Source: Lentibacter algarum (lineage in GTDB: Bacteria; Pseudomonadota; Alphaproteobacteria; Rhodobacterales; Rhodobacteraceae). From it: 64,000 nucleotides of DNA. Below the pieces are notes generated by a model, which ran no database searches, was not told the DNA's origin, and saw only the letters and a list, made by a program, of their open reading frames with translations. Shown piece after piece: positions 1-64,000 of this stretch; within the stretch, counting starts at the first letter, position 1, and each line of letters opens with the position of its first letter. Both the position numbers and the translations under genes were made by a program. The stretch spans positions 124,001-188,000 of the forward strand of contig NZ_JAHKQI010000010.1 in the NCBI RefSeq assembly GCF_018860975.1, read 5' to 3'.

Positions 1-21
1 TAGTTTTCGCCCGTTCACCAG

Positions 22-177
22 TCAGGCAGGGCTCAAACTTCCGGCTTTGACGGCATGCAAATATTCCTCGCCCCATTGGCTGATTGCTTCGACAACCGGC
101 GCGGTGCTCTTTCCGATTTCGGTTAAAGAATACCCGACCTTCGGCGGAACTGTCGCATAGGGAACACGGCTCAATGT
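22..177 (-). pseudogene. HxlR-family regulator, C-terminal remnant
   Basis: The last ~50 codons read like the C-terminal half of an HxlR-type winged-helix regulator: the wing motif SRVPYATVPPKVGYSLTEIG followed by the helix ending in a WGEEY motif. An intact family member has about 110-150 residues with a CP(x)-type N-terminus and helix-turn-helix; nothing of that kind lies upstream in any minus frame, where the sequence instead enters a different gene remnant. The similarity stops abruptly at about position 175-180. I read it as a broken gene that has lost its N-terminal half. The stop codon is intact at 22-24. Function, when whole, would have been a small repressor or activator, often divergent from its target gene. 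Confidence 0.6.
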
Positions 178-185
178 CCCACGCG

Positions 186-290
186 CCAAGAGCACGTATG
201 ACCGCGACAACTGCAGCAATGAGCGTCTATGACAACCGCTATCACTTCATGTTCGAGATCGCAGATGGCCGTATCAAGCGCATGAAAAAG
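186..290 (+). pseudogene. SnoaL/NTF2-like protein, C-terminal remnant
   Basis: In the plus frame through 219-290 the peptide VYDNRYHFMFEIADGRIKRM resembles the conserved last strands of SnoaL-like (NTF2-fold, ketosteroid-isomerase-related) proteins, where a NRYxFxFEx(R/A)DGRI motif precedes the C-terminal helix. There is no start with a ribosome-binding site and no upstream part of such a protein; after residue pair KK the frame drifts into low-complexity basic sequence that does not resemble the family. It directly abuts the HxlR remnant on the other strand, so the two together look like what is left after deletion of the middle of a divergent gene pair. The similarity is by eye and short, hence moderate confidence. 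Confidence 0.42.
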
Positions 291-308
291 CGCGCGCCGC
301 CTTGCGCC

Positions 309-548
309 TTAAAACGCCCTAAACGTCAGCGTCGTCAGCGAGCGCTCAATACCCTCGATGTCGAGCAGCTGATCGTTGATAAACATGCCCACATCAGTGT
401 CCTGCGGAACATAGATCTTCAGCAACAAATCCCAGTCACCGCTGGTTGAAAACAGCTCCGAGTGCATTTCCTTAAGCACAATTGCCTCCGCAACCTTATA
501 GGTCGTTCCGGGCTTGCACCGAAGTTGCACAAATACACAATCAGCCAT
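309..548 (-). CDS. Stand-alone Lrp/AsnC ligand-binding (RAM) domain protein
   Basis: This 79-residue protein corresponds only to the C-terminal effector-binding (RAM, AsnC_trans_reg) domain of Lrp/AsnC regulators, with the typical alternation of strands and the segment GDWDLLLKIYV that matches the G-D-(Y/W)-D-L core motif. No helix-turn-helix is present. Such single-domain proteins form oligomers that bind amino acids and are thought to modulate full-length Lrp proteins. I chose the ATG at 548 because the ribosome-binding site AAAAGGAGAG lies just upstream; a longer frame to 719 has no such signal and reads through the hisB promoter. It is transcribed divergently from hisB, with 131 bp between the two genes. 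Confidence 0.85.
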   Translation of the reverse strand: MADCVFVQLRCKPGTTYKVAEAIVLKEMHSELFSTSGDWDLLLKIYVPQDTDVGMFINDQLLDIEGIERSLTTLTFRAF

Positions 549-627
549 GCTCGGCTCTCCTTTTAGGTTGTTGCCAACAGAGTGCCACGCAGGCGCAACA
601 GGCGCAACGGCTCTTGTGCATGCCCCC

Positions 628-656
628 TTGGCCCGCCCGCCTTGCCGCCGTATAAG
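628..656 (+). promoter_or_regulatory. Probable sigma-70 promoter of hisB
   Basis: TTGGCC at 628-633 and TATAAG at 651-656 are separated by 17 bp, a near-canonical -35/-10 pair, placed 24 bp before the hisB ATG at 680. An AAAGGA ribosome-binding site follows at about 670-675. Recognised by eye only. Confidence 0.45.
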
Positions 657-679
657 CGCCCCAACACAAAGGACAGCCC

Positions 680-1267
680 ATGCGCACAGCGACCGTAACC
701 CGCGATACCAACGAGACAAAAATCACTGCCGAGCTCAACCTCGACGGCACTGGAACCTATAACAACCAGACAGGTATCGGCTTCTTTGACCACATGCTTG
801 ATCAACTTGCCCGTCACGCGATGATCGACATGAAAGTGCGTTGCGAAGGTGACTTGCACATCGACGATCACCACTCCGTCGAAGATGTCGGCATCGCCCT
901 TGGGCAGGCGTTGGCAAAGGCCGTAGGCGACAAGGCAGGCATCACCCGCTACGGAAGCTGCCTTCTGCCGATGGATGACGCCCTCGTGCGTGCGGCGCTC
1001 GATATTTCGGGTCGCCCGTTCCTGATTTTCAATGTAGATATGCCAACCGCCAAAATCGGCACATTTGACACCGAGTTGGTGCGCGAGTTCTTCCAAGCAT
1101 TCAGCACCCACGCAGGCCTCACCCTGCATGTCGACGCATTGCACGGCTACAACTCACACCACATCGCCGAAGCGGCCTTCAAATCCGTCGCCCGTGCCCT
1201 GCGCATGGCCCTTGAAGCCGACCCGCGTGCAGCAGGTGCCATTCCTTCGACCAAGGGAACCCTCTGA
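680..1267 (+). CDS. hisB: Imidazoleglycerol-phosphate dehydratase
   Basis: HisB catalyses the Mn-dependent dehydration of imidazole glycerol phosphate to imidazole acetol phosphate in histidine biosynthesis. The 195-residue length is that of the monofunctional enzyme, without the phosphatase domain found in enterobacteria. The metal-binding histidine clusters are visible: [12 protein letters not shown] near residues 35-45, [12 protein letters not shown] near 60-70, and [13 protein letters not shown] near 155-167. The start has an AAAGGA ribosome-binding site. The stop codon shares one base with the hisH start (TGATG), so the two genes are almost certainly translationally coupled in one operon. 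Confidence 0.97.
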
Positions 1268-1905
1268 TGCGAACTGTCATTGTCGACTACGACAGCGGCA
1301 ACTTGCACTCGGCCCAAAAAGCCTTTGAGCGTATGGCAAACGAGGCCAACGCAGGACAAGTCGTGGTTACATCCGACCCTGCTGTCGTGCTCAAAGCCGA
1401 CCGTGTCGTGCTCCCCGGTGACGGTGCCTACCCCGCCTGCCACGCGGCTCTGCATGATCACAAAGGTATCTTTGAGGCCATTCAAGAAGTGGTCGTCAGC
1501 AAAGCCCGTCCTTTCATGGGCATCTGCATCGGCATGCAAATGCTCGCCACGCGCGGGCTCGAGTATACCGAGACACCGGGTTTCGACTGGATCAAAGGCG
1601 AAGTGCGCAAGATTACCCCGTCCGATCCTGCCCTACGTGTGCCGCACATGGGCTGGAACGCTCTTAACATCGAGCACCCTCACCCGGTTTTTGACGGAAT
1701 CGAGCAGGGAAAGCACTGCTACTTCGTGCACTCCTACCACTTTGTCGCCGACACCCCACAAGAGCGCCTCGCCAGCACTGATCATGGCGGGCCAATTACT
1801 GCAGTGGTTGGACGCGACAATATGATTGGCGTGCAATTCCACCCCGAGAAAAGTCAGGCCACAGGGCTGAGGATGATCTCGAATTTTCTGAACTGGGCGC
1901 CTTGA
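1267..1905 (+). CDS. hisH: Imidazole glycerol phosphate synthase, glutaminase subunit
   Basis: HisH hydrolyses glutamine and channels ammonia to HisF, which makes imidazole glycerol phosphate and AICAR. The class I glutamine amidotransferase triad is visible: nucleophile Cys87 in GICIGMQML, and His192 and Glu194 in QFHPEKS near the C-terminus. The conserved PHMGWN segment of the HisH interface is also present. At 212 residues it has the usual length. It starts on the last base of the hisB stop and ends directly against the stop of the convergent DUF2147 gene (TGA at 1903-1905, then the minus-strand stop at 1906-1908), leaving no room for a separate terminator. Its partner hisF lies 2.4 kb downstream. 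Confidence 0.97.
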   Translation: MRTVIVDYDSGNLHSAQKAFERMANEANAGQVVVTSDPAVVLKADRVVLPGDGAYPACHAALHDHKGIFEAIQEVVVSKARPFMGICIGMQMLATRGLEYTETPGFDWIKGEVRKITPSDPALRVPHMGWNALNIEHPHPVFDGIEQGKHCYFVHSYHFVADTPQERLASTDHGGPITAVVGRDNMIGVQFHPEKSQATGLRMISNFLNWAP

Positions 1906-2298
1906 CTACTTAACGCGCGTCCACGACTGCTTGCCGCAAACCGCGCCAGCGCAGCCGCTCAACTTCATGCTTGATCCAGACACCACAATTGTTGAGTTCA
2001 CCTTGCGATTATACTTTGGGATCAACACGCTACCTTCGTAGGTGCCGGTTTTGGTTTCGACCAAATCAAACAGAATTTGCCTGCCAACATTCGGTGTCAC
2101 CACCTCGTTTGACTGCGCGTCAAAAGCCTTGGTGATCGTCCCGCAAAGGGCAGCTCCACAAGGCGTAACACTAACAATACCAATCTGGCCTTTGCCGTCA
2201 GGTTCCGTCTGCCAAAGGCCCTTAGCGCTGTTGGCTTGTGCGGCCAAAGGCAAAGCTAGGGCCACGACAATAGCAATACCAAGTATATGCCGCATCAT
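1906..2298 (-). CDS. DUF2147 family secreted protein, copy 1
   Basis: A 130-residue protein with an N-terminal signal peptide (MMRHILGIAIVVALALPLAA, cleavage expected after AQA) followed by a compact DUF2147 domain. Two paired-cysteine motifs, PCGAALCGTI and GCAGAVCG, flank a beta-rich core ending in SWTRVK, as in the family. Function is not known; members are small periplasmic or outer-surface proteins that begin by describing a (G/W)xW(x)T segment, here GLWQTE. I set the start at 2298 because GCAGGAGC lies 5-9 bases upstream; a longer frame to 2340 lacks a signal. It is followed on the same strand by nothing, and preceded by a paralog at 2419-2805. Confidence 0.85.
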   Translation of the reverse strand: MMRHILGIAIVVALALPLAAQANSAKGLWQTEPDGKGQIGIVSVTPCGAALCGTITKAFDAQSNEVVTPNVGRQILFDLVETKTGTYEGSVLIPKYNRKVNSTIVVSGSSMKLSGCAGAVCGKQSWTRVK

Positions 2299-2418
2299 TC
2301 TGCTCCTGCATCGGGCCCAAAGCACCATGTTTTGGGCCACATATGTAGAATATAGCCTTGCTTGTGACGAATGATTTGAAAAAACTTAGAGCAGAACCCT
2401 GCCTCGGCGCCTTTTGGC

Positions 2419-2805
2419 TTAATTGACCTTCGTCCATTTCTGGCTTGCACAGAGCAGCCCGCCGGCGACGCAGCCTTTGAGCGTTAGCTTCTTGCCACTC
2501 ACCTGCATTTTGCCGATGTAGATCTTGTCATTTGAAGGACGCCATACCTTGCCGGCATACGAGCCACCGCCCGAGGGCTTCATTGACCGAACGATCTGTT
2601 TGCCTTTGTTCGGTGAATTGTACTCGCCATTGCCGTTAAATGTTTTGACGATTGTGCCACAGATGTTGCTTCCGCAAGGCGCCATACTGACATGGGCATA
2701 TGAGCCGTCATCAACTTCGGTTTTCCACATGCCGACAGCCGGGTCAGCAAGCGCAGCACCCGCCGCAAACACACCCAGGACCGCAGTCAAAATCACACAC
2801 TTCAT
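2419..2805 (-). CDS. DUF2147 family secreted protein, copy 2
   Basis: A 128-residue paralog of the neighbouring gene. It has a signal peptide ([20 protein letters not shown]), the GMWKTE opening, the cysteine motif [10 protein letters not shown], and a C-terminal GCVAGGLLC-(A)SQKWTKV segment. The ribosome-binding site AAAGGGAGA supports the ATG at 2805. The two copies share the fold signature but are clearly diverged, so the duplication is old. Together they separate hisH from hisA and are transcribed against the his genes, with 120 bp between them. No enzymatic residues can be recognised and I assign no function. Confidence 0.85.
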
Positions 2806-2937
2806 AACAAATCTCCCTTTTGTTACCCGCATAAGGCCGTGTCAGTGGCCGCTACGTCAAGTCTAACCTCAGGTCACGTTGCATTCCCTGCGCATCCGTG
2901 CAAAACCGCATTTTCTCCAGCACTAAGGCCTGATAAC

Positions 2938-3660
2938 ATGATCCTCTATCCCGCGATTGACCTCAAAGATGGCCGTGCCGTGCGCCTTGTTCATGGTGAA
3001 ATGGACCGCGAAACTGTCTTCAACGAAAACCCGGCTGCGCAGGCGCTTGAGTTTGTCGAGGCGGGCTGCGAGTGGCTGCATCTGGTTGATCTCAACGGCG
3101 CTTTCGCAGGCGAGCCGGTCAATGCCGCGCCCGTCGAGGAGATCCTGAAACAATGCAATGTTCCCGCGCAACTCGGCGGCGGTATCCGCGACATGGCCAC
3201 AATCGAGCGCTGGATCACCCGTGGCCTCGCCCGTGTTATCCTTGGAACGGTAGCTGTCGAAAATCCGCAGCTTGTGCGCGACGCCGCCCGCGAGTTTCCG
3301 GGTAAAGTCGCCGTCGGCATCGACGCGCGCAAAGGTATGGTCGCCACCAAAGGCTGGGCCGAGGAAACCAACGTCAACGCCACAGACCTCGCAAAGTCGT
3401 TCGAAGACGCAGGCGTAGCCGCGATCATCTACACCGACATCAACCGCGATGGCGCGATGAAAGGCCCCAACGTCGATGAGACCGCCGCCCTCGGCAACGC
3501 GGTCAGCATCCCCGTCATCGCCTCGGGCGGCGTCAGCTCGCTGGCCGATTTGCAGGCGTTAAAAACCTGCGCCGCGCCGCTCAACGGAGCCATTTCTGGC
3601 CGCGCGCTCTATGATGGTGCGATCGACCTGAAAGAGGCATTGGCCCTGCTGAAAGCCTAG
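2938..3660 (+). CDS. hisA: Phosphoribosylformimino-5-aminoimidazole carboxamide ribotide isomerase
   Basis: HisA is a (beta/alpha)8-barrel that isomerises ProFAR to PRFAR, the Amadori-rearrangement step of histidine biosynthesis. The protein of 240 residues shows the catalytic aspartates Asp8 in YPAIDLKDG and the second in YTDINRDG, and the phosphate-binding QLGGGIRD and IASGGVSS loops of both half-barrels. The frame is open upstream to 2839, but the ATG at 2938 starts exactly at the family N-terminus MILYPAIDL, so I use it. It lies alone between two minus-strand secreted-protein genes and therefore needs its own promoter, which I could not identify with confidence in 2806-2937. Confidence 0.96.
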
Positions 3661-3668
3661 TCGGCGGT

Positions 3669-4121
3669 TCACTTACCGGCCGCCATGCTGGTAAACTTAG
3701 CCAAAGCACCACTCATTTTCGCCAGATAGGCGGCCTCAGCGTCAATCCCGTCAAGCTCGGGAAGTATATCCTTGGGGTCTTCGTATGCGAGCCAGACTTG
3801 CCCGTCGGTGTCTTCATAGACCAAAACCTTGAGCGGCAAATAGAGTCCCGCCAAGGCATTCTGTTGCATCGGCGGTGTGCCAAGCTTAGGATTACCAAAG
3901 ATCAGCAACTGCTCGGGCGCGAGGTCCATCTCGACCTTTTTTGCCCCCGCCGCGTGGTCAACCCTTGCCATAACAGTCGCCCCCGCGCCCGTCACCGCCG
4001 CTTCTAAGGCCTCCATGGTTTCCGCAACGCTCTTTGTCGCTTTTACTGTCGTGATTTCGGCCCAAGCCGGTGTGGACAGTGCAATCACGGCTGCAAGTCC
4101 GGCAATCAGTCGTTTTCTCAT
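3669..4121 (-). CDS. DUF302 family secreted protein
   Basis: A 150-residue protein with a signal peptide ([20 protein letters not shown], cleavage after AWA) followed by a DUF302 domain. The family signature is seen in the segment VDHAAGA and in the strand [17 protein letters not shown] with its invariant GNP, followed by [12 protein letters not shown]302 proteins are periplasmic or cytoplasmic proteins of unknown role. The start at 4121 has a GGGAGA ribosome-binding site eight bases upstream; the longer open frame to 4238 does not. The gene is convergent with hisA (8 bp between the stops) and divergent from hisF, so it is the third small exported-protein gene set against the his genes. Confidence 0.87.
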
Positions 4122-4305
4122 ATCAAGTCTCCCGTGTTTCAGTTGTCTATGTGGTCGACATTCCCTTAACTGCTCCCGAAATCCCAAGCACATTCCCGTG
4201 ATCACCTGCGGTATCCTGCCTATGCGCACTCTTCTCAAAATTGTCGCTAAGCCTCTGGTTTTCAGCGCTGAAACCGTCTATTTCGCAGTTGCACACGGAG
4301 CGCTC

Positions 4306-5070
4306 ATGTTAAAAACCCGCATCATCCCCTGTCTCGACGTTGCTGACGGCCGCGTTGTCAAAGGCGTTAACTTTGTTGGCCTGCGCGACGCGGGCGACCC
4401 TGTCGATGCCGCCAAAGCCTATGACGCCGCCGGTGCCGACGAGCTCTGCTTTCTCGACATCCACGCCACGCACGAAAACCGCGGCACTATGTTTGACATG
4501 GTCACCCGCACAGCCGAGCAGTGCTATATCCCGCTCACGGTTGGTGGCGGTGTGCGCACCGTTCAAGACGTGCGTGATTTGCTCCTCGCAGGCGCCGACA
4601 AAGTCAGCTTCAACTCCGCAGCAGTGGCTAACCCTGATGTCGTCGGTGAAGCCTCAGCCCACTTTGGAAGCCAGTGCATTGTCGTCGCCATCGACGCCAA
4701 AACCACCAGCCCCGGCAAATGGGAGATATTCACCCACGGAGGCCGCAAACCAACCGGCATCGACGCTGTGGAGTTCGCCAGATTGGTGACCAAAAACGGC
4801 GCCGGTGAAATCCTGCTCACCTCGATGGACCGCGACGGCACCAAAGCCGGCTACAACCTCCCCCTCACCCGCGCCATCGCCGATGCCGTCAACATCCCCG
4901 TCATCGCTTCGGGCGGCGTCGGGACGCTTGATCACCTCGTAAAAGGCGTCACCGAAGGGCACGCCTCAGCTGTGCTCGCCGCGTCAATCTTCCATTTCGG
5001 AACTTACACAATCGCCGAAGCAAAAGCCTATATGCAGGATCACGGCATTCCGATGAGGATCGAAACATGA
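4306..5070 (+). CDS. hisF: Imidazole glycerol phosphate synthase, cyclase subunit
   Basis: HisF is the (beta/alpha)8-barrel cyclase that combines ammonia from HisH with PRFAR to give imidazole glycerol phosphate and AICAR. The 254-residue protein has the catalytic Asp11 in [16 protein letters not shown] and the second catalytic aspartate in the VVAIDAK strand, with phosphate loops TVGGGVRT and IASGGVGT. The frame is open far upstream, but the ATG at 4306 matches the family N-terminus and has CGGAG six bases before it. The stop overlaps the hisE start by four bases (ATGA), so the two are coupled. Confidence 0.97.
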
Positions 5071-5372
5071 CCCTAGAAGAGCTCCAGAACATCATCGCCA
5101 CCCGCGCCGAAGCCTCGCCTGACGAAAGCTGGACAGCCAAGCTGCTCGCCAAAGGCAATGACAAAGTCGCCGAAAAGCTCGGCGAAGAAGCCATTGAAAC
5201 CGTTATCGAAGCAGTGAAGGGCAACAAAGCGGGCCTCACATCAGAAGCTGCCGACCTACTCTATCACCTGCTCGTCACCCTCCACGCCAACGACGTTCAC
5301 ATCTCAGATGTACTCAAAGAGTTAGAGCGTCGCACAGCGCAATCGGGCCTTTCGGAAAAGGCCGCGCGCTAG
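5067..5372 (+). CDS. hisE: Phosphoribosyl-ATP pyrophosphatase
   Basis: HisE hydrolyses phosphoribosyl-ATP to phosphoribosyl-AMP, the second step of the pathway. The protein has 101 residues and belongs to the MazG-like all-alpha NTP pyrophosphatases; the acidic metal-binding residues are seen in [13 protein letters not shown] and in the [12 protein letters not shown] helix. It overlaps hisF by ATGA. Its stop codon overlaps the stop codon of the convergent CoA-binding gene in the palindrome CTAG at 5369-5372. HisI, the next enzyme, is not fused here and is not in the window. Confidence 0.96.
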
Positions 5373-5842
5373 AGCTTTGACGAAATCACACCCGTGTTAA
5401 ACCCGCCCTTGCGCAACTCGCCAAACAACCGCTGATGCTCGATCTTGGGGCAGCGGTTCATCACCACATCAACGCCCTTCGCACGTGCCAACTCAGCCGC
5501 TTCCTCGTTCACAACCCCGATCTGCATCCACACCGTTTGCAACTTTGGCAACCGCTCAAGCGCCTCTTCAACAATCGGCAGCACATCTTCAGAGCGCCTA
5601 AACAAGTCAAGAAAATCAACATCCTGCGGCATTTCGTCAAGCCCGCCAACATAGGGCGCGCCCATAAAACTCTGCCCCACATATGCGGGGTTTACCGGCA
5701 CAATTTTGTAGCCCCGCAGCTTCATGTAGCGCCCGACAAAAAAGCTCGGTCGGGTCTGTTTTGACGACAGGCCAACAATTCCAAGCAGCTTGGCGCGTTC
5801 CAAAATCCGTTTCAAAAACCTATCTGAATATGTCTCATCCAT
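5369..5842 (-). CDS. CoA-binding domain protein (YccU-like)
   Basis: A 157-residue cytosolic protein made of a single CoA_binding_2 Rossmann domain, as in E. coli YccU and the N-terminal part of succinyl-CoA ligases. The glycine-poor nucleotide loop [13 protein letters not shown], the VPVNP strand and the [19 protein letters not shown] segment match the family; the terminal MNRCPKIEH motif is also characteristic. The role is unknown; binding of CoA is inferred from the fold. The start at 5842 has a GAGAGGTG element upstream. It is convergent with hisE, and a rho-independent terminator at 5874-5903 isolates it from rlmB upstream. Confidence 0.87.
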
Positions 5843-5873
5843 TTAAGGCACCTCTCATCGCGAGCCTACACAC

Positions 5874-5903
5874 AAAAAAGCGCCCGAGCAAAAGCCCGAG
5901 CGC
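5874..5903 (-). terminator. Rho-independent terminator after rlmB
   Basis: On the minus strand GCGCTCGGGC and GCTCGGGCGC form a 10-bp stem (with two G-U pairs) around a TTTT loop, followed directly by TTTTTT. The G-U pairs form only in the minus-strand RNA, so the element is directional. It lies about 125 bp beyond the stop of rlmB. Confidence 0.72.
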
Positions 5904-6029
5904 AGTTACGGAACGAGGGACAGTGTTCAGAAAGCAGGTGTTCCAGCCTGCCTTCATGTTCAATGTAGGAACGAATCCGACGATATAAAGGGAATGTAAA
6001 CAACCTGTGAACACTCGGTTAACGCCCGC

Positions 6030-6815
6030 TTACTTGGCCCGTGTCGCCGCATAAAGCGAAACCGCAGCTGCATTTGACACATTGAGCGAGCCAAAAGCCG
6101 CCGCATATTCGATTTTTGCCAGTACATCACAAAGCTCTTTTGTCTTCTCGCGAAGCCCTGGCCCCTCGGCACCGAGCACAAGCGCCACAGGCCGCGTGCC
6201 AATCGCTTCAAGCTCGGCTTCGATGACAACATCCGCCTCCCCGTCCAGCCCGATCACATAGTAACCAGCCTTCTTGAGCTGCTCCATTGTGCGCCCGAGG
6301 TTCACAACTCGCAGGTAAGGCTGCCGCTCAAGCGCGCCGCTGGCCGTCTTGGCCAAAGCGCCTGTTTCTGGCGCGCTATGGTGCTTGGTGCCGATCACCG
6401 CCCGCGCCCCGAATACTTCAGCCGAGCGCAAAATCGCGCCAACATTGTGTGGATCAGTCACGCGGTCGAGCAACAAAACCCGAGCTGGCCGCTCGTCACC
6501 ACCGCCGATGCACACTTCGTCAACCGAGCCCCAATCAAGTGGCATCACTTCAAGCGCGGCCCCTTGGTGGACTGATTGCGGATCTAGCGGCGCCGCAAAC
6601 TTACGCGGGTCTGACATCTCCGGTTCAATCCCCGCTTCTGTCACCGCATCCTGCAACTTTCCCAAAGCGTTTAGTGTCACCACAAGCCGTAGTTTCTTGC
6701 GTTTCGGGTTCAGCAGTGCATCGCGCACCGCGTGCAAACCAAACAGCCAAACAGTCTCTTTGGCCTCGCGCTTCTCACCGCGTTCTTTTTCCACAACCCA
6801 CTTAGGTTTCTTCAT
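6030..6815 (-). CDS. rlmB: TrmH-family rRNA 2'-O-ribose methyltransferase (RlmB-like)
   Basis: A SPOUT-class methyltransferase that uses S-adenosylmethionine to methylate a ribose in 23S rRNA; RlmB modifies G2251 in E. coli. The N-terminal substrate-binding domain (LFGLHAVRDALLNP) is followed by the SPOUT domain with motif 1 DRVTDPHNVGAILRSAEVFG, motif 2 ALVLGAEGPGLRE and motif 3 SLNVSNAAAVSLY. The 20-odd lysine/arginine-rich N-terminal residues are a common extension. I use the ATG at 6815, which has AAGG upstream at good spacing; a GTG at 6842 would add nine residues and has no ribosome-binding site. Substrate assignment within the TrmH family is by similarity only. Confidence 0.9.
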   Translation of the reverse strand: MKKPKWVVEKERGEKREAKETVWLFGLHAVRDALLNPKRKKLRLVVTLNALGKLQDAVTEAGIEPEMSDPRKFAAPLDPQSVHQGAALEVMPLDWGSVDEVCIGGGDERPARVLLLDRVTDPHNVGAILRSAEVFGARAVIGTKHHSAPETGALAKTASGALERQPYLRVVNLGRTMEQLKKAGYYVIGLDGEADVVIEAELEAIGTRPVALVLGAEGPGLREKTKELCDVLAKIEYAAAFGSLNVSNAAAVSLYAATRAK

Positions 6816-6933
6816 CCCGGCACCTTGCTTTGGCCCGCTCACAAGCCAATTTCAAAAATCTCATTGTCTCGCGCTCTAACACGGCAGTTTGCGGTTGACG
6901 ACCCTAAGAGACGCAAGTAATCACGCCGCAAGT

Positions 6934-7017
6934 GGGCGACAGGCCGCAAGGTGTGGCAGGGGACTGTAACTCCCTCGCGGAGACGCACGCCTGGTTCGAT
7001 TCCAGGGTCGCCCACCA
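6934..7017 (+). tRNA. tRNA-Tyr (anticodon GTA)
   Basis: The cloverleaf folds by eye: acceptor stem GGGCGAC/GTCGCCC with discriminator A and encoded CCA at 7015-7017; D stem GCC/GGC; anticodon stem GGGGA/TCCCT around loop CTGTAAC with anticodon GTA at 6966-6968; a long class II variable arm with stem GCG/CGC; and T stem CCTGG/CCAGG around TTCGATT. The class II variable arm agrees with a bacterial tyrosine tRNA. The gene stands alone between rlmB and dnaE2; the rest of 6843-7153 shows nothing else that I can support. Confidence 0.95.
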
Positions 7018-7153
7018 CTTCAAACAGTTTTACCCTTCCTTTTTGTCTCGTCAAATGTCCTTTGATTGTTGTGTCGGGCGCTGGCGCAAATCCCGATGAT
7101 TGCCGCGTTACCCCTAGGTATGCGGGCATGCGGCAGGTGGCATGCAAAGCGTT

Positions 7154-10100
7154 CTAATGAAAATCCCTGCTTGGAAACAGCTTTCTGGCTTGATCGCGCG
7201 GGTGGTATGCGCGGCCTCCTGTCGCCTCCTGTTTTGGTCTGGGGGTGTCGTCTGCTTGAGGCAGCGTCTGCCCCACGGCGTCGCCCATCGGATGGCCAAG
7301 CCCCGACAGCCGATGCGATATGTCCTGAATATCTTGGGCAATCAGATGCACAACAATGCCTTCACGTTGCAGATATCCAGTCACCTGCAACAACCGCCCG
7401 CCCATCACAGCCTTGCGAAACTGCTCATATACTTTGGGCCAAACGACGATATTGCTCACACCGGTTTCATCCTCCAATGTCAGAAAAACAACTCCCGAGG
7501 CCGTGCCCGGACGCTGGCGCGTGATGACCAGCCCACACACGGCAACACGCCCAAGCGGCACATCTGCAAGCTCGGCATGCGGCGTAACCATGCTGAGAGA
7601 GGGCCGGATCAACTCAACAGGATGCGCCCGCAGTGACATGCGCATTGAGACATAATCCTCAACCACCTCCTCACCGAGGTTCATCATCGGCAAGACCACC
7701 TCTGGCTCGGCAATCACCTCGCCATCAATCGGATCATTGAACAGCGGCAACGGCGTGTCGGCTCTGATCGCTTTTACCTGCCATAGCGCATCGCGTCGGG
7801 TTAAGCCCACACCCGTAAAGGCATCGGCTTCCGCCAGCCGCTCCAGCGAGGCCGGAGAAACACCCGCACGATGCCAAAGGCTCGGGATGTCATGATACCC
7901 GTTCCCACGAGCAGACACGATCCACTCGGCATCATCGCGCTTCATCCCCTTGATCTGCCGAAACCCCAACCGCAGAGCCAAGGCCCCGTCAGCGCGTTTT
8001 TCCAAGTGGTTGTCCCAGCCTGAAGTGTTGACGCAGATCGGGCGGATTTCGATGCTGTGTTCGCGGGCATCCCTGACAATCTGTGCAGGGGCATAAAAGC
8101 CCATCGGCTGTGAGTTCAGCAGCGCACATGCAAACGCCGCCGGATGATGACACTTCAACCATGCCGAAACATAGGCCAGCATCGCAAAGGCCGCCGCGTG
8201 GCTTTCGGGAAAGCCATACTCCCCAAAACCTTCGATCTGAGAGAAACACCGGTCTGCAAACTCGGGCTCGTATCCACGCTCCAACATGCCACTGACGAAC
8301 CGGTCGCGAAACGTGCCGATCGTCCCCATCTTGCGAAAGGTCGCCAAAGAACGCCGTAAGTGGTCGGCCTCTTCAGGGCTGAAACCTGCGGCGACCACGG
8401 CAATCTGCATCGCCTGTTCCTGAAACAAAGGCACGCCGCATGTCTTGCCCAACACAGCCTCCAACGCCTCTGACGGAAAGTTGACAGCCTCCTTGCCTTG
8501 ACGCCGGTTGATATAGGGGTGAACCATGCCGCCTTGAATAGGCCCCGGACGCACAATCGCTACTTCGATCACCAAGTCATAGAATGTGCGTGGCCGCATG
8601 CGTGGCAAAAAGTTCATCTGTGCGCGGCTTTCCACTTGAAACACACCAATCGCATCGGCCTTGCACAGCATATCGTAGGTCTTGGTATCTTCCTGCGGAA
8701 CACTTGCAATATCCAGCTCAGGGCCGTCATGCAAAGAGACCAGATCAAAGCACTTGCGAATACAGGTCAGCATTCCCAGTGAAAGCACATCAACCTTGAG
8801 AATGCCCAAAGTGTCGATGTCGTCCTTGTCCCACTCGATCACCGTGCGGTCTTCCATCGCGGCATTTTCAATCGGGCAAAGCGCATCCAACCGCCCCTGC
8901 GTGATGACAAAACCGCCCACATGTTGCGAGAGATGGCGTGGAAACCCGATCATCTCGCCAATCAAACGCAGGGTTTGTGACAGCCGCCGATCACTCGGAT
9001 CAAGGCCAAGCTCGCGCACACGGGTCTCATCAACGCCCGCCCCCGACATCCCCCATATCTGGCTCGTCAGCCCGCTCAACACGTCCTGTGACAGCCCCAT
9101 AACCTTTCCAACTTCGCGTATGGCTGCACGCGTTCTAAAGTGAATGACCGTGGCGCACAGCCCTGCCCTGTGCCTTCCATATGTCTGATAGATATGCTGG
9201 ATCACTTCCTCGCGGCGTTCATGTTCAAAGTCGATATCAATATCAGGCGGCTCCCCGCGGTGCTCTGACATGAACCGCTCAAAGACCATCGTGATCGTCT
9301 CCGGCCCGACATCGGTGATGCCCAGCGCATAACACAGGATCGAGTTGGCCGCCGATCCGCGCCCCTGACACAAAATCCCCTGCCCGCGGGCAAAGGTGAC
9401 AATGTCATGCACCGTCAGAAAATAGGCGGCAAACCCCAGTGACTTCACCAGTGCCAACTCCTTTTGAACCAGCCCGCGCACGCGCTCGGTTGTGCCCTTC
9501 GGATAGCGCCGCTTCAGGCCGATGTCTGTAAGACGCACCAGCCTGTCATGGGCTGTCTCCCCCTCGCTGATCTCGGTGGGGTATTCATATGAAAGCTCTG
9601 ACAGGCAAAAGCTGCACCTGTCCGCAATCTCTTGAGTTCGCCGGATCACCGCTGGGTGCTTGCGAAACAGACGTGCCATATCCTGTAGCCCCTTTAGGCG
9701 GCGCTCTGCATTGGGAAGCGCGCGCTTGCCGATGTCATCAATGCTGCACCCCTCGCGCAAACATGTCAGCACATCCGCCAACTGCCGGCGGGCCCCGCGG
9801 TGCAGCAGCACATCACCAACAGCCACCATCGGCGCCGACGTGGTGTGCGACAATGACCTGCAGCGGTCAAAATAGGCTTGATCACTGCCGTCATAACGCG
9901 GCGCGCAACCCAGATATACGTTTGACGGAAACGCTCTGACCACCTCGGCAATATGCCCCGCAACCTGCTCCTGGCGCCCCCGCTCCCCCTGTCCTCTCTG
10001 TTCTCCCTGCCCTCTCTGTGGCAAGGCAATCAAAATCATCCCCTTGCCGCCCTCCAGCAGATCACGCTGCGACAAATGGCACGCGCCCTTTTCAGCCCGC

Positions 10101-10417
10101 CTCTTGCCCCGCGTTAGCAGGCGCGACAGGGCCTCATAGCCCTCGCGGTTCTTGGGCAACGCAACCCACTGCACCAAGCTGTCTTGTAACACCAGCCTTG
10201 CGCCAACGATCAGCTTGGGAAGCAGCGCGTCAGCATCCGTGCGCTTTAGCTCTTTTAGCGCCGCATAGGCCCGCACAACACCCGCCAGTGAATTGTGATC
10301 GGTTATCGCTATGGCCGAGAGCCCCAACTCGGCGGCCCGCGTGATCAGCTCTTCAGGGTGAGAGGCCCCCCTGAGGAAAGTGAAATTGCTTGTGGTGCAG
10401 AGTTCAGCATAGTTCAT
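7154..10417 (-). CDS. dnaE2: Error-prone DNA polymerase ImuC/DnaE2
   Basis: A 1087-residue C-family DNA polymerase of the DnaE2 (ImuC) type, the catalytic member of the alphaproteobacterial damage-inducible mutasome. An N-terminal PHP domain (FTFLRGASHPEELI, AITDHNSLAGVV) is followed by the polymerase core with CQGRGSAANSILCYALGIT and the catalytic aspartates in GEPPDIDIDFEHERREE, a helix-hairpin-helix region, and an OB fold near the C-terminus. I use the ATG at 10417: it overlaps the imuB stop by four bases (ATGA) and matches the family N-terminus MNYAELCTTSNF. An 18-bp tandem duplication at 9983-10018 adds a hydrophilic repeat within the N-terminal part. It acts with imuA and imuB upstream. 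Confidence 0.96.
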   Translation of the reverse strand: MNYAELCTTSNFTFLRGASHPEELITRAAELGLSAIAITDHNSLAGVVRAYAALKELKRTDADALLPKLIVGARLVLQDSLVQWVALPKNREGYEALSRLLTRGKRRAEKGACHLSQRDLLEGGKGMILIALPQRGQGEQRGQGERGRQEQVAGHIAEVVRAFPSNVYLGCAPRYDGSDQAYFDRCRSLSHTTSAPMVAVGDVLLHRGARRQLADVLTCLREGCSIDDIGKRALPNAERRLKGLQDMARLFRKHPAVIRRTQEIADRCSFCLSELSYEYPTEISEGETAHDRLVRLTDIGLKRRYPKGTTERVRGLVQKELALVKSLGFAAYFLTVHDIVTFARGQGILCQGRGSAANSILCYALGITDVGPETITMVFERFMSEHRGEPPDIDIDFEHERREEVIQHIYQTYGRHRAGLCATVIHFRTRAAIREVGKVMGLSQDVLSGLTSQIWGMSGAGVDETRVRELGLDPSDRRLSQTLRLIGEMIGFPRHLSQHVGGFVITQGRLDALCPIENAAMEDRTVIEWDKDDIDTLGILKVDVLSLGMLTCIRKCFDLVSLHDGPELDIASVPQEDTKTYDMLCKADAIGVFQVESRAQMNFLPRMRPRTFYDLVIEVAIVRPGPIQGGMVHPYINRRQGKEAVNFPSEALEAVLGKTCGVPLFQEQAMQIAVVAAGFSPEEADHLRRSLATFRKMGTIGTFRDRFVSGMLERGYEPEFADRCFSQIEGFGEYGFPESHAAAFAMLAYVSAWLKCHHPAAFACALLNSQPMGFYAPAQIVRDAREHSIEIRPICVNTSGWDNHLEKRADGALALRLGFRQIKGMKRDDAEWIVSARGNGYHDIPSLWHRAGVSPASLERLAEADAFTGVGLTRRDALWQVKAIRADTPLPLFNDPIDGEVIAEPEVVLPMMNLGEEVVEDYVSMRMSLRAHPVELIRPSLSMVTPHAELADVPLGRVAVCGLVITRQRPGTASGVVFLTLEDETGVSNIVVWPKVYEQFRKAVMGGRLLQVTGYLQREGIVVHLIAQDIQDISHRLSGLGHPMGDAVGQTLPQADDTPRPKQEATGGRAYHPRDQARKLFPSRDFH
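9983..10018. repeat. 18-bp tandem duplication inside dnaE2
   Basis: Two adjacent 18-bp units (9983-10000 and 10001-10018), differing at a few bases, encode RGQGEQ and RGQGER on the minus strand, within a run of Gln, Arg and Gly. The reading frame is kept. It looks like a recent in-frame slippage product in a surface loop of the N-terminal region. Confidence 0.75.
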
Positions 10418-11889
10418 GCGAAGGTCCCATGCACAAACCAGCCGGGGCTTTGCGGCGTATGGAACATCCACAAACGATGCCCCTCACGGGTCTCTACCTT
10501 CCAATAGTCGCGCACACCATGCCGCCAGTTCTCATCTTCCAGCCACCATTCCGGAGCAATGCGCTCTGGCCCCGTCACCCGACCAACCTTGAAAGACATG
10601 CCCCGCCACTTGAAGCTCCCGGGCGGGCGGTTTGTGCTTGCGGCAACATACTCGGGCGGAAACAACCGCACCGGCCTTGGAGTCAGCGAAACCCACGCGC
10701 CGCCCACCTCAGACCACGCGGCCGGAGCGATGATAAAGCTGCGTTCGGGAATATGGCTGTCAGCCGGCAGGAACCTCTGGATATTCTCCAAACCGATGCG
10801 ATTGCCCAGCCGCGTGATCAGGTCGTGCAAGCCGTCATCCTGCCGTGACTGGCCCTGCGAGGCTTGTGTGGTTTGCTCGGCGGGCAAAGCCTCCACCTGC
10901 ACAGCAACCAGCCGCAACTGGTCAATGCCAAATCCGGCATCTATCTCGCCGATGCCCCGTTCAAACAACGGGAGTATTCTGGCAGGGTCACGTAGAGGCC
11001 GTGCAAGGCGTAGCTCAACCGTTTGCGCCCCACCGTCAACCAGCCGGCAAGACAACGACAGCACCCGCACCCCCGCCATCATGCGCATCAGTTTTTCACA
11101 CAAGGGCGGCAGCAAGCGCTCGACCCCCGCCATCACATCTTTTGCCAGACCAATAGGCTCAGGCAGCGTAAGCCGTGTCGCATAGACCGGAGCATTGACC
11201 TCCGGAGAAATGCTCTCGGCCTGATGCCCTAAAGCCTGGTCGAGCCGCATCAGAACCGATGCCCCGAAGCGTTGACCAACCGTTGCGCGCGGTAGATCGG
11301 CAAGCTGCCCAACCGTCTTGATGCCCAACCGCTGCAATGTGGTGTCTTCTTTCGCCGTGATCCGAAGGCTGGCAACAGGAAGCCCCCGAACCGCTTTCAA
11401 AGTGTCGCCAGTGTCTGCACAGCCCTGTCCAAAATGCGCCAAGGCCCAGGCAGCCCCCGGAGTATCGGCAATACCGATGCTCACTGTCAGCCGCGATCGG
11501 GCCAATCGCGTTCGAATGTCGTGCAGCAACGCCGCCTCTCCTCCCAGCAGGTGAGCCGAGCCCGTGACATCCAGAAACAGCCCGTCAACGCCGTCCTCGC
11601 CAACCCAAGGGCAATAGCGCTGCGCCCACCTGACAAGGCGGCGCTGAAACGCCTGATCGGCCTGCGCATCGTGCAATTCGGTCAGCAGCGACGGGCAGAA
11701 CGAGCGGGCATCAGCCAGCCCCATACCACGCCTCAACCCGTGCTCTTCAGCCGCAGCATTCAAGCAAACAAGCCGGTCGGCATTCTTGATGTGCGCGGTA
11801 ACCGCAAAAGCACCCTCAATATGCTTCATGCGCAGAATTCGCTCGCTGGACAGGCTCGGAAACCACAGAGATACGATGCGCTTCGTCAT
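10414..11889 (-). CDS. imuB: Y-family polymerase-like mutasome subunit ImuB
   Basis: A 491-residue Y-family polymerase homolog that serves as the beta-clamp-binding hub of the ImuA-ImuB-ImuC mutasome. Family ImuB proteins lack the catalytic acidic residues of active DinB, and this is visible here: the first motif is SLWFPSLSSERIL, where active enzymes have an Asp-rich D(M/I)DxFFA segment. The palm/fingers continue with GMGLADARSFCP and GLFLDVTGSAHLLGGE, followed by a helix-hairpin-helix (LQRLGIKTVGQLADLPR) and little-finger region. The first 74 bases overlap the 3' end of imuA in another frame, and the stop overlaps the dnaE2 start by four bases, so all three genes are co-translated. Confidence 0.94.
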   Translation of the reverse strand: MTKRIVSLWFPSLSSERILRMKHIEGAFAVTAHIKNADRLVCLNAAAEEHGLRRGMGLADARSFCPSLLTELHDAQADQAFQRRLVRWAQRYCPWVGEDGVDGLFLDVTGSAHLLGGEAALLHDIRTRLARSRLTVSIGIADTPGAAWALAHFGQGCADTGDTLKAVRGLPVASLRITAKEDTTLQRLGIKTVGQLADLPRATVGQRFGASVLMRLDQALGHQAESISPEVNAPVYATRLTLPEPIGLAKDVMAGVERLLPPLCEKLMRMMAGVRVLSLSCRLVDGGAQTVELRLARPLRDPARILPLFERGIGEIDAGFGIDQLRLVAVQVEALPAEQTTQASQGQSRQDDGLHDLITRLGNRIGLENIQRFLPADSHIPERSFIIAPAAWSEVGGAWVSLTPRPVRLFPPEYVAASTNRPPGSFKWRGMSFKVGRVTGPERIAPEWWLEDENWRHGVRDYWKVETREGHRLWMFHTPQSPGWFVHGTFA

Positions 11890-12397
11890 TCCAGTCTATC
11901 CTCCAATCTCCACATGTTCCCGCTTTGTTCTTAATAAGCTCCCACTGCATGAGAGTCGAGACATCAGCTGAATATCTGGGCGAAACACGCCAGCGGGTTT
12001 GTGTGGCATTGCTGCCCATGCCCTCCTGCACAATCATCAGCCCCGTTGATGCCCCCGCCTCTGCCGCAAGTTGCAATCGGCGGCCAGATGTCAGTGTCAG
12101 AGGCTTGGTAAGCTCCGCAACAACCAGCGGCACCGCACCCGAGCGCAAGGCCTCTTCTGTCGCGGCCAGCACATCGGCCGCATTACCGCACTTCCCGACC
12201 AGAAGCTGATGCGGATCGCAATAGGCTTGCAGCCCGTTCGGGTTCAACACTTCCGGCACCCAGCCTTCCGCGAACCACAGCACCCTGCTCGAAACGAGCC
12301 CGCAGCAGATGGCGGCAAAGCTATACGAGCCTGCCCCTGTCACCTCGTGATACCGGCAGGGCTTTAGGGGAAACACATCTGGGAATCGAACAAGCAT
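11816..12397 (-). CDS. imuA: Mutasome accessory protein ImuA
   Basis: A 193-residue RecA/SulA-like protein, the first gene of the SOS mutasome operon. ImuA is required for damage-induced mutagenesis with ImuB and DnaE2 and interacts with them. The YHEVTGAGSYSFAA segment near the N-terminus and the WFAEGW and PVQRANSAHE segments match alphaproteobacterial members. It overlaps imuB by 74 bases. The ATG at 12397 is preceded immediately by AAAGGGGG, unusually close for a Shine-Dalgarno site, and a LexA box starts only 11 bases upstream, so the mRNA leader must be very short or the true start lies slightly further in. Confidence 0.88.
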   Translation of the reverse strand: MLVRFPDVFPLKPCRYHEVTGAGSYSFAAICCGLVSSRVLWFAEGWVPEVLNPNGLQAYCDPHQLLVGKCGNAADVLAATEEALRSGAVPLVVAELTKPLTLTSGRRLQLAAEAGASTGLMIVQEGMGSNATQTRWRVSPRYSADVSTLMQWELIKNKAGTCGDWRIDWNDEAHRISVVSEPVQRANSAHEAY

Positions 12398-12407
12398 CCC
12401 CCTTTAT

Positions 12408-12422
12408 GTTCACTAAACGTTC
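12408..12422 (-). promoter_or_regulatory. LexA (SOS) box of imuA-imuB-dnaE2
   Basis: GTTCACTAAACGTTC is a perfect match to the alphaproteobacterial LexA operator GTTC-N7-GTTC. It lies 11 bp upstream of imuA, the position expected for repression of the mutasome operon. The same site lies 114 bp before the divergent Nudix-type regulator gene at 12536. Confidence 0.88.
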
Positions 12423-12495
12423 TGATTTTCAAGTGCCTGTAGCCGCCCCGCAACCGCTGAAATCCCGCGGCAAGTCGATTTCACTTTACTTATAT

Positions 12496-12519
12496 CCAAA
12501 ACAGTAATATCTATTTTGG
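12496..12519. promoter_or_regulatory. Inverted repeat before the NrtR-like gene
   Basis: CCAAAA at 12496-12501 and TTTTGG at 12514-12519 form a perfect 6-bp inverted repeat with further partial pairing inside, in an AT-rich stretch ending 16 bp before the start at 12536. The site ends three bases before the AAGGAGA ribosome-binding site. NrtR-type regulators bind palindromes close to their own promoters, so an autoregulatory operator is plausible; this is inference. Confidence 0.4.
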
Positions 12520-12535
12520 CAATAAGGAGACTCAC

Positions 12536-13222
12536 ATGACCTATCCCAAGCCGACACTCGCCGCAGATATCGCTTTCATCACTGTGCATAACGCCAAACT
12601 GCATTGCCTGTTGATGAACCGTGATGATGCGACACAAGTCGGGGGGGATTGGGCCCTGCCGGGCAAATTTGTCCACGAAGATGTCTCGCTGGAAGACACC
12701 GCGCAAGCGGTTGCACTAGAGAAAGCGGGGCTGCGTGACGTCTATCTTGAACAGCTTGCAACCTACGGCGCACTCGACCGTGACCCGCGCCAAAGGGTGA
12801 TCAGCATCACCTATCTCGCGCTGGTGCCACACAGTCGCATTCAGGCCGCCATAGCCGCAAACCCCGCGCTGGCACTGGCAGAAGTAACAACCCGCTGGTC
12901 AGGCGAGACCGGTGGCCAAGCTCAAGCAACTTCGCCTGAGCACGGCGCCCTCGCCCTCGCCTTTGATCACGCCGACATCCTCGGTGATGTGGTCAAACGC
13001 CTGCGCGGCAAGCTTGACTACTCCCCCGTCGGGCTTGAGCTGCTGCCAAAGCTGTTCACCCTGCGCGATGTTCAAGAAATTCACGAGGCGATCCTTGGTC
13101 AAAAACTGGCCAAACCCGCATTCCGCCGCAAGCTGCTTGACAGAAACCTGATCAAGCCAACCGGCCAAAAAGAGCAAGCGTCGGCCTTTCGCCCCGCCGA
13201 GCTCTATAGCAAAACCAAGTAA
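12536..13222 (+). CDS. NrtR-like Nudix/winged-helix regulator
   Basis: A 228-residue protein with an N-terminal Nudix fold (residues ~5-150) and a C-terminal winged-helix segment (~155-225, with FTLRDVQEIHEAILGQ and FRRKLLDRNLI), the arrangement of NrtR, the ADP-ribose-responsive repressor of NAD-metabolism genes. The Nudix box is degenerate: where hydrolases have REUxEExGU this protein has QAVALEKAG, so the acidic catalytic residues are missing, as in regulators rather than enzymes. AAGGAGA precedes the ATG. It heads an operon with an SPFH gene (9 bp gap) and an NAD-kinase-like gene, which fits an NAD-related regulon. A simple Nudix hydrolase annotation would be misleading here. Confidence 0.82.
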   Translation: MTYPKPTLAADIAFITVHNAKLHCLLMNRDDATQVGGDWALPGKFVHEDVSLEDTAQAVALEKAGLRDVYLEQLATYGALDRDPRQRVISITYLALVPHSRIQAAIAANPALALAEVTTRWSGETGGQAQATSPEHGALALAFDHADILGDVVKRLRGKLDYSPVGLELLPKLFTLRDVQEIHEAILGQKLAKPAFRRKLLDRNLIKPTGQKEQASAFRPAELYSKTK

Positions 13223-13231
13223 GGAAACCAC

Positions 13232-14233
13232 ATGGCACATATTCAAAAATTCCCGCTCGTGCGTCACCTGCGTGCAGACGCTTCCCGCCACATCCAGCAG
13301 TATCGCAACGGCAAGCGTGTGCGCTCTGGCAAAGGCCTCGCCTTCTGGTTCCTGCCGCGCGGCACCTCATTGAGTGAAATCCCGATGGATGACCGCAACC
13401 TGCCCTTCCTGCTCAAAGGCCAGTCAGCCGATTACCAAGACCTGACAGTGCAAGGCAGCATCGCTTGGCGCGTCTCCTCCGCCGAGGACTTGGGCGAGCG
13501 TATCGACTTCACCATCGCGCCCTGGACCGGCGATCTGATCGGACAGCCGATTGATCAGATCAACAACCTGCTCGGCTCGCTCGGGCGCCGCTACATCGCG
13601 ACTTACCTCAACAGCAACTCTGTGCGCGCCTTGCTTGAGGCGGGGGTAAAACCGGTGCAAGCCGCACTCAAGGCGGGTTTTGAAAACGACAAAACCCTCA
13701 CCAGCATGGGTCTAGAGATCGTCGGTGTCAGTGTTGACGACATCGCCCCGACATCCGAACTGGCCCGCGCCCTGCAAGCGCCAACCTTCGAGAGCCTGCA
13801 ACAGCAAGCCGACGAAGCAACCTTCGCCCGCCGCGCCCTCGCGGTCGAGAAAGAACGCGCCATCGCCGAAAACGAGCTCAGCACCAAGATCGAGCTGGCA
13901 ACCCAGCAAAAAAGCCTGATAGCTCGGGAAGACGAAAACGCCCGCTCACAGGCCGAAGCGCTGGCCGCTTCGATGAAGATCGACGCGGACGCCGAGGCAA
14001 ACCGCATTCGCACCATCGACCAAGCCAAGGCCGACATGGAAAAAGAGCGCATGGACGTCTACGCTGGCCTGCCGCCCTCTGTCTTGTTCGCCATGGCAGC
14101 GCAGGAGTTTGCCGGTAAATTGCAAAACATCGACAACCTCACTGTCACCCCTGACATGATGTCAAACTTGATCGGGCAGTTCCAAAACGTGATGAAAGCC
14201 AAGCCCGAAACCCTTCCCAACGCTGTAAAGTAA
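13232..14233 (+). CDS. Soluble SPFH/band 7 domain protein
   Basis: A 333-residue protein with an SPFH (stomatin/prohibitin/flotillin) domain at about residues 20-190 (SIAWRVSSAEDLGERIDF, LGRRYIATYLNSNSVRALL, GVSVDDIAPTSELARAL) followed by an Ala/Glu-rich coiled coil at about 190-275 and a C-terminal tail with PPSVLFAMAAQEF. Unlike canonical stomatins there is no N-terminal membrane hairpin or signal, so membrane contact would have to be peripheral. SPFH proteins form large ring or cage oligomers at membranes. It sits between the NrtR-like regulator (9 bp upstream) and the NAD-kinase-like gene (17 bp downstream), so the three probably act together. Confidence 0.88.
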   Translation: MAHIQKFPLVRHLRADASRHIQQYRNGKRVRSGKGLAFWFLPRGTSLSEIPMDDRNLPFLLKGQSADYQDLTVQGSIAWRVSSAEDLGERIDFTIAPWTGDLIGQPIDQINNLLGSLGRRYIATYLNSNSVRALLEAGVKPVQAALKAGFENDKTLTSMGLEIVGVSVDDIAPTSELARALQAPTFESLQQQADEATFARRALAVEKERAIAENELSTKIELATQQKSLIAREDENARSQAEALAASMKIDADAEANRIRTIDQAKADMEKERMDVYAGLPPSVLFAMAAQEFAGKLQNIDNLTVTPDMMSNLIGQFQNVMKAKPETLPNAVK

Positions 14234-14250
14234 GAAAGCGGAATAAGAAA

Positions 14251-15174
14251 ATGACTGGCCTCGCCCCCCGTATTGTCTTTGTCACTCGGCACTCCGAGTA
14301 TCAGGCCCTCTTGCTGGCACATGGCACTCGGGGGCAGGCAGAGTTCTTTCTCAAAAGTCGTGACCAAAAGCTCAGTGACGTTGAAAGCACTCACACCGCT
14401 CTGCAAAATGCCATCAGGCAAGCCAAAGCCGGTGTGCCTGATGACTGGTCGGTTGCGGAAGTCGAGCGCAACGACCTTGACCGCTTCCTCTTCGGCAACA
14501 ACGACATCATCATCGCTGTCGGTCAGGACGGGCTGGTTGCCAACCTGGCCAAATACCTCTCGGGCCAGCCGGTAATCGGCGTGTTGCCAAGCGCCACTGG
14601 CTCGGAAGGTGTGCTGACATCAACCGCTCCTGCCGAGGTGCCGGCCCTGCTGGATGCGATCACAGGCAACAATGCCCAAATCCAGCCCCGCACCATGGTC
14701 GAGGCAAACCTGAGCAGCGGCGAGAGCTTGGTTGCGCTCAATGAGCTGTTCATCGGCCATCGCAGCCACCAGTCTGCCAAATATATTCTGCAAGTCGACG
14801 GCAAACAGGAGTTCCAATCCTCCTCTGGTGTGATCATCACCACAGGCACCGGCGCGACAGGTTGGGCAAAGTCGATCATGACAGCAACCAGCCACTTTAT
14901 TGACCTCAAACCAACCGACACCAAAGCCGCCTACTTCGCCCGCGAGCCTTGGCCCAGCAAAGCCAGCGGGTGCACACTCAAAGCCGGACAGATCGGCAAA
15001 GGAAAATCTATCACCATCACTTCGCGGATCAACGAGGGCGGCGTTATATTTGCTGATGGCATGGAGCAGGATTTTCTCAAATTCGACTGGGGCCGCCGCG
15101 CCAGCATCACAGTCTCTCACAAGGTGTTGAACCTTGTGGTTGGATCCCGAAAGCTCGACGAGGTCCCTGCGTAA
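14251..15174 (+). CDS. Diverged NAD-kinase-fold protein
   Basis: A 307-residue protein that follows the NAD kinase/diacylglycerol kinase fold. The order of motifs is preserved but each is altered: AVGQDGLVANLAKYL in place of the GGDGT loop, LNELFIGHRSHQSAKY for the NE motif, TGTGATGWAKS where true NAD kinases have TPTGSTAY, and a C-terminal FADGMEQDFLKFDWGRRASI beta-sandwich segment. This suggests either a different substrate or loss of activity. It is the last gene of the operon with the NrtR-like regulator and the SPFH protein. Automated pipelines may call it sugar kinase or NAD kinase; I consider the fold secure and the reaction open. A distinct housekeeping NAD kinase would be expected elsewhere in the genome. 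Confidence 0.78.
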   Translation: MTGLAPRIVFVTRHSEYQALLLAHGTRGQAEFFLKSRDQKLSDVESTHTALQNAIRQAKAGVPDDWSVAEVERNDLDRFLFGNNDIIIAVGQDGLVANLAKYLSGQPVIGVLPSATGSEGVLTSTAPAEVPALLDAITGNNAQIQPRTMVEANLSSGESLVALNELFIGHRSHQSAKYILQVDGKQEFQSSSGVIITTGTGATGWAKSIMTATSHFIDLKPTDTKAAYFAREPWPSKASGCTLKAGQIGKGKSITITSRINEGGVIFADGMEQDFLKFDWGRRASITVSHKVLNLVVGSRKLDEVPA

Positions 15175-15214
15175 CACGCAAATAGTCACAATCTCGGCAT
15201 GATGTGAGGTTTCA

Positions 15215-15242
15215 TTCAGTCACGACTGAACATTCCTTGACT
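15215..15242 (+). promoter_or_regulatory. Palindromic operator-like site and -35 box before the RND operon
   Basis: TTCAGTCACGACTGAA at 15215-15230 is a 16-bp palindrome (7-bp arms, 2-bp centre). Six bases later comes TTGACT (15237-15242), a good -35 hexamer; the matching -10 (TTAAAC at 15260-15265, 17 bp spacing) is weak. The arrangement resembles a TetR-type operator controlling an efflux operon. No regulator gene lies next to it. Confidence 0.45.
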
Positions 15243-15358
15243 TGCAACTCAAATACACCTTAAACGGCCTGCATGTGGCGGCGCTCGGCATACCTATGCT
15301 AAACGCCAAGGGGCTAACGAGTGTGAGGCTCCGCAGGAGCTCGATGAGGACCAACGCA

Positions 15359-16615
15359 ATGTCAGAAGATGCCAAACAGCCTGCCAAATCGGCCAAAGCC
15401 ACGGCAACCAAAAAGCAAACCACGCGCGCCAAGGCCAAAAAGCCTGCCCAACCAACAGTTCAGGCAGACACGCAGGCAGAGGTTCAGCGCGAAGCTCAGC
15501 CTGCCCCGTCAACCGAGACAAGCCATCAAACGCTGTCCTTTACCGATGACGCAGGCGCCTCGCGCTCGACTTGGATCGCTGGCATTCTGGTCATCGCCAT
15601 TGTCGCCTGGATGGGCAGCGGGTTTATCATTCCCTCTGCCGAGGCCGACATCCAAGTCGCCCGTCAAGAGCCCAAGCCGATTGCCGTTGCTGTCAAAACC
15701 TCACAGGCCGAAACCGTCACCCAGTTCTATCAGGCCGAGGGCCAGGCCCTCCCCGACCGCGACACAAGCCTGCGTGCCGAAACAGCCGGCGACGTGGCCG
15801 AAGTGCTTGTCCAAAAAGGCCAAGACGTTAAGGCCGGTGACGTCATCGCACGGCTTGATGCCGCCAGCAACGCCGCCGACGTCATCCGCGCTCAAGAAGA
15901 ACTCGCCAGCGCCCAGCGCGAGTTTGACAATGCCGAAAAGCTGCTCGACCGCGGCGTGGCCACAGCCGACCGTGTCTCGCAAGCCCGCGCCGCACTTGCC
16001 GGTGCCCGCTCGCAACTTGCCAGCGCTCAGGAAGACAGCAAAGCGCTGGCCATCACCGCGCCCTTCACAGGCCGCATTGAAACCCTTGATCTTGATGTCG
16101 GCGAGTATGTCTCCTCGGGCGCAGAAGTGGGCCGCCTGGTTGACATCACCCCGCTCACTGTGGCCATTCAGGTGCCGCAACAGTCGCTCACACTGCTCAA
16201 AACCGGACAGCCTGCCACAGTGCGGTTCATCACCGGTGAAGAGCGTGAGGGCAAGGTCACCTTCGTCGGCACCTCGGCGGCTTCCGAAACGCGCACCTTC
16301 CTCACCGAGATCGAAGTCGCCAATGACGACGGAGCGATCCCCGCCGGAATCTCGGCCGAAGTGATCATCCCGACAGGTGAGGCCAGAGCGCATTTCCTCT
16401 CTCCGTCCATTGTTTCACTCAATGTCGAAGGCACGCTCGGTGTCAAAACCGTTGATGCCGACAACACGGTTGCCTTCTACCCGATAGAGATCGTCAAAGC
16501 GCAGATCGACGGCATATGGGCAACCGGTCTGCCCGATCCGGTTAACGTGATTACCATCGGACAAGGCTTTGTAAACGAAGGCGAAACCGTTGCACCAAGC
16601 ATCTCGGAGAAATAA
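15359..16615 (+). CDS. RND efflux periplasmic adaptor (MFP) subunit
   Basis: A 418-residue membrane-fusion protein of the HlyD/AcrA type, linking an inner-membrane RND pump to an outer-membrane channel. A long Lys/Ala/Gln-rich cytoplasmic tail (~residues 1-70) is followed by one membrane segment (~71-95, WIAGILVIAIVAWMG), then the lipoyl-like domain (LRAETAGDVAEVLVQKGQDV), the alpha-hairpin and the second lipoyl half (ITAPFTGRIETLDLDVGEYV). The tail makes it an anchored adaptor rather than a lipoprotein. I use the ATG at 15359, with GAGG nine bases upstream; an in-frame ATG at 15344 with AGGAG at short spacing is possible. The pump gene begins three bases after the stop. Confidence 0.9.
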   Translation: MSEDAKQPAKSAKATATKKQTTRAKAKKPAQPTVQADTQAEVQREAQPAPSTETSHQTLSFTDDAGASRSTWIAGILVIAIVAWMGSGFIIPSAEADIQVARQEPKPIAVAVKTSQAETVTQFYQAEGQALPDRDTSLRAETAGDVAEVLVQKGQDVKAGDVIARLDAASNAADVIRAQEELASAQREFDNAEKLLDRGVATADRVSQARAALAGARSQLASAQEDSKALAITAPFTGRIETLDLDVGEYVSSGAEVGRLVDITPLTVAIQVPQQSLTLLKTGQPATVRFITGEEREGKVTFVGTSAASETRTFLTEIEVANDDGAIPAGISAEVIIPTGEARAHFLSPSIVSLNVEGTLGVKTVDADNTVAFYPIEIVKAQIDGIWATGLPDPVNVITIGQGFVNEGETVAPSISEK

Positions 16616-16618
16616 GCC

Positions 16619-19600
16619 ATGAACGCGATAATCGACGCAGCCTTCTCGCGCTCGCGCGTTGTCGTCATGGCGCTTGTCATGGTGCTCACCGTGGGCGCAT
16701 ATGCTTATTCAGCGATCCCCAAAGAGAGCAACCCCGAGATTCCGCTGCCGTTTTTCTACGTCTCGACAGGCCTTGACGGCATCAGCCCGACAGATGCCGA
16801 GCGCCTGCTGCTAGAGCCGATGGAAGCCGAGTTCGGCTCCATCGAAGGCCTCGACAGTATGAACTCCGACGCGGCCGAAGGTTTCGCCAGTATCCAGCTC
16901 GAGTTTACTGCCGGTGGCGACACCGACGAGGCCCTCGATAAGGTGCGCGAAGCCGCCGACCGTGCGCAAAGCGAACTGCCTTCGGACGCCGACGATATCG
17001 TCATCACCGAGATCAACACCGCCCTCTTTCCGATCATCACCGCGATCCTGTCAGGCCCCGTCCCCGAGCGCACCTTGAACGACCTCGCCGAAACCCTGCA
17101 AGAAGAGATCGAGGCCCTCCCCGGCGTGCTCGAAGCCGACATCGGCGGGCAGCGTTTCGAGTTCCTTGAAGTGCTGATCGACCCAACAGTTTTTCAAACC
17201 TACAACCTGTCTTTTGACGAGCTCATCGGCCAGATCCAGCGCAATAACATGCTGATCGCTGCTGGCGCTATCGAGACAGGCGCAGGCCGTATCGTGCTCA
17301 AGGTGCCGGGCCTGATCGAGAACCTCGACGATGTGATGTCGATGCCCGTCAAAGTGCGCGGCGATGCGGTTGTAACCTTTGGCGACGTGGCCACCGTGCG
17401 CAACACCTTTGAAGACCCGACATCATTCGCACGCATCAACGGCCAGCCCGCTTTGGCACTCGAAGTCACCAAACGCTCGGGCGCCAACATCATCGAAACC
17501 GTCGCCGAAGTGAAGGCGCTCGTCAAAGAACTGCGCGTAGACTGGCCTGAAAGCGTCGAAGTCACCTACCTGCAAGATCAGTCAAAGCAAGTCAAAGACA
17601 TGCTGAGTGATCTTGAGGCAAACGTCATTGCCGCTGTTATTCTGGTGATGATCGTCATCGTGCTCGCCCTCGGCACGCGCTCTGCGATCCTCGTCGGCCT
17701 GTCTATTCCCGGCGCTTTCCTCGCTGGCGTTATCGCGCTCTGGTCTATGGGCTTCACCATGAACATCGTCGTGCTGTTCTCGCTCATTCTGGTGGTGGGC
17801 ATGCTGGTTGACGGGGCCATCGTCACCACCGAACTTGCCGATCGCAAGTTGCAAGAAGGCGCCCCGCCCAAAGAGGCCTACGCCTTCGCCGCCAAGCGCA
17901 TGGCTTGGCCGATTATCGCCTCAACTGCAACAACGCTCAGCGTGTTCTTTCCCCTCCTGTTCTGGACAGGCATGGTCGGCGAGTTCATGAAGTTCCTGCC
18001 GATCACCGTGATCATGACGCTCTTCGCCTCGCTGTTCATGGCGCTGGTCTTCATTCCCGTCGTCGGCGGAGTTATCGGCAAACGCCAGCCGCAAACGGCC
18101 CAAGACAAACAAGCGCTCTATGCCGCCGAACAAGGCGACCCGCGCACAATGCGCGGATTGTCGGGCAAATATGTGCGCCTCCTGGAAAAAGCGATCCTAC
18201 GCCCCGCAACGACATTGCTGCTGGCCATTGCCATGTTGCTTGGCAGCTTCGGCCTCTATGGCACTTTCGGCTCCGGCGTCAGCTTCTTCCCCTCGGTCGA
18301 GCCCGACTTCATGCAGGTGCAGGTGCGCGCCCGTGACAACTTCTCGATCTTCGAGCGCGACAGCCTCGTGCGCGAAGTTGAATCCCGCCTGCTGCCCTAC
18401 GACGAAATCGCCAGCATCTACGCGCGTTCAATGATGTCGGCAGGCCAAGGTGACGAAGAAACCATCGGCACATTGCAACTCGAACTGACCGACTGGGACA
18501 CCCGCCGCACCGCTGAAGAAATCGGCACTGATATCCGCGCCAGCGTTGCTGACATCGCCGGTATTGACGTTCAGGTGCAAACCGAAAGCGGCGGCCCGAA
18601 CTCCGGCAAACCCATCAACCTCAAAGTCACCGCCCGCAACCCCGATGTGCAAAATCAAGCCGTGCAACAGATCCGCGATATCATGGACAAGCTCGGCGGT
18701 TTCACCGATGTCACCGACACCCGCCCTGTTCCCGGCGTCGAAGTGTCGATCTTGGTCAACCGTGCCGAAGCCGCCCGCTTTGGTGCTGATGTGAGCCTGC
18801 TCGGTCAGGCGGTTCAGCTCCTCACCCAAGGTATCACCGTGGCTGACTACCGCCCCGATGACACCGACGGCGCGCTTGATATCCGCGTGCGCTTCCCCCG
18901 TGAAGAACGCTCCCTGTCCGAGCTGGCCAGCCTGCGTGTGCCAACCGCCTCTGGCCTCGTGCCAATCAGCAACTTCGTCACCTTCGCCCCTTCCGAGCGC
19001 ACAGGTATCATCCGCCGGGTTGACGAAAAACGTGTGACAACCATCGAGGCCAACGCCGCCCCCGGTGTGCTGGTCAACGATCAGGTCGTCGCCCTCACAG
19101 CCTTGCTTGAAGAGGCCGAACTGCCCGAGGGCGTTGACTTTACCTTTGGCGGCGAGGCCGAAGACCAAGCCGAAAGCATGATCTTCCTTATCGGTGCCTT
19201 CGCAACAGCGATCTTCCTGATGTTCTTGATTCTCGTGCTTCAGTTTAACAGCTTCTTCCAGGCCTTTGTTGTTATGAGCGCAATCGTGTTTTCGATTGCC
19301 GGTGTCTTGCTCGGTCTCATCGTCACAGGCCGCCCCTTCGGCGTGGTCATGGGCGGCATCGGTGTGATCGCGCTTGCGGGTATCGTGGTGAACAATAACA
19401 TCGTTCTGATCGACACTTACAATGACCTCAAAAAGATCGGCCAGTCGCCGCTTGAAGCTGCCCTGCGCACCGGAGCACAACGTCTGCGTCCCGTCATTCT
19501 CACTTCGGTAACAACAGCCCTTGGCCTCATGCCAATGGTGATCGGCCTGAACCTCAACTTCTTCACCCGCGAGATCGTCTATGGCGCGCCTTCAACCCAA

Positions 19601-19726
19601 TGGTGGACAGAGCTATCCTCGGCCATCGCTGGCGGTCTTGTCGTTGCCACGGCCCTCACCCTTGTTGTCACCCCGGCCATGCTCATGCTTGGCGAGAGAA
19701 ACCGCACAACAGGAAAAACCGGCTAG
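16619..19726 (+). CDS. RND-family efflux pump permease
   Basis: A 1035-residue inner-membrane proton-driven transporter of the RND superfamily (AcrB/MexB-like, HAE1 branch). The first membrane helix (VVVMALVMVLTVGAYAYSA) is followed by a large periplasmic porter domain, a block of helices around residues 335-500 including the proton-relay helix with LVVGMLVDGAIVTTELADRK, a second porter domain, and the last helices with GIGVIALAGIVVNNNIVLID. Length and two-fold repeat are normal for the family. It forms an operon with the adaptor upstream (3 bp). No outer-membrane TolC gene is adjacent. Substrate cannot be told from sequence. Its stop is only 3 bp from the stop of the convergent gene. Confidence 0.94.
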   Translation: MNAIIDAAFSRSRVVVMALVMVLTVGAYAYSAIPKESNPEIPLPFFYVSTGLDGISPTDAERLLLEPMEAEFGSIEGLDSMNSDAAEGFASIQLEFTAGGDTDEALDKVREAADRAQSELPSDADDIVITEINTALFPIITAILSGPVPERTLNDLAETLQEEIEALPGVLEADIGGQRFEFLEVLIDPTVFQTYNLSFDELIGQIQRNNMLIAAGAIETGAGRIVLKVPGLIENLDDVMSMPVKVRGDAVVTFGDVATVRNTFEDPTSFARINGQPALALEVTKRSGANIIETVAEVKALVKELRVDWPESVEVTYLQDQSKQVKDMLSDLEANVIAAVILVMIVIVLALGTRSAILVGLSIPGAFLAGVIALWSMGFTMNIVVLFSLILVVGMLVDGAIVTTELADRKLQEGAPPKEAYAFAAKRMAWPIIASTATTLSVFFPLLFWTGMVGEFMKFLPITVIMTLFASLFMALVFIPVVGGVIGKRQPQTAQDKQALYAAEQGDPRTMRGLSGKYVRLLEKAILRPATTLLLAIAMLLGSFGLYGTFGSGVSFFPSVEPDFMQVQVRARDNFSIFERDSLVREVESRLLPYDEIASIYARSMMSAGQGDEETIGTLQLELTDWDTRRTAEEIGTDIRASVADIAGIDVQVQTESGGPNSGKPINLKVTARNPDVQNQAVQQIRDIMDKLGGFTDVTDTRPVPGVEVSILVNRAEAARFGADVSLLGQAVQLLTQGITVADYRPDDTDGALDIRVRFPREERSLSELASLRVPTASGLVPISNFVTFAPSERTGIIRRVDEKRVTTIEANAAPGVLVNDQVVALTALLEEAELPEGVDFTFGGEAEDQAESMIFLIGAFATAIFLMFLILVLQFNSFFQAFVVMSAIVFSIAGVLLGLIVTGRPFGVVMGGIGVIALAGIVVNNNIVLIDTYNDLKKIGQSPLEAALRTGAQRLRPVILTSVTTALGLMPMVIGLNLNFFTREIVYGAPSTQWWTELSSAIAGGLVVATALTLVVTPAMLMLGERNRTTGKTG

Positions 19727-19729
19727 GCT

Positions 19730-20302
19730 CTAGGGTATCCGCACATCCTTGCGCGCGTAGCTTCCGGACATTTCGCTCATATCATCCAGCAGTATTTCAA
19801 CCTGCATCGACTGAATAGAGCCAAGCTCGTAGCTGCGGTAAATCATCAAGGCCTGATCATCCGGTATCGCATTGGGCGTCGAAAACTCCGTCTGGCAGCG
19901 TGGCAGTTCCCACACCTCTGGCGCTGCCCCGTTAAAGCCGACACGCACCTCATGCAGCCCACAGCGCCAGGCGATCAAATGTGTAAGGTAAACAAGGTCC
20001 TGCCCGTCATACTCGCGCACCGCAATCCAGTTGCCCCGCGTCGCTTCCAGTATCGGCTTCACCTCGCCCGCAGTGGTAAACTTGCCGCTTGCCGTCTGGT
20101 CTTCCGCCGCAAAGGGCTTACCTTCAACAACCACGGTGTTGGGATCACCAATCACCACACCACTTCCGATAACAACCGTGCTCGGCTGTGCAGCCGGTGC
20201 AACCACAGCCGCACTCTCGGTCGCACTCTCGGTGCCGCTGCCACCGTCACTCTGTCCGCCCACCCCGAGTGCCAAAAATGTCAAAATGGTAAAAAATAGC
20301 AT
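19730..20302 (-). CDS. Secreted hypothetical protein
   Basis: A 190-residue protein with a short hydrophobic N-terminus (MLFFTILTFLALGVGG) that could be a signal peptide or anchor, a Gly/Ser/Thr/Ala-rich linker, and a C-terminal domain with a conserved-looking segment DLVYLTHLIAWRCGLHEVRVGFNG split here as the TWR-C motif region, plus a second cysteine in PRCQTEF. The two cysteines could form a disulphide in the periplasm. AAGGGAAA precedes the ATG at 20302. I do not recognise a family; similar proteins of unknown function occur in the Rhodobacteraceae. It is convergent with the RND pump gene and divergent from the next gene. Confidence 0.7.
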   Translation of the reverse strand: MLFFTILTFLALGVGGQSDGGSGTESATESAAVVAPAAQPSTVVIGSGVVIGDPNTVVVEGKPFAAEDQTASGKFTTAGEVKPILEATRGNWIAVREYDGQDLVYLTHLIAWRCGLHEVRVGFNGAAPEVWELPRCQTEFSTPNAIPDDQALMIYRSYELGSIQSMQVEILLDDMSEMSGSYARKDVRIP

Positions 20303-20390
20303 ATCATTGTTTCCCTTCCCTGCATTGCCCTTGAGCGCACAACCTGTTTGTATCTATATGAGCAACAATTTTTCAATAGCCGAGCAGCCC

Positions 20391-21395
20391 ATGGCCAGAA
20401 GACCCAAAAAACCAACAGAGTTCAATGTTTTCGTTGTCGGGCAAGCTGGCCGCCTACAATATGAAGCCCTGTTGTTTGCCGCTTCTTTCCGGCAGTTCAA
20501 CCCTACATTTACAGGACGCCTCATCGTTGCCGAGCCGCAGCCAAGCGAGCACTGGAAGCGCGACCCGCGAATGAACGACGCGCTCGTCCTTGAAGCCCTC
20601 GCAGAGCTCAACGTCGAGATCATTCCATTTGAAAACAAGCACTTCGGCCAGAGTTACCCCTACGGCAACAAGATCGAAGCCCTCACCGCCCTCCCCAAAG
20701 GCGAGCCCTTTGTATTCTTTGACACCGACACTCTGATCACCGGTGATCTCGCCGCTGTGCCGTTCAAGTTCACCAAGCCCACAGCCTCGCTCAAGCGCAC
20801 CGGAACATGGCCGACACTTGAGCTCTACGGCCCCGGCTACGGCGAAATCTGGGGGTCGCTCTACGACAAATTCGGCCTCGACTTCGCCAGTTCTCTCGAC
20901 CTAAGCCAGCCCGATGAGTATTGGAAACGCTACCTCTACTTCAACGCAGGCTTCTTCTTTTACAAATGCCCGCATGCTTTTGGTGAAAAGTTTCTTGAGT
21001 ATGCCCTCGCCATCCTCAACGACGCCCCTCGCGAACTTGTCTGCCAAAAGTTTGACCCATGGCTTGACCAAGTCGCCCTGCCGCTGGTTATCCACGCCCT
21101 CGGCGGCGGCCGTGACACCCTGCCCGAAGGCCTGCTTGATGGCGACATCAGTTGCCACTATCGTGTCTTCCCGCTGCTCTACGCCCGCGAAAGCGACACC
21201 GTCGTGCGCACTCTCGAAGAGGTTGCCGCGCCCAACAAGATCAAAAAAGCGCTCAAAAACTATGACCCGATCAAGCGCATGGTCTACCAGGGCCGCGGTC
21301 AGAAAGTCCGTGATCTGTTTGATCAGGATGACCTCCCCCGTAAGGAACAAGCCATCCGCAACCGCATAAAACGTGAAGGCTTCTGGATGCGATGA
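20391..21395 (+). CDS. DxD glycosyltransferase-like protein of unknown substrate
   Basis: A 334-residue cytosolic protein with features of a GT-A nucleotide-diphospho-sugar transferase: an N-terminal Rossmann-like segment (FNVFVVGQAGRLQYEALLFA), and the metal-binding motif FVFFDTDTLITGDL at about residues 113-126, followed by an acceptor-side region (YFNAGFFFYKCPHAFGEKFL). This order resembles GT8-like transferases, but I cannot place it in a family. The C-terminus is rich in Lys/Arg. The start is uncertain: ATG at 20358 would add 11 residues; neither has a strong ribosome-binding site. The stop overlaps the start of the DUF2007 gene by four bases (ATGA). Confidence 0.72.
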   Translation: MARRPKKPTEFNVFVVGQAGRLQYEALLFAASFRQFNPTFTGRLIVAEPQPSEHWKRDPRMNDALVLEALAELNVEIIPFENKHFGQSYPYGNKIEALTALPKGEPFVFFDTDTLITGDLAAVPFKFTKPTASLKRTGTWPTLELYGPGYGEIWGSLYDKFGLDFASSLDLSQPDEYWKRYLYFNAGFFFYKCPHAFGEKFLEYALAILNDAPRELVCQKFDPWLDQVALPLVIHALGGGRDTLPEGLLDGDISCHYRVFPLLYARESDTVVRTLEEVAAPNKIKKALKNYDPIKRMVYQGRGQKVRDLFDQDDLPRKEQAIRNRIKREGFWMR

Positions 21396-21778
21396 GTGTC
21401 GCCACGTACGACCTCGCCAACCTAACCCAGATCGGGTGGAGCTACTCCCCAAGCGCTGCCGCTCTCACACTTTCCGCGCTCGAGGCGGCTGGCTATGATG
21501 TCGTCATGCCGCATTTTCACACCCACGCCTTGCTCGCAAATCAAGCGCTTGCGCTTGGTGGCATCCCTATCGCCGTGCCCGCCTCACAGGCCGACGACGC
21601 GAGAGCACTCTTACAAGCCATTGATGCTGGCAAGGTTATTGACCTTGAAACCAAGGCCGCACCGTCCGAGCCTGCGCTCCGCAAGAAAAGTCTCTTATGG
21701 AAGATCGTGTACTTTGTGATTCTTTGGAAGGGCGGCGCTGGCCATAACCTCAACCAGACTTTTGTTAAGCCTCAGTGA
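21392..21778 (+). CDS. DUF2007-like small protein
   Basis: A 128-residue protein whose first two thirds look like a DUF2007 (putative signal-transducing) domain: SALEAAGYDVVMPHFHTHAL followed by the GGIPIAVPASQADDARALL segment, which resembles the VxxxDAxxAxxLL end of that fold. The last third contains a hydrophobic stretch (SLLWKIVYFVILWKGG) that could be a membrane-associated helix. It is translationally coupled (ATGA overlap) to the DxD protein upstream, so the two probably work together, but the function is unknown. A short hairpin at 21820-21838 lies downstream in the 162-bp gap before the next gene. Confidence 0.65.
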   Translation: MSVATYDLANLTQIGWSYSPSAAALTLSALEAAGYDVVMPHFHTHALLANQALALGGIPIAVPASQADDARALLQAIDAGKVIDLETKAAPSEPALRKKSLLWKIVYFVILWKGGAGHNLNQTFVKPQ

Positions 21779-21940
21779 ACCACGCCAAAAACACCCGTTC
21801 TCCCGATGCACAACAGCAAGGCGCTTTTCCCTAGCGCCAACGGGTTTCGCTACCTGCGTCCCTCTTTGCACAAGCCCCGTTGCTCCCCCCCGCTTTCCCG
21901 CCTAGTCTCGCGCTCAAACAAATCAGGGAGAGACAGAGAT

Positions 21941-23221
21941 ATGTCATACGGCTTCGACACGCTTCAAGTTCACGCAGGCGCCGCGCCTGATCCGGCAACA
22001 GGTGCACGCAACACGCCGATCTACCAGACAACCGCCTATGTCTTCCGCGACGCGGATCACGCCGCCGCTCTCTTCAACCTGCAAGAAGTTGGCTACATCT
22101 ATTCACGCCTCACCAACCCGACAGTTGCCGTGCTCGCCGAGCGCATCGCAACCCTTGAAGGCGGCCAAGGCGCGGTTTGCTGCTCCTCTGGCCACGCCGC
22201 CCAGATCATGGCGCTTTTCCCGCTCATGTCCCCCGGCAAGAACGTCGTCGCCTCAACCCGCGCCTATGGCGGCACGATCACGCAGTTTTCGCAAACCATC
22301 AAACGTTTCGGCTGGAGCGCAACATTCGTTGACTTTGACGACCTCGACGCCGTCAAGGCCGCAATCAACGACGACACCCGCGCAGTGTTCTGTGAATCCA
22401 TTGCAAATCCAGGTGGTTACATCACCGACCTTGATGCAATTTCCGCGATCACCGATGAAGCCGGAATTCCCCTCATCGTCGACAACACCTCGGCCACGCC
22501 CTACCTTTGTAACCCGATCGAGCACGGCGCAACCTTGGTCGTTCACTCGACAACCAAATATCTCACAGGCAACGGCACAGTCACAGGCGGTTGCGTGGTT
22601 GACTCAGGCAAGTTCGACTGGTCGGCCTCCGACAAGTTCCCATCACTGAGCCAACCCGAGCCCGCCTACCACGGCCTCAAGTTTCACGAGACATTCGGCG
22701 CGCTGGCCTATACCTTCCACGGCATCGCAATTGGCCTGCGTGACTTGGGCATGACAATGAACCCCCAAGCCGCACACTACACGCTCATGGGCATCGAAAC
22801 GCTCTCGCTTCGCATGCAAAAGCACGTTCAGAACGCTGTTGAGGTTGCAGGCTGGCTCGAGAAGCACGACGCGGTGGAAGAAGTCACCTACGCTGGCCTC
22901 AAATCCTCGCCCTACAACAGCCGCGTGGCAAGCATCTGCCCCAAAGGCGCGGGTGGGCTGTTCACCATCTCGCTCAAAGGCGGCTACGACGCCTGCGTCA
23001 AATTTGTTGATAGTCTGGAGATCTTCAGCCACGTCGCCAACCTCGGTGACACTCGCTCGCTGGTGATCCACTCCGCCTCGACCACCCACCGCCAACTCTC
23101 CCCAGAGCAGCAGAAGGCGGCGGGCGCTGGCCCCGAGGTTGTGCGCATCTCGATCGGCATCGAAGACGCCGCCGATTTGATCGCCGATCTGGACCAAGCC
23201 CTCAAAGCGGCCACAAGCTAG
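21941..23221 (+). CDS. metY: O-acetylhomoserine sulfhydrylase
   Basis: A 426-residue PLP enzyme of the Cys/Met metabolism family (gamma subfamily) that makes homocysteine from O-acetylhomoserine and sulfide, feeding methionine synthesis. The PLP-binding lysine is Lys206 in VVHSTTKYLTGNG; the N-terminal GFDTLQVHAGAAPDPATGAR and SRLTNPTVAVLAERIATLEGG, and the C-terminal SLVIHSASTTHRQL, are family signatures. The frame is open from 21806, but the ATG at 21941 has AGGGAGA upstream and matches the family start. No SAM riboswitch consensus is evident in the 162-bp leader. A perfect 14-bp hairpin follows the stop at 23240. Confidence 0.94.
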   Translation: MSYGFDTLQVHAGAAPDPATGARNTPIYQTTAYVFRDADHAAALFNLQEVGYIYSRLTNPTVAVLAERIATLEGGQGAVCCSSGHAAQIMALFPLMSPGKNVVASTRAYGGTITQFSQTIKRFGWSATFVDFDDLDAVKAAINDDTRAVFCESIANPGGYITDLDAISAITDEAGIPLIVDNTSATPYLCNPIEHGATLVVHSTTKYLTGNGTVTGGCVVDSGKFDWSASDKFPSLSQPEPAYHGLKFHETFGALAYTFHGIAIGLRDLGMTMNPQAAHYTLMGIETLSLRMQKHVQNAVEVAGWLEKHDAVEEVTYAGLKSSPYNSRVASICPKGAGGLFTISLKGGYDACVKFVDSLEIFSHVANLGDTRSLVIHSASTTHRQLSPEQQKAAGAGPEVVRISIGIEDAADLIADLDQALKAATS

Positions 23222-23239
23222 AAGTATTGTTAAAAACAA

Positions 23240-23273
23240 GGCCTGAAAGCGTATAACCCTACGCTTTCAGGCC
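23240..23273. terminator. Perfect 14-bp hairpin downstream of metY
   Basis: GGCCTGAAAGCGTA (23240-23253) and its exact reverse complement (23260-23273) enclose a 6-nt loop, 19 bp after the metY stop. On the plus strand it is followed by GCTCCGC, not by a T tract; on the minus strand it is followed by TTGTTTTTA. It can stop metY transcripts only weakly in the classical way, but has the form of a good terminator for antisense transcription. Confidence 0.55.
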
Positions 23274-23343
23274 GCTCCGCAAGCGCAGGCTTCCGCTGAC
23301 ATACACCTGTTCATGCAACCCCCTGTTTTCTTGACGGGAACCT

Positions 23344-23352
23344 TGATATAAT
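23344..23352 (+). promoter_or_regulatory. Extended -10 promoter element
   Basis: TGATATAAT at 23344-23352 is a consensus extended -10 (TGnTATAAT), 43 bp upstream of the start at 23395. A TTGACG lies 10 bp upstream, too close to serve as its -35; the hexamer at proper spacing is TGTTTT. The extended -10 may compensate. Confidence 0.5.
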
Positions 23353-23394
23353 AGACCCTATGTTAACGCGTTCCCGCAGGTCAGGGCCTGTCCT

Positions 23395-25926
23395 ATGAAG
23401 CCAAATTTTGCACTCACGCTTTCCTTTGACGGAATAGGCCTGCTCAGCCGTGCTGACGCGGGCTGGGAGCGTGTCGGTGAGGTTCCGCTTGATGTGCCAG
23501 ACTTGCAAGCTGCGCTTAAAGTGCTCAAAGAGTCAGCCGGCGAGCTTGGCTCAGAACCGCTGCACAGCAAGCTGATTCTGCCTGACGAGCAAATCAAATA
23601 TCTAACAATCGTTGACCCGCAAGGCAGCGATGACATCCAGACCGAAGCCGTCCGCCACGCGCTTGATGGGGCCACGCCCTACTCACTTGACGAACTCGCC
23701 TATGATTGGGCCAGCGATGGCAAGATGATCCACATCGCCGCCGTCGCCCGTGAAACACTGGCCGAGGCCGAGGGTTTTGCCGTCAGCAACGGCTTTGCAC
23801 CGCTCTACTTTGCCGCCAAACCGGCGCAAGCAGCCTTTGGCCGCGAGCCCTTCTTTGGCCAAACCCAACACTACCAAGACAACGAATCTGCCCTTGGTGC
23901 ACTCGAAACCGACAACGAAGTCGTCACCATCAGCGGCATCGCCCGCCCCCCCGAGGTTGCTCCCGAAAGCCAGCCCGAACCTGAGCTGTCAGAAGCCGAA
24001 GCGAAAACAGCGGCTCCGGAACCAGAGGTCGTGAAAGCGACCCCACCGGAAACAGCCGCAGAACCGGAAGCACAGCCAGAGCTAGAGTCAAAACCGGAGC
24101 CAGAGCCAGAACCAGAGCCCGAACCAAAACCGGAGCCCGCCGCCCCTGCCTTCAGCTCGCGCCGCACCGAAACCGACACTGGCGCAGCACCAGCCCTAAC
24201 CGGTGTCACCCGCAACGAACCCGCCACAACCAAGCCAATTGTCACTGAACCCACGATCTCGGGCGATGAAAACCCGCCACAACCGGTGGCCACAGCGTCC
24301 AGTGTCCCTCCGCCGCCAACACCGGTGAGCGAAAGTGCGGTCACAGCCTTCTTCAGCCGCCGCAGCAATAAGCCTGATCCCAGTGACGAAGACGACGACA
24401 ATGATGTCGGCACAGCCCCCGCAGGAGCGGGTTTCAGCCTGCAAAACCTGCGCCGCTCCGAGCCAGTCATCGTGCCGCCTCCCCCGCCCAATCTTGTGCC
24501 GCCAACAGCGTCCGAGCAGCAGCGGCTAACTGTCTTCGGGGCCCGCAAGAAAGCCGAACCCGCACCACAAAAGCCCCGCGCTGTCGGAGGCAAGCCACGC
24601 TACCTTGGCCTGCTTCTCACGGCTGCCTTGCTGGTGTTTCTTGTCGGTGTCGCGGCTTGGGCCTCGGTCTTTGTTGACGACGGTCTATCGCGTTTCTTTA
24701 TCCGCTCGGACACCGAGTTCGCAGCCAGCCCCGACGCGCCTGACGAAACTCTCATCGAGGGTGATGAAGCCGGCTTGCCCAACGGCACTCTCGAGCTTGC
24801 CTCGCTTGATCCTGACGCGGTTGTTCCGAAAAACCCACAGATCATGCCCCTGCCGGTCGAGCCGATCTCCGACGAGGAAGCGCGCGTCAAATACGCAGTT
24901 ACGGGTATCTGGGTGCTGCCCCCAGCCGCGCCACAAATACCCACAATTCCTGGGCAGGACGACCTCTATGTAGCCTCCATTGACCCTGTCATCGGCAGCC
25001 ATGATGCCGTCGCGCTACCGGCGCTCGACTTTGATCTCGCTGATCGCGGCATCGCACCGCAACACAACCCCGCCGAAGCTGGCAAGCGCTTCACCCTTGA
25101 TGCGCGCGGGCTGGTTGTGGCCACGGCTGAAGGGGCTTTGTCGCCCGAGGGCCATGTCGTGTATCTCGGCAAACCACCCAGCCTGCCTGCCGTCTGGCCC
25201 GCGCCCGTCGAGACAGCCGAAGCAACGCCCGAAGAACCGACCGACGCTGAAACCGCCGCCCTCGCCCACCTTGCATCGCTGCGCCCTAAGCTGCGCCCAA
25301 CGACACTGGCTGAAAGCAACGAGCGCGCAAACCTTGGCGGGCGTTCTCTCAAAGAACTCGCCGCAATCAGGCCCCGCCTGCGTCCGCCATCTCCGCAAGA
25401 GATAGCTGCCGCACAGCCGCAACCGACCAAGCCGGAAACACCCGAAACCTTGCCGCCAACGCCCGGTGCCGTGGTTATCCCCGTGCCCGACCCCTCGGTT
25501 CCCAAGCGCGATCTTGACCCTAACGCAACGCCGCAGGCCGTGGCCCGTTCGGTCAAGCCAAAGCCCCGCCCGAACAACTTCGCGCGCATTGTTAAACGTG
25601 CGGAGCGCAATGCCGAGCGCAATGAACAGGTCACAACCGTCGCCGCCGTTGCGCCCAAAACAGTAACGCCGCGCATTCCCTCGACTGCCTCTGTCGCCAA
25701 ACAGGCAACCGTGCGCAACGCCATCAACCTCAAGCGTGTGAGCCTTATGGGCGTCTACGGCAAGCCCTCTAGCCGCCGCGCCCTCGTGCGTCTCGCGAAT
25801 GGCCGCTACAAAAAAGTCAAAGTTGGTGACAGGCTTGAAGGCGGGCGTGTTTCTGCCATCGGTGAAGGCGAGTTGCACTACAAAAAAGGCAACCGCAACG
25901 TCACACTCAAAATGCCGCGCGGATAA
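23395..25926 (+). CDS. Large single-pass envelope protein, GspL-like N-terminus and PilP/GspC-like C-terminus
   Basis: An 843-residue protein. Residues 1-150 resemble the cytoplasmic actin-like domain of type II secretion GspL or pilus PilM (HALDGATPYSLDELAYDW corresponds to the A-F-(D/E)xxTP(F)xxDxVxYD motif). Residues ~185-400 are a Pro/Glu-rich linker with EPEPEP runs and three short F-(S/G)-x-R-(R/K) motifs. One membrane helix lies at about 403-425. The periplasmic part has three R/K-P-x-x-R-P motifs (near residues 630, 660 and 722) and ends in a beta domain (~770-843, RRALVRLANGRYKKVKVGD) like PilP/GspC. No other secretion or pilus gene is near. Rhodobacteraceae proteins of this type are normally left hypothetical; the domain reading is mine and by eye. 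Confidence 0.7.
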   Translation: MKPNFALTLSFDGIGLLSRADAGWERVGEVPLDVPDLQAALKVLKESAGELGSEPLHSKLILPDEQIKYLTIVDPQGSDDIQTEAVRHALDGATPYSLDELAYDWASDGKMIHIAAVARETLAEAEGFAVSNGFAPLYFAAKPAQAAFGREPFFGQTQHYQDNESALGALETDNEVVTISGIARPPEVAPESQPEPELSEAEAKTAAPEPEVVKATPPETAAEPEAQPELESKPEPEPEPEPEPKPEPAAPAFSSRRTETDTGAAPALTGVTRNEPATTKPIVTEPTISGDENPPQPVATASSVPPPPTPVSESAVTAFFSRRSNKPDPSDEDDDNDVGTAPAGAGFSLQNLRRSEPVIVPPPPPNLVPPTASEQQRLTVFGARKKAEPAPQKPRAVGGKPRYLGLLLTAALLVFLVGVAAWASVFVDDGLSRFFIRSDTEFAASPDAPDETLIEGDEAGLPNGTLELASLDPDAVVPKNPQIMPLPVEPISDEEARVKYAVTGIWVLPPAAPQIPTIPGQDDLYVASIDPVIGSHDAVALPALDFDLADRGIAPQHNPAEAGKRFTLDARGLVVATAEGALSPEGHVVYLGKPPSLPAVWPAPVETAEATPEEPTDAETAALAHLASLRPKLRPTTLAESNERANLGGRSLKELAAIRPRLRPPSPQEIAAAQPQPTKPETPETLPPTPGAVVIPVPDPSVPKRDLDPNATPQAVARSVKPKPRPNNFARIVKRAERNAERNEQVTTVAAVAPKTVTPRIPSTASVAKQATVRNAINLKRVSLMGVYGKPSSRRALVRLANGRYKKVKVGDRLEGGRVSAIGEGELHYKKGNRNVTLKMPRG

Positions 25927-26012
25927 CGGTGTATAGGCATTTTTCCGCGCGCTATACCAAATATTTACGCAATCTTGTCGCAGTGTTTACATTCACGCGC
26001 TAGATAGCACGC

Positions 26013-26468
26013 ATGCTTGATGAAATTGATTCAAAACTGATCACCGCTTTGCAGGAAAACGCCCAGCTCACCAGTCAGGAGTTGGCCGAGCGCCTCGGGC
26101 TGTCGGCCAGTCAGGCTGCCCGCCGCCGCCAGCGGCTTGAGGGTCAGGGCGTGATCAAAGGCTATCGTGCCGAGCTGAGCGCCGCAGAACTCGGCCTTGG
26201 CGTGCAGGCCTTTGTGCAGGTGCAACTCACCTCGCACGCGCCCGCCCACTCTACCAGCTTCAACAAGCTGATCAAAAGTCAGCCCGAGATCGTCTCTGCC
26301 TGGACGATGACAGGCGATGCCGACCTCCTCTTGCGTATCTACTCGCGTGATTTGACCACCCTCAATGACCTTATCCACAACATCTTGCTGCCGCATGGTG
26401 CCGTTGGCCGTGTCCACAGCCAGATCGTCATGAGCCAGATCAAACAAGACGCCCCTTTGCCCGCTTGA
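26013..26468 (+). CDS. Lrp/AsnC family transcriptional regulator
   Basis: A 151-residue full-length Lrp-type regulator. The N-terminal helix-turn-helix is clear (LDEIDSKLITALQENAQLTS, ELAERLGLSASQAARRRQRL), followed by the RAM ligand-binding domain with WTMTGDADLLLRIY. These proteins form octamers and respond to amino acids. The gene starts 86 bp after the large envelope gene and ends 7 bp before the Kef-type antiporter, so it may be co-transcribed with the latter. The effector and targets cannot be deduced. Confidence 0.93.
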   Translation: MLDEIDSKLITALQENAQLTSQELAERLGLSASQAARRRQRLEGQGVIKGYRAELSAAELGLGVQAFVQVQLTSHAPAHSTSFNKLIKSQPEIVSAWTMTGDADLLLRIYSRDLTTLNDLIHNILLPHGAVGRVHSQIVMSQIKQDAPLPA

Positions 26469-26475
26469 TATTATA

Positions 26476-28341
26476 ATGCATTCACTCCTCCTCCTCCCGA
26501 CGCTCTACCTGCTCGCTGCGGTCATTGCCGTGCCTCTGGCCGCACGGCTCGGGCTTGGCTCGGTGCTCGGATATCTCAGCGCCGGTATGATCATCGGCCT
26601 CATCCCCGGCATCGGAGAAGAGACCCGCGCCTTGCAACACTTTGCCGAGTTCGGTGTGGTGATGATGCTGTTTATCGTCGGGCTTGAGCTCGCTCCACGC
26701 ACACTCTGGGGCATGCGTCACAAACTCTTGGGGCTGGGTGGGTCGCAGATATTGCTCAGCACGCTGATAATTTTCGCTGTCGCCGTTCTGCTTGATGAGG
26801 CCTGGCAAACCAGCCTCGCTATCGGCCTTGTTCTTGCTTTAAGTTCAACAGCTATCGTATTGCAAACACTAACAGAAAAAGGCCTGATGAAAACCTCAGG
26901 CGGCCGCTCTGTCTTTTCGGTCTTGCTCACACAGGATATCTCCATTGTGCCGCTTCTGGCACTGATCCCGCTGTTGAGCCTAGCCAACCCAACCTCGATG
27001 AACGCCGATGGATCAATCACTCGCCTCGCAGAGGAAGCCGAAAAGCACCACACGATTTTTGAGGGCCTTCCTGCATGGGGCGTGGCCCTTGCAACCCTTG
27101 CCACAATCGCCCTGATCATCGCCGCTGGTGTCTTCCTCACCAAGCCGATCTTTCGCTTCATCCACGCCGCTCACCTGCGCGAAATGTATACCGCTCTCGC
27201 ACTCTTGATCGTCATCGGCATCGCCTATCTGATGACACTGCTTGGCCTCTCGCCCGCGCTTGGCGCGTTCCTCGCCGGTGTGGTTCTCGCCAGTTCCGAG
27301 TTCCGCCACGAGCTTGAAAGCGACATCGAGCCGTTCAAGGGCCTGTTGCTCGGTCTGTTCTTCATCACCGTCGGTGCCTCGGTCGACTTTGCCACCCTCA
27401 CCTCCGACCCCCTGCGCCTCGTCAACCTTGCCCTGGCTCTGATCCTTGTCAAAGGTGCGGTGCTCTTCGCGCTCGGCTTTGGCTTTGGCCTGCGCAAACG
27501 CGAGCTTTGGCTGTTCACACTCAGCCTCGCTCAAGCTGGTGAATTCGGCTTTGTGCTCATCTCGTTCGCCAGTCAGCAAGGCGTGTTTGGCCCCGCGCTC
27601 GGCGGCACGCTCACCCTCGTCATCACCCTCTCGATGCTGGCCACACCGCTGCTGTTTCTGGCCTTTGACTATATCGCCAAGCGTCAAGACAAAGCCGCCC
27701 CCGATCACACCCCTGACGAAATCGACACGACCGGCCCGGTGATCATCGCCGGCATTGGCCGCTTTGGTCAGATCGTCAATCGCCTCGTTGAGTCCTCGGG
27801 TTTCAAAACTGTGGTGCTTGACCATGACCTCGAGCGCATTCAGCTCATGCGCTCCTTTGGCTATCGCGCCTTTCTCGGAGATCCGACACGCCCCGAGCTT
27901 TTGCGCGCCGCTGGCCTGCGCGACGCCCGGGTTCTTGTCGTTGCTCTTAACACCCCCGACGCCGCGCTGCGCCTTGTCAAACTCGCCCGCAAGGAGCGCC
28001 CTGATCTGCACATCATCGCCCGCGCGCGCGACCGCAGTCATGTCTTCGCGCTTTATGAAGCCGGCGCAAATGACATCGTTCGCGAGATGTTTGACAGCTC
28101 GCTGCGCGCGGGCCGCTATGTGCTTGAGAACGTCGGTCTGAGCGAGTTTGAAGCCGCCGAGGCCGAGCAAGCGTTTTTTGCCCACGACCGCGAGGCACTC
28201 AAAGAACTCGCCGCGCTCTGGAAGCCCGGAATGAATGCCTCGGCAAATCCTGCCTATATGGCCCGCGTGCGCGAGCTCGAAAAAGAACTCGAGGTGAACT
28301 TGCTTGCTCTGGCAGAGAAACAGTCAGACAAAGCCGGTTGA
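26476..28341 (+). CDS. Kef-type monovalent cation:proton antiporter with TrkA-N domain
   Basis: A 621-residue CPA2-family antiporter. About twelve membrane helices fill residues 1-400, including the conserved GLELAPRTLWGMR and LGAFLAGVVLASSEFRHELE segments; a cytoplasmic RCK/TrkA-N nucleotide-binding domain follows from about residue 418 (VIIAGIGRFGQIVNRLVE) and a short acidic tail. KefB/KefC proteins export K+ in exchange for protons and are gated by glutathione adducts in enterobacteria; gating here is unknown. The gene begins 7 bp after the Lrp regulator. Its stop faces a convergent paaX across a 174-bp region that contains a regular heptamer array. Confidence 0.93.
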   Translation: MHSLLLLPTLYLLAAVIAVPLAARLGLGSVLGYLSAGMIIGLIPGIGEETRALQHFAEFGVVMMLFIVGLELAPRTLWGMRHKLLGLGGSQILLSTLIIFAVAVLLDEAWQTSLAIGLVLALSSTAIVLQTLTEKGLMKTSGGRSVFSVLLTQDISIVPLLALIPLLSLANPTSMNADGSITRLAEEAEKHHTIFEGLPAWGVALATLATIALIIAAGVFLTKPIFRFIHAAHLREMYTALALLIVIGIAYLMTLLGLSPALGAFLAGVVLASSEFRHELESDIEPFKGLLLGLFFITVGASVDFATLTSDPLRLVNLALALILVKGAVLFALGFGFGLRKRELWLFTLSLAQAGEFGFVLISFASQQGVFGPALGGTLTLVITLSMLATPLLFLAFDYIAKRQDKAAPDHTPDEIDTTGPVIIAGIGRFGQIVNRLVESSGFKTVVLDHDLERIQLMRSFGYRAFLGDPTRPELLRAAGLRDARVLVVALNTPDAALRLVKLARKERPDLHIIARARDRSHVFALYEAGANDIVREMFDSSLRAGRYVLENVGLSEFEAAEAEQAFFAHDREALKELAALWKPGMNASANPAYMARVRELEKELEVNLLALAEKQSDKAG

Positions 28342-28391
28342 GCAACGCGCGCTCCGTTAAGTTAATCTGTGTTAACCCGCCCCGCAAAACT

Positions 28392-28434
28392 GTGCATACG
28401 CGTTATGCACTGAAATATGCACTGTGGTATGCAC
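28392..28434. repeat. Four heptamers TATGCAC at 12-bp spacing
   Basis: TATGCAC occurs at 28404-28410, 28416-28422 and 28428-28434, exactly 12 bp apart, and once inverted (GTGCATA) at 28392-28398, again 12 bp before the first. The inverted copy and the first direct copy form a perfect palindromic pair around CGCGT. The array lies between two convergent genes, where no promoter is needed for either. Confidence 0.8.
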
Positions 28435-28515
28435 CCGAGTCACCTGCGATTGGCTCTCAACTGGCTGTGTTAACGCTCATAAACGCAGCCCTAACAGTCT
28501 GGTTAACTTAACAGA

Positions 28516-29262
28516 CTATGCTGCTTCAAATGCCTTGTTTTCAGGCCTTTCAAGCGCTTCAAACAACTCACTCACACGTTTACGTGCCTTATATCCGGCC
28601 CAGTCTTCGCCTAGCATCTGCTCGACAGCGCTGTCATGGCGCAAAACAATCCGCCGCCAATGGTGCAAAACCAGCACCCGCAAGCTGTATCTTTGAAGGC
28701 TGTTCTGCGGCATGTGGTCGAAGCTCAGCGCCTCTTCAAGCCCGGCGAACTCTGCTGCTTCTGCGTCGCTTACAAGGGCCGTTTTCATCCAGTCAGGCAC
28801 CTGCGCGAAGGGTGTTTCAACAATCAATGCACCCTCAGGAGCCTCTGTATTATCCGGCAAAATCATCAGGTTATCTCCGACGCGCAGCCCGGAAACCTCG
28901 GCCGCTTCAACCAAAGCCAGTCGCCAGACAGAAGGCGCCTCGCAAGCACCGCGATACACCTGCTCATAGGCGCTTTGCGTGGCCGTCACACCTGCTTCAC
29001 TCAGCTTGTAAACACTGCCGCGCCCCTGCCGTTCAACCATAAGCCAGCCATCCTTTCGCAAACGATGCAACGCCACTCGAAATGCCTCGGGTTTCACCCC
29101 AAAAGGCGCACAAATCTGCTGCATTTTCTGGCTGCTAAGTGCCTGTTTCGCCTGCGGTTCCAAGTCGCCCAAAAGCGTCACGATCAGTGACCACGTTTTA
29201 AGCGGTGCAAGCCTCTGCAAGCGCGCAAAAGCAGCCTCAAACTCGGGTGAACTACTGGTCAT
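28516..29262 (-). CDS. paaX: PaaX-family transcriptional regulator
   Basis: A 248-residue repressor of the phenylacetate pathway family; PaaX responds to phenylacetyl-CoA in E. coli. The N-terminal winged helix (PFGVKPEAFRVALHRLRKDG, with GRGSVYKLSEAG) and the C-terminal PaaX domain with LLGEDWAGYKARK-like segment (MLGEDWAGYKAR) are recognisable. I use the ATG at 29262, which overlaps the paaE stop by 11 bases; a GTG at 29283 is in frame but lies inside paaE without a ribosome-binding site. It is the last gene of the paa operon, so it is probably autoregulated together with it. Confidence 0.88.
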   Translation of the reverse strand: MTSSSPEFEAAFARLQRLAPLKTWSLIVTLLGDLEPQAKQALSSQKMQQICAPFGVKPEAFRVALHRLRKDGWLMVERQGRGSVYKLSEAGVTATQSAYEQVYRGACEAPSVWRLALVEAAEVSGLRVGDNLMILPDNTEAPEGALIVETPFAQVPDWMKTALVSDAEAAEFAGLEEALSFDHMPQNSLQRYSLRVLVLHHWRRIVLRHDSAVEQMLGEDWAGYKARKRVSELFEALERPENKAFEAA

Positions 29263-30322
29263 AATCCACAACAACCCGCGCACTTACAGGGTAGCTTTGG
29301 CACGACAGGATATAGCCTTTTTCGACTTCGTAATCTTCCAGCGCGTGGTTGGCGCGCATGTCAACTTCGCCCTCGACAACACGGCAGCGGCACGTCGAGC
29401 AGACCCCTGCTTTACAGGCATAGGGCGCGTCCATTGTCGCGGCGCGCGCGGCGTCCAGAACCGACAAAGTGCCATCTGCGTCAATGGTTTGCGTCGCTCC
29501 GTCGAGCGTCACCAAGAGCTTGATCTGCCCTGCTGCACCTGCCGCTTTTGACGCAGTTCGCACGGCCAAACGCCCGGGTTGTGACGAGGCAAACAGCTCG
29601 AATTTGATCTGCTCATCCGTCAACCCGTGCGCTTTAAGCGCTTTGACAATGCCAAGCATCATCGGCTCCGGCCCGCAAATAAACGCCGTATCAATCGCCG
29701 TGATATCGACCCATGATTTGAACAGCTCGGCGCATTTTTCTTCGCTCACACGGCCAGTGAAAAGATCAATCTCCTGCGTGTCTTGCTCAAGCACATGAAT
29801 GACGTTGAAACGCCCCATATACCTATTCTTAATGTCTTCGATGTCTTCTCTAAACATGATCGTCGAAACACCGCGATTGGCATAAACCAGTGTAAAGGAG
29901 GCGTTCGGTTCAACATCTAACGTGGTTTTGATCAGCGAAAGCACAGGCGTTATGCCAGAGCCGCCGGCAAAACCGAGGTAGTTTTTCTCACTGTCCGCAT
30001 CAAGCGATGTGTAAAACTTGCCCATCGGCGGCATCGCTTCAAGCTTGTCGCCCACAGCGAGTTCCTCGTTGGCCCAAGTTGAAAAAGCACCGCCATCAAC
30101 CTGTTTGATGCCGACTTGCAAGATCCCCTCTTGCTTGCCTGCACAGATCGAATAGGAGCGGCGAATTTCCTCACCGTCAAAATCGCGGCGGAAGGTTAAG
30201 TATTGCCCTTGCGTGAAGTCAAACGCCTCTGCCGCACCGTTCACAGGCCGCAAGGTAACAACAACCGCATCGCGAATTGTCTTATGAATATCAGTGACTT
30301 CTAGCTCATGAAAGCGTGGCAT
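29252..30322 (-). CDS. paaE: Phenylacetyl-CoA epoxidase, reductase subunit
   Basis: PaaE passes electrons from NADPH to the diiron PaaA of the ring 1,2-phenylacetyl-CoA epoxidase. The 356-residue protein has an FAD-binding domain with RRSYSICAG, an NAD(P)-binding domain with GGSGITPVLS, and a C-terminal plant-type [2Fe-2S] ferredoxin with YACKAGVCSTCRC and the fourth cysteine in ILSCQSYP. The order reductase then ferredoxin is that of PaaE. GAGGTG precedes the ATG. It follows paaD by 9 bp. Confidence 0.95.
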   Translation of the reverse strand: MPRFHELEVTDIHKTIRDAVVVTLRPVNGAAEAFDFTQGQYLTFRRDFDGEEIRRSYSICAGKQEGILQVGIKQVDGGAFSTWANEELAVGDKLEAMPPMGKFYTSLDADSEKNYLGFAGGSGITPVLSLIKTTLDVEPNASFTLVYANRGVSTIMFREDIEDIKNRYMGRFNVIHVLEQDTQEIDLFTGRVSEEKCAELFKSWVDITAIDTAFICGPEPMMLGIVKALKAHGLTDEQIKFELFASSQPGRLAVRTASKAAGAAGQIKLLVTLDGATQTIDADGTLSVLDAARAATMDAPYACKAGVCSTCRCRVVEGEVDMRANHALEDYEVEKGYILSCQSYPVSARVVVDYDQ

Positions 30323-30331
30323 CTTTTCACC

Positions 30332-30793
30332 TCAAATGCATTTGAAATAGTCGAAAGGCTCAAGGCAGCTTTTACACCGCCACTGGGCCTTGCAGGGGGT
30401 CGAGCCGAACTGGCTCAGCTTCTCTAACTCTTGGCTTTCGCACCGCGGGCAGTGCTTTGGCCCGCCCGCCGGTTGCGGCGGCGCGATGCCATATTCCTCA
30501 AGCTTTTCGCGGCCCTTGGCACTCAGCCAATCGGTCGTCCAGGGCGGGCTGAGTTGGCGCTTCAAAAGCACCTGCTCGACCCCGTGTTCGCGCAGCGCTT
30601 TTTCAATGTCAAAGTTGATAACACTTGTCGCCGGACAGCCGGAATATGTAGGCGTTACAGTCACTTCCAGCACATCACCCGCCCACTCAACAGCGCGGAT
30701 AATGCCCAGATCAACAAGGCTGATCACCGGAATTTCCGGATCAGGCACCTCGTCAAGCCAGGCCATAACTTCAGTGGAAGTCGCTTGCATCAT
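30332..30793 (-). CDS. paaD: Phenylacetyl-CoA epoxidase assembly protein PaaD
   Basis: A 153-residue MIP18-type (DUF59) protein thought to help assemble the iron centres of the epoxidase. The N-terminal domain has VPDPEIPVISLVDLGIIR and the cysteine in TPTYSGCPAT. The C-terminal tail carries two CxxC pairs and a terminal cysteine (HCPRCES, RCKSCLEPFDYFKC) that form a zinc-ribbon-like element typical of PaaD. Two adjacent ATG codons are possible starts; I give the first. The paaC stop is 3 bp upstream. Confidence 0.93.
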   Translation of the reverse strand: MMQATSTEVMAWLDEVPDPEIPVISLVDLGIIRAVEWAGDVLEVTVTPTYSGCPATSVINFDIEKALREHGVEQVLLKRQLSPPWTTDWLSAKGREKLEEYGIAPPQPAGGPKHCPRCESQELEKLSQFGSTPCKAQWRCKSCLEPFDYFKCI

Positions 30794-30796
30794 GAC

Positions 30797-31552
30797 TTAC
30801 CAAGACGCCCCCGGATAGGCCCGCTGAAGCCACTGCATGTTGGTCAGCATATGCCCCAAATGCTCGGTGTGAGTGCGGCCCGTGCGCCCACCTTTGTGGG
30901 CGAATTTACTCTCGGGCAAGGTCAATGTCGCCGCATTCATTGTCGCTGCAATAGCTGCATCATAGCCCGCTTTAAGGCTGTTCAACTCTGGCGCAATGCC
31001 CTCTTTCGCTGCAGCATCATCAAGCGCATCCGCAATGAAAAACTCACCAACGTAAGGATACAAGTAGTCCAACGCAGCTTGCATTCTGGCATGGCTTTCT
31101 TCCGTGCCATCACCCAAACCAATCACCGTATCGCGCGAGCGCTCCAAGTGATAACTTGCTTCCTTCACGGCCTTGTCAGCAATCGCCGACACACGGTCAT
31201 CCGACGAGCCTTGCAAGGCTTTGAGCATCCCTAAGTGCCACTCATCAAACAGATATTGCCGCATCAGTGTTTGCCCGAAGTCGCCGTTTGGCAACTCACA
31301 CAACAGCGCATTGCGAAAGTCCCAAACATCACGCAAAAACGCGAGATCATCTGCGGTTTTGCCGCTGCCTTCAACTTCAGCGGCAAGCCCAAGCCAGAGT
31401 TGCGTTTGGCCGATCAAGTCGAGCGCCGTGTTCGCCAGTGCGATATCTTCCTCAAGCACCGGCGCAAGCCCGCACCACTCGGAAACGCGATGCCCAAGCA
31501 CCAGCGTGCTGTCGCCCATTCGCAGGCAAAACTCATACAGAGCACTCATCAC
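30797..31552 (-). CDS. paaC: Phenylacetyl-CoA epoxidase structural subunit PaaC
   Basis: A 251-residue ferritin-like protein that pairs with PaaA in the epoxidase core. It has the family helix pattern with EDIALANTALDLIGQ, but in PaaC the diiron ligands are not retained, and its role is structural. The last helix segment HTEHLGHMLTNMQWLQRAYPG is conserved. Its start overlaps the paaB stop by four bases, implying coupled translation and equal stoichiometry in the complex. Confidence 0.94.
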   Translation of the reverse strand: MMSALYEFCLRMGDSTLVLGHRVSEWCGLAPVLEEDIALANTALDLIGQTQLWLGLAAEVEGSGKTADDLAFLRDVWDFRNALLCELPNGDFGQTLMRQYLFDEWHLGMLKALQGSSDDRVSAIADKAVKEASYHLERSRDTVIGLGDGTEESHARMQAALDYLYPYVGEFFIADALDDAAAKEGIAPELNSLKAGYDAAIAATMNAATLTLPESKFAHKGGRTGRTHTEHLGHMLTNMQWLQRAYPGASW

Positions 31553-31833
31553 ATGGCTCCCGCATCGTCAGGGATATCAAAGAACGTAGGGTGCCGGTAA
31601 ACCTTGCTCTCGCTCGGCTCATACATTGGCCCCTTGTCGCTGGGGTTTGACGCCGTCACATGCCGCGCCTCAACCACCCAGATACTCTGCCCTTCGTTGC
31701 GCCGCGTATAAACATCCCGCGCATTTTTCACTGCCATCTCGGCATCAGGCGCATGCAAGCTGCCCACATGCCGGTGCGACAGCCCATGCTGTCCGCGGAT
31801 AAACACTTCCCATAGGGGCCATTCTTTAGACAT
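31549..31833 (-). CDS. paaB: Phenylacetyl-CoA epoxidase subunit PaaB
   Basis: A 94-residue small subunit of the epoxidase. It begins with WPLWEVFIRGQHGLSHRHVG and continues with the strongly conserved HAPDAEMAVKNARDVYTRR and EGQSIWVVEA segments. PaaB is thought to bridge two PaaAC units. AAGGAAC lies upstream of the ATG. It follows paaA by 11 bp. Confidence 0.95.
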   Translation of the reverse strand: MSKEWPLWEVFIRGQHGLSHRHVGSLHAPDAEMAVKNARDVYTRRNEGQSIWVVEARHVTASNPSDKGPMYEPSESKVYRHPTFFDIPDDAGAM

Positions 31834-31844
31834 ATCGTCGTTCC

Positions 31845-32837
31845 TTATTCTGCGGCTGTTTTGCGGGCTGCGCGTTTCTCGGCGTGGGCCAAAAGGCCGT
31901 CACGCACCCATGCGCCGTCGTCCCATGCCTTGTTGCGTGCTGCGAGGCGGTCGGTGTTGCAGGGCCCGTTGCCTTTAACCACATCAAAGAACTCACCCCA
32001 GTCTGGCTCGGAGAAGTCATAGCCGCCTTTTTCTTCATTCCAGGCAAGGTTCTCATCAGGGATCGTCAGCCCCAAAAGCTTGGCCTGTGGCGCAGTTTGA
32101 TCAACGAACTTCTGGCGCAGCTCGTCGTTGCTATCCATCTTAATCTTCCAAGCCAGAGACTGCGCAGAATGCACAGAGTCCTTGTCGGATGGGCCGAACA
32201 TCATCAGGCTCGGATACCAAAAACGGTTGAGGGCATCCTGAGCCATTTTCTTTTGCGCCTCAGAGCCTTCCACCATTTTCATCATGATGTGAAAGCCTTG
32301 CCGCTGGTGGAAGCTCTCTTCCTTGCAGATCCTGATCATCGCCCGGGAATATGGTCCGTATGACGTGCGCTGAAGCGGCACTTGGTTCATGATCGCTGCG
32401 CCATCAACCAGCCAGCCGACCGCGCCCATGTCGGCCCATGTCAGCGTTGGATAGTTGAAGATCGAGGAATACTTCATCCGCCCCGAGAGCAGGTCTTTCG
32501 TCAGCTCGTCACGGCTCACCCCAAGCGTCTCGGCGGCGCAGTAAAGGTAAAGCCCATGTCCGGCTTCGTCCTGCACCTTAGCCAGCAAAATAGCCTTACG
32601 CTCAAGCGTCGGCGCACGGGTAATCCAGTTGCCCTCAGGCAGCTGCCCGACAATCTCGGAGTGCGCGTGCTGGCCGATTTGCCGGATCAAAGTTTTGCGG
32701 TACCCTTCAGGCATCCAGTCCTTGGGTTCGATCTTGATATCCGCGTCGATCTTATCTTGAAACGCCGCCTCTTCAGGGCTCATATCAGCGCGGGCTTTCA
32801 CCCCCTCGCCGGTTGATTTTACCATCTGTGCATACAT
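31845..32837 (-). CDS. paaA: Phenylacetyl-CoA epoxidase catalytic subunit PaaA
   Basis: PaaA is the diiron oxygenase that epoxidises the aromatic ring of phenylacetyl-CoA. The 330-residue protein has the carboxylate/histidine ligand motifs [16 protein letters not shown] and [15 protein letters not shown], in the two ferritin-like helix pairs. Length is normal. AGGAGG precedes the ATG at 32837. It follows the thiolase gene by 12 bp. Downstream ring-opening genes (paaZ, paaG) and the phenylacetate-CoA ligase (paaK) are not in the window. Confidence 0.96.
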
Positions 32838-32849
32838 CAGTTTGCCTCC

Positions 32850-34055
32850 TCAGACCCGTTCCAGAATGATCGCAGCACCTTGGCCAACGCCAATGCACAT
32901 CGTGCAAAGCGCATAGCGCCCACCGCGGCGTTTAAGCTCGTAAGCAGCTGTCATAACCAGCCGTGCGCCCGACATGCCCAAAGGATGGCCAAGCGCAATC
33001 GCACCACCGTTCGGGTTCACATGCTCGGCGTCGTCAGCGACACCCAAAGCGCGCAACGTGGCAAGGCCTTGGCTGGCGAATGCTTCATTCAGCTCGATCA
33101 CGTCCATATCGTTGATCGTCAGCCCGGCGCGCGCCAGAACCTTCTGGCTCGCAGGCACGGGGCCAATACCCATGACACGCGGCTCAACACCGGCGACAGA
33201 CATGCCGACAACTCGCGCGAGCGGGGTTAGCCCCTGTTTTTTGGCCATCTCGCCAGAAGCCAGCAGCAGCGCCGCTGCACCGTCATTGACACCCGAGGCA
33301 TTGCCAGCCGTCACAGTCTTATCGGCGCCGTTGATGCCGCGCAGCTTGGCCAATTTGGCCTCGTCGGTTCCTCCACGCGGGTGCTCGTCGGCGGCAAACT
33401 CAACTGCTTCGCCCTTGCGCTGCGGAACCTGCACTGGCGTGATCTCATCGTCAAAGCGCCCTGCCTTGGCAGCGGCCTCGTAGCGCGCCTGACTGCGGGC
33501 GGCAAAAGCGTCTTGGTCTTCGCGCGAGATACCATAGTCCGCCGCCACATTATCGGCCGTTTGTGGCATGCTGTCAGTGCCATACATTTCATGCATTTTC
33601 TTGTTCACAAAACGCCAGCCGATGGTGGTGTCAAACACCTCATTGGTGCGTGAGAAGGCCGTCATCGCCTTGGGCATCACAAAGGGCGCACGGCTCATAC
33701 TCTCGACGCCGCCGGCGATGGCCAGATCATAGTCGCCGGCTTTGATCGCCCTTGCGGCCATGCCTACAGCATCCATCCCTGAAGCGCATAGCCGGTTGAT
33801 CGTCGTGCCGGGAACCTCTGTTGGCAGCCCCGCCAAGAGTGCCGCCATACGTGCTACATTGCGATTGTCTTCGCCCGCTTGGTTGGCTGATCCAAAGATC
33901 ACATCATCTATCTTGGCCCAATCAACACTCGGGTTGCGCGCCTTTAGAGCGGCAATAGGCAACGCCGCCAAATCATCGGTGCGTATGCTGCTCAGGCTTC
34001 CACCATAGCGCCCGATCGGCGTTCTTGTTGCATCACAAATATAGGCGTCAGCCAC
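32850..34055 (-). CDS. paaJ: 3-oxoadipyl-CoA thiolase (PaaJ/PcaF type)
   Basis: A 401-residue thiolase that would cleave 3-oxoadipyl-CoA to succinyl-CoA and acetyl-CoA at the end of phenylacetate degradation. Catalytic residues are visible: Cys90 in INRLCASGMDAVG, His357 in GHPLGMSGAR and Cys387 in CTMCIGVGQG. The segment DTTIGWRFVNKKMHEMYGTDSM, seen here as TIGWRFVNKKMHE, is characteristic of the PaaJ/PcaF branch rather than of acetoacetyl-CoA thiolases. The start is GTG at 34055 with AAGGGAG six bases upstream. It is the first gene of the paa operon; a widely spaced inverted repeat lies 72-113 bp upstream. Confidence 0.88.
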   Translation of the reverse strand: MADAYICDATRTPIGRYGGSLSSIRTDDLAALPIAALKARNPSVDWAKIDDVIFGSANQAGEDNRNVARMAALLAGLPTEVPGTTINRLCASGMDAVGMAARAIKAGDYDLAIAGGVESMSRAPFVMPKAMTAFSRTNEVFDTTIGWRFVNKKMHEMYGTDSMPQTADNVAADYGISREDQDAFAARSQARYEAAAKAGRFDDEITPVQVPQRKGEAVEFAADEHPRGGTDEAKLAKLRGINGADKTVTAGNASGVNDGAAALLLASGEMAKKQGLTPLARVVGMSVAGVEPRVMGIGPVPASQKVLARAGLTINDMDVIELNEAFASQGLATLRALGVADDAEHVNPNGGAIALGHPLGMSGARLVMTAAYELKRRGGRYALCTMCIGVGQGAAIILERV

Positions 34056-34126
34056 AGCATGCTCCCTTAAGACTTTGTTCTCATTCCCGCCTCATGATGA
34101 ATGCTCCGGCGATTCGAGGCAAGCAT

Positions 34127-34168
34127 TGCGTTACATAAGTCGAAAGTTTTTTTGAAAACCGTAACGCA
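34127..34168. promoter_or_regulatory. Widely spaced inverted repeat, candidate PaaX operator
   Basis: TGCGTTAC at 34127-34134 and GTAACGCA at 34161-34168 are perfect 8-bp inverted arms separated by 26 bp, that is, 34 bp centre to centre or about three helical turns. It lies between the divergent paa operon and the acyltransferase gene. E. coli PaaX recognises inverted half-sites with a similarly wide spacing, as I recall; the half-site sequence differs. Function is inferred. Confidence 0.45.
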
Positions 34169-34258
34169 TTTAGTGAAATTTTAATCTGTTGTCCAAATTC
34201 CCGCCGCAATGTTGTAGTAAATGGCTCAACACATTGAAGAGTCTTTAGTCGTGCCCCT

Positions 34259-36241
34259 ATGAGCCAGCAACATTTGCGTTACCGCCCCGAGATTGACGGG
34301 CTCAGAATGATCGCCGTTTTGGCCGTTGTTCTCTATCACTTCGGCTTCACAGCCCTAAGCGGTGGCTTCGCCGGTGTTGACGTGTTCTTTGTTATTTCCG
34401 GTTATCTAATAGGTGGCATTCTGTGGCGTGAGCTGCACACAACCCGCCGCATCAACCTGGCTAATTTCTACAAACGCCGCGTCAAACGCTTAGCGCCTGC
34501 TTACTTCGTTATGGCCTTTTCAGCAGCCATCGCCAGTTGGTTCATTCTGCTACCCTTCGAGTTCCGCGAGTTCGGAAAATCTCTCATTGCGGCAACGGTT
34601 TACCTTTCAAACCTGCTGTTCTACCGCGGTGAAGGCTATTTTGACATCGGCGCAGACAGCAAGGTTTTGTTGCACACTTGGTCGCTTTCGGTGGAGGAGC
34701 AGTTCTACATTTTCCTGCCGATCTTGCTGCTCGTTCTTAACCGTTGGCCGCGCGTGCTTATGGCCGCCCTTGCCGCCGGTTTTGCCAGTTCCCTTGTTGC
34801 CTGTATATGGTTCACATCGACGGCTCAAACCGCGACATTCTATCTTTTCCCTTTCCGCGCTTGGGAGTTGCTTGCAGGCGTGCTTCTCGCCGTTTTCACG
34901 AGCAACCGCAGGCCTGCCTCGCTTGGCAGCGGGGCCAGTTGGCTTGGCCTCGCCTTGGTGCTCGCCGGCCTCGGGTTTATCGACGCCAGCGCTGGATTTC
35001 CCGGATGGCAAGCCGCAATTCCGGTGCTCGGAACAGCGCTCATTCTGTTTAACGGACAACACACGAACCCTGTAAACCGCCTGCTTTCATCAGGTATCGC
35101 AGTGTTCTTCGGCAAGATATCATACTCGCTATATCTGTGGCACTGGCCTGTGTTCGTGCTTTCAAACTACTGGCGTGATGGCTATGCAGGCTGGCCAGAA
35201 ACAGCGCTTTGGTTGGCCGTTAGCATTGCCCTCGCGACCCTGTCGTGGCGCCTCATCGAAACCCCGTTTCGCAGCAACCACGCAACATCGGGCCGAAAGG
35301 TCCTGGTTGCGCTCGCCTTACCAACGGCTGTCGCACTCGGCCTTGGTGCGCTGGCCTATGTCAAAAACGGACTTCCTGGTCGCTTCCCCGCCGACACCCG
35401 CGCGCACATTGCGGCGAGCGGTGATTTCTTGCAAGACTGGAGCCGCTGCAGCACGCCAACGTCCGGCGCGTTTACAGGTGTCGAGCTTTGCCCCATTGGC
35501 CCCGCAGGCGCACCTGAAGTTTTGATCTGGGGCGACAGCCACGTGCGCGCAATCAAAGAAGGCTTGGAACAAGCGGCGTTCGAAGCCAATACACCAGCAT
35601 TGATCATCTGGCATGCGGGTTGCCCACCTCTGTTTGATGTCGCCAAAACCGAGAGCTACGCAACGCCTCAACAAGACGCGGCCTGTAGTGACGAAAAAGC
35701 CCGCCTCAAAACAGCCTTGCCTGAACTGACCAAGTTAAAACAAGTGCTGCTGGTTGGGCGTTGGGCCTATTACGCTGAAGGAACTGGGGTCGGGCTTGAT
35801 GCTGACAACACTGTTTCCATCCGCACCGGAAACGGGTTAAAAAAGGACGCCGCTCTACGTGAAGGCTTCACGACAACGATACGTTATTTCAATAGGTTAA
35901 AGATTAAACCTTATGTGATGCAACAACTTCCGGAAATCCCCGCATATGACAGTCGAAGCGCCGCACGCCGCTTGGCACATGGGCATGCCAACTATGCGCA
36001 AATCAAAGCAGAGGCCCAGGTTGATCTGTCCGAGGTCCTCAAACGCCAAAAAGCCGCAAACTCTGCCCTCAAGGCCCTGCCACAAATAGAGACCTGGAGC
36101 GCTGTTTGCGGCCCGGTAACCTGCAGCGCATTGCATGATGGCGCGAGCTGGTATTTCGACAACAACCACATCACCAATAGCGCTGCACGTGTGCTTAGCT
36201 CAAGGTTTGCGCCCCTGTTTGAAAACGAGGGCCGGCCATGA
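34259..36241 (+). CDS. OafA/YrhL-type acyltransferase with SGNH domain
   Basis: A 660-residue inner-membrane O-acyltransferase. The N-terminal acyltransferase-3 domain (~1-350, about ten helices) starts with YRPEIDGLRMIAVLAVVLYH and has the GVDVFFVISGYLIGG and WSLSVEEQFYIF motifs. A periplasmic SGNH hydrolase-like domain follows, with the nucleophile Ser427 in WGDSHVRAI and the Asp634/His637 pair in FDNNHIT. This architecture O-acetylates surface polysaccharides, as OafA does for O-antigen. It begins the polysaccharide locus, is divergent from the paa operon and overlaps the GMC oxidoreductase start by four bases. Confidence 0.92.
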   Translation: MSQQHLRYRPEIDGLRMIAVLAVVLYHFGFTALSGGFAGVDVFFVISGYLIGGILWRELHTTRRINLANFYKRRVKRLAPAYFVMAFSAAIASWFILLPFEFREFGKSLIAATVYLSNLLFYRGEGYFDIGADSKVLLHTWSLSVEEQFYIFLPILLLVLNRWPRVLMAALAAGFASSLVACIWFTSTAQTATFYLFPFRAWELLAGVLLAVFTSNRRPASLGSGASWLGLALVLAGLGFIDASAGFPGWQAAIPVLGTALILFNGQHTNPVNRLLSSGIAVFFGKISYSLYLWHWPVFVLSNYWRDGYAGWPETALWLAVSIALATLSWRLIETPFRSNHATSGRKVLVALALPTAVALGLGALAYVKNGLPGRFPADTRAHIAASGDFLQDWSRCSTPTSGAFTGVELCPIGPAGAPEVLIWGDSHVRAIKEGLEQAAFEANTPALIIWHAGCPPLFDVAKTESYATPQQDAACSDEKARLKTALPELTKLKQVLLVGRWAYYAEGTGVGLDADNTVSIRTGNGLKKDAALREGFTTTIRYFNRLKIKPYVMQQLPEIPAYDSRSAARRLAHGHANYAQIKAEAQVDLSEVLKRQKAANSALKALPQIETWSAVCGPVTCSALHDGASWYFDNNHITNSAARVLSSRFAPLFENEGRP

Positions 36242-37791
36242 ACGCACGAGTTGATCAGGCTTGGGACGTGATCGTCATTGGCACAGGAATCGGCGGAGGA
36301 ACAGCAGGACGAAAGCTTGCTGAAGCCGGCCTCAAGGTTTTGTTTGTCGAGCAAGGCCCAAGCGGATACCGCGCCGAACAAACTCGGCTCGACACAGAGA
36401 TGTTTGTGCCCGAAGCGCGGCTGGCGCGTGGCTTCTGGCCCACGCCGATGACCGCCACAGTCGACGGTTACGAGAGCACATTTTACGGCCCGCTCGGCGC
36501 GGGTGTCGGCGGCAGCTCGGTGTTTTATGCCGCCACATTCGAGCGCCCCGAGCGCCACGATCTTGACAGTAGTAATGCGCGCCCTCACCCCAGCGGCGGC
36601 TGGCCCATCAGCTATGATGCCTTCACCCCCTACATGACAGAAGCCGAAAGCCTTTATGCCGTGCGCGGCACACAAAATCCATTGGCAAACACGCCTGCGA
36701 ACCTTGCAGAACCGGCGCCGATGAATCCAGCCGACAGCAAGATTTTCGAGCGGTTACAAACGGCCGGGATGCACCCCTACCAGCTGCACAGCGCTGTTAA
36801 AAACCTTGAAGGATGCGCGAGTTGCTTTGGTCACAAATGTCCCAGACCCTGCAAGATGGATGGCCGCTCCGCCGGAGTGGAGCCTGCACTTGCCAGCGGA
36901 AATGCCGCCATACTGGACATGGCTGAAGTCACCCGACTAGATGGCAAAGCGGGACAAATCACCCACATAACAGCGCGCCGCAATGGTGCCGAAATCACTT
37001 TGAAGGCGCCTGTAGTTTTACTCGCCGCCGGTGCATTTGGCTCGCCGCGCTTGTGTTTAGCTTCAACCAGCGAAGAGCACCCGAACGGCATCGCAAACAG
37101 CAGTGATCTCGTGGGACGTGGGCTCATGTTCCATCTGAACGAGATGTTCGCAATCTGGCCGGGAATTGCAGATGAAGCGCCTTCCAAATCTGTCGGCTTT
37201 CGAGACCTTATGTGGCGTGACAACCAGCGGCTTGGCATGGTTCAGGCGATGGGCATCAACGCGTCTTACGGCGAAATCCTGCACTACTTGCGGCTGCGCA
37301 TGTCTCGTTCTGCTCTTGGGCGCAATCGTATCAGCCAAGAGGCCGCGCGCCTACCTGCGGCTCTGGCAACAAAAATGCTCGGCTCTGCCAAGATTTTCTC
37401 CGGAATAATGGAAGATCTTCCCTATGAAGAAAACCGCGTGTTGGCGCCGGAACACGGCGAAATCCGGTTTGAATACCGCCTGCATGACGAGTTGCGAGAG
37501 CGTCGCCGCCTCTTTCGCCGCGAGATCAAACGCGCTTTCAAAGGCCAGCGGATGATGTTTCTGTCACATGCCCCCGAGCTGAACTTCGGGCACCCAAGCG
37601 GCACCATGCGCTTTGGCGAAAACCCCCAGAAGGCAGTGCTCCGCAGTGACGGCCGCTCTCATGATTTCAACAATCTATATGTAGCCGACGCAAGCTTTAT
37701 GCCCACGTCGATGGGCGTGAACCCTTCGCTTACCATCGCGGCACAAGCGCTGCGCGTCGCTGAAGCTATCATCAAAGGATACCGCCAATGA
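36238..37791 (+). CDS. GMC-family FAD oxidoreductase
   Basis: A 517-residue FAD-dependent oxidoreductase of the glucose-methanol-choline family. The dinucleotide-binding motif VIVIGTGIGGGTAGRKLAEA is at the N-terminus, PLGAGVGGSSVFYAA follows, and the C-terminal active-site region has HPSGTMRFGENP and YVADASFMPTSMGVNPSL. A cysteine cluster, C193-x2-C196-x4-C201-x3-C205, lies in the middle, resembling the CxxC-type insert seen in some bacterial GMC proteins. Position in the locus (ATGA overlap with the acyltransferase upstream and the SDR downstream) suggests oxidation of a sugar hydroxyl or of a lipid-linked intermediate; the substrate is unknown. Confidence 0.88.
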   Translation: MNARVDQAWDVIVIGTGIGGGTAGRKLAEAGLKVLFVEQGPSGYRAEQTRLDTEMFVPEARLARGFWPTPMTATVDGYESTFYGPLGAGVGGSSVFYAATFERPERHDLDSSNARPHPSGGWPISYDAFTPYMTEAESLYAVRGTQNPLANTPANLAEPAPMNPADSKIFERLQTAGMHPYQLHSAVKNLEGCASCFGHKCPRPCKMDGRSAGVEPALASGNAAILDMAEVTRLDGKAGQITHITARRNGAEITLKAPVVLLAAGAFGSPRLCLASTSEEHPNGIANSSDLVGRGLMFHLNEMFAIWPGIADEAPSKSVGFRDLMWRDNQRLGMVQAMGINASYGEILHYLRLRMSRSALGRNRISQEAARLPAALATKMLGSAKIFSGIMEDLPYEENRVLAPEHGEIRFEYRLHDELRERRRLFRREIKRAFKGQRMMFLSHAPELNFGHPSGTMRFGENPQKAVLRSDGRSHDFNNLYVADASFMPTSMGVNPSLTIAAQALRVAEAIIKGYRQ

Positions 37792-38561
37792 GCAAAAATC
37801 ATCCGAGACTGCTAAGCGGCGTCGCGCTCGTCACCGGTGGCAGCTCAGGCCTAGGGCGAGCTTTGGCACGTAAGCTTGCATCTGACGGATTGACCGTTGC
37901 CGCGATCGGACGTTCAGAAGCCGCGATGAAGGCGACAGCTAAGGGCCATGATACACTACACTCCTATGTTTGCGACATCTCTGACACCCGCCAGCTTGCT
38001 TCAACCTACGAAAAAATCCGCGCTGAACTTGGCCCGATCAGCCTGTTGATCAACAACGCCGCGGTTTACCCCCGCCGTGATGTTATGCAGGAAAGCCACG
38101 AAAGTTTCATGCAGGCCGTGGCGATAAACCTGGGAGGCACCTTCGGAGCCACACGCCATGCGCTTGATGACATGACACAATCCGGCTTTGGCAGGATCCT
38201 CAACATTGCGAGCTTTGCCGATATCGCTCCGTTGCCCTCCTCTTCAGCCTACTCGGTGTCAAAGGGCGCGGCACGCATACTGACACGTGCTTTACTCGCT
38301 GACATCAGTGATCGCTTCCCAGATATTGTGATATCTGATTGGCTCCCTGGAATGTTGGCAACCGACATGGGCGTGCCTGACGGGCTTGCCCCAGAAGCCG
38401 CAGCCCTTTGGGGTGCCGAACTGGCATGTTGGCACGCGCGCTCGTTGAACGGATCCGTGTTTGAAATGGATTGCGAATTACCACCTGCAAAGTCGCTGAA
38501 ATCACGCCTCAAAGACAGGCTACTGATGCAGAAAACTGCTATCAGAAGGCTCGGAGGTTAA
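37788..38561 (+). CDS. Short-chain dehydrogenase/reductase
   Basis: A 257-residue classical SDR. It has the cofactor motif VTGGSSGLGRALARKLA, the structural LLINNAAVYPRR motif, the catalytic serine region NIASFADIAPLPSSSAYSVS with the YxxxK pair (YSVSKG). It overlaps the GMC oxidoreductase gene by four bases. A plausible role is reduction of the keto product of the GMC enzyme, which would together epimerise a hydroxyl; this is inference from gene order. A 16-bp tandem repeat begins 9 bp after the stop. Confidence 0.9.
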   Translation: MSKNHPRLLSGVALVTGGSSGLGRALARKLASDGLTVAAIGRSEAAMKATAKGHDTLHSYVCDISDTRQLASTYEKIRAELGPISLLINNAAVYPRRDVMQESHESFMQAVAINLGGTFGATRHALDDMTQSGFGRILNIASFADIAPLPSSSAYSVSKGAARILTRALLADISDRFPDIVISDWLPGMLATDMGVPDGLAPEAAALWGAELACWHARSLNGSVFEMDCELPPAKSLKSRLKDRLLMQKTAIRRLGG

Positions 38562-38569
38562 CTCGCTTG

Positions 38570-38601
38570 TTTGGTTAGTGTCTGCTTTGGTTAGTGTTTG
38601 C
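38570..38601. repeat. 16-bp tandem repeat at the SDR/WecG convergent junction
   Basis: TTTGGTTAGTGTCTGC (38570-38585) is followed directly by TTTGGTTAGTGTTTGC (38586-38601), with one mismatch. The second unit contains the stop codon of the minus-strand WecG gene, so the repeat duplicates the end of that gene. Confidence 0.8.
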
Positions 38602-39358
38602 GCAATGCGGCCGCCTCTAGCACCAACGACGGCAAAATCGCCAGACATCTGATGTACCGTGGCCCAAGACGCGCCGGCGAACTCAACATGCGCCACGCCC
38701 ACTCAAGCGCCAGAGCACGGGCCCATTTAGGCGCCCGTCGTTGCTCGCCTGACAGAAAGTCTAGGCCTGCGCCTATCGAGGCAAAGCCCAATGTCGGTGC
38801 CAACTTGCGGCCCCGCGCAGCAAACTCTTCCTGCTTGGGGGCCGTGAGCGCCAAGAACACCAAACCGGCGCCCGAACTTTCAAGCTTGCCCAGCATTTCG
38901 GCCGCAGCATCACTGCTGGCATCAAAGCCCATCGGTGGAGCGATGGCCGTCGCGACATCTAGAGAAGGAATCTGCTTTTTCAAAGCCGCCGCGGCGGCTT
39001 GCAAACTGCTTTCAGTCGCCCCAAACAGCGCGATAGAGGTTCCTGCCTCAGCCGCTGCTCGCGCTAGTGGCACGACCATATCAGACCCGGGAACCAACGA
39101 AACAGGGCGTTTGGCAAGTTTTGATAGCCAGACAACCGGATTTCCGTCGGCAACAACAAAGTCATGCTCAGCATAGGCCTTTGCAAAGCGTTCGGAGGTG
39201 CGCAGCTTCACCAAATGATCAAGATTAATAGTCGCCAGCGCAAAACCTTGCTTCGAAGAAAAGCGTTCGCTTACAGCGCGCAACAAGGCGGCCTTGTCTT
39301 CCAAGTTCACTTCGATCTGCTGTGATTTGGCTTTGAATAGCACGTTGTCTTCCCACAT
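38591..39358 (-). CDS. WecG/TagA/CpsF-family glycosyltransferase
   Basis: A 255-residue GT26 glycosyltransferase. Members transfer ManNAc-type or glucuronyl residues to undecaprenyl-linked sugars during capsule, ECA or teichoic acid synthesis. The conserved segments are ATINLDHLVKLR, VVADGNPVVWLSKL, PVSLVPGSDMV, IALFGATES, and VFLALTAPKQEEFAARGR with GAGLDFLSGEQRRAPKWAR. The C-terminal region with RLGPRYIRC is basic and probably contacts the membrane. The gene is transcribed against its neighbours, from a 196-bp divergent region shared with the next gene; no clear ribosome-binding site precedes the ATG at 39358. Confidence 0.92.
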   Translation of the reverse strand: MWEDNVLFKAKSQQIEVNLEDKAALLRAVSERFSSKQGFALATINLDHLVKLRTSERFAKAYAEHDFVVADGNPVVWLSKLAKRPVSLVPGSDMVVPLARAAAEAGTSIALFGATESSLQAAAAALKKQIPSLDVATAIAPPMGFDASSDAAAEMLGKLESSGAGLVFLALTAPKQEEFAARGRKLAPTLGFASIGAGLDFLSGEQRRAPKWARALALEWAWRMLSSPARLGPRYIRCLAILPSLVLEAAALRKH

Positions 39359-39494
39359 AATCTATTGCTCAGGCATACATCCTGCACCGGCAAACCGACA
39401 GTTCAAAAATTTGTAAAAACATTGATACTTGCCCCAGTCTCGCCACTTTTCCCCGCCAAAATGGCTTTGTATTGAAAAAAAGAGTATACCCGAC

Positions 39495-39509
39495 CAGCCT
39501 GACAGGCTG
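39495..39509. promoter_or_regulatory. 15-bp perfect palindrome upstream of the Gfo/Idh gene
   Basis: CAGCCTG-A-CAGGCTG is a perfect palindrome with a 1-bp centre, 46 bp upstream of the start at 39555 and just after an AT-rich stretch with TATACC. It is a candidate operator for the divergent region 39359-39554; a short RNA hairpin is less likely because of the 1-nt centre. Confidence 0.4.
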
Positions 39510-39554
39510 AAGTGCGGTTGAATTGCCTGTTTAATCTGTTCCTGGAGGCATCTG

Positions 39555-40682
39555 ATGAAGAGTGTTGCGATTGTCGGATGTGGGTTTGTCGCCGACCTTT
39601 ACATGCGGTCATTGCAAACCTTTCCCGATATTCGTGTCAGCGCAGTATTTGACCGGTCTCAACAGCGGCTCGCAGCATTTTGCACGCATTGGGGCGTTGA
39701 GCCTGCCTCCAGTCTCGACGCATTGCTCTCTGGGCTGCCAGCGAACGGTCTGTTGCTTAACCTCACAAATCCCTCAGCGCACTACGAGATTAACTGCGCC
39801 GCTCTTGAAGCCGGACATCACGTGTTTTGCGAAAAGCCTCTGGCCCTGTCACTCAAAGAAGCACAAAAACTGTGCGCGCTTGCCAAACAGGAGAGTTTGC
39901 AACTTGGTTCCGCCCCTTCCTCTGTGCTTGGCGAAGCTGCGCAAACACTGGGTTATGCTCTCAGACAGGGCGTCGGCGGAACTCCAAGATTGATCTACGC
40001 CGAGCTTGACGATGGCTATATTCCGCAAGCTCCGATTCAAGACTGGGCTAGCGAAAGCGGTGCGCCCTGGCCTTATCAAGACGAATTCAGAGTTGGCTGC
40101 ACCCTCGAGCATGCGGGGTACTACCTGAGTTGGCTCATAGCAATGTTTGGCCCGGTGAGTAAGGTGCTCGCCAGCTCCTCCGAACTTGTCCCCGACAAGC
40201 GAGGTGTCACCGGAGGCGCACCAGATTTTTCCGTTGCAGTTCTACATTTTGAGAACGGGCCGGTTGTGCGCCTGACTTGCTCGATTTCAGCACCACATGA
40301 TCACCGTTTTAGAGTGATCTGCGATGAAGGCGTGATCGCGTTGACCAAGGCGTGGGACAATGCGGCTCCTGTCAAATATCATCGTCGCTTAAAGATCAGG
40401 CGGCGCTTGCTTGAGCATCCGCTTGGTCGGCGAATAAGGCTAAAGCAAAAAGACACGCACCCTAAGTTGCCACGCACAGGTGCAGCGGCGATGAACTTCG
40501 CCCTTGGCCCTGCCGAAATGCTTGACGCGATCGCAGCGGGCGTTCCGAGCCGTATCGCCGGCGACTTTGCCTTGCACCTGACAGAAGTGACCCTCGCGAT
40601 CCAGAACTCCGGCGACAGTGGAGGCGCATACCAACCCGTTAGCCGTTGTGAGCCTATGGAGCCAATGCCATGGGCACATTGA
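39555..40682 (+). CDS. Gfo/Idh/MocA-family oxidoreductase
   Basis: A 375-residue NAD(P)-dependent sugar dehydrogenase-like protein. The N-terminal Rossmann motif is VAIVGCGFVADLYMRSL and the EKPLALSLKEA motif with the catalytic-site lysine follows at about residue 95. Its C-terminal half is the usual beta-sheet dimerisation and substrate domain. GGAGG lies nine bases before the ATG. It overlaps the next gene, an epimerase, by 13 bases; the same two domains are fused in the 697-residue protein at 43849. It probably acts on a nucleotide-activated sugar during polysaccharide precursor synthesis. Confidence 0.9.
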   Translation: MKSVAIVGCGFVADLYMRSLQTFPDIRVSAVFDRSQQRLAAFCTHWGVEPASSLDALLSGLPANGLLLNLTNPSAHYEINCAALEAGHHVFCEKPLALSLKEAQKLCALAKQESLQLGSAPSSVLGEAAQTLGYALRQGVGGTPRLIYAELDDGYIPQAPIQDWASESGAPWPYQDEFRVGCTLEHAGYYLSWLIAMFGPVSKVLASSSELVPDKRGVTGGAPDFSVAVLHFENGPVVRLTCSISAPHDHRFRVICDEGVIALTKAWDNAAPVKYHRRLKIRRRLLEHPLGRRIRLKQKDTHPKLPRTGAAAMNFALGPAEMLDAIAAGVPSRIAGDFALHLTEVTLAIQNSGDSGGAYQPVSRCEPMEPMPWAH

Positions 40683-41602
40683 ACATAGCAATAACCGGTG
40701 CCGCGGGCTTTCTCGGCGGCGCCTGCGTAGCGTCTGCATTGGCGCATGGGCACAAGGTGCGGGCTTTGGTTCGAGCCGACACATCAGCCTTGCCTCGAGG
40801 CGTTGAAACCATCGTATGTGATCTCGCTGAAGGCTTACCAACTGGCTCGCTTTCCAACGTTGATGCCGTCATCCATATCGCCGCTGCGATGAGCAACGAC
40901 CAAAGCCTTCTGGCCCGTGACACGACTAAAGCGACTGACAATTTACTCGCGGCGATCAAGCAAGAATCCCCTGAGGCGCGCCTTGTCTTGGCCAGCTCGA
41001 TCTCGGTTTACGACGCTTTTGCTGTGCAACTCGGCGACGTGTTAACCGAAGGCAGTCCAACTGAAAGCCAGCCGCAAAAGCGCGAACCCTATGCGCAGTC
41101 AAAACTATTGCAAGAGAAGCAGGCCAAGGAGGCCGAACTCGCAGCCTGGATATTGCGCATCGGGGCCGTTTACGGTGGCACAAGAGTTTGGAACGCCCAT
41201 ATCGGGCCGCGAGTGGGGCCGCTTCTCATGAGTTTGGGGCGGCAAGGTGACGTGCCACTCGCACATGTGCAAAACGTCGCAGAAGCGCTCGTGCTAGCAG
41301 CGCAAGCCGAACCCGAAAACGGCTTTGAAGTCCTCAACATTGTTGACAACGACCTGCCCGATCGGCGGGCTTTTATCGCCCTTGCCCATAAGGGCCCTCA
41401 CCTGCCCTTGCTATGGCGGTTGTTGATGCCCTTCGCCTACTGCGCCGAAGCCCTGCTTGGCGCGCGCGCGCCCGGCATGCTGCGACCTCGCGTTCTTGCG
41501 GCACGTTTGCGCCCGATGCGCTACTCAAACGCCCGAGCCAAGGAACGCTTGCAGTGGGTTCCACATTCCCGTTTCGGCTATGGCGCGGAGGGACGTAGAT
41601 GA
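40670..41602 (+). CDS. NAD-dependent epimerase/dehydratase
   Basis: A 310-residue extended SDR. It has the cofactor motif ITGAAGFLGGACVA, the DAVIHIAAAMSN segment and the active-site YAQSK (YxxxK) near residue 140. The family includes NDP-sugar 4-epimerases and dehydratases; the exact sugar is unknown. The start overlaps the Gfo/Idh gene by 13 bases and the stop overlaps the GT4 gene by four. GGAG upstream supports the ATG at 40670. Confidence 0.88.
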   Translation: MGTLNIAITGAAGFLGGACVASALAHGHKVRALVRADTSALPRGVETIVCDLAEGLPTGSLSNVDAVIHIAAAMSNDQSLLARDTTKATDNLLAAIKQESPEARLVLASSISVYDAFAVQLGDVLTEGSPTESQPQKREPYAQSKLLQEKQAKEAELAAWILRIGAVYGGTRVWNAHIGPRVGPLLMSLGRQGDVPLAHVQNVAEALVLAAQAEPENGFEVLNIVDNDLPDRRAFIALAHKGPHLPLLWRLLMPFAYCAEALLGARAPGMLRPRVLAARLRPMRYSNARAKERLQWVPHSRFGYGAEGRR

Positions 41603-42864
41603 ACCTCCCGAACATCGCATATCTGACAGGTGAGTATCCCCGTGCAACCGATACATTCATTCAGCGAGAAGTCGTCGGCTTGCGTGCAGCCGGCCTAAAG
41701 GTAAGCACCTGTTCGATCCGCAAAACCGATGCCTCACATCATGTGGGCCCCGAACAAAAGCATGAGGCAACCAATACTTTTCATGTGCTCGCCGCCACGC
41801 TGCGCCCGTCAACGCTCCTGTCGGCCCATTTCAGCTTGATCAGAAAAGAACCGAAACGCTGGGGTAAAGCGTTGATGCTCGCGGCTAGAACATCTCCGGG
41901 TGGGGTCAAGGCCTTTGCCTATCAAATGATTTATCTTGCTGAAGCAGGTGTGCTTGCGCGGCATATGCAAGACAATGGCATCACCCATCTGCACAATCAC
42001 ATCGCCAAGTCGAGTTGCACCGTCGCGATGTTGGCCAGTGCCCTATCAGGCATACCTTTTTCGTTCACCTTGCATGGGCCTGATATCTTTTTTGAGCCGA
42101 TCCATTGGCGACTGGACGAGAAAATAGCGCGCGCCAGTTTTGTTGCTTGCATCAGCCATTTCTGCCGCTCGCAAGCGATGAGCTTCTCATCGCCGGAGCA
42201 GTGGCGCAAACTCCATATTGTGCATTGTGGCGTCGAGCCGGCGCGCTACGCTGAACAGCCTCAAAAACCAACTGGCAAACGGCTTTTGTTTGTCGGTCGT
42301 TTGGCCGCTGTCAAAGGTCTTCCTGTGTTGATCGAAGCGCTGCAAAACGTCACAACAGATGGCATTACCTTGCAAATTGTCGGGGATGGCCCCGACAGAG
42401 ACTCTCTTCAGGCCAGCGTGACGGCGGCAGGGCTTAACAAACAAGTCAGTTTTCTTGGTTACCGTTCGCAAGATGACGTTGCCACTCTCTTGTCTGAGAG
42501 CGACATATTGGTCTTGCCCAGCTTCGCTGAAGGACTGCCAGTTGTTCTCATGGAGGCTATGGCCGCCAGCCGACCAGTCATCGCGACACGCATTGCCGGC
42601 ACAGCGGAATTGGTTGAAGACGGCGTCAGCGGCAAGCTTGTCTCTGCCGGTGACGTGGAGGCCCTTACTGCAGCCATAGACGAGCTAGCAACATCTGCGC
42701 AGAAAGCTGAAAAGATGGGCCAAGCCGGGCGACAAGCTGTTTTGGAAGGCTTTCAGTCCGATATCGAAGCGCGGCGACTGGCAACACTTTTTTCTAATGT
42801 TGGCACTGAGACTCGGTCAGCTCTCAGACCGGAACCTCTCAAAACCGAGTTGGAGAAACCATGA
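41599..42864 (+). CDS. GT4-family glycosyltransferase
   Basis: A 421-residue GT-B glycosyltransferase. The acceptor domain begins NIAYLTGEYPRATDTFIQRE, a phrase typical of exopolysaccharide GT4 enzymes, and includes HLHNHIAKSSCTVA and SFTLHGPDIFF. The donor domain has LLFVGRLAAVKGLPVLIEAL, IVGDGPDRDSL and the E-x7-E motif (PSFAEGLPVVLMEAMA). It overlaps both neighbours by four bases, so this block (39555-43841) is one translationally coupled operon. Confidence 0.94.
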   Translation: MNLPNIAYLTGEYPRATDTFIQREVVGLRAAGLKVSTCSIRKTDASHHVGPEQKHEATNTFHVLAATLRPSTLLSAHFSLIRKEPKRWGKALMLAARTSPGGVKAFAYQMIYLAEAGVLARHMQDNGITHLHNHIAKSSCTVAMLASALSGIPFSFTLHGPDIFFEPIHWRLDEKIARASFVACISHFCRSQAMSFSSPEQWRKLHIVHCGVEPARYAEQPQKPTGKRLLFVGRLAAVKGLPVLIEALQNVTTDGITLQIVGDGPDRDSLQASVTAAGLNKQVSFLGYRSQDDVATLLSESDILVLPSFAEGLPVVLMEAMAASRPVIATRIAGTAELVEDGVSGKLVSAGDVEALTAAIDELATSAQKAEKMGQAGRQAVLEGFQSDIEARRLATLFSNVGTETRSALRPEPLKTELEKP

Positions 42865-43841
42865 GCAACGCCGCAAACATCGGCGCGGTCATCATTGGCC
42901 GCAATGAAGGCCAGAGGCTCGTCAACTGCCTTCAGTCCTTGAAAGGAGAAGTCGGTTTGGTTGTCTACGTTGACAGCGGATCGACAGATAACTCGATGCA
43001 GAACGCCGCCGAGTTGGGTGCGGAGTGCATATTACTAGACAACGAGACCCCTTTCACAGCCGCCAGAGCGAGAAACGCCGGATTTGAAAAAATCATGGCA
43101 CGGCCTAACCCGCCCAAGTTTGTTCAATTTGTCGATGGTGACTGCACCCTGGAACCCGGTTACCTCACCCATGCCGCCGCCGCCCTCAGTGCAGATAACA
43201 GCCTCGGTCTTATCACTGGCTGGCGCTCGGAAATTCACCCTGATGCCAGCATTTACAATCAGATGTGTGACTATGAGTGGCACCGTCCTGCGGGCGAAAT
43301 TCTGGCTTGCGGAGGTGATATGATGGTGCGCGTCAAAGCCTTTGAAGACATCGACGGCTTCAACGGCGAAGTGATTGCAGCTGAGGATGACGAGTTTTGC
43401 ACCCGCCTGCGCAAGGCCGGCTGGAAGTTAAAGCGCTTGCCTATCCCGATGACGCACCACGACGCAAATATGCTGAGCTTTGGCCAATGGTGGAGCCGCG
43501 CAGTGCGCACGGGGCACGGCTTTGAGCAAGTTAATGATCTGCATAGCGACTATTTTGTTCGCGAGCGTATGCGCATGTGGCTGTTTGGCGCGGCACTGCC
43601 TTTGGCGGCATTGTTTGGAGCCGTTCTCTACTGGCCCTTACTGGCGGCTATAATCCTGCTTTATCTGGTTTCTTATGTCCGTTCGGTGCGTGGCCTCGAA
43701 AAAGCAGGAATGGAGCGGAAAAACGCTCTGCGGCAATCAGTTTACCTGTTCCTTTCAAAGTTCCCCAACGTGATCGGGGCTGCAAAGTATCGCAAGCGAA
43801 AGCGCAACGGCGCCGAGATGGAAATCATTGAGTATAAGTGA
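42861..43841 (+). CDS. GT2-family glycosyltransferase with membrane anchor
   Basis: A 326-residue GT-A glycosyltransferase. The N-terminal nucleotide-binding segment GAVIIGRNEGQRLVNCLQSL and YVDSGSTDNSM are typical, FVDGDCTLEPGYL carries the DxD-like metal motif, and EDDEFCTRLRKAGW is the acceptor-side ED motif. Two hydrophobic segments at about residues 236-275 (MWLFGAALPLAALFGAVLYW) anchor it in the inner membrane, as in succinoglycan-type glycosyltransferases. It overlaps the upstream gene by four bases. Confidence 0.92.
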   Translation: MSNAANIGAVIIGRNEGQRLVNCLQSLKGEVGLVVYVDSGSTDNSMQNAAELGAECILLDNETPFTAARARNAGFEKIMARPNPPKFVQFVDGDCTLEPGYLTHAAAALSADNSLGLITGWRSEIHPDASIYNQMCDYEWHRPAGEILACGGDMMVRVKAFEDIDGFNGEVIAAEDDEFCTRLRKAGWKLKRLPIPMTHHDANMLSFGQWWSRAVRTGHGFEQVNDLHSDYFVRERMRMWLFGAALPLAALFGAVLYWPLLAAIILLYLVSYVRSVRGLEKAGMERKNALRQSVYLFLSKFPNVIGAAKYRKRKRNGAEMEIIEYK

Positions 43842-43848
43842 GCCAGAC

Positions 43849-45942
43849 ATGACCAAGAAAACACGAGTGGCTATCATCGGTGCAGGCTATATTGCCGACT
43901 GGCACGCCGACACAATCGCAGCGACGGCCGGAGCCGAGCTAACCTGTGTCGTGGACAGCAGTGCAGCCGCCGCAGAAGGCTTTGCAACCGCACGTGGCAT
44001 TCAGGCCTTTAGCTCGGTTGCTCAAATGCTGGAGGCCAACGCTGCAGACGCCGTGCATGTACTGACACCGCCCGATTTTCACCGAAAAGTAGCCGAGGAG
44101 TGCATTGCTGGTGGGTTGCATGTGCTGGTTGAAAAACCAGTCGCTCTCTCAGCTGAAGACGTGATAGCTATGAATTCCGCCGCGAAAAAGGCTGGTGTTC
44201 AGTTTGCTGCTGGGCACAATTTTTTGGGCCTGCCGTCTTACAACCGTCTGCGCAGCAAGCTTATCACGGGTGAATTGGGGCGTGTATCAACAGCCGAAAT
44301 CAACTGGTGTTTGCCTCTTGGCCCCTTGCGTGCAGGCCCTTACGGCATCTGGCTCATGCGTGAAACCCGCAACTTGCTGCTTGAACTAGGTCCACATCTT
44401 TATGCGTTTATGCATGATCTGTTCGGTCCCTCACGTATCTTGCATGTGCAAACCTCAAACGAAGTCGCGCTGCCCGGTGGAGGCAGCCGCCCACAAAACT
44501 TCCGCATTCTCGCCCGTGCGGGAGATGTAGACGTGGCTCTCAACATTTCGCTGGTTGAAACCTATGATGACCGCTCGGTTGTGCTCCGTGGGTCTTCCGC
44601 CCTTGCACGTCTTGACTACGCCAATGACACCTTGGTTGTGACAGGTGTAAACACCTCGGACCTTGTGCTCAACCCGCTGCGAAACGCGCTGAGCCAAAGT
44701 GTCAGCCACTTGAGGGAAGGTGTTGTTAACGCAGCCCGGCAACTCACATCGCTGAACCAAAAATCACCTTATGGACTCAGCTTTCGGGGCATGTGCGCCG
44801 AGGTTTACACCGCACTCAACCACGCACGCCCCCTTGATGAACGCTATACAGGTGAAAGCGCCGCCGATGTTATGCGTGCAATTGAGGACACGCTGGCATT
44901 TCTACCGAAAGAGCAAAAGTCACCCAGACCGGTCGGCACTCCCAATCCAACCGCACTTGTCATTGGCGGCACAGGTTTCATCGGCCGTGCCTTGACACGA
45001 AAACTGGCCGAAAACGGCACCCATGTGCGGGTTTTGTCGCGTGGCAAACTAGGCCCGTTTGCCGATATCTCAGATAAGGTGGAAACCTTCAGCGCATCCC
45101 TGCACGACGAAGCAGCCTTGAACGCCGCGATGCGGGGTATCACCCATGTTTACAACCTCGCCAAGTCCGACGACAAAACTTGGCAAGCTGCGCTTAACAA
45201 CGATGTCGCCGTAACCGAGCGCATCGCAAAAGTGGCCCAAAATGCAGGTGTCGAACGCCTAGTCTATACCGGCACAATCGCTTCATACGACATGTCCGAT
45301 CCTGACGTAACCATCACCGAGGCCACAGGCTTTGGCGACGACATGCAAGATCGCAACATTTATGCGCGCTCCAAAGCCGAGTGCGAAAGCCGGCTGTTAG
45401 AGATGCACAAACGAGACGGACTACCAGTGACAATCGCTCGGCCCGGTATTGTCGTTGGAGCAGGAGGGCCATTGCAACACTGGGGCATTGGTCGCTGGCA
45501 CGGAGCCGGTGCGGTCAAAATCTGGGGGAACGGAAAGCATACTCTACCCTTTGTTTTGATCGATGATGTCGTTGATGGGTTGATCCTGATGGCTGAGCAC
45601 AACGATGCCATTGGACAAAGCTTTAACTTGATCGGCGAACCTATGCTGTCGGCGCGCGGCTATTTCTCTGAAATCCTCGCCAGAACTGGTGCAAACATCC
45701 GCTTGTCATCGGGCCCTCTTATCCCATTTTTCGCCTCGGATGCCTTGAAGTTTTTCCTCAAAACCAAAGTCCTGCGCAAGCGTGGCCTTTCACGGCCTAG
45801 CCTACGAGATTGGAAAAGCCGCGCTCATTTTTCACAGTTTGACAATGCGAAGCCCAAACAAATACTTGGTTGGTCGCCCCAGAACGACCGCGAAGCCTTT
45901 CTGAAGGAAGCCATTGATGAGGCAAACTTATTCGGCTTCTAA
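43849..45942 (+). CDS. Fused Gfo/Idh/MocA oxidoreductase and NAD-dependent epimerase
   Basis: A 697-residue bifunctional protein. Residues 1-350 are a Gfo/Idh/MocA oxidoreductase (VAIIGAGYIADWHADTIA, VEKPVALSAEDV) and residues ~360-697 an extended SDR epimerase (ALVIGGTGFIGRALTRKLAE, YxxxK in YARSK, VTIARPGIVVGAGG). Each half carries its own nucleotide-binding motif. The frame is open to a TTG at 43828 inside the previous gene; the ATG at 43849 matches the family start. The same two activities are encoded by separate, adjacent genes at 39555 and 40670 in the same order. The reaction is unknown; oxidation of a sugar followed by epimerisation is a reasonable guess. Confidence 0.9.
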   Translation: MTKKTRVAIIGAGYIADWHADTIAATAGAELTCVVDSSAAAAEGFATARGIQAFSSVAQMLEANAADAVHVLTPPDFHRKVAEECIAGGLHVLVEKPVALSAEDVIAMNSAAKKAGVQFAAGHNFLGLPSYNRLRSKLITGELGRVSTAEINWCLPLGPLRAGPYGIWLMRETRNLLLELGPHLYAFMHDLFGPSRILHVQTSNEVALPGGGSRPQNFRILARAGDVDVALNISLVETYDDRSVVLRGSSALARLDYANDTLVVTGVNTSDLVLNPLRNALSQSVSHLREGVVNAARQLTSLNQKSPYGLSFRGMCAEVYTALNHARPLDERYTGESAADVMRAIEDTLAFLPKEQKSPRPVGTPNPTALVIGGTGFIGRALTRKLAENGTHVRVLSRGKLGPFADISDKVETFSASLHDEAALNAAMRGITHVYNLAKSDDKTWQAALNNDVAVTERIAKVAQNAGVERLVYTGTIASYDMSDPDVTITEATGFGDDMQDRNIYARSKAECESRLLEMHKRDGLPVTIARPGIVVGAGGPLQHWGIGRWHGAGAVKIWGNGKHTLPFVLIDDVVDGLILMAEHNDAIGQSFNLIGEPMLSARGYFSEILARTGANIRLSSGPLIPFFASDALKFFLKTKVLRKRGLSRPSLRDWKSRAHFSQFDNAKPKQILGWSPQNDREAFLKEAIDEANLFGF

Positions 45943-45965
45943 GGTTCGTTTTGTGTGAAAGTGGC

Positions 45966-45984
45966 ACAATTTCGCCTGAATTGT
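45966..45984. promoter_or_regulatory. Inverted repeat ACAATT-N7-AATTGT
   Basis: Perfect 6-bp arms at 45966-45971 and 45979-45984, 24 bp after the fused oxidoreductase/epimerase gene and about 130 bp before the BY-kinase-like gene. It may be an operator of the downstream promoter; no T tract follows that would make it a terminator. Confidence 0.35.
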
Positions 45985-46010
45985 TTGGTTAACTGATTTT
46001 GATACTTATC

Positions 46011-46032
46011 TGATGTTGTGACGATAACATCA
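46011..46032. promoter_or_regulatory. Inverted repeat TGATGTT-N8-AACATCA
   Basis: Perfect 7-bp arms at 46011-46017 and 46026-46032, in the AT-rich region 81 bp before the start at 46113. It could be an operator or fold as a leader hairpin in the mRNA. It is the second inverted repeat within 70 bp, so the promoter of the kinase-like gene appears to be regulated. Confidence 0.38.
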
Positions 46033-46112
46033 AAGAGACAGGTGAACTTTGAAGCGATTGCATTTGGAAACATGCACTAAAGCGCGGCTTGCGAGCCGTC
46101 GTGAGGCCTGTC

Positions 46113-47549
46113 ATGTCTGAACGACGCACATTTAGTCGCACAGCGCGCAAACAGCTTTCGTCAGAAGACCGGGATCGCATGATCGCCGATATGCTTGGTG
46201 ACGCCGAAACAGATACAGCATCCAAAAGCTCAGCAGCATCAACCAAACTCCCTGCAAAAACTACCTTTATCGAAAGCCTTGATGCGCTTGATGCCCTTGA
46301 TGCAGAGTTCGACCCCGAACTTGCTGAAGTGCGCGCTGAAGAGGTTGAGCAACAAATCATTAACGAGTTGCGCGAACACAATGCTTTGGTTGACGAAGCA
46401 ATCGCACAAATAGCCGATGTTTCTTCCGAACCACTCGCGGATGATGTTGCGCACGACGCTTTGATCGAAAACTTGCCTGCCGAAAGCTCTACCGAAGTTA
46501 ACGAAGCGTCTCAGCCAGTTATGCCAAGACGGGTGAAACCGAAGCCACTTTCGCTGGGGCCCGAGTTTGCAATGTCGACGGCAATTTCCGATGCAGTGGT
46601 CAACGAAGAGATCAACATTCCGGTCTTGCCTGCCGTTGATGAAAGCACCGCGCCAGAGCGTCTGGAACGCGAAGCCGAGCCTATTCCCGAACCGGAACCA
46701 GAAGTTGAACCAGAGCGTGAGCCTGAGGTTTCCGTCGCACCAGCCCAGGACACAGCCATCCAAAACAAGCTGCGTTCCGCTTATGAGACCGCAGACATAC
46801 CTGACGTGACAGAGCCTGCTGATTTGTGGAACAAGCTTGCCGTCATGCCTGTAGATGCTGCTCATCTTGAAGAAAACTTGATAATCACGGCCAGCAGGCA
46901 AGAACAAGCGCACGGTGCGTTTGATGTATTGCGCACACGGCTTGTCCAAACCCTGCTTGAACACGGATGGAAACGCGTTGCTATTACGTCACCTTCCAGA
47001 AACTGCGGCAAAACCTTCACCGCGGTTAACCTCGCTATTTCGCTTTCCCGTTACGAAGCAAATAGAACTGTTTTGCTAGACATGGATATGCGAAACCCCT
47101 CGGTCGCGAATGTAATAGGGGATCCAAACCCCGGCTGCATGGGCGATTTTCTGCGTGGTGCGACAACTGCCGAGGACTTTCTTGTAAAGTTTGATCGTAA
47201 CAACCTGAATATCGGTTCGAGCCTTGCGATCGGGACAAACGGCATCGTTGAGCCCTACGCTGCTGAACTTGCGCAGGATCCGCTGACCGCACAAAGCATC
47301 AACCGCATGATGCAAGAAATGTCGCCAGATATCGTGTTGTTTGACATGCCGCCAGCCCTCGCATTTGATGACGTTATCGCCTTCAGGAAACAGTTTGACG
47401 GTGTTCTGATGGTCGTTGGCGGAGGCAGTACCAGCCCCGAAGAAGTGCGCGAAGTTATGCGCCGCTTAGGTGAAGATACGCCACTATTGGGTGTCGTTCT
47501 CAACCAGGCAGAAGGCGAAGACGGCAGCGATTATAGCTATGGCTACTAA
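46113..47549 (+). CDS. BY-kinase-like (CpsD/CapB) ATPase with long acidic N-terminus
   Basis: A 478-residue protein. The C-terminal ~220 residues form a P-loop domain like bacterial tyrosine kinases that control polysaccharide polymerisation: Walker A SPSRNCGKTFTAVNLA, Walker A' VLLDMDMRNPS, Walker B DIVLFDMPP, and a tyrosine-rich end DYSYGY that could be phosphorylated. The Walker A lacks the usual GxGKS glycine pattern. The N-terminal ~250 residues are acidic, Pro/Glu-rich and predicted disordered. I start at 46113, with GTGAGG upstream; the frame is open to 46089. No transmembrane part is fused; its expected partner is the Wzz protein, which is convergent (9 bp between the stops). Confidence 0.88.
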   Translation: MSERRTFSRTARKQLSSEDRDRMIADMLGDAETDTASKSSAASTKLPAKTTFIESLDALDALDAEFDPELAEVRAEEVEQQIINELREHNALVDEAIAQIADVSSEPLADDVAHDALIENLPAESSTEVNEASQPVMPRRVKPKPLSLGPEFAMSTAISDAVVNEEINIPVLPAVDESTAPERLEREAEPIPEPEPEVEPEREPEVSVAPAQDTAIQNKLRSAYETADIPDVTEPADLWNKLAVMPVDAAHLEENLIITASRQEQAHGAFDVLRTRLVQTLLEHGWKRVAITSPSRNCGKTFTAVNLAISLSRYEANRTVLLDMDMRNPSVANVIGDPNPGCMGDFLRGATTAEDFLVKFDRNNLNIGSSLAIGTNGIVEPYAAELAQDPLTAQSINRMMQEMSPDIVLFDMPPALAFDDVIAFRKQFDGVLMVVGGGSTSPEEVREVMRRLGEDTPLLGVVLNQAEGEDGSDYSYGY

Positions 47550-47558
47550 CGCCGAAGT

Positions 47559-48860
47559 TCAGCCAACTGGCTTGCGCTGAAGCAAGCCGATCAAGCCACT
47601 CATACCGTCTTTAAGCACGCCAAAAGCTATCGCGCCAATTGCCAGCAATGCAACAAGCAGTGCAGCACGCATTACTTTCTTGCGCTTCTTACTACGCGGG
47701 CCGTTGATCTGCGGGATAGCAACGACAGCTTTAACGTTGAGCTGGCGTTCCAGATGCTCGCGCGTTCGAATGACCGGGCGAAGCAACTCAAGCAAGAACG
47801 CCAAGCCAAGACCGAGCATTCCACTCGCACCGAAACCCAGCACAACCTTTTTCTTACGGCTGCCGGACACCGGGTTTTCAGGAACTAATGCCGTTTCTAG
47901 AACTTCAATGCGCTCAAATTGATCTTGATTTTCAAGCGCCTGGCTCATTTCAGCACTCGTCGCCCGTTGCGTAATAACCGTGTATTGTTCTTTCAATTGC
48001 TCTTGCTCGCGCTGCAGAGCACTGAACTGCCGTTCTACCTCCGGCGCCCGACTGATTGCAGTCTGGATTTCGTCGATGCGCGAGCTGATCAGGCTACGTT
48101 GCTCATTGATCAGCGCACGTTGATTGGCTTTGTTTTGCTGTCGAGCACCACCACCTTCAAGCTCGATCAGACTTTGATCAAGCTCCAACAGTGTGCTGCG
48201 CAATTCCAACATCTCTTCGCGTTGAGCCGATATTCCATCCGGCAGAAACTTGGTATTGGCCTCTTTGAACTCCGCGATACGCGCTTCAAGCTCTGTGATT
48301 TCGGTTTCGACACGTGCACGCTCTGTTTGAAAAAACACTAACTGTTCCGATGCAGCGGCAGACCGTCTTTGGTTGTTCAGATCAAGCAGGTTTTGAAGCA
48401 ACTCGTTTGCTAGAAGAGCAGCCATCTCCGGATCCGTATCCGAGACGGTAATGCGCATACCAGTGGGTGTGCGCGGGGCGCCCCAACCTGCACTTTGATC
48501 CGTGATTTGAAGCAACCGAGCAGAATCCCGCAATGTCGCAACCTTCAGGTTTGTTGACATATCAACCCCAGAATAGAGGCCGTATTTCTTGATTATTCCA
48601 ACAAGATTGTCGCGTGCCATCAGTTGTTGTTCGAGCAAACGCAATCTGCGGTCGATCGAAGTAGTCCCTGCAGCCCGTGTCCCAGCATCAACAATTGTCG
48701 GTGCCTCGATCTGCGCAACGGCAGTCGCTTCATAAATCTTCTTTTGGCCCAATGCCCAATAGATTGACGCTAAGGTGCCCAAGAACACAACAAGCGCGAT
48801 CAGCCAAAAACGCCGGCGCACCATACTAAAAAAATCACCCAAGGACTGGATCTGGCCCAT
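47559..48860 (-). CDS. Wzz/GNVR-type polysaccharide chain-length determinant
   Basis: A 433-residue polysaccharide co-polymerase. It has an N-terminal membrane helix (~17-37, FWLIALVVFLGTLASIYWAL), a long periplasmic region of coiled coil with the GNVR-type segment near residues 275-330, and a second helix near the C-terminus (~395-415). A short cytoplasmic tail follows, without a kinase domain. Such proteins set chain length of exported polysaccharide together with a BY-kinase, here the neighbouring convergent gene. It lies 224 bp downstream of the phosphopantetheinyl transferase gene on the same strand; that gap contains an inverted repeat at 49032. Confidence 0.92.
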   Translation of the reverse strand: MGQIQSLGDFFSMVRRRFWLIALVVFLGTLASIYWALGQKKIYEATAVAQIEAPTIVDAGTRAAGTTSIDRRLRLLEQQLMARDNLVGIIKKYGLYSGVDMSTNLKVATLRDSARLLQITDQSAGWGAPRTPTGMRITVSDTDPEMAALLANELLQNLLDLNNQRRSAAASEQLVFFQTERARVETEITELEARIAEFKEANTKFLPDGISAQREEMLELRSTLLELDQSLIELEGGGARQQNKANQRALINEQRSLISSRIDEIQTAISRAPEVERQFSALQREQEQLKEQYTVITQRATSAEMSQALENQDQFERIEVLETALVPENPVSGSRKKKVVLGFGASGMLGLGLAFLLELLRPVIRTREHLERQLNVKAVVAIPQINGPRSKKRKKVMRAALLVALLAIGAIAFGVLKDGMSGLIGLLQRKPVG

Positions 48861-49031
48861 TGTCCAACTCCGTTACGAGGCGCCATTCCCTGCCCCCGCA
48901 GGAATTTTGCTGAAAACGAAAAGCACAGCTCTGCCCCAAGCGCAGAACTGGAATTCACTTTTCAACATACACGCCCTGCCATGTTTTTGCCAATATTTTC
49001 ACAAATTTGACCGAAACACATTGTTTCCAAA

Positions 49032-49056
49032 TAGTGCCTGCAAGATGCGTGCACTA
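49032..49056. promoter_or_regulatory. Inverted repeat TAGTGC-N13-GCACTA
   Basis: Perfect 6-bp arms at 49032-49037 and 49051-49056 in the AT-rich leader 172-196 bp before the wzz-type gene. It may be an operator for that gene. Nothing else is recognised in 48861-49084. Confidence 0.3.
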
Positions 49057-49084
49057 AATCAATGTTTCAATACTTTTCAAATAG

Positions 49085-49756
49085 TTAAGCGATCAGCACA
49101 ATATGGTAAAAGTGATCGTCAAAAAGGAGCGCATGGCCATGACCCTCGAACTGCTCCTCAAAGTCATTCTCCGGCCGAGTGAACCGTGCCAAAAACTGCG
49201 TCGATGTTGGAAACGCGATCTCAAAACCACCAAAACCTAACATTTTTCCAGTGATCATGTACTGGGCCTTAAAAGCCGCTTCCTTCGCGGAAAACACTTG
49301 TTTTGCCCGCACCAAAGGTGTCGCCGAGGCGTTAATCAGGGTGCTAACCTCGCGGGGTGTGCATACCTCGGCAACAAGTTCTGATTTTAAGGGGCCCGCG
49401 CTTTCAACATCAACCCCTAGGCTCTGCACATCATTTTTGAAAGCTACAAGAGCAATGCACTTTTCGGTGCAATGGCTGATGCTTCCGACTGTTCCTTCAG
49501 GCCAAATTGGAACGCGATTTGCGGCAGCTAACAAAGGCTCCGCTGGAAGACCCAGTCGGCTCAAAGCGTTTCGAGCTGCGCGGCGTCCAGCGGCATATTC
49601 ACACTGTCTTTTCGCAATCGCGTTTGCAATGCTTCTAGCCTCTTCAGGCCAAAGGCCTTCGGGGGGGCTTTGCGGATCGTCGCAAGCAAACACAACTTCA
49701 CTGGGCAGCACGTCTGTTAGGCAGGTTGCAAAACGCTCGGGAGGCAGCGGTTTCAC
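49085..49756 (-). CDS. Sfp/EntD-type 4'-phosphopantetheinyl transferase
   Basis: A 223-residue enzyme that attaches phosphopantetheine from CoA to carrier-protein serines. Recognisable motifs are the N-terminal [12 protein letters not shown] segment, the [15 protein letters not shown] motif, the metal-binding aspartate in GVDVES, and the [12 protein letters not shown] motif with the catalytic Glu and Lys. It is of the EntD subtype. The start overlaps the NRPS stop by four bases, so it is made with the synthases and is likely to activate the carrier domains of the NRPS (Ser1443) and PKS (Ser1797) encoded upstream. Confidence 0.93.
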
Positions 49757-52700
49757 GAAGCACGTGCCGCTTCGCGAAGGGCACGCATTTTTCGCCGACG
49801 TGACATCGTATCGCTTGGTGGAACAATCTCGGCTGGTTTTTCTGCGGCCTGAAACTTCGCTTTCTCATCCGCTTTCCCAATCGGTTCGTGCGTGTTTTTC
49901 ACCGTCGGCCCCAACTCACGAACCCGCCCTGCCAAATCCTCGAGTTTGGGGAAGCGAAACACATCAGTGATCGACAAGCGCGAAACTTTGAAATGCTCTC
50001 GGATTTCACGATGCGCCTGCACCGCCAACAAAGAATGTCCGCCCAAGTCAAAGAAACTGTCACGCCCGCTAATCCGGTCAACGCCCAGGACACGCGCCCA
50101 GATTTTGGCGATTTCGTCGTCGATCTCATCTCCGGCAACTCCACGGCTCTGTGGTTGCGGCGTGTCGTTGGCTGCCGCCTGCGCCTGCGGTGTCGGCAGC
50201 GCGTTTCGATCGATTTTTTTATTGGGAGTCAGTGGGATATGATCTAGTTTCACATAGTGTTGCGGGATCATAAACTCCGGCAAATCGCGCCCGAGCATTG
50301 ACCGCAAAGCCGCTTCATCCGGCTCTTGATCAGTTGCTAGATAGGCCACGAGACGTACATCACCCGGTGTATCCTCTCGCGCAATGACAACAGCTTGTCG
50401 CACGCTAGCTTGCTCATGCAGCCTTGCTTCAATTTCACCAAGTTCGATCCTGTAGCCGCGTAACTTTACCTGATTGTCAGCCCGGCCAAGGAAATTCAGG
50501 CGACCATCTTCTCGCCAACAGGCAAGATCACCGGTGCGATACATACGCCCACCGTGAAACGGGTTGGCAACAAAGCGCTCCTGAGTCAGATCTGGGCGTT
50601 GCCAGTAGCCACGCGTAACACCAGCTCCGCCAATAAACAGCTCGCCGGCAACACCGACAGGACAAGCTGCCCCTTCAGCATCAAGAACATAGGTCTGCGT
50701 ATTGGCAATAGGGCTGCCAATGTTAACTGTGTTTTCACCGACATCGGCTGTCTCGGTAGTCGACCATATTGTGGTTTCTGTAGGCCCATACATGTTCTCG
50801 ACACTCGCATCGCTTAGCTCTCGCAACTCTTGCACAAGACCACCTGAAAGTGCCTCTCCGCCAATCAGCAAATGCTTCACCTTTGACAGCGCCAAGTTGC
50901 TTTCGTCATTTGATGTCAGCATCTTGGCAAGGGACGGCGTGCACTGCAAATGCGTCACCTTGTGCCGTACAATTTGCGCCGCGATCGAGTAGTCTTGTTC
51001 ATCAGCCGCATCCAAAAGGTTGGTGCGACGATGCACTTCCGCCAGCGGTTTCAATCCTTCCAGAACTGTCTCGGGTGCGATGCCGTAATCTATCAGACAG
51101 CCGATCTCATCAACACCGATACGCTTTAGTTCCTCCACCCTGTCGAGACATTCATCGACGGTGCCAAACAATCCACTGTCTTCAAAATAACGCTCAAAGG
51201 CAAACTCCAGGATGGCGTCAAGCTCGTCATCTTCTAGGATATCAAGATCAAGTTGAAATGGGTTTTCGACACCCTTTGGCTTCTTGAATGCAGGAAACGC
51301 CCAGGCGTATTGCTTGATCAAACCTGCTGCCGCATTGAGGTAATCCTTCATAGGGCCGCGGGCAATTTCCCGTGCATGGGCACGCGTGTCGGCCACGTAG
51401 GTATGCAGCATCAGCGTCACAGTGAACGCGTCAGGTTCGTGCCCGGCCCTGGCAAGCGCCTCCCGGTAGATCTTGATCTTTTCGCCAACCTCGTCAATTG
51501 ACTGACCAAGCAGGTGGGTCAAAACATTTGCACCGTTTTCACCAGCTTCGCGCCAAGTGTCAGGGTTGCCAGCTGTTGTCACCCAGATCGGCAACTCCTT
51601 TGAGATCGGCCTTGGTTGCGTGACAATTTCCACATCTTTACCCGATCCGTTCGGATAGCTGACAGGCTCGCCGCGCCATAGTTTCCGCAGAGTATCCAGC
51701 GCTTCAAACATTGCTGTTTTGTTGTTTGGCGGGGCATTTTCCGGACGCAAGACAAAATCGTCTGGTTGCCAGCCAGAGGCTATCGACAATCCCGCGCGCC
51801 CATTGGTCAGGTTGTCGATCACAGCCCATTCCTCAGCAACACGCAGAGGGTGATGCAGCGGCACCACGCAAGACCCGGACCTGACAGCTATGTTTTCCGT
51901 CACTGCTGCAACTGCGGCACCAGTAACTGACGGGTTTGGATAGGGTCCGCCAAAGGCATGAAAATGCCGTTCAGGTGTCCAAACCGAACTAAACCCATGG
52001 GCATCAGCAAACTTTGCACCTTCGAGCAGCAAATGATACTTTTGCTTTCCTGGCCCGTCGTCGTTCCCCCAGTAAAACAAGCCAAAGTCCATGCCCTTGC
52101 CTGTCATCGAAAGGCGACCGCCCGACAGTTGCGTGCGGTTCTCATCGCCCGCCAGAACAAGCTTGAACCCGCGCCCGAGCGTGTAAAACAACTCAAGCAC
52201 AGAGATATCGAAAGACAACGATGTCACTGCCAACCAAACAGAGTCTGCGTCTCGTGATATGCGCGTATCCATGCCTGTGAAAAAGTTTGACACATTGCGG
52301 TGTTCAACCATCACGCCTTTGGGCTTGCCCGTCGAGCCCGAGGTATAGATGAGGTAAGCTAGGTCAGAAGGCCCTGCACCGCCGTCGAGGTTCTCAGATG
52401 ATGCTTCCGCAAGCCTCGGGTCTCCGGTTACGGCACTATCCAGCTCTAACAGTTGCACATCACGCGCTGGTAAATCCGCTGCAAGCGCCCTTTCGGTCAC
52501 GATCACCGGTGCAGCACTGTCACGAATGTAGAGCGCTATGCGGTCTGCCGGGTAGGCGGGGTCGATGGGCACATAAGCGCCACCGGCCTTTAGAATGCCC
52601 AGAGCTCCAATTAGAAGTTGCGGACCACGGTGAACAGCAAGCCCCACAAGCGTGCCCGCATTGACACCCATACTCCGCAAAACATGCGCTGCCTTGTTCG

Positions 52701-54360
52701 CTTTCGCATTCAACTCGGCGTAGGTCAGCACTTCCCCCTCGAACACCAGCGCTTGGGCGTCCGGTGTCTTGGCAGCTTGGGCTTCAAAAAACTGGTGGAT
52801 ACAAGCTGACTCGTCATACTCGGAAGCTGTATTGTTAAAGCTCTCAATAGTGGTTTCACGCTCGCTTTCGGGCAGGATCGGCCAAGCCGCAAGCTCCGCA
52901 GGCAAGCTTTCTTGAGCGGCAATATGTTCTATGCGCCTTGCCCATAGCTCTGCCAAAGCGGCGGTAACACAACTGCTGTCATAGTAAAGCGCATCCGGTG
53001 CGATCGTCAGTGCACAGCCAGCCACGGCACCTGCCTCTGACAGTCCGATATCCGGCTGCACGGGGCGAGAAAGGGATGGATCGCGCAACGCCAAATCGGC
53101 AGCAAAACTCGGCCATTTCCGCGCCGAGGCCAGTGCCTGAGCAAAACTGTCCGAATGACGTAAAGGCACCCAATGGCTTGCATGCCCACTGGCCGAAAAG
53201 GTGTTAGCCGATTGATATGCCAAATCGGCAAGGCCCTCTTCGCTCAAGCGCGAAACGAGCCCAGTGCAGCGCTCAAAAAGGTGTTCTGCACTAACAGAAA
53301 GCTTCAACGGGATGCGCTGTATCGAACTATCGTCAGAAAGAGCTCTTGAAAGCGCAAGTTTTGCTGGCCGGAAGCTAGCGAAAGCTCTACGCCAATGTTC
53401 ATCACCACGCGCGACAATCTCCTGTGCCTTATCAAGAGAGGCAAGTTTCTGGGCATCAAGTTTGGTGAGCATATCACCTTTTCTGAAGACATCTGATGGG
53501 ACAACCTGAGCACCGGAAAGATCGCTCATCTCGCGCAATATGACGGGGCTATCTGATGTCGCAAAAGTGACGGAATACTCAGAGACATCAAGCACAGTAC
53601 CTGCTGCGGCTCCTGTCGAAGGCAGGCCTGCCACCGCTGCGCTGCCAACAACAAGCAACTGGTCTTTAAACAACAGTCGAGGCGTCGTCAGCGGGTTCCA
53701 ATACGGTCCATGATCAAGCCCGAGGACCAGCGCAACAACGGCCTCGGAGGTAGTTTCAAAGTCAATCATCCCGAAGGCTTGCGGGCGCTTGAACTTGCCA
53801 AAGTAACTGCGCATTTCAACATCCTGAGCCGTAGATGGCACGGGACTGCATGCAAGCTTTTCTACCAAAGCATCAAAACTTCCAAGCGCTGCTTCATAAG
53901 CCTTGGTGTTGAGTGTCAACGCGGTATCGGTATCTGCAATTTCAAAGTTCACTTGCGAAATGATAGCGCCGGTATCAACTCCGCTTTCGATGAAATGCCA
54001 GCTAATCCCGTGGCTGTTCTCTCCTGCTAGGCGCGCCCAAACCGGTGCATTCAGCCCCGCATATCGCGGCAACGGGCCGTCATGAAAGTTGACAGCGCCG
54101 AGTTCTGCCCGCGCCAGAACATCCTCGCTAAGAAGATCAAGATTGGCGATCGACAACAACCAGTCAGCGGTGTGCGAAGATAGCCGCTCACTTAAGCCTT
54201 TACCTGGCGCAACGATGGTCACCCCCTTAGACTCTGCCCAAGCCAGAACTTCGGCGTTGCGAGACACCAACGCTGTGATGCTGTGCCCCGTGGCAAGCCA
54301 CTTTTCGGCGCATTGCTGCGTGAGGCTTTCATTCCCGATCACGATTGCTGAAAAGCTCAT
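49753..54360 (-). CDS. NRPS: formyltransferase, condensation-like remnant, adenylation with inserted LLM monooxygenase, carrier
   Basis: A 1535-residue synthetase. Residues 1-300: formyltransferase domain of the Fmt type with catalytic Asn91 and His93 in [12 protein letters not shown] and Asp129 in ESGVDTGAI. Residues ~310-495: the end of a condensation-like domain without the HHxxxDG motif. Residues ~515-745 and ~1115-1390: an adenylation domain ([50 protein letters not shown], Lys in PNKKIDR). Residues ~750-1110: a luciferase-like FMN monooxygenase (MupA/Atu3671 type, [12 protein letters not shown]) inserted between adenylation motifs A4 and A5. Residues ~1410-1475: a carrier domain with Ser1443 in LGGHSLLA. 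Asp718 in motif A4 indicates an alpha-amino-acid substrate. It overlaps both neighbours by four bases. Confidence 0.92.
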
Positions 54361-55373
54361 TTACACTCTCCTTGTGTAGGGCATCCCGCTGGGCCGGCTG
54401 TCGTATTCCGCGTTTGCGGTTTGAATACTGATTTGCAGGCATGGCTGGCTAAGGTGCGCAAAAAATGAGGAGGCATTTGCGGATCTTTGCGCTCGGCGAA
54501 CCGCCTGAAGCGGTAGAACCCCCCTCCCAACAAATGCAGTGCCGTTGCATACAGGGCGTATATCTTGCTGTAATTTTTCGCAAAATAGTACCACCGGCTG
54601 TCAAACCAATAGTTCGGAACACGGGCCCATTCCTTCATGCCGGTTGAGACAGAGCCAATGTGTTCGACTTCACTTTCACGCACATAGACGGTTGGCCACC
54701 CCGCAATAGCAGCCCTTCGGCACAGGTCGGTTTCCTCGAAGTAAAGAAAGAAAGTCTCATCGAACTGGCCGATCTCTTCCAACACGTCCATACGCATCAT
54801 CATGCTCGCTCCTGCCAGCCAATCAACCATAACTGTCTCGTCTGGCACTGGCAGCGGCACGATATGTTTTCTCAGCAAACGTGAAACAGGACCGAACCGC
54901 ATAGCTCCCTCCAGCTCGCTCAACGCTGAGGGAAACCGGAACGCTGTTTCGTGCGCAATACCGTCTGAGCCATGGATATAGCTTCCTGCAAACCCGATAT
55001 TCGGGTGCTGCTTCAGATAGGTTACAAGCTTGCGCACAGCCTGTTTCGCTGGAAAGGCATCAGAATTCAGAATGTAGACAAAGTCTGCCCGCTCACCGTC
55101 GCTGCGACCAGTATTGATGCCAAAGTTGTTGCCCGCGCCAAAGCCGCCGTTATGCCCTGACTGCACCACGCGCACAGGCATGTTATCAGACATGTTTTTG
55201 GCGGCCACGCCTGAGCTGAGCATCTCAAACGAACCATCACCGCTGTCATTATCAACAATAACCAACTCAGCGTTCAAACCTTCAAGAGCGCGCAAGGCTG
55301 CCTCAGCAGACCGTAAAGTCATTTCGGCGGTCTGATAGTTCAAGATAACAGCAAGGAGGCGTGGCTCGGTCAT
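54357..55373 (-). CDS. WbbL-like GT2 glycosyltransferase
   Basis: A 338-residue glycosyltransferase of the rhamnosyltransferase (WbbL) type. The N-terminal segment [20 protein letters not shown] is followed by [11 protein letters not shown], the characteristic [14 protein letters not shown], the DxD-position FVYILNSDA, and [19 protein letters not shown]. The ATG at 55373 lies one base after the PKS stop, and the gene overlaps the NRPS start by four bases. A sugar transferase wedged between PKS and NRPS genes with this coupling implies that the product is glycosylated, or that the acyl-aminoacyl chain is put on a glycan. Confidence 0.92.
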
Positions 55374-55374
55374 G

Positions 55375-58300
55375 TCAGCTCGCTTCCTTTGCATTTTGAG
55401 GCATCGCCGAGACCCTAGCCGCACGCGCAGCGGGGTTTTCGGCGTCTTCGATACATCGCCGCAACCGGGCTGCCAAAACCCTCACGTTCGGTTCCAGTAC
55501 CATTGAGTCATGATCCCCGGGAACTTCAATCACCTGCACCAAAGGAGCATGTTCCGTCCAGTCGTTGTCGGGCGTTACATAGCTTCTCTCCGAGCTGACC
55601 ATCGCACCGTTTGACACTTTCCATTTGCCGCTTAGAGGCGGACGGAACAACGCCAAAGGACCATCCCATGCCTGCAATTTATACTGCCCGACAGCCTCAA
55701 GAAACGCTGTTTCGATGTCTGAGTTGTGAAAGTTTACTTCAGAAATATCAGCGTCTTGAGGGACACTTTTAAACCTTTTAGTGAACTCCCACTTCACCCG
55801 TCGAACCAACCATTTAAGCGGATAAAGTATCCCTCCTGACTTCAACTCTTGAAGTTGAATCAGCGCGCGATCACCAAGCTCAAGTGGCCGGCGTTGCGGC
55901 AGAGGTGTGTCGAGCATGACCAGCATCATGACGTCTTCACCCTGCGCCCGAAGCAATTGAGCAATCTCTAGCGCAATAATCCCGCCACCAGAAAACCCAC
56001 CCAACATGTAAGGCCCGGATGCCTGCACTTGCTTGATCTCGTTGAGATAGTCTTTGGCAGCTTCGGGTATCGAACGATGCGGTGCCTCATTCCCATAGAG
56101 CCCGCGGGCTTGCATGCCATAAAACGGCCGGTCGGTTCCGAGCAAATGCGCCAGATGACGGAGGTTCAGCACATTGCCAAACATGCCCGCAACGAGAAAG
56201 AAAGGCCGCCTTGGCCCACCCTCGCCCTGATGCATCGGCACGAGGTGCGTAAAGCGGCGCTCGGGCGCGCGTGGTGTTTCAGCATCCGTTGCGTCGGAAG
56301 ATGGCGCGACATGCACACCTTCCGCTTCAATCAGTGCTGCACATTTTTTGATCGTGGGCGCTTCAAACAGCACTGAAATCGGAAACTCGACATCAAAGGC
56401 TTTTTTGACTTGTGCAAACAAACGCACTGCAATCAACGAGTGACCGCCGAGATCAAAGAAATTATCGTCAGATCCAACCTTCTCAACGCCAAGCAGCGTG
56501 CTCCAGAATTGGCTGAGCTTCTCTTCAATCACCCCTTCTGGTGCTACATAGTCTGTATCCAGATCAGGACGCTGGAAAGTCTGACCTTCAGTTTGCTGGC
56601 TTATAGAACCTGCCTCGGCCTGTGCCTTCAAACCCGCAAGATCAAGTGAGCTAATCACCAACTGGGCCCGCCCTGCTGACAATGCCCGCAAGAATGCCTC
56701 AGCGCCTTCGGGTGGTGTGATCCCCATGCTCAAGTTGTGACGCAACCGCTCTTCTGCTGGCGGCGATTGGTGCTTTTGTATCTGGTCATCAAACTCCAAA
56801 TCAGTCGGGCGCACAGGCGCACGGGCAAATCCTTCTGCTTCGTCCAGTCGCCGGATGGTAAATCCGCGTATCTCGGCGCAAACTTCGCCAGTTGTGTCAC
56901 ACAAAACGATGTCAAAGCTGGCTGCGCCTGCTTGAACAGTGTTCTCGGCTGCATTTTGCACCCAGCTAACAAGCTCTTCAGGTAGGTCACGATAAACCCG
57001 CAGTGCGCCATAAGACACGGGCACCCATAAGTGGCTTGCAACGTATCCTTCAATCAGCTCCATTGCCCAACCTGTTGCAAGGTCCATGATCCCCGGGTGA
57101 AGCAAGCAATTGTCACCCGACGCAGCCTTAGGCAACGCCAGCCGAGCAAGCCCCTCGCTCTCGCCTAAAGCAGTCTCTTTCAAAACCCTCCAGCGTGGCC
57201 CGAAGTTAAGGTGTTCTTCCTGCGGTGAGCGCAACGTCCGCCCCTCTTCTGCAAGCGTAAACGCTTCGCAGCGGTCAGCGATCGGAGCGAAGTCAATTGG
57301 TGCCGGCTGGGGCATGTCTGTCAAAACCAAAACACCTGTGGCATTGGTCTCAAAGCCTTGCCGACCATCAAAATCACGCGAAGACTGCACCTTAAACTGA
57401 TAGCCAATGTCGTCACGCTCTAGAGTTACACGCAACTCCCGACTCTCGTCATCGGCCACTTCAAGGGCGCGCAAAAAGTAAAGATCGCGCAACTCGAACG
57501 GCGCAGTCTCTCCTTGAGCGTGCAGCGCCTCCGCGGCGAGTTCCAGGTAGCCCGTTCCCGGCATTAATGCGTGGTTTTGCTTCGTGCGGTGTTCATTCAA
57601 TATCCAGTGTCTTGTCGTCAACTCGGCTGTAAAGAGACGGTTACCTGCGCGGTCAAACGTTGCCGCCTGCAGCAACGGCGCTTGCAGGTCCTGCCGCGTT
57701 TGGTCTGGCTGTTGGGCCGTCAAACCAAGCGCATCGGCGGCCATGCCGACTTCTGCCCAAATGCCCCAATTGAGTGCGAGAACCTTGGTTTTCCCGCCGC
57801 TCCGCGACTTGGCATATGCGTTCAAAAACTCGTTTGCAGCAACATAGTCAACTTGCCCTACAGGCGCTGTGACAGTGGAGCTTGAAGAGAAGAGAACCAT
57901 ACAATCAAGCGTCCCATCAGGGAACAACTGACCAAGAACTTCAGTGCCGTGCAGCTTGGGCGTAAACACGTCTTCGATCTCGGCCATGGTTTTACTCAGC
58001 AAAGGCGCATCGTTGATCGCACCAGCAGCATGAATGACACCGTGAATGTCACCAAAACGTAGGCTGACTTGCTCAACCGTGCCGCGCATGTCTTCGATGT
58101 TTGAGACATCGCCCGCGACGACCATGACCTGCCCACCGAGTGCTTCGAGTTTTTCAACCGCAGCAATGCGACGTGAAATGCTGTCATGCGAGCCGTGTCG
58201 CAGCTTTTGAGCCTCCCACTCATCTCGGGGCGGCAAAGCTGTTCGCGCGAGCAAAACAATTTTTGCGGCGTAATCGCGCACAAGTTTCTCGGCAAGCGTC

Positions 58301-61300
58301 AAACCGATGCCGCCAAAGCCACCGGTAATCAGATACGTGCCTTCCTGTCTCAGCGGCAGTTCGGATGTATCCTCAACTGCAAGGTTAAACGGCTTGAACA
58401 CTTCTTCAAAACGACGTTCGCCGCGTATCGCCGCGATGGCGTTGTGAGGCGCTGCAAGCAACTCCTCAAGCAACAAAGGCAACAGCGCTTTAAAGCGATC
58501 CCCCTTACGTTTTGTATCCGGCAAGCTGATATCAACCATAGCAGCAGTAAGGCCTGGCATTTCGCGTGGGATCATCATTATCGGGCCACGCAGACAGCTC
58601 TTCTCCGGATAGACCAGCGCTTCACCTCGCACAGTTGCCGCGCCGGTTGTAAATGCTGAAATCGCAATTTCCGACCAATCGGCGGCAGCCATAGCTTGCG
58701 CCAAAAAGAGCAGTGAGTAGAACCCTTGCTCTTGATTGCGGTGAAAGAAGCTCGAGCCAGCGCGGTGCGTTTCTTCATCTGTTACCAACCAGAAGTGCGC
58801 AATTCGTGTCGGCTGGATGCTGCGAGCGCTAAGATCTTCAACCAACAAATCATAGCCTTCACGGCCACGTTCCGGTGACAATACATAGCCGCCACTTGCG
58901 TCACGCCCAAAGGCATCTCCGGCGCGCAGTTCAACAACTTCGTGCCCGGCATTCCGCAGGGTGTTGGCAAGCGCTTTCCCTAACCCCGCCTCGTCCATAA
59001 AGAACAACCAACACTCCTTAGCAGCGTCTTTGAGGCCGTGGACTACATCAACGTTGCAATCAGCGGCAACGGGTTTCCAAAAAGGGGCAAAACCCCAGTT
59101 TTCAAGCTCCGGAATACGCGCCAAATGACTTGAAGCTTGCTCTACGCGGGTTTGACCTGGCTCGATGAAATACGGTTTTTTCTGAAACTGGTAGGTAGGA
59201 AGCGGCAGGCGATTACGCCGCGCATCCCCCCAGACTTGCGCCCAGTCAAAACGACCGCCCATCGCCCAGATGCGGCCCAGTTGCGACACGAACCAACGGT
59301 CGTCGGCGATGGCATCGTCGGGGTGTCGCAAAGCCGATATCACTTGATCACGCCGGATGTTCGGACATTGTTGTGCCAAAGACGACAGCGCTCTGCCCGG
59401 CCCCATTTCAATATAAATCCGGTTTTCACGCGCGCTCAGAGTCTGCACACACTCCGCAAACAAGATCGTGCCGCGCAGGTGTCCGACCCAATAGTCCGGG
59501 TCGGTCGCTTGATCATCGCTAATCAACGCACCAGTGCGGTTTGATACAAACGGTATGACTGGCGCATTTAGAGTGATCGAGCGCAAATAGTCCCCGAAGC
59601 CCTGCAAGATTGGTTCAAGCATGCGAGAATGCGCTGCGATGTCGATCGCCACGCGCTGACAGTCAATATCAAGCGCCTCAAGCCGCGCCTGCAAGCTCGC
59701 AAGCTCGGCGTCTGGCCCTGAAGCGACTGACAAGCCCGGTGCATTCACTGAGGCCAGATCCAGCGTCTCACCCAGATGTTTGCGCAGCTCTTCTGCTGGC
59801 AAGGATACAGACAACATGCCGCCCGCAGGCACTGTATCAAACAGCCGCCCGCGCAGGTGCACCAAGCCTATGCAATCTTCAAAACTCATCACACCAGCGA
59901 GACAAGCCGCCGTGTTTTCGCCCATCGAATGCCCGACCAAAACATCAGGCTTCACGCCCCAGCTGATCCAGAGTTGTGCCAAAGCGTATTCAACGATCAT
60001 GATTAGCGGTAGCTGCACCGAAGGGCGCTTAAGCATTTCGTTCGCTGCGTCTTTCTCGTCGGGAGCCGGCAGCCAAAGCGGCTTGATGTCATACTCAAGA
60101 CGCGGCTGCAAAACCTCAAAGCCACGGTCCATCCATTCGGCAAACACCGGCTCGGTCTCGTACAAATCTTGCGCCATTCCGGCATACTGCGCCCCGCCCC
60201 CCGGGAACATAAAAACAGTATCCGGCGCGTCCATGGCCTGATGGGTAAACACGCGGCGCGGGTCGTTTTCTTCGAGCAACTGAGCCGCTTCTGCTGGTGT
60301 TTCGGCAACTAGCGCGCGCCGTTTCTCAAAAGCACGGCGCCCCTCCTTGAGCGTAAAAGCAACATCAGCCAGATTTTGCTCAGGGTTCTCACGTAAGTGC
60401 TCGGCAAGAGCTTTCGCATTGCCTTCAAGCGCGGCCTTAGAGCGGGCCGAAACTGTCATGATCTGAAAGGGCCAGTCGCTCGCATCACTTCCCTCAGATT
60501 CTGGCGCTTCCTCAACAACAACATGCGCATTCGTCCCGCCGACTCCAAGTGAGTTCACCCCGGCCCGCCGCGCTGTAGAGCCGCGCGACCAAGGTGTCAG
60601 CCTGTCGTTAACCACAAAGGGCGAATGCTCAAAATCAATCGCTGGGTTGGGCTTTTCATAGCCCAGAGACGGCGGCATTTCGGCATTCTTGAGCGCAAGC
60701 GAAGCCTTGATCAGACTGGCAACACCTGCGGCTGTGTCCAAATGCCCGATATTGGTTTTGACACTGCCAATGCGACACCTGTGCTCACTATCTGAGCCAC
60801 CAGCGAAAGCCTCCGTTAGCGCGGCAACTTCGATCGGATCTCCGAGATAGGTTCCTGTGCCGTGACATTCAACATAGTCAATTGTTTCAGCCGGCGTTTG
60901 CGAAACAGCCAAAGCCTCTCTGATCGCAGCCGCCTGCCCGTCAACCGACGGTGCCAGATATCCGGCTTTTGCAGCGCCGTCATTGTTGACAGCACTGCCC
61001 TTGATAACAGCCCAGATATGATCTCCGTCGCGCAGCGCGTCTTCCATCCGCCGCAAGACAACCGCTCCCGCACCCGATCCGAAAACCGTGCCCTCTGCTC
61101 GGTGATCGAATGCATGACATGCTCCGTCAGGTGACAGAACCTCACCTTCCTTGAACACATAACCATGCCCGTGCGGAAGCTCGATTGTCACACCGCCAGC
61201 AAGAGCCATGTCGCACTCACCTGTCAGCAAAGATTGCGCCGCATAATGCGTAGCAACAAGTGAAGTCGAGCAGGCGGTTTGCATGCTGATCGACGGGCCT

Positions 61301-61827
61301 TTGAGATCAAACACATGGCTGACACGCGTGCTCAAGAAATCTTTATCGTTGCCGGTGTGGCGCAGTAAAAACATGCCAACGTCATCGACAAGCTCGGGGT
61401 TGGAGCAGATGTTAAAGTAAAAATAGCTGCCCATACCGCAACCAGCGAAAACACCAATCGGCCCGTCAACGCTCTCTGGCGGGTGACCGGCATTCTCAAA
61501 TGCTTCCCATGCAACTTCGAGAAATTGCCGGTGCTGCGGGTCAAGAATGGCCGATTCTTTGGGGGAAAACCCGAAGAAGTCACCATCAAAATACTCGAAC
61601 TGATCCAACATGGCAGCAGCAGGAACATAGTCGGGCCGCGCAAGCAGTGCTTCGGAAACGCCAGCATCGCGCAACTCGTCTGGTGATAGTTTACGAATAG
61701 ATTCAACGCCTTGACGCAGGTTCCGCCAATACTCATCAATGTTACCCGCACCGGGAAGATGCGCCGCCATCCCGACTATTGCGATATCGTTTTCGTCGTA
61801 GTTCTTTAAAATTGTTTTGTTGGACAT
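55375..61827 (-). CDS. Type I polyketide synthase KS-AT-KR-DH-like-ACP-TE
   Basis: A 2150-residue single-module synthase. Ketosynthase at 1-440 with Cys186 in TACSTS, His322 in CHGTGT and His362 in NIGH; acyltransferase at ~537-830 with Ser634 in GHSMGE; ketoreductase at ~1160-1360 with GGFGGIG and Tyr1328; a dehydratase-like hot-dog region at ~1405-1660 whose first motif reads HRTKQNHALMPG, without the usual glycine spacing; carrier domain with Ser1797 in LGGHSLIA; and a C-terminal type I thioesterase at ~1875-2110 with Ser1946 in GGFSGGG. DH after KR is an unusual order for modular synthases. A TATAAC element (61885-61890 on the complement) lies 58 bp upstream. It heads the PKS-GT-NRPS-PPTase operon. 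Confidence 0.93.
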   Translation of the reverse strand: MSNKTILKNYDENDIAIVGMAAHLPGAGNIDEYWRNLRQGVESIRKLSPDELRDAGVSEALLARPDYVPAAAMLDQFEYFDGDFFGFSPKESAILDPQHRQFLEVAWEAFENAGHPPESVDGPIGVFAGCGMGSYFYFNICSNPELVDDVGMFLLRHTGNDKDFLSTRVSHVFDLKGPSISMQTACSTSLVATHYAAQSLLTGECDMALAGGVTIELPHGHGYVFKEGEVLSPDGACHAFDHRAEGTVFGSGAGAVVLRRMEDALRDGDHIWAVIKGSAVNNDGAAKAGYLAPSVDGQAAAIREALAVSQTPAETIDYVECHGTGTYLGDPIEVAALTEAFAGGSDSEHRCRIGSVKTNIGHLDTAAGVASLIKASLALKNAEMPPSLGYEKPNPAIDFEHSPFVVNDRLTPWSRGSTARRAGVNSLGVGGTNAHVVVEEAPESEGSDASDWPFQIMTVSARSKAALEGNAKALAEHLRENPEQNLADVAFTLKEGRRAFEKRRALVAETPAEAAQLLEENDPRRVFTHQAMDAPDTVFMFPGGGAQYAGMAQDLYETEPVFAEWMDRGFEVLQPRLEYDIKPLWLPAPDEKDAANEMLKRPSVQLPLIMIVEYALAQLWISWGVKPDVLVGHSMGENTAACLAGVMSFEDCIGLVHLRGRLFDTVPAGGMLSVSLPAEELRKHLGETLDLASVNAPGLSVASGPDAELASLQARLEALDIDCQRVAIDIAAHSRMLEPILQGFGDYLRSITLNAPVIPFVSNRTGALISDDQATDPDYWVGHLRGTILFAECVQTLSARENRIYIEMGPGRALSSLAQQCPNIRRDQVISALRHPDDAIADDRWFVSQLGRIWAMGGRFDWAQVWGDARRNRLPLPTYQFQKKPYFIEPGQTRVEQASSHLARIPELENWGFAPFWKPVAADCNVDVVHGLKDAAKECWLFFMDEAGLGKALANTLRNAGHEVVELRAGDAFGRDASGGYVLSPERGREGYDLLVEDLSARSIQPTRIAHFWLVTDEETHRAGSSFFHRNQEQGFYSLLFLAQAMAAADWSEIAISAFTTGAATVRGEALVYPEKSCLRGPIMMIPREMPGLTAAMVDISLPDTKRKGDRFKALLPLLLEELLAAPHNAIAAIRGERRFEEVFKPFNLAVEDTSELPLRQEGTYLITGGFGGIGLTLAEKLVRDYAAKIVLLARTALPPRDEWEAQKLRHGSHDSISRRIAAVEKLEALGGQVMVVAGDVSNIEDMRGTVEQVSLRFGDIHGVIHAAGAINDAPLLSKTMAEIEDVFTPKLHGTEVLGQLFPDGTLDCMVLFSSSSTVTAPVGQVDYVAANEFLNAYAKSRSGGKTKVLALNWGIWAEVGMAADALGLTAQQPDQTRQDLQAPLLQAATFDRAGNRLFTAELTTRHWILNEHRTKQNHALMPGTGYLELAAEALHAQGETAPFELRDLYFLRALEVADDESRELRVTLERDDIGYQFKVQSSRDFDGRQGFETNATGVLVLTDMPQPAPIDFAPIADRCEAFTLAEEGRTLRSPQEEHLNFGPRWRVLKETALGESEGLARLALPKAASGDNCLLHPGIMDLATGWAMELIEGYVASHLWVPVSYGALRVYRDLPEELVSWVQNAAENTVQAGAASFDIVLCDTTGEVCAEIRGFTIRRLDEAEGFARAPVRPTDLEFDDQIQKHQSPPAEERLRHNLSMGITPPEGAEAFLRALSAGRAQLVISSLDLAGLKAQAEAGSISQQTEGQTFQRPDLDTDYVAPEGVIEEKLSQFWSTLLGVEKVGSDDNFFDLGGHSLIAVRLFAQVKKAFDVEFPISVLFEAPTIKKCAALIEAEGVHVAPSSDATDAETPRAPERRFTHLVPMHQGEGGPRRPFFLVAGMFGNVLNLRHLAHLLGTDRPFYGMQARGLYGNEAPHRSIPEAAKDYLNEIKQVQASGPYMLGGFSGGGIIALEIAQLLRAQGEDVMMLVMLDTPLPQRRPLELGDRALIQLQELKSGGILYPLKWLVRRVKWEFTKRFKSVPQDADISEVNFHNSDIETAFLEAVGQYKLQAWDGPLALFRPPLSGKWKVSNGAMVSSERSYVTPDNDWTEHAPLVQVIEVPGDHDSMVLEPNVRVLAARLRRCIEDAENPAARAARVSAMPQNAKEAS

Positions 61828-61959
61828 ACTAAATACAATCCCCAGAAGGCCTTCAAACGCCCGGGAAATATCTCACAAAAATGCGTTATAAATTGGGCAT
61901 GTGCCTAAGTTTACCAAGACTATGCGCTGTTTTTAAAAGAAAAGACAGATTGTTTCCTC

Positions 61960-63324
61960 TCAGTAAACAACCGTAACCAATGCACTGATCTCTTCAGCAT
62001 TCATCCAAAGCGCCAATGCGATAACCGCAAGGCCAAGCAATGCAAGCACCGCGTCATGAAGCACGTCCCAAGCACCGGTGTGTCGCGAAAGCCAGACAAC
62101 AACAGGGTATGCCGCTATTATTGAAAGCCCCTGCCCAACAATCGCACCAACAAGGCCAGCGACTTTCAGTCCGACCATCAAAAACACCACCATCAGCACC
62201 GCTTTCGTGCCCGCCAGCACAAAAAACCGCTTGCTGTCGCCAGCCGCCAAAGCCGCTTGATCATAGGTCAGCGCAATGATGAACGGGATCTGCATACAAG
62301 CGATCAACACAGTGATAGCACCAGCGCTTTGATACCGCGGATCATACATAAGCTCGACCAAAGTTACGCCAAATACCGCAAAAAACATGACCAGCCCCAG
62401 CAGAGTACCCGACACCAGGAACCGCATCTTCCTGAGTTTCAGAAAGTTGCTATGGCTCGCCTTGGGTGGCCACTCGCGATAAACTGGTATGAGCATCCTG
62501 TTGACCAAAACCCCGCCCATAAGCAGCGGAAAAGACGCGAGAAAATAGCCGATATTGTAAACCCCGAACTGGTCTAATGGCAGGTATTTCCCGATGAGTA
62601 ACTTATCCGCCTGACTGATGACAAATCCGGCGACGGTTGCGAGGAATATCCACTTTCCAAAGTTAACAAGCTCTTGCGCTGCCGGACGCTCCCAGCGGAA
62701 CCGATTGCGTTCCCCCGGTAAAAACAACTCGTAAATCACAAACTCCGCCAGCCCACCTATCAGGCCAGAAAGGATCAACGCCCAGACCGACTGAAACATG
62801 TAGGCCAAAACGAGGGCACTGATCACGCCGATCGCTTGACTGACCATGTCGATCAACGTGATCCGACCCAGCAACAAATGCCTGTTGGCCTCTTGATAGC
62901 GGGTGGTGCAAAACCCCTTAATCACAAGACTAAATGCGGCCACAGGCAGCATAAATGCAAGTTCCGGCACCTCGTAGATCAGCGACACCGGCCAAGCGAG
63001 AAGGCAAGCAACGACCCATAAGAGCCCGCCTCGAATAACTTGAATGGTCCACGCTGTATCAAGAAAATCCCGTTCATCGCCACGCTTTGACTGCAAAATT
63101 GCAGGAGCGACGCCAACGTCGGAAAACATGTTGAGCCCCATAAGAAAAACAGAGATCAGCGCCATCAGACCAAAGGCCTCAGGAAACAGAAGACGTGTCA
63201 ATATCAGGTTCGAGGCAAGACGCAGCCCTTGGCTCCAGCCAAACCCAAAAACAGTCAGACCAGCACCACGCAGAACACGCGCTGCCAGACCGGAAGATTT
63301 CTCGGTGACGTCAAGGTTGCTCAT
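61960..63324 (-). CDS. Wzx-type polysaccharide flippase (PST/MVF family)
   Basis: A 454-residue polytopic protein with 12-14 predicted helices. It shows the start typical of this family, GAGLTVFGFGWSQGLRLASN and LTRLLFPEAFGLMALISVF, and GVAPAILQSK. These flippases move undecaprenyl-linked oligosaccharides across the inner membrane. The start overlaps the upstream glycosyltransferase gene by four bases. The PKS gene begins 132 bp downstream on the same strand, so read-through into the synthase operon is possible, although that gap could hold a promoter. Confidence 0.92.
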   Translation of the reverse strand: MSNLDVTEKSSGLAARVLRGAGLTVFGFGWSQGLRLASNLILTRLLFPEAFGLMALISVFLMGLNMFSDVGVAPAILQSKRGDERDFLDTAWTIQVIRGGLLWVVACLLAWPVSLIYEVPELAFMLPVAAFSLVIKGFCTTRYQEANRHLLLGRITLIDMVSQAIGVISALVLAYMFQSVWALILSGLIGGLAEFVIYELFLPGERNRFRWERPAAQELVNFGKWIFLATVAGFVISQADKLLIGKYLPLDQFGVYNIGYFLASFPLLMGGVLVNRMLIPVYREWPPKASHSNFLKLRKMRFLVSGTLLGLVMFFAVFGVTLVELMYDPRYQSAGAITVLIACMQIPFIIALTYDQAALAAGDSKRFFVLAGTKAVLMVVFLMVGLKVAGLVGAIVGQGLSIIAAYPVVVWLSRHTGAWDVLHDAVLALLGLAVIALALWMNAEEISALVTVVY

Positions 63325-64000
63325 CGCCCGCGGCTCCAGCCGTCCTCGCCGCCAAAGCGTGTAGCGAAGATAACACTCGAATACACTGCAAAGCCGATCG
63401 GATCTTTCAACACAAGCGACAGCACCGAGAGCCGACCCAAACTGAGCTTATCATCGTTCTTCATAAGGTGCTGATATTTTGACTTTATTTCTGTCACGCC
63501 GGTGTTTTGCCGACGCCGAACTTTGATAAGGTTTGCGTAGCCTTCAACCAATGGCCACGCGTATTTGCCCCGTAGTTTCAACCGTTCTTCGGGCGCGAAG
63601 CTTAGGCGGACGTAGGTGTCGTCGGATATGATGTCCGGGAACTTGCCCCATCGTCTTCGGCCCGATGCGCTGACGCCGAAGAGGCCGCAGCCAGGGGTGC
63701 CGTGGGTCATGAAAGGCACCTTTGCATAGATCCTCGCATAGGCGCGTGTGGCCCAGCTTTGCGCCGGTGCGATCACACATTGACCGCTGGCATAAATCGG
63801 TTTTTCAGACTGCAAAACCCGTGCCAGTTGATCAAGCAAACCAGCCCCCAAACGCACGTCGGCATCAAGGTATGCGCGCGCGCGGTGCATGGCTACCGCA
63901 TCACCGGCATTGAGAGCCCCCATTTTGCCGCCTTCAGCGAGATCAAGAACCGTAAAATCCCACCCCATTGCTGCAAATCGCGGCGCATATTTCCTAGCAA
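63321..64000 (-). CDS. GT2-family glycosyltransferase, partial at window edge
   Basis: The C-terminal ~226 residues of a glycosyltransferase; the frame stays open to position 64000, so the N-terminus is outside the window. Visible are GGKMGALNAGDAVA, which corresponds to the Nxx(L/A)N-G segment of GT2 enzymes, DADVRLGAGLLDQL with the metal-binding DAD, and DIISDDTYVRLSFAPEERL as the acceptor-side D-D segment. No hydrophobic channel region is present in this part apart from a short C-terminal stretch (KDPIGFAVYSSVIFAT). It overlaps the flippase gene by four bases. Confidence 0.85.
   Translation of the reverse strand, partial: ARKYAPRFAAMGWDFTVLDLAEGGKMGALNAGDAVAMHRARAYLDADVRLGAGLLDQLARVLQSEKPIYASGQCVIAPAQSWATRAYARIYAKVPFMTHGTPGCGLFGVSASGRRRWGKFPDIISDDTYVRLSFAPEERLKLRGKYAWPLVEGYANLIKVRRRQNTGVTEIKSKYQHLMKNDDKLSLGRLSVLSLVLKDPIGFAVYSSVIFATRFGGEDGWSRGR

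Follow-up and report, generated by a model that had tools for sequence, protein, structure and literature searches.

An operon that joins a type I polyketide synthase (PKS), a GT2 glycosyltransferase, a non-ribosomal peptide synthetase (NRPS) and a 4'-phosphopantetheinyl transferase (PPTase) lies inside a polysaccharide locus of the DNA analysed here, and it probably acts as a line devoted to making building blocks for a surface polysaccharide of the Wzx/Wzz type. The window, that is the whole stretch of 64,000 nucleotides, comprises bases 124001-188000 of contig C1 in a 3.65-Mb genome, and among the matches listed its closest named relatives belong to the Rhodobacteraceae/Roseobacteraceae. 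The comparison of genomes supports the view that the PKS, GT2 and NRPS genes are inherited in this family alongside a single set of genes for glycan export and transfer. Such gene coupling suggests a chemically modified surface sugar not previously described; we infer that the product is borne on the glycan and, likewise, that it leaves the cell through Wzx.

The four genes form a contiguous run on the minus strand, and their open reading frames were found where the initial annotation had placed them: the PKS (2150 aa) at 55375..61827, the operon GT2 between PKS and NRPS at 54357..55373 with its ATG at 55373, the NRPS (1535 aa) at 49753..54360 and the PPTase (4PPT_N and ACPS domains) at 49085..49756. 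The junctions, read from the sequence, are tight. The TGA stop of the PKS is separated by a single base from the GT2 ATG (+1 nt), GT2 and NRPS overlap in a common ATGA (-4 nt), and NRPS and PPTase overlap in a common GTGA (-4 nt). The order PKS-GT2-NRPS with adjoining glycan genes recurs in 10/10 relatives' loci of 40 kb each, the PPTase being present in nine of the same ten. A chance neighbourhood is ruled out by this recurrence and by co-occurrence over 198 genomes.

The NRPS comprises a formylation domain, a region devoid of HHxxxD, a glycine-type adenylation (A) domain with an inserted luciferase-like monooxygenase (LLM), a carrier domain and an Arg-rich C-terminal tail, which is visible by eye in 47 full-length relatives (29 by a strict pattern). 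The formylation domain is recognised as Formyl_trans_N with 60.7 bits (residues 57-156; 53893..54192, minus strand), and ArnA and LgrA are among the PDB matches. Residues N91, H93 and D129, which we take to be the N-H-D triad of formyltransferases, are conserved in 26/26 aligned NRPS sequences, as is the carrier serine. Four of the 29 relatives' loci carry an in-frame TGA (L020, L024, L028, L030) and were excluded from alignment A1. The HHxxxD motif was not found in the window NRPS, and a stretch of about 200 residues following the formyl domain is free of it; the part that separates the formylation and A domains (residues 296-530) may be a relic condensation domain. The AMP-binding domain is split by the monooxygenase of family TIGR04020 (489 bits, cut-off 244), inserted at residues 759-1109 (51034..52086, minus strand) between FDISVLEL and the YGPTE region; the best solved relative of the insert is PuwE (6KET). 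The match to the Solanimycin SolG family NF041803, 499 bits, falls below the curated cut-off of 2200.

The specificity code of the window A domain, placed by eye with GrsA numbering as the frame, is DILQLGMIW. Among the 26 sequences the codes are DILQMGMIW (11), DILQLGMIW (7), DILQFGMIW (6), DILQYGMIW (1) and DILQLGMVW (1). According to the accessible portion of a 2025 survey (PMC12283262), four glycine domains with a monooxygenase all have DILQLGMIWK. Because the NRPS resembles a formylation-glycine-monooxygenase loading module and its code is the one published for glycine domains with a monooxygenase, the predicted starter is N-formyl-(alpha-hydroxy)glycine. The “formylated, oxidised aminoacyl” group proposed in the initial annotation agrees with this domain content and glycine code. 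Luciferase-like monooxygenases vary in reaction, those of such clusters being hydroxylases, epoxidases or Baeyer-Villiger-type oxidases in the excerpts available of the palmerolide paper (PMC8739492), so oxidations other than hydroxylation are possible.

The PKS shows the domain order ketoacyl synthase (KS), acyltransferase (AT), ketoreductase (KR), dehydratase (DH), carrier and thioesterase (TE), with KR before DH and without an enoylreductase (ER). Its alignment with 48 homologues whose coverage exceeds 1900 residues gave 49 rows. The KS cysteine motif, the AT motif GHSxGE, the KR Tyr/Asn pair and the carrier serine motif are kept in all 49, and the KR cofactor motif differs from GGxGGxG in seven (L069, L078, L081, L088, L096, L103, L116). 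The DH keeps its His and Asp at an unusual spacing (HRTxxGxALxPGTG-like). The TE motif serine is present in 47/49 rows, with Cys instead in two sphingomonad rows, and the row of L090 is without the TE His stretch. A PKS with KR, DH and TE and without ER would also suit iterative synthesis of a lipid-like chain, which together with the GT2 could form a glycolipid anchor or primer for the polysaccharide. The place of the GT2 beside the NRPS in 64/67 copies points the same way, as does RkpA, a PKS/FAS-like precedent from the synthesis of rhizobial K-antigen. However, a lipid chain begun on a formylglycine loading module would be unusual, and we consider this reading quite improbable.

The neighbourhood on both sides is of glycan type. 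Upstream of the PKS lie, on the minus strand, a Wzx-type flippase (61960..63324; PF13440, 174.7 bits) and a glycosyltransferase at 63321..64000 continuing past the window end, which had no Pfam match as a truncated ORF and is a GT2 glycosyltransferase when read at full length; past the window edge on the same side three GT4 genes follow. On the other side stand a Wzz-like chain-length protein (47559..48860, minus strand), borderline with 25.2 bits against a PF02706 cut-off of 25.5, and a P-loop ATPase (46089..47549, plus strand; PF01656, 9e-7), for which the label BY-kinase-like is weak by Pfam alone. Glycan-type genes downstream of the operon reach back to 34.3 kb. On the plus strand they include a fused Gfo/Idh/MocA oxidoreductase and NAD-dependent epimerase (43828..45942), a GT2 (42861..43841) and a GT4 glycosyltransferase (41599..42864), an NAD-dependent epimerase/dehydratase (40670..41602), a Gfo/Idh/MocA oxidoreductase (39555..40682), a pair of GMC oxidoreductase and SDR (36238..38561) that recurs in relatives' loci, and a membrane acyltransferase (AT3) fused to an SGNH domain (34259..36241); a WecG/TagA/CpsF glycosyltransferase (38591..39358) is on the minus strand. 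A candidate Wzy is a 461-aa ORF beyond the window, on the side of the three GT4 genes (L139:7625-9007), with 10 hydrophobic segments and no Pfam match. A siderophore pathway was considered and appears unlikely, as no siderophore receptor, exporter or chelating-group gene appeared in the subset of window and L139 genes scanned. Uptake or resistance genes were likewise absent among the scanned window genes.

The family was sampled with 198 genomes, each from a different genus and the genome of the window among them, at E-value limits of <=1e-100 for the NRPS, <=1e-70 for the operon GT2, 1e-30 for the edge glycosyltransferase, 1e-25 for Wzz and 1e-70 for Wzx. The NRPS occurs in 73 of them, about a third of the genera sampled. 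The operon GT2 was found in 67/198 genomes, all of them NRPS carriers, and in none of the 125 without NRPS. The NRPS is present in 67 of the 71 Wzx-positive genomes, in 69 of the 72 positive for the edge glycosyltransferase and in 64 of the 66 (of 198) positive for Wzz; NRPS, GT2, edge glycosyltransferase and Wzz are all present in 64/198. The search for joint occurrence of the synthase genes with wzx/wzz-type genes, proposed in the initial annotation, turned out in its favour in this family, with GT2 (67/67), Wzx (67/71) and Wzz (64/66) tracking the NRPS genomes. The catabolic gene PaaA, also a neighbour within the window, does not track the NRPS in this way: of 90 PaaA genomes, 40 have an NRPS (Fisher p 0.054). 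The very small Fisher p values of the glycan genes overstate the evidence, because genomes share ancestry.

Excluding the window's own, the GT2 is no more than 300 bp from the NRPS in 64 of 67 relatives' copies; of the remaining three, two are on other contigs of draft genomes and one is 4.8 kb off. The edge glycosyltransferase, Wzx or Wzz is distant or on another contig in some genomes (e.g. G034, G178), yet co-occurs, and these distant matches may be paralogues. Six of the 73 NRPS genomes are without a GT2 match (G022, G118, G144, G147, G158, G185), several of them on short or fragmentary contigs. In G185 the PKS and NRPS are adjacent with no GT2, and the same is true of the L079 contig. Of 72,556 plasmid records, eight matched the GT2; seven of these have an NRPS match and the eighth is annotated with a fragmented NRPS. 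The presence of the locus on plasmid records in some relatives would fit a purely historical account, in which the operon hitch-hiked in a much-transferred polysaccharide island with no functional coupling. Such an account is hardly credible, since the GT2 keeps its position in those 64 copies and stands beside the PKS in two sphingomonads, and since the edge glycosyltransferase, Wzz and Wzx co-occur with the NRPS even where unlinked.

Two genomes, G085 and G097, retain the locus, but their A domain no longer contains the LLM. G085 has further lost the DH and the KR Tyr/Asn pair; G097 is without the formylation triad and the motifs of KS and AT, and has an in-frame stop. These losses may represent decay, or hydroxylation and reductive processing may serve one chemical end. 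In a class-wide sample of 385 genomes, seven had an NRPS match at E<=1e-200; five of the seven are from the window's family, and two are without the formyl part.

Beyond the family, 80 loci were taken from the matches listed in a scan of genome contigs, 49 with formyl domain and LLM and 31 other NRPS loci. Among the matches listed, at least one of 11 glycan-gene homologues of the window was found in 35/49 formyl and LLM loci vs 2/31 others, and at least two in 32/49 vs 0/31, in tallies for which window proteins served as queries, favouring close relatives. Of the 49 listed, 32 have the GT2, and 25 of the latter also have the PPTase. Among the 35 listed loci with a marker, L061 and L077 have a single weak one each, and five of the 14 marker-free ones listed are contigs of less than 14 kb. 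HMMs built from the matches of these tallies were run on ORFs, with results for 25 loci. Coupling similar to that of the Rhodobacteraceae is seen in gene content also in Rhizobiales and in two sphingomonads, hosts outside the Rhodobacteraceae type being thinly sampled. In Rhizobiales (Agrobacterium, Rhizobium, Aureimonas, Aminobacter) the PKS and NRPS are on opposite strands with no such GT2 and with glycosyltransferases nearby; a flippase lies near the pair in Agrobacterium, Rhizobium and Aminobacter, and the Aminobacter locus holds flippase, O-antigen ligase and export genes. Sphingobium and Novosphingobium have the order NRPS-PKS-GT2 with glycan genes, the GT2 standing beside the PKS. In the NRPS tree, built from 42 of 47 sequences and the window after five near-duplicates were dropped, these two sphingomonads stand apart from the main branch of Alphaproteobacteria. 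A “no glycan” label requires 2 changes on this tree vs a shuffle mean of 7.5.

In outside lineages the NRPS precedes the PKS on the same strand, an arrangement that, like the Arg-rich tail, counts in favour of the building-block reading. The notion that glycan genes are always present proved false. Eight loci outside Alphaproteobacteria (L080, L081, L089, L090, L096, L103, L111, L119), from Acidobacteriota, Planctomycetota, Chloroflexota, Rhodothermota and Comamonadaceae, show at most a few glycan genes, and in some cases none, in the 10 kb around the NRPS-PKS pair. The glycan-set HMMs gave zero matches at the pair in Acanthopleuribacter, Rhodopirellula, two Chloroflexota, Planctomycetes Pla163 and two Comamonadaceae, and one GT2-like ORF at the Salinivenus pair; Pfam results for 53 ORFs of six non-proteobacterial loci were in accord, among the first 25 families listed, as were those for individually scanned ORFs. 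Genes for a PMT and a PGM/PMM occur in L103, one of the Comamonadaceae loci, beside two further ORFs with non-glycan domains, and nothing glycan-like was found in the six ORFs scanned of L096, the other. Terricaulis (L117) has a GT87 and a Wzx-like ORF. In Aliiroseovarius M344 and in G144 a related loading module occurs within larger clusters with no glycan genes in view. Because glycan-poor loci and larger clusters carry the pair or a related module, the core NRPS-PKS pair is wider than the glycan link. The expectation of the initial annotation that such pairs would not regularly occur apart from glycan genes is contradicted in part, by the eight outside loci and by M344 and G144.

The same loci lend weight to an explanation in which the line yields a small molecule secreted in free form, as a signal, antimicrobial or metallophore, the site in a polysaccharide locus reflects co-regulation for surface growth, and the GT2 glycosylates the free molecule. 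The retained TE serine and the publication of the pair as an unknown NRPS-like/T1PKS cluster, in the parts of the literature consulted, would also fit. Nevertheless, Wzx, Wzz and glycosyltransferase homologues track the NRPS genomes even when distant or on another contig, the coupling reappears in sphingomonads, and the scanned window genes offered no uptake or resistance function, so that a free product seems unlikely, though it is the most serious competitor.

In the building-block line the PPTase would prime the carrier domains and the NRPS would load glycine and formylate its nitrogen, after which the inserted monooxygenase would hydroxylate the alpha carbon. The Arg-rich tail would dock the NRPS to the PKS, which would add one malonyl unit followed by KR and DH processing, and the thioesterase would release or transfer a short formamido-acyl group. 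The GT2 would then place a sugar bearing this group, or glycosylate the group itself, and Wzx would export the decorated repeat unit. Against this scheme, the formyl carbinolamide may be unstable, and the eight glycan-poor loci imply that the core pair can also function where no glycan locus is present. We tentatively propose, as an idea with somewhat less than even prospects, that about a third of the family's genera build a polysaccharide repeat unit with a group started by N-formyl-alpha-hydroxyglycine. In its boldest form the carbinolamide collapses with loss of formamide and leaves a glyoxylyl-derived aldehyde in the glycan, reactive and possibly adhesive or cross-linking.

These genes have been met before under another description. 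In the consulted parts of the Roseibaca domitiana paper, an NRPS at 350,790-355,316 and a T1PKS at 356,309-362,641 (BMJDCPAI_00765/_00767) are reported as a cluster of unknown type, and NRPS-like/T1PKS hybrids are counted in 18/37 species. Our hand-converted matches in the corresponding locus (L087; 350937-355307 and 356339-362641) agree with those coordinates, so the same genes are described there, in those parts, as a cluster for an unknown molecule; the words “glycosyl” and “polysaccharide” have 0 occurrences in its main text. A hybrid cluster on pCP157_02 is given in the available part of a Paracoccus marcusii paper. For Phaeobacter inhibens, the excerpts available of a further paper name a PKS gene, Inhi_1972, and an NRPS gene, Inhi_1974, whose numbers differ by two and which may be counterparts of the pair. 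In the portions of the open-licence literature covered, to which subscription papers mostly do not belong, no statement tying these genes to polysaccharide was found, and the domain types are known ones in a setting not found described there. Assembly-line chemistry of this kind ordinarily serves to make antibiotic-like molecules; were its product carried on the glycan, it would regularly supply decorations of surface sugars in a common, largely marine family, and genome-mining lists in which the cluster figures as an orphan small-molecule pathway would have to be read anew. “Orphan” PKS/NRPS genes would then be linked, in a testable way, to attachment, phage receptors and host contact.

Among known systems, RkpA is a PKS/FAS-like multi-enzyme needed for surface polysaccharide in rhizobial K-antigen loci, and to our knowledge it has no NRPS, formylation or monooxygenase partner. 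A formylation domain is also found in LgrA of linear gramicidin. In myxothiazol and melithiazol synthesis, according to the accessible parts of PMC10204066, a monooxygenase between a4 and a5 hydroxylates the glycyl alpha carbon and the chain is then cleaved off. The window shares with these modules the insertion between A4 and A5 of a glycine-type domain; in contrast to them, where the preceding chain is freed as an amide, the window module is the first and has none upstream. The solanimycin FMO module differs again, its insertion lying between a8 and a9 in the same source (PMC10204066). Another likeness is to conglobatin, for which the consulted sections of PMC4504003 propose that a formylglycine loading module (CongA) feeds a PKS. 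CongA-like modules, as far as those sections describe them, share with the window a formylation domain with the N-H-D triad, a glycine A domain, a carrier, the lack of an upstream condensation motif and a PKS next in line. What sets the window apart from CongA and LgrA is the monooxygenase inside the A domain, the single PKS partner with a thioesterase and the setting in a polysaccharide locus.

Besides the PKS, glycosyltransferase, NRPS and phosphopantetheinyl transferase genes, the glycan locus carries a Gfo/Idh/MocA oxidoreductase fused to an NAD-dependent epimerase (window 43828-45942). Of ten loci compared from relatives, six conserve this fusion, with roughly 60% identity. Inside the glycan locus also lies an ORF of 998 amino acids with a weak match to RTX calcium-binding repeats (L139 2698-5691). 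Phenylacetate (paa) degradation genes adjoin the polysaccharide locus (window 28519-34055); PaaA shows no clear co-distribution with the NRPS in the 198-genome family sample. The VPLPA-CTERM exosortase xrtD is encoded close to the NRPS in Ruegeria conchae (L144 152-1804) and Aliiroseovarius M344 (L140 33413-34362).

NRPS variants without the inserted luciferase-like monooxygenase (LLM) occur in G085 (L145 10492-13725), where the PKS also lacks its DH domain and the KR Tyr and Asn, and in G097 (L146 9207-12515), where the Asn-His-Asp triad of the formyltransferase domain and the KS and AT motifs are lost. In Paracoccus marcusii KGP the annotation of the region that follows the PKS and GT2 genes (L153 12856-17132) is split into many short pieces, three of them named LLM oxidoreductase; this is an NRPS that is either decayed or poorly sequenced.

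The formyl-LLM NRPS of a Myxococcota contig (L086), with no PKS match found within 10 kb, is accompanied by a phosphopantetheinyl transferase and several glycosyltransferases. Related formyl-LLM loading modules are also embedded in larger NRPS/PKS clusters, namely in G144 (L148/L149) and on a plasmid of Aliiroseovarius M344 (L140 15007-28746), the latter cluster adjoining nitrous-oxide reductase genes.
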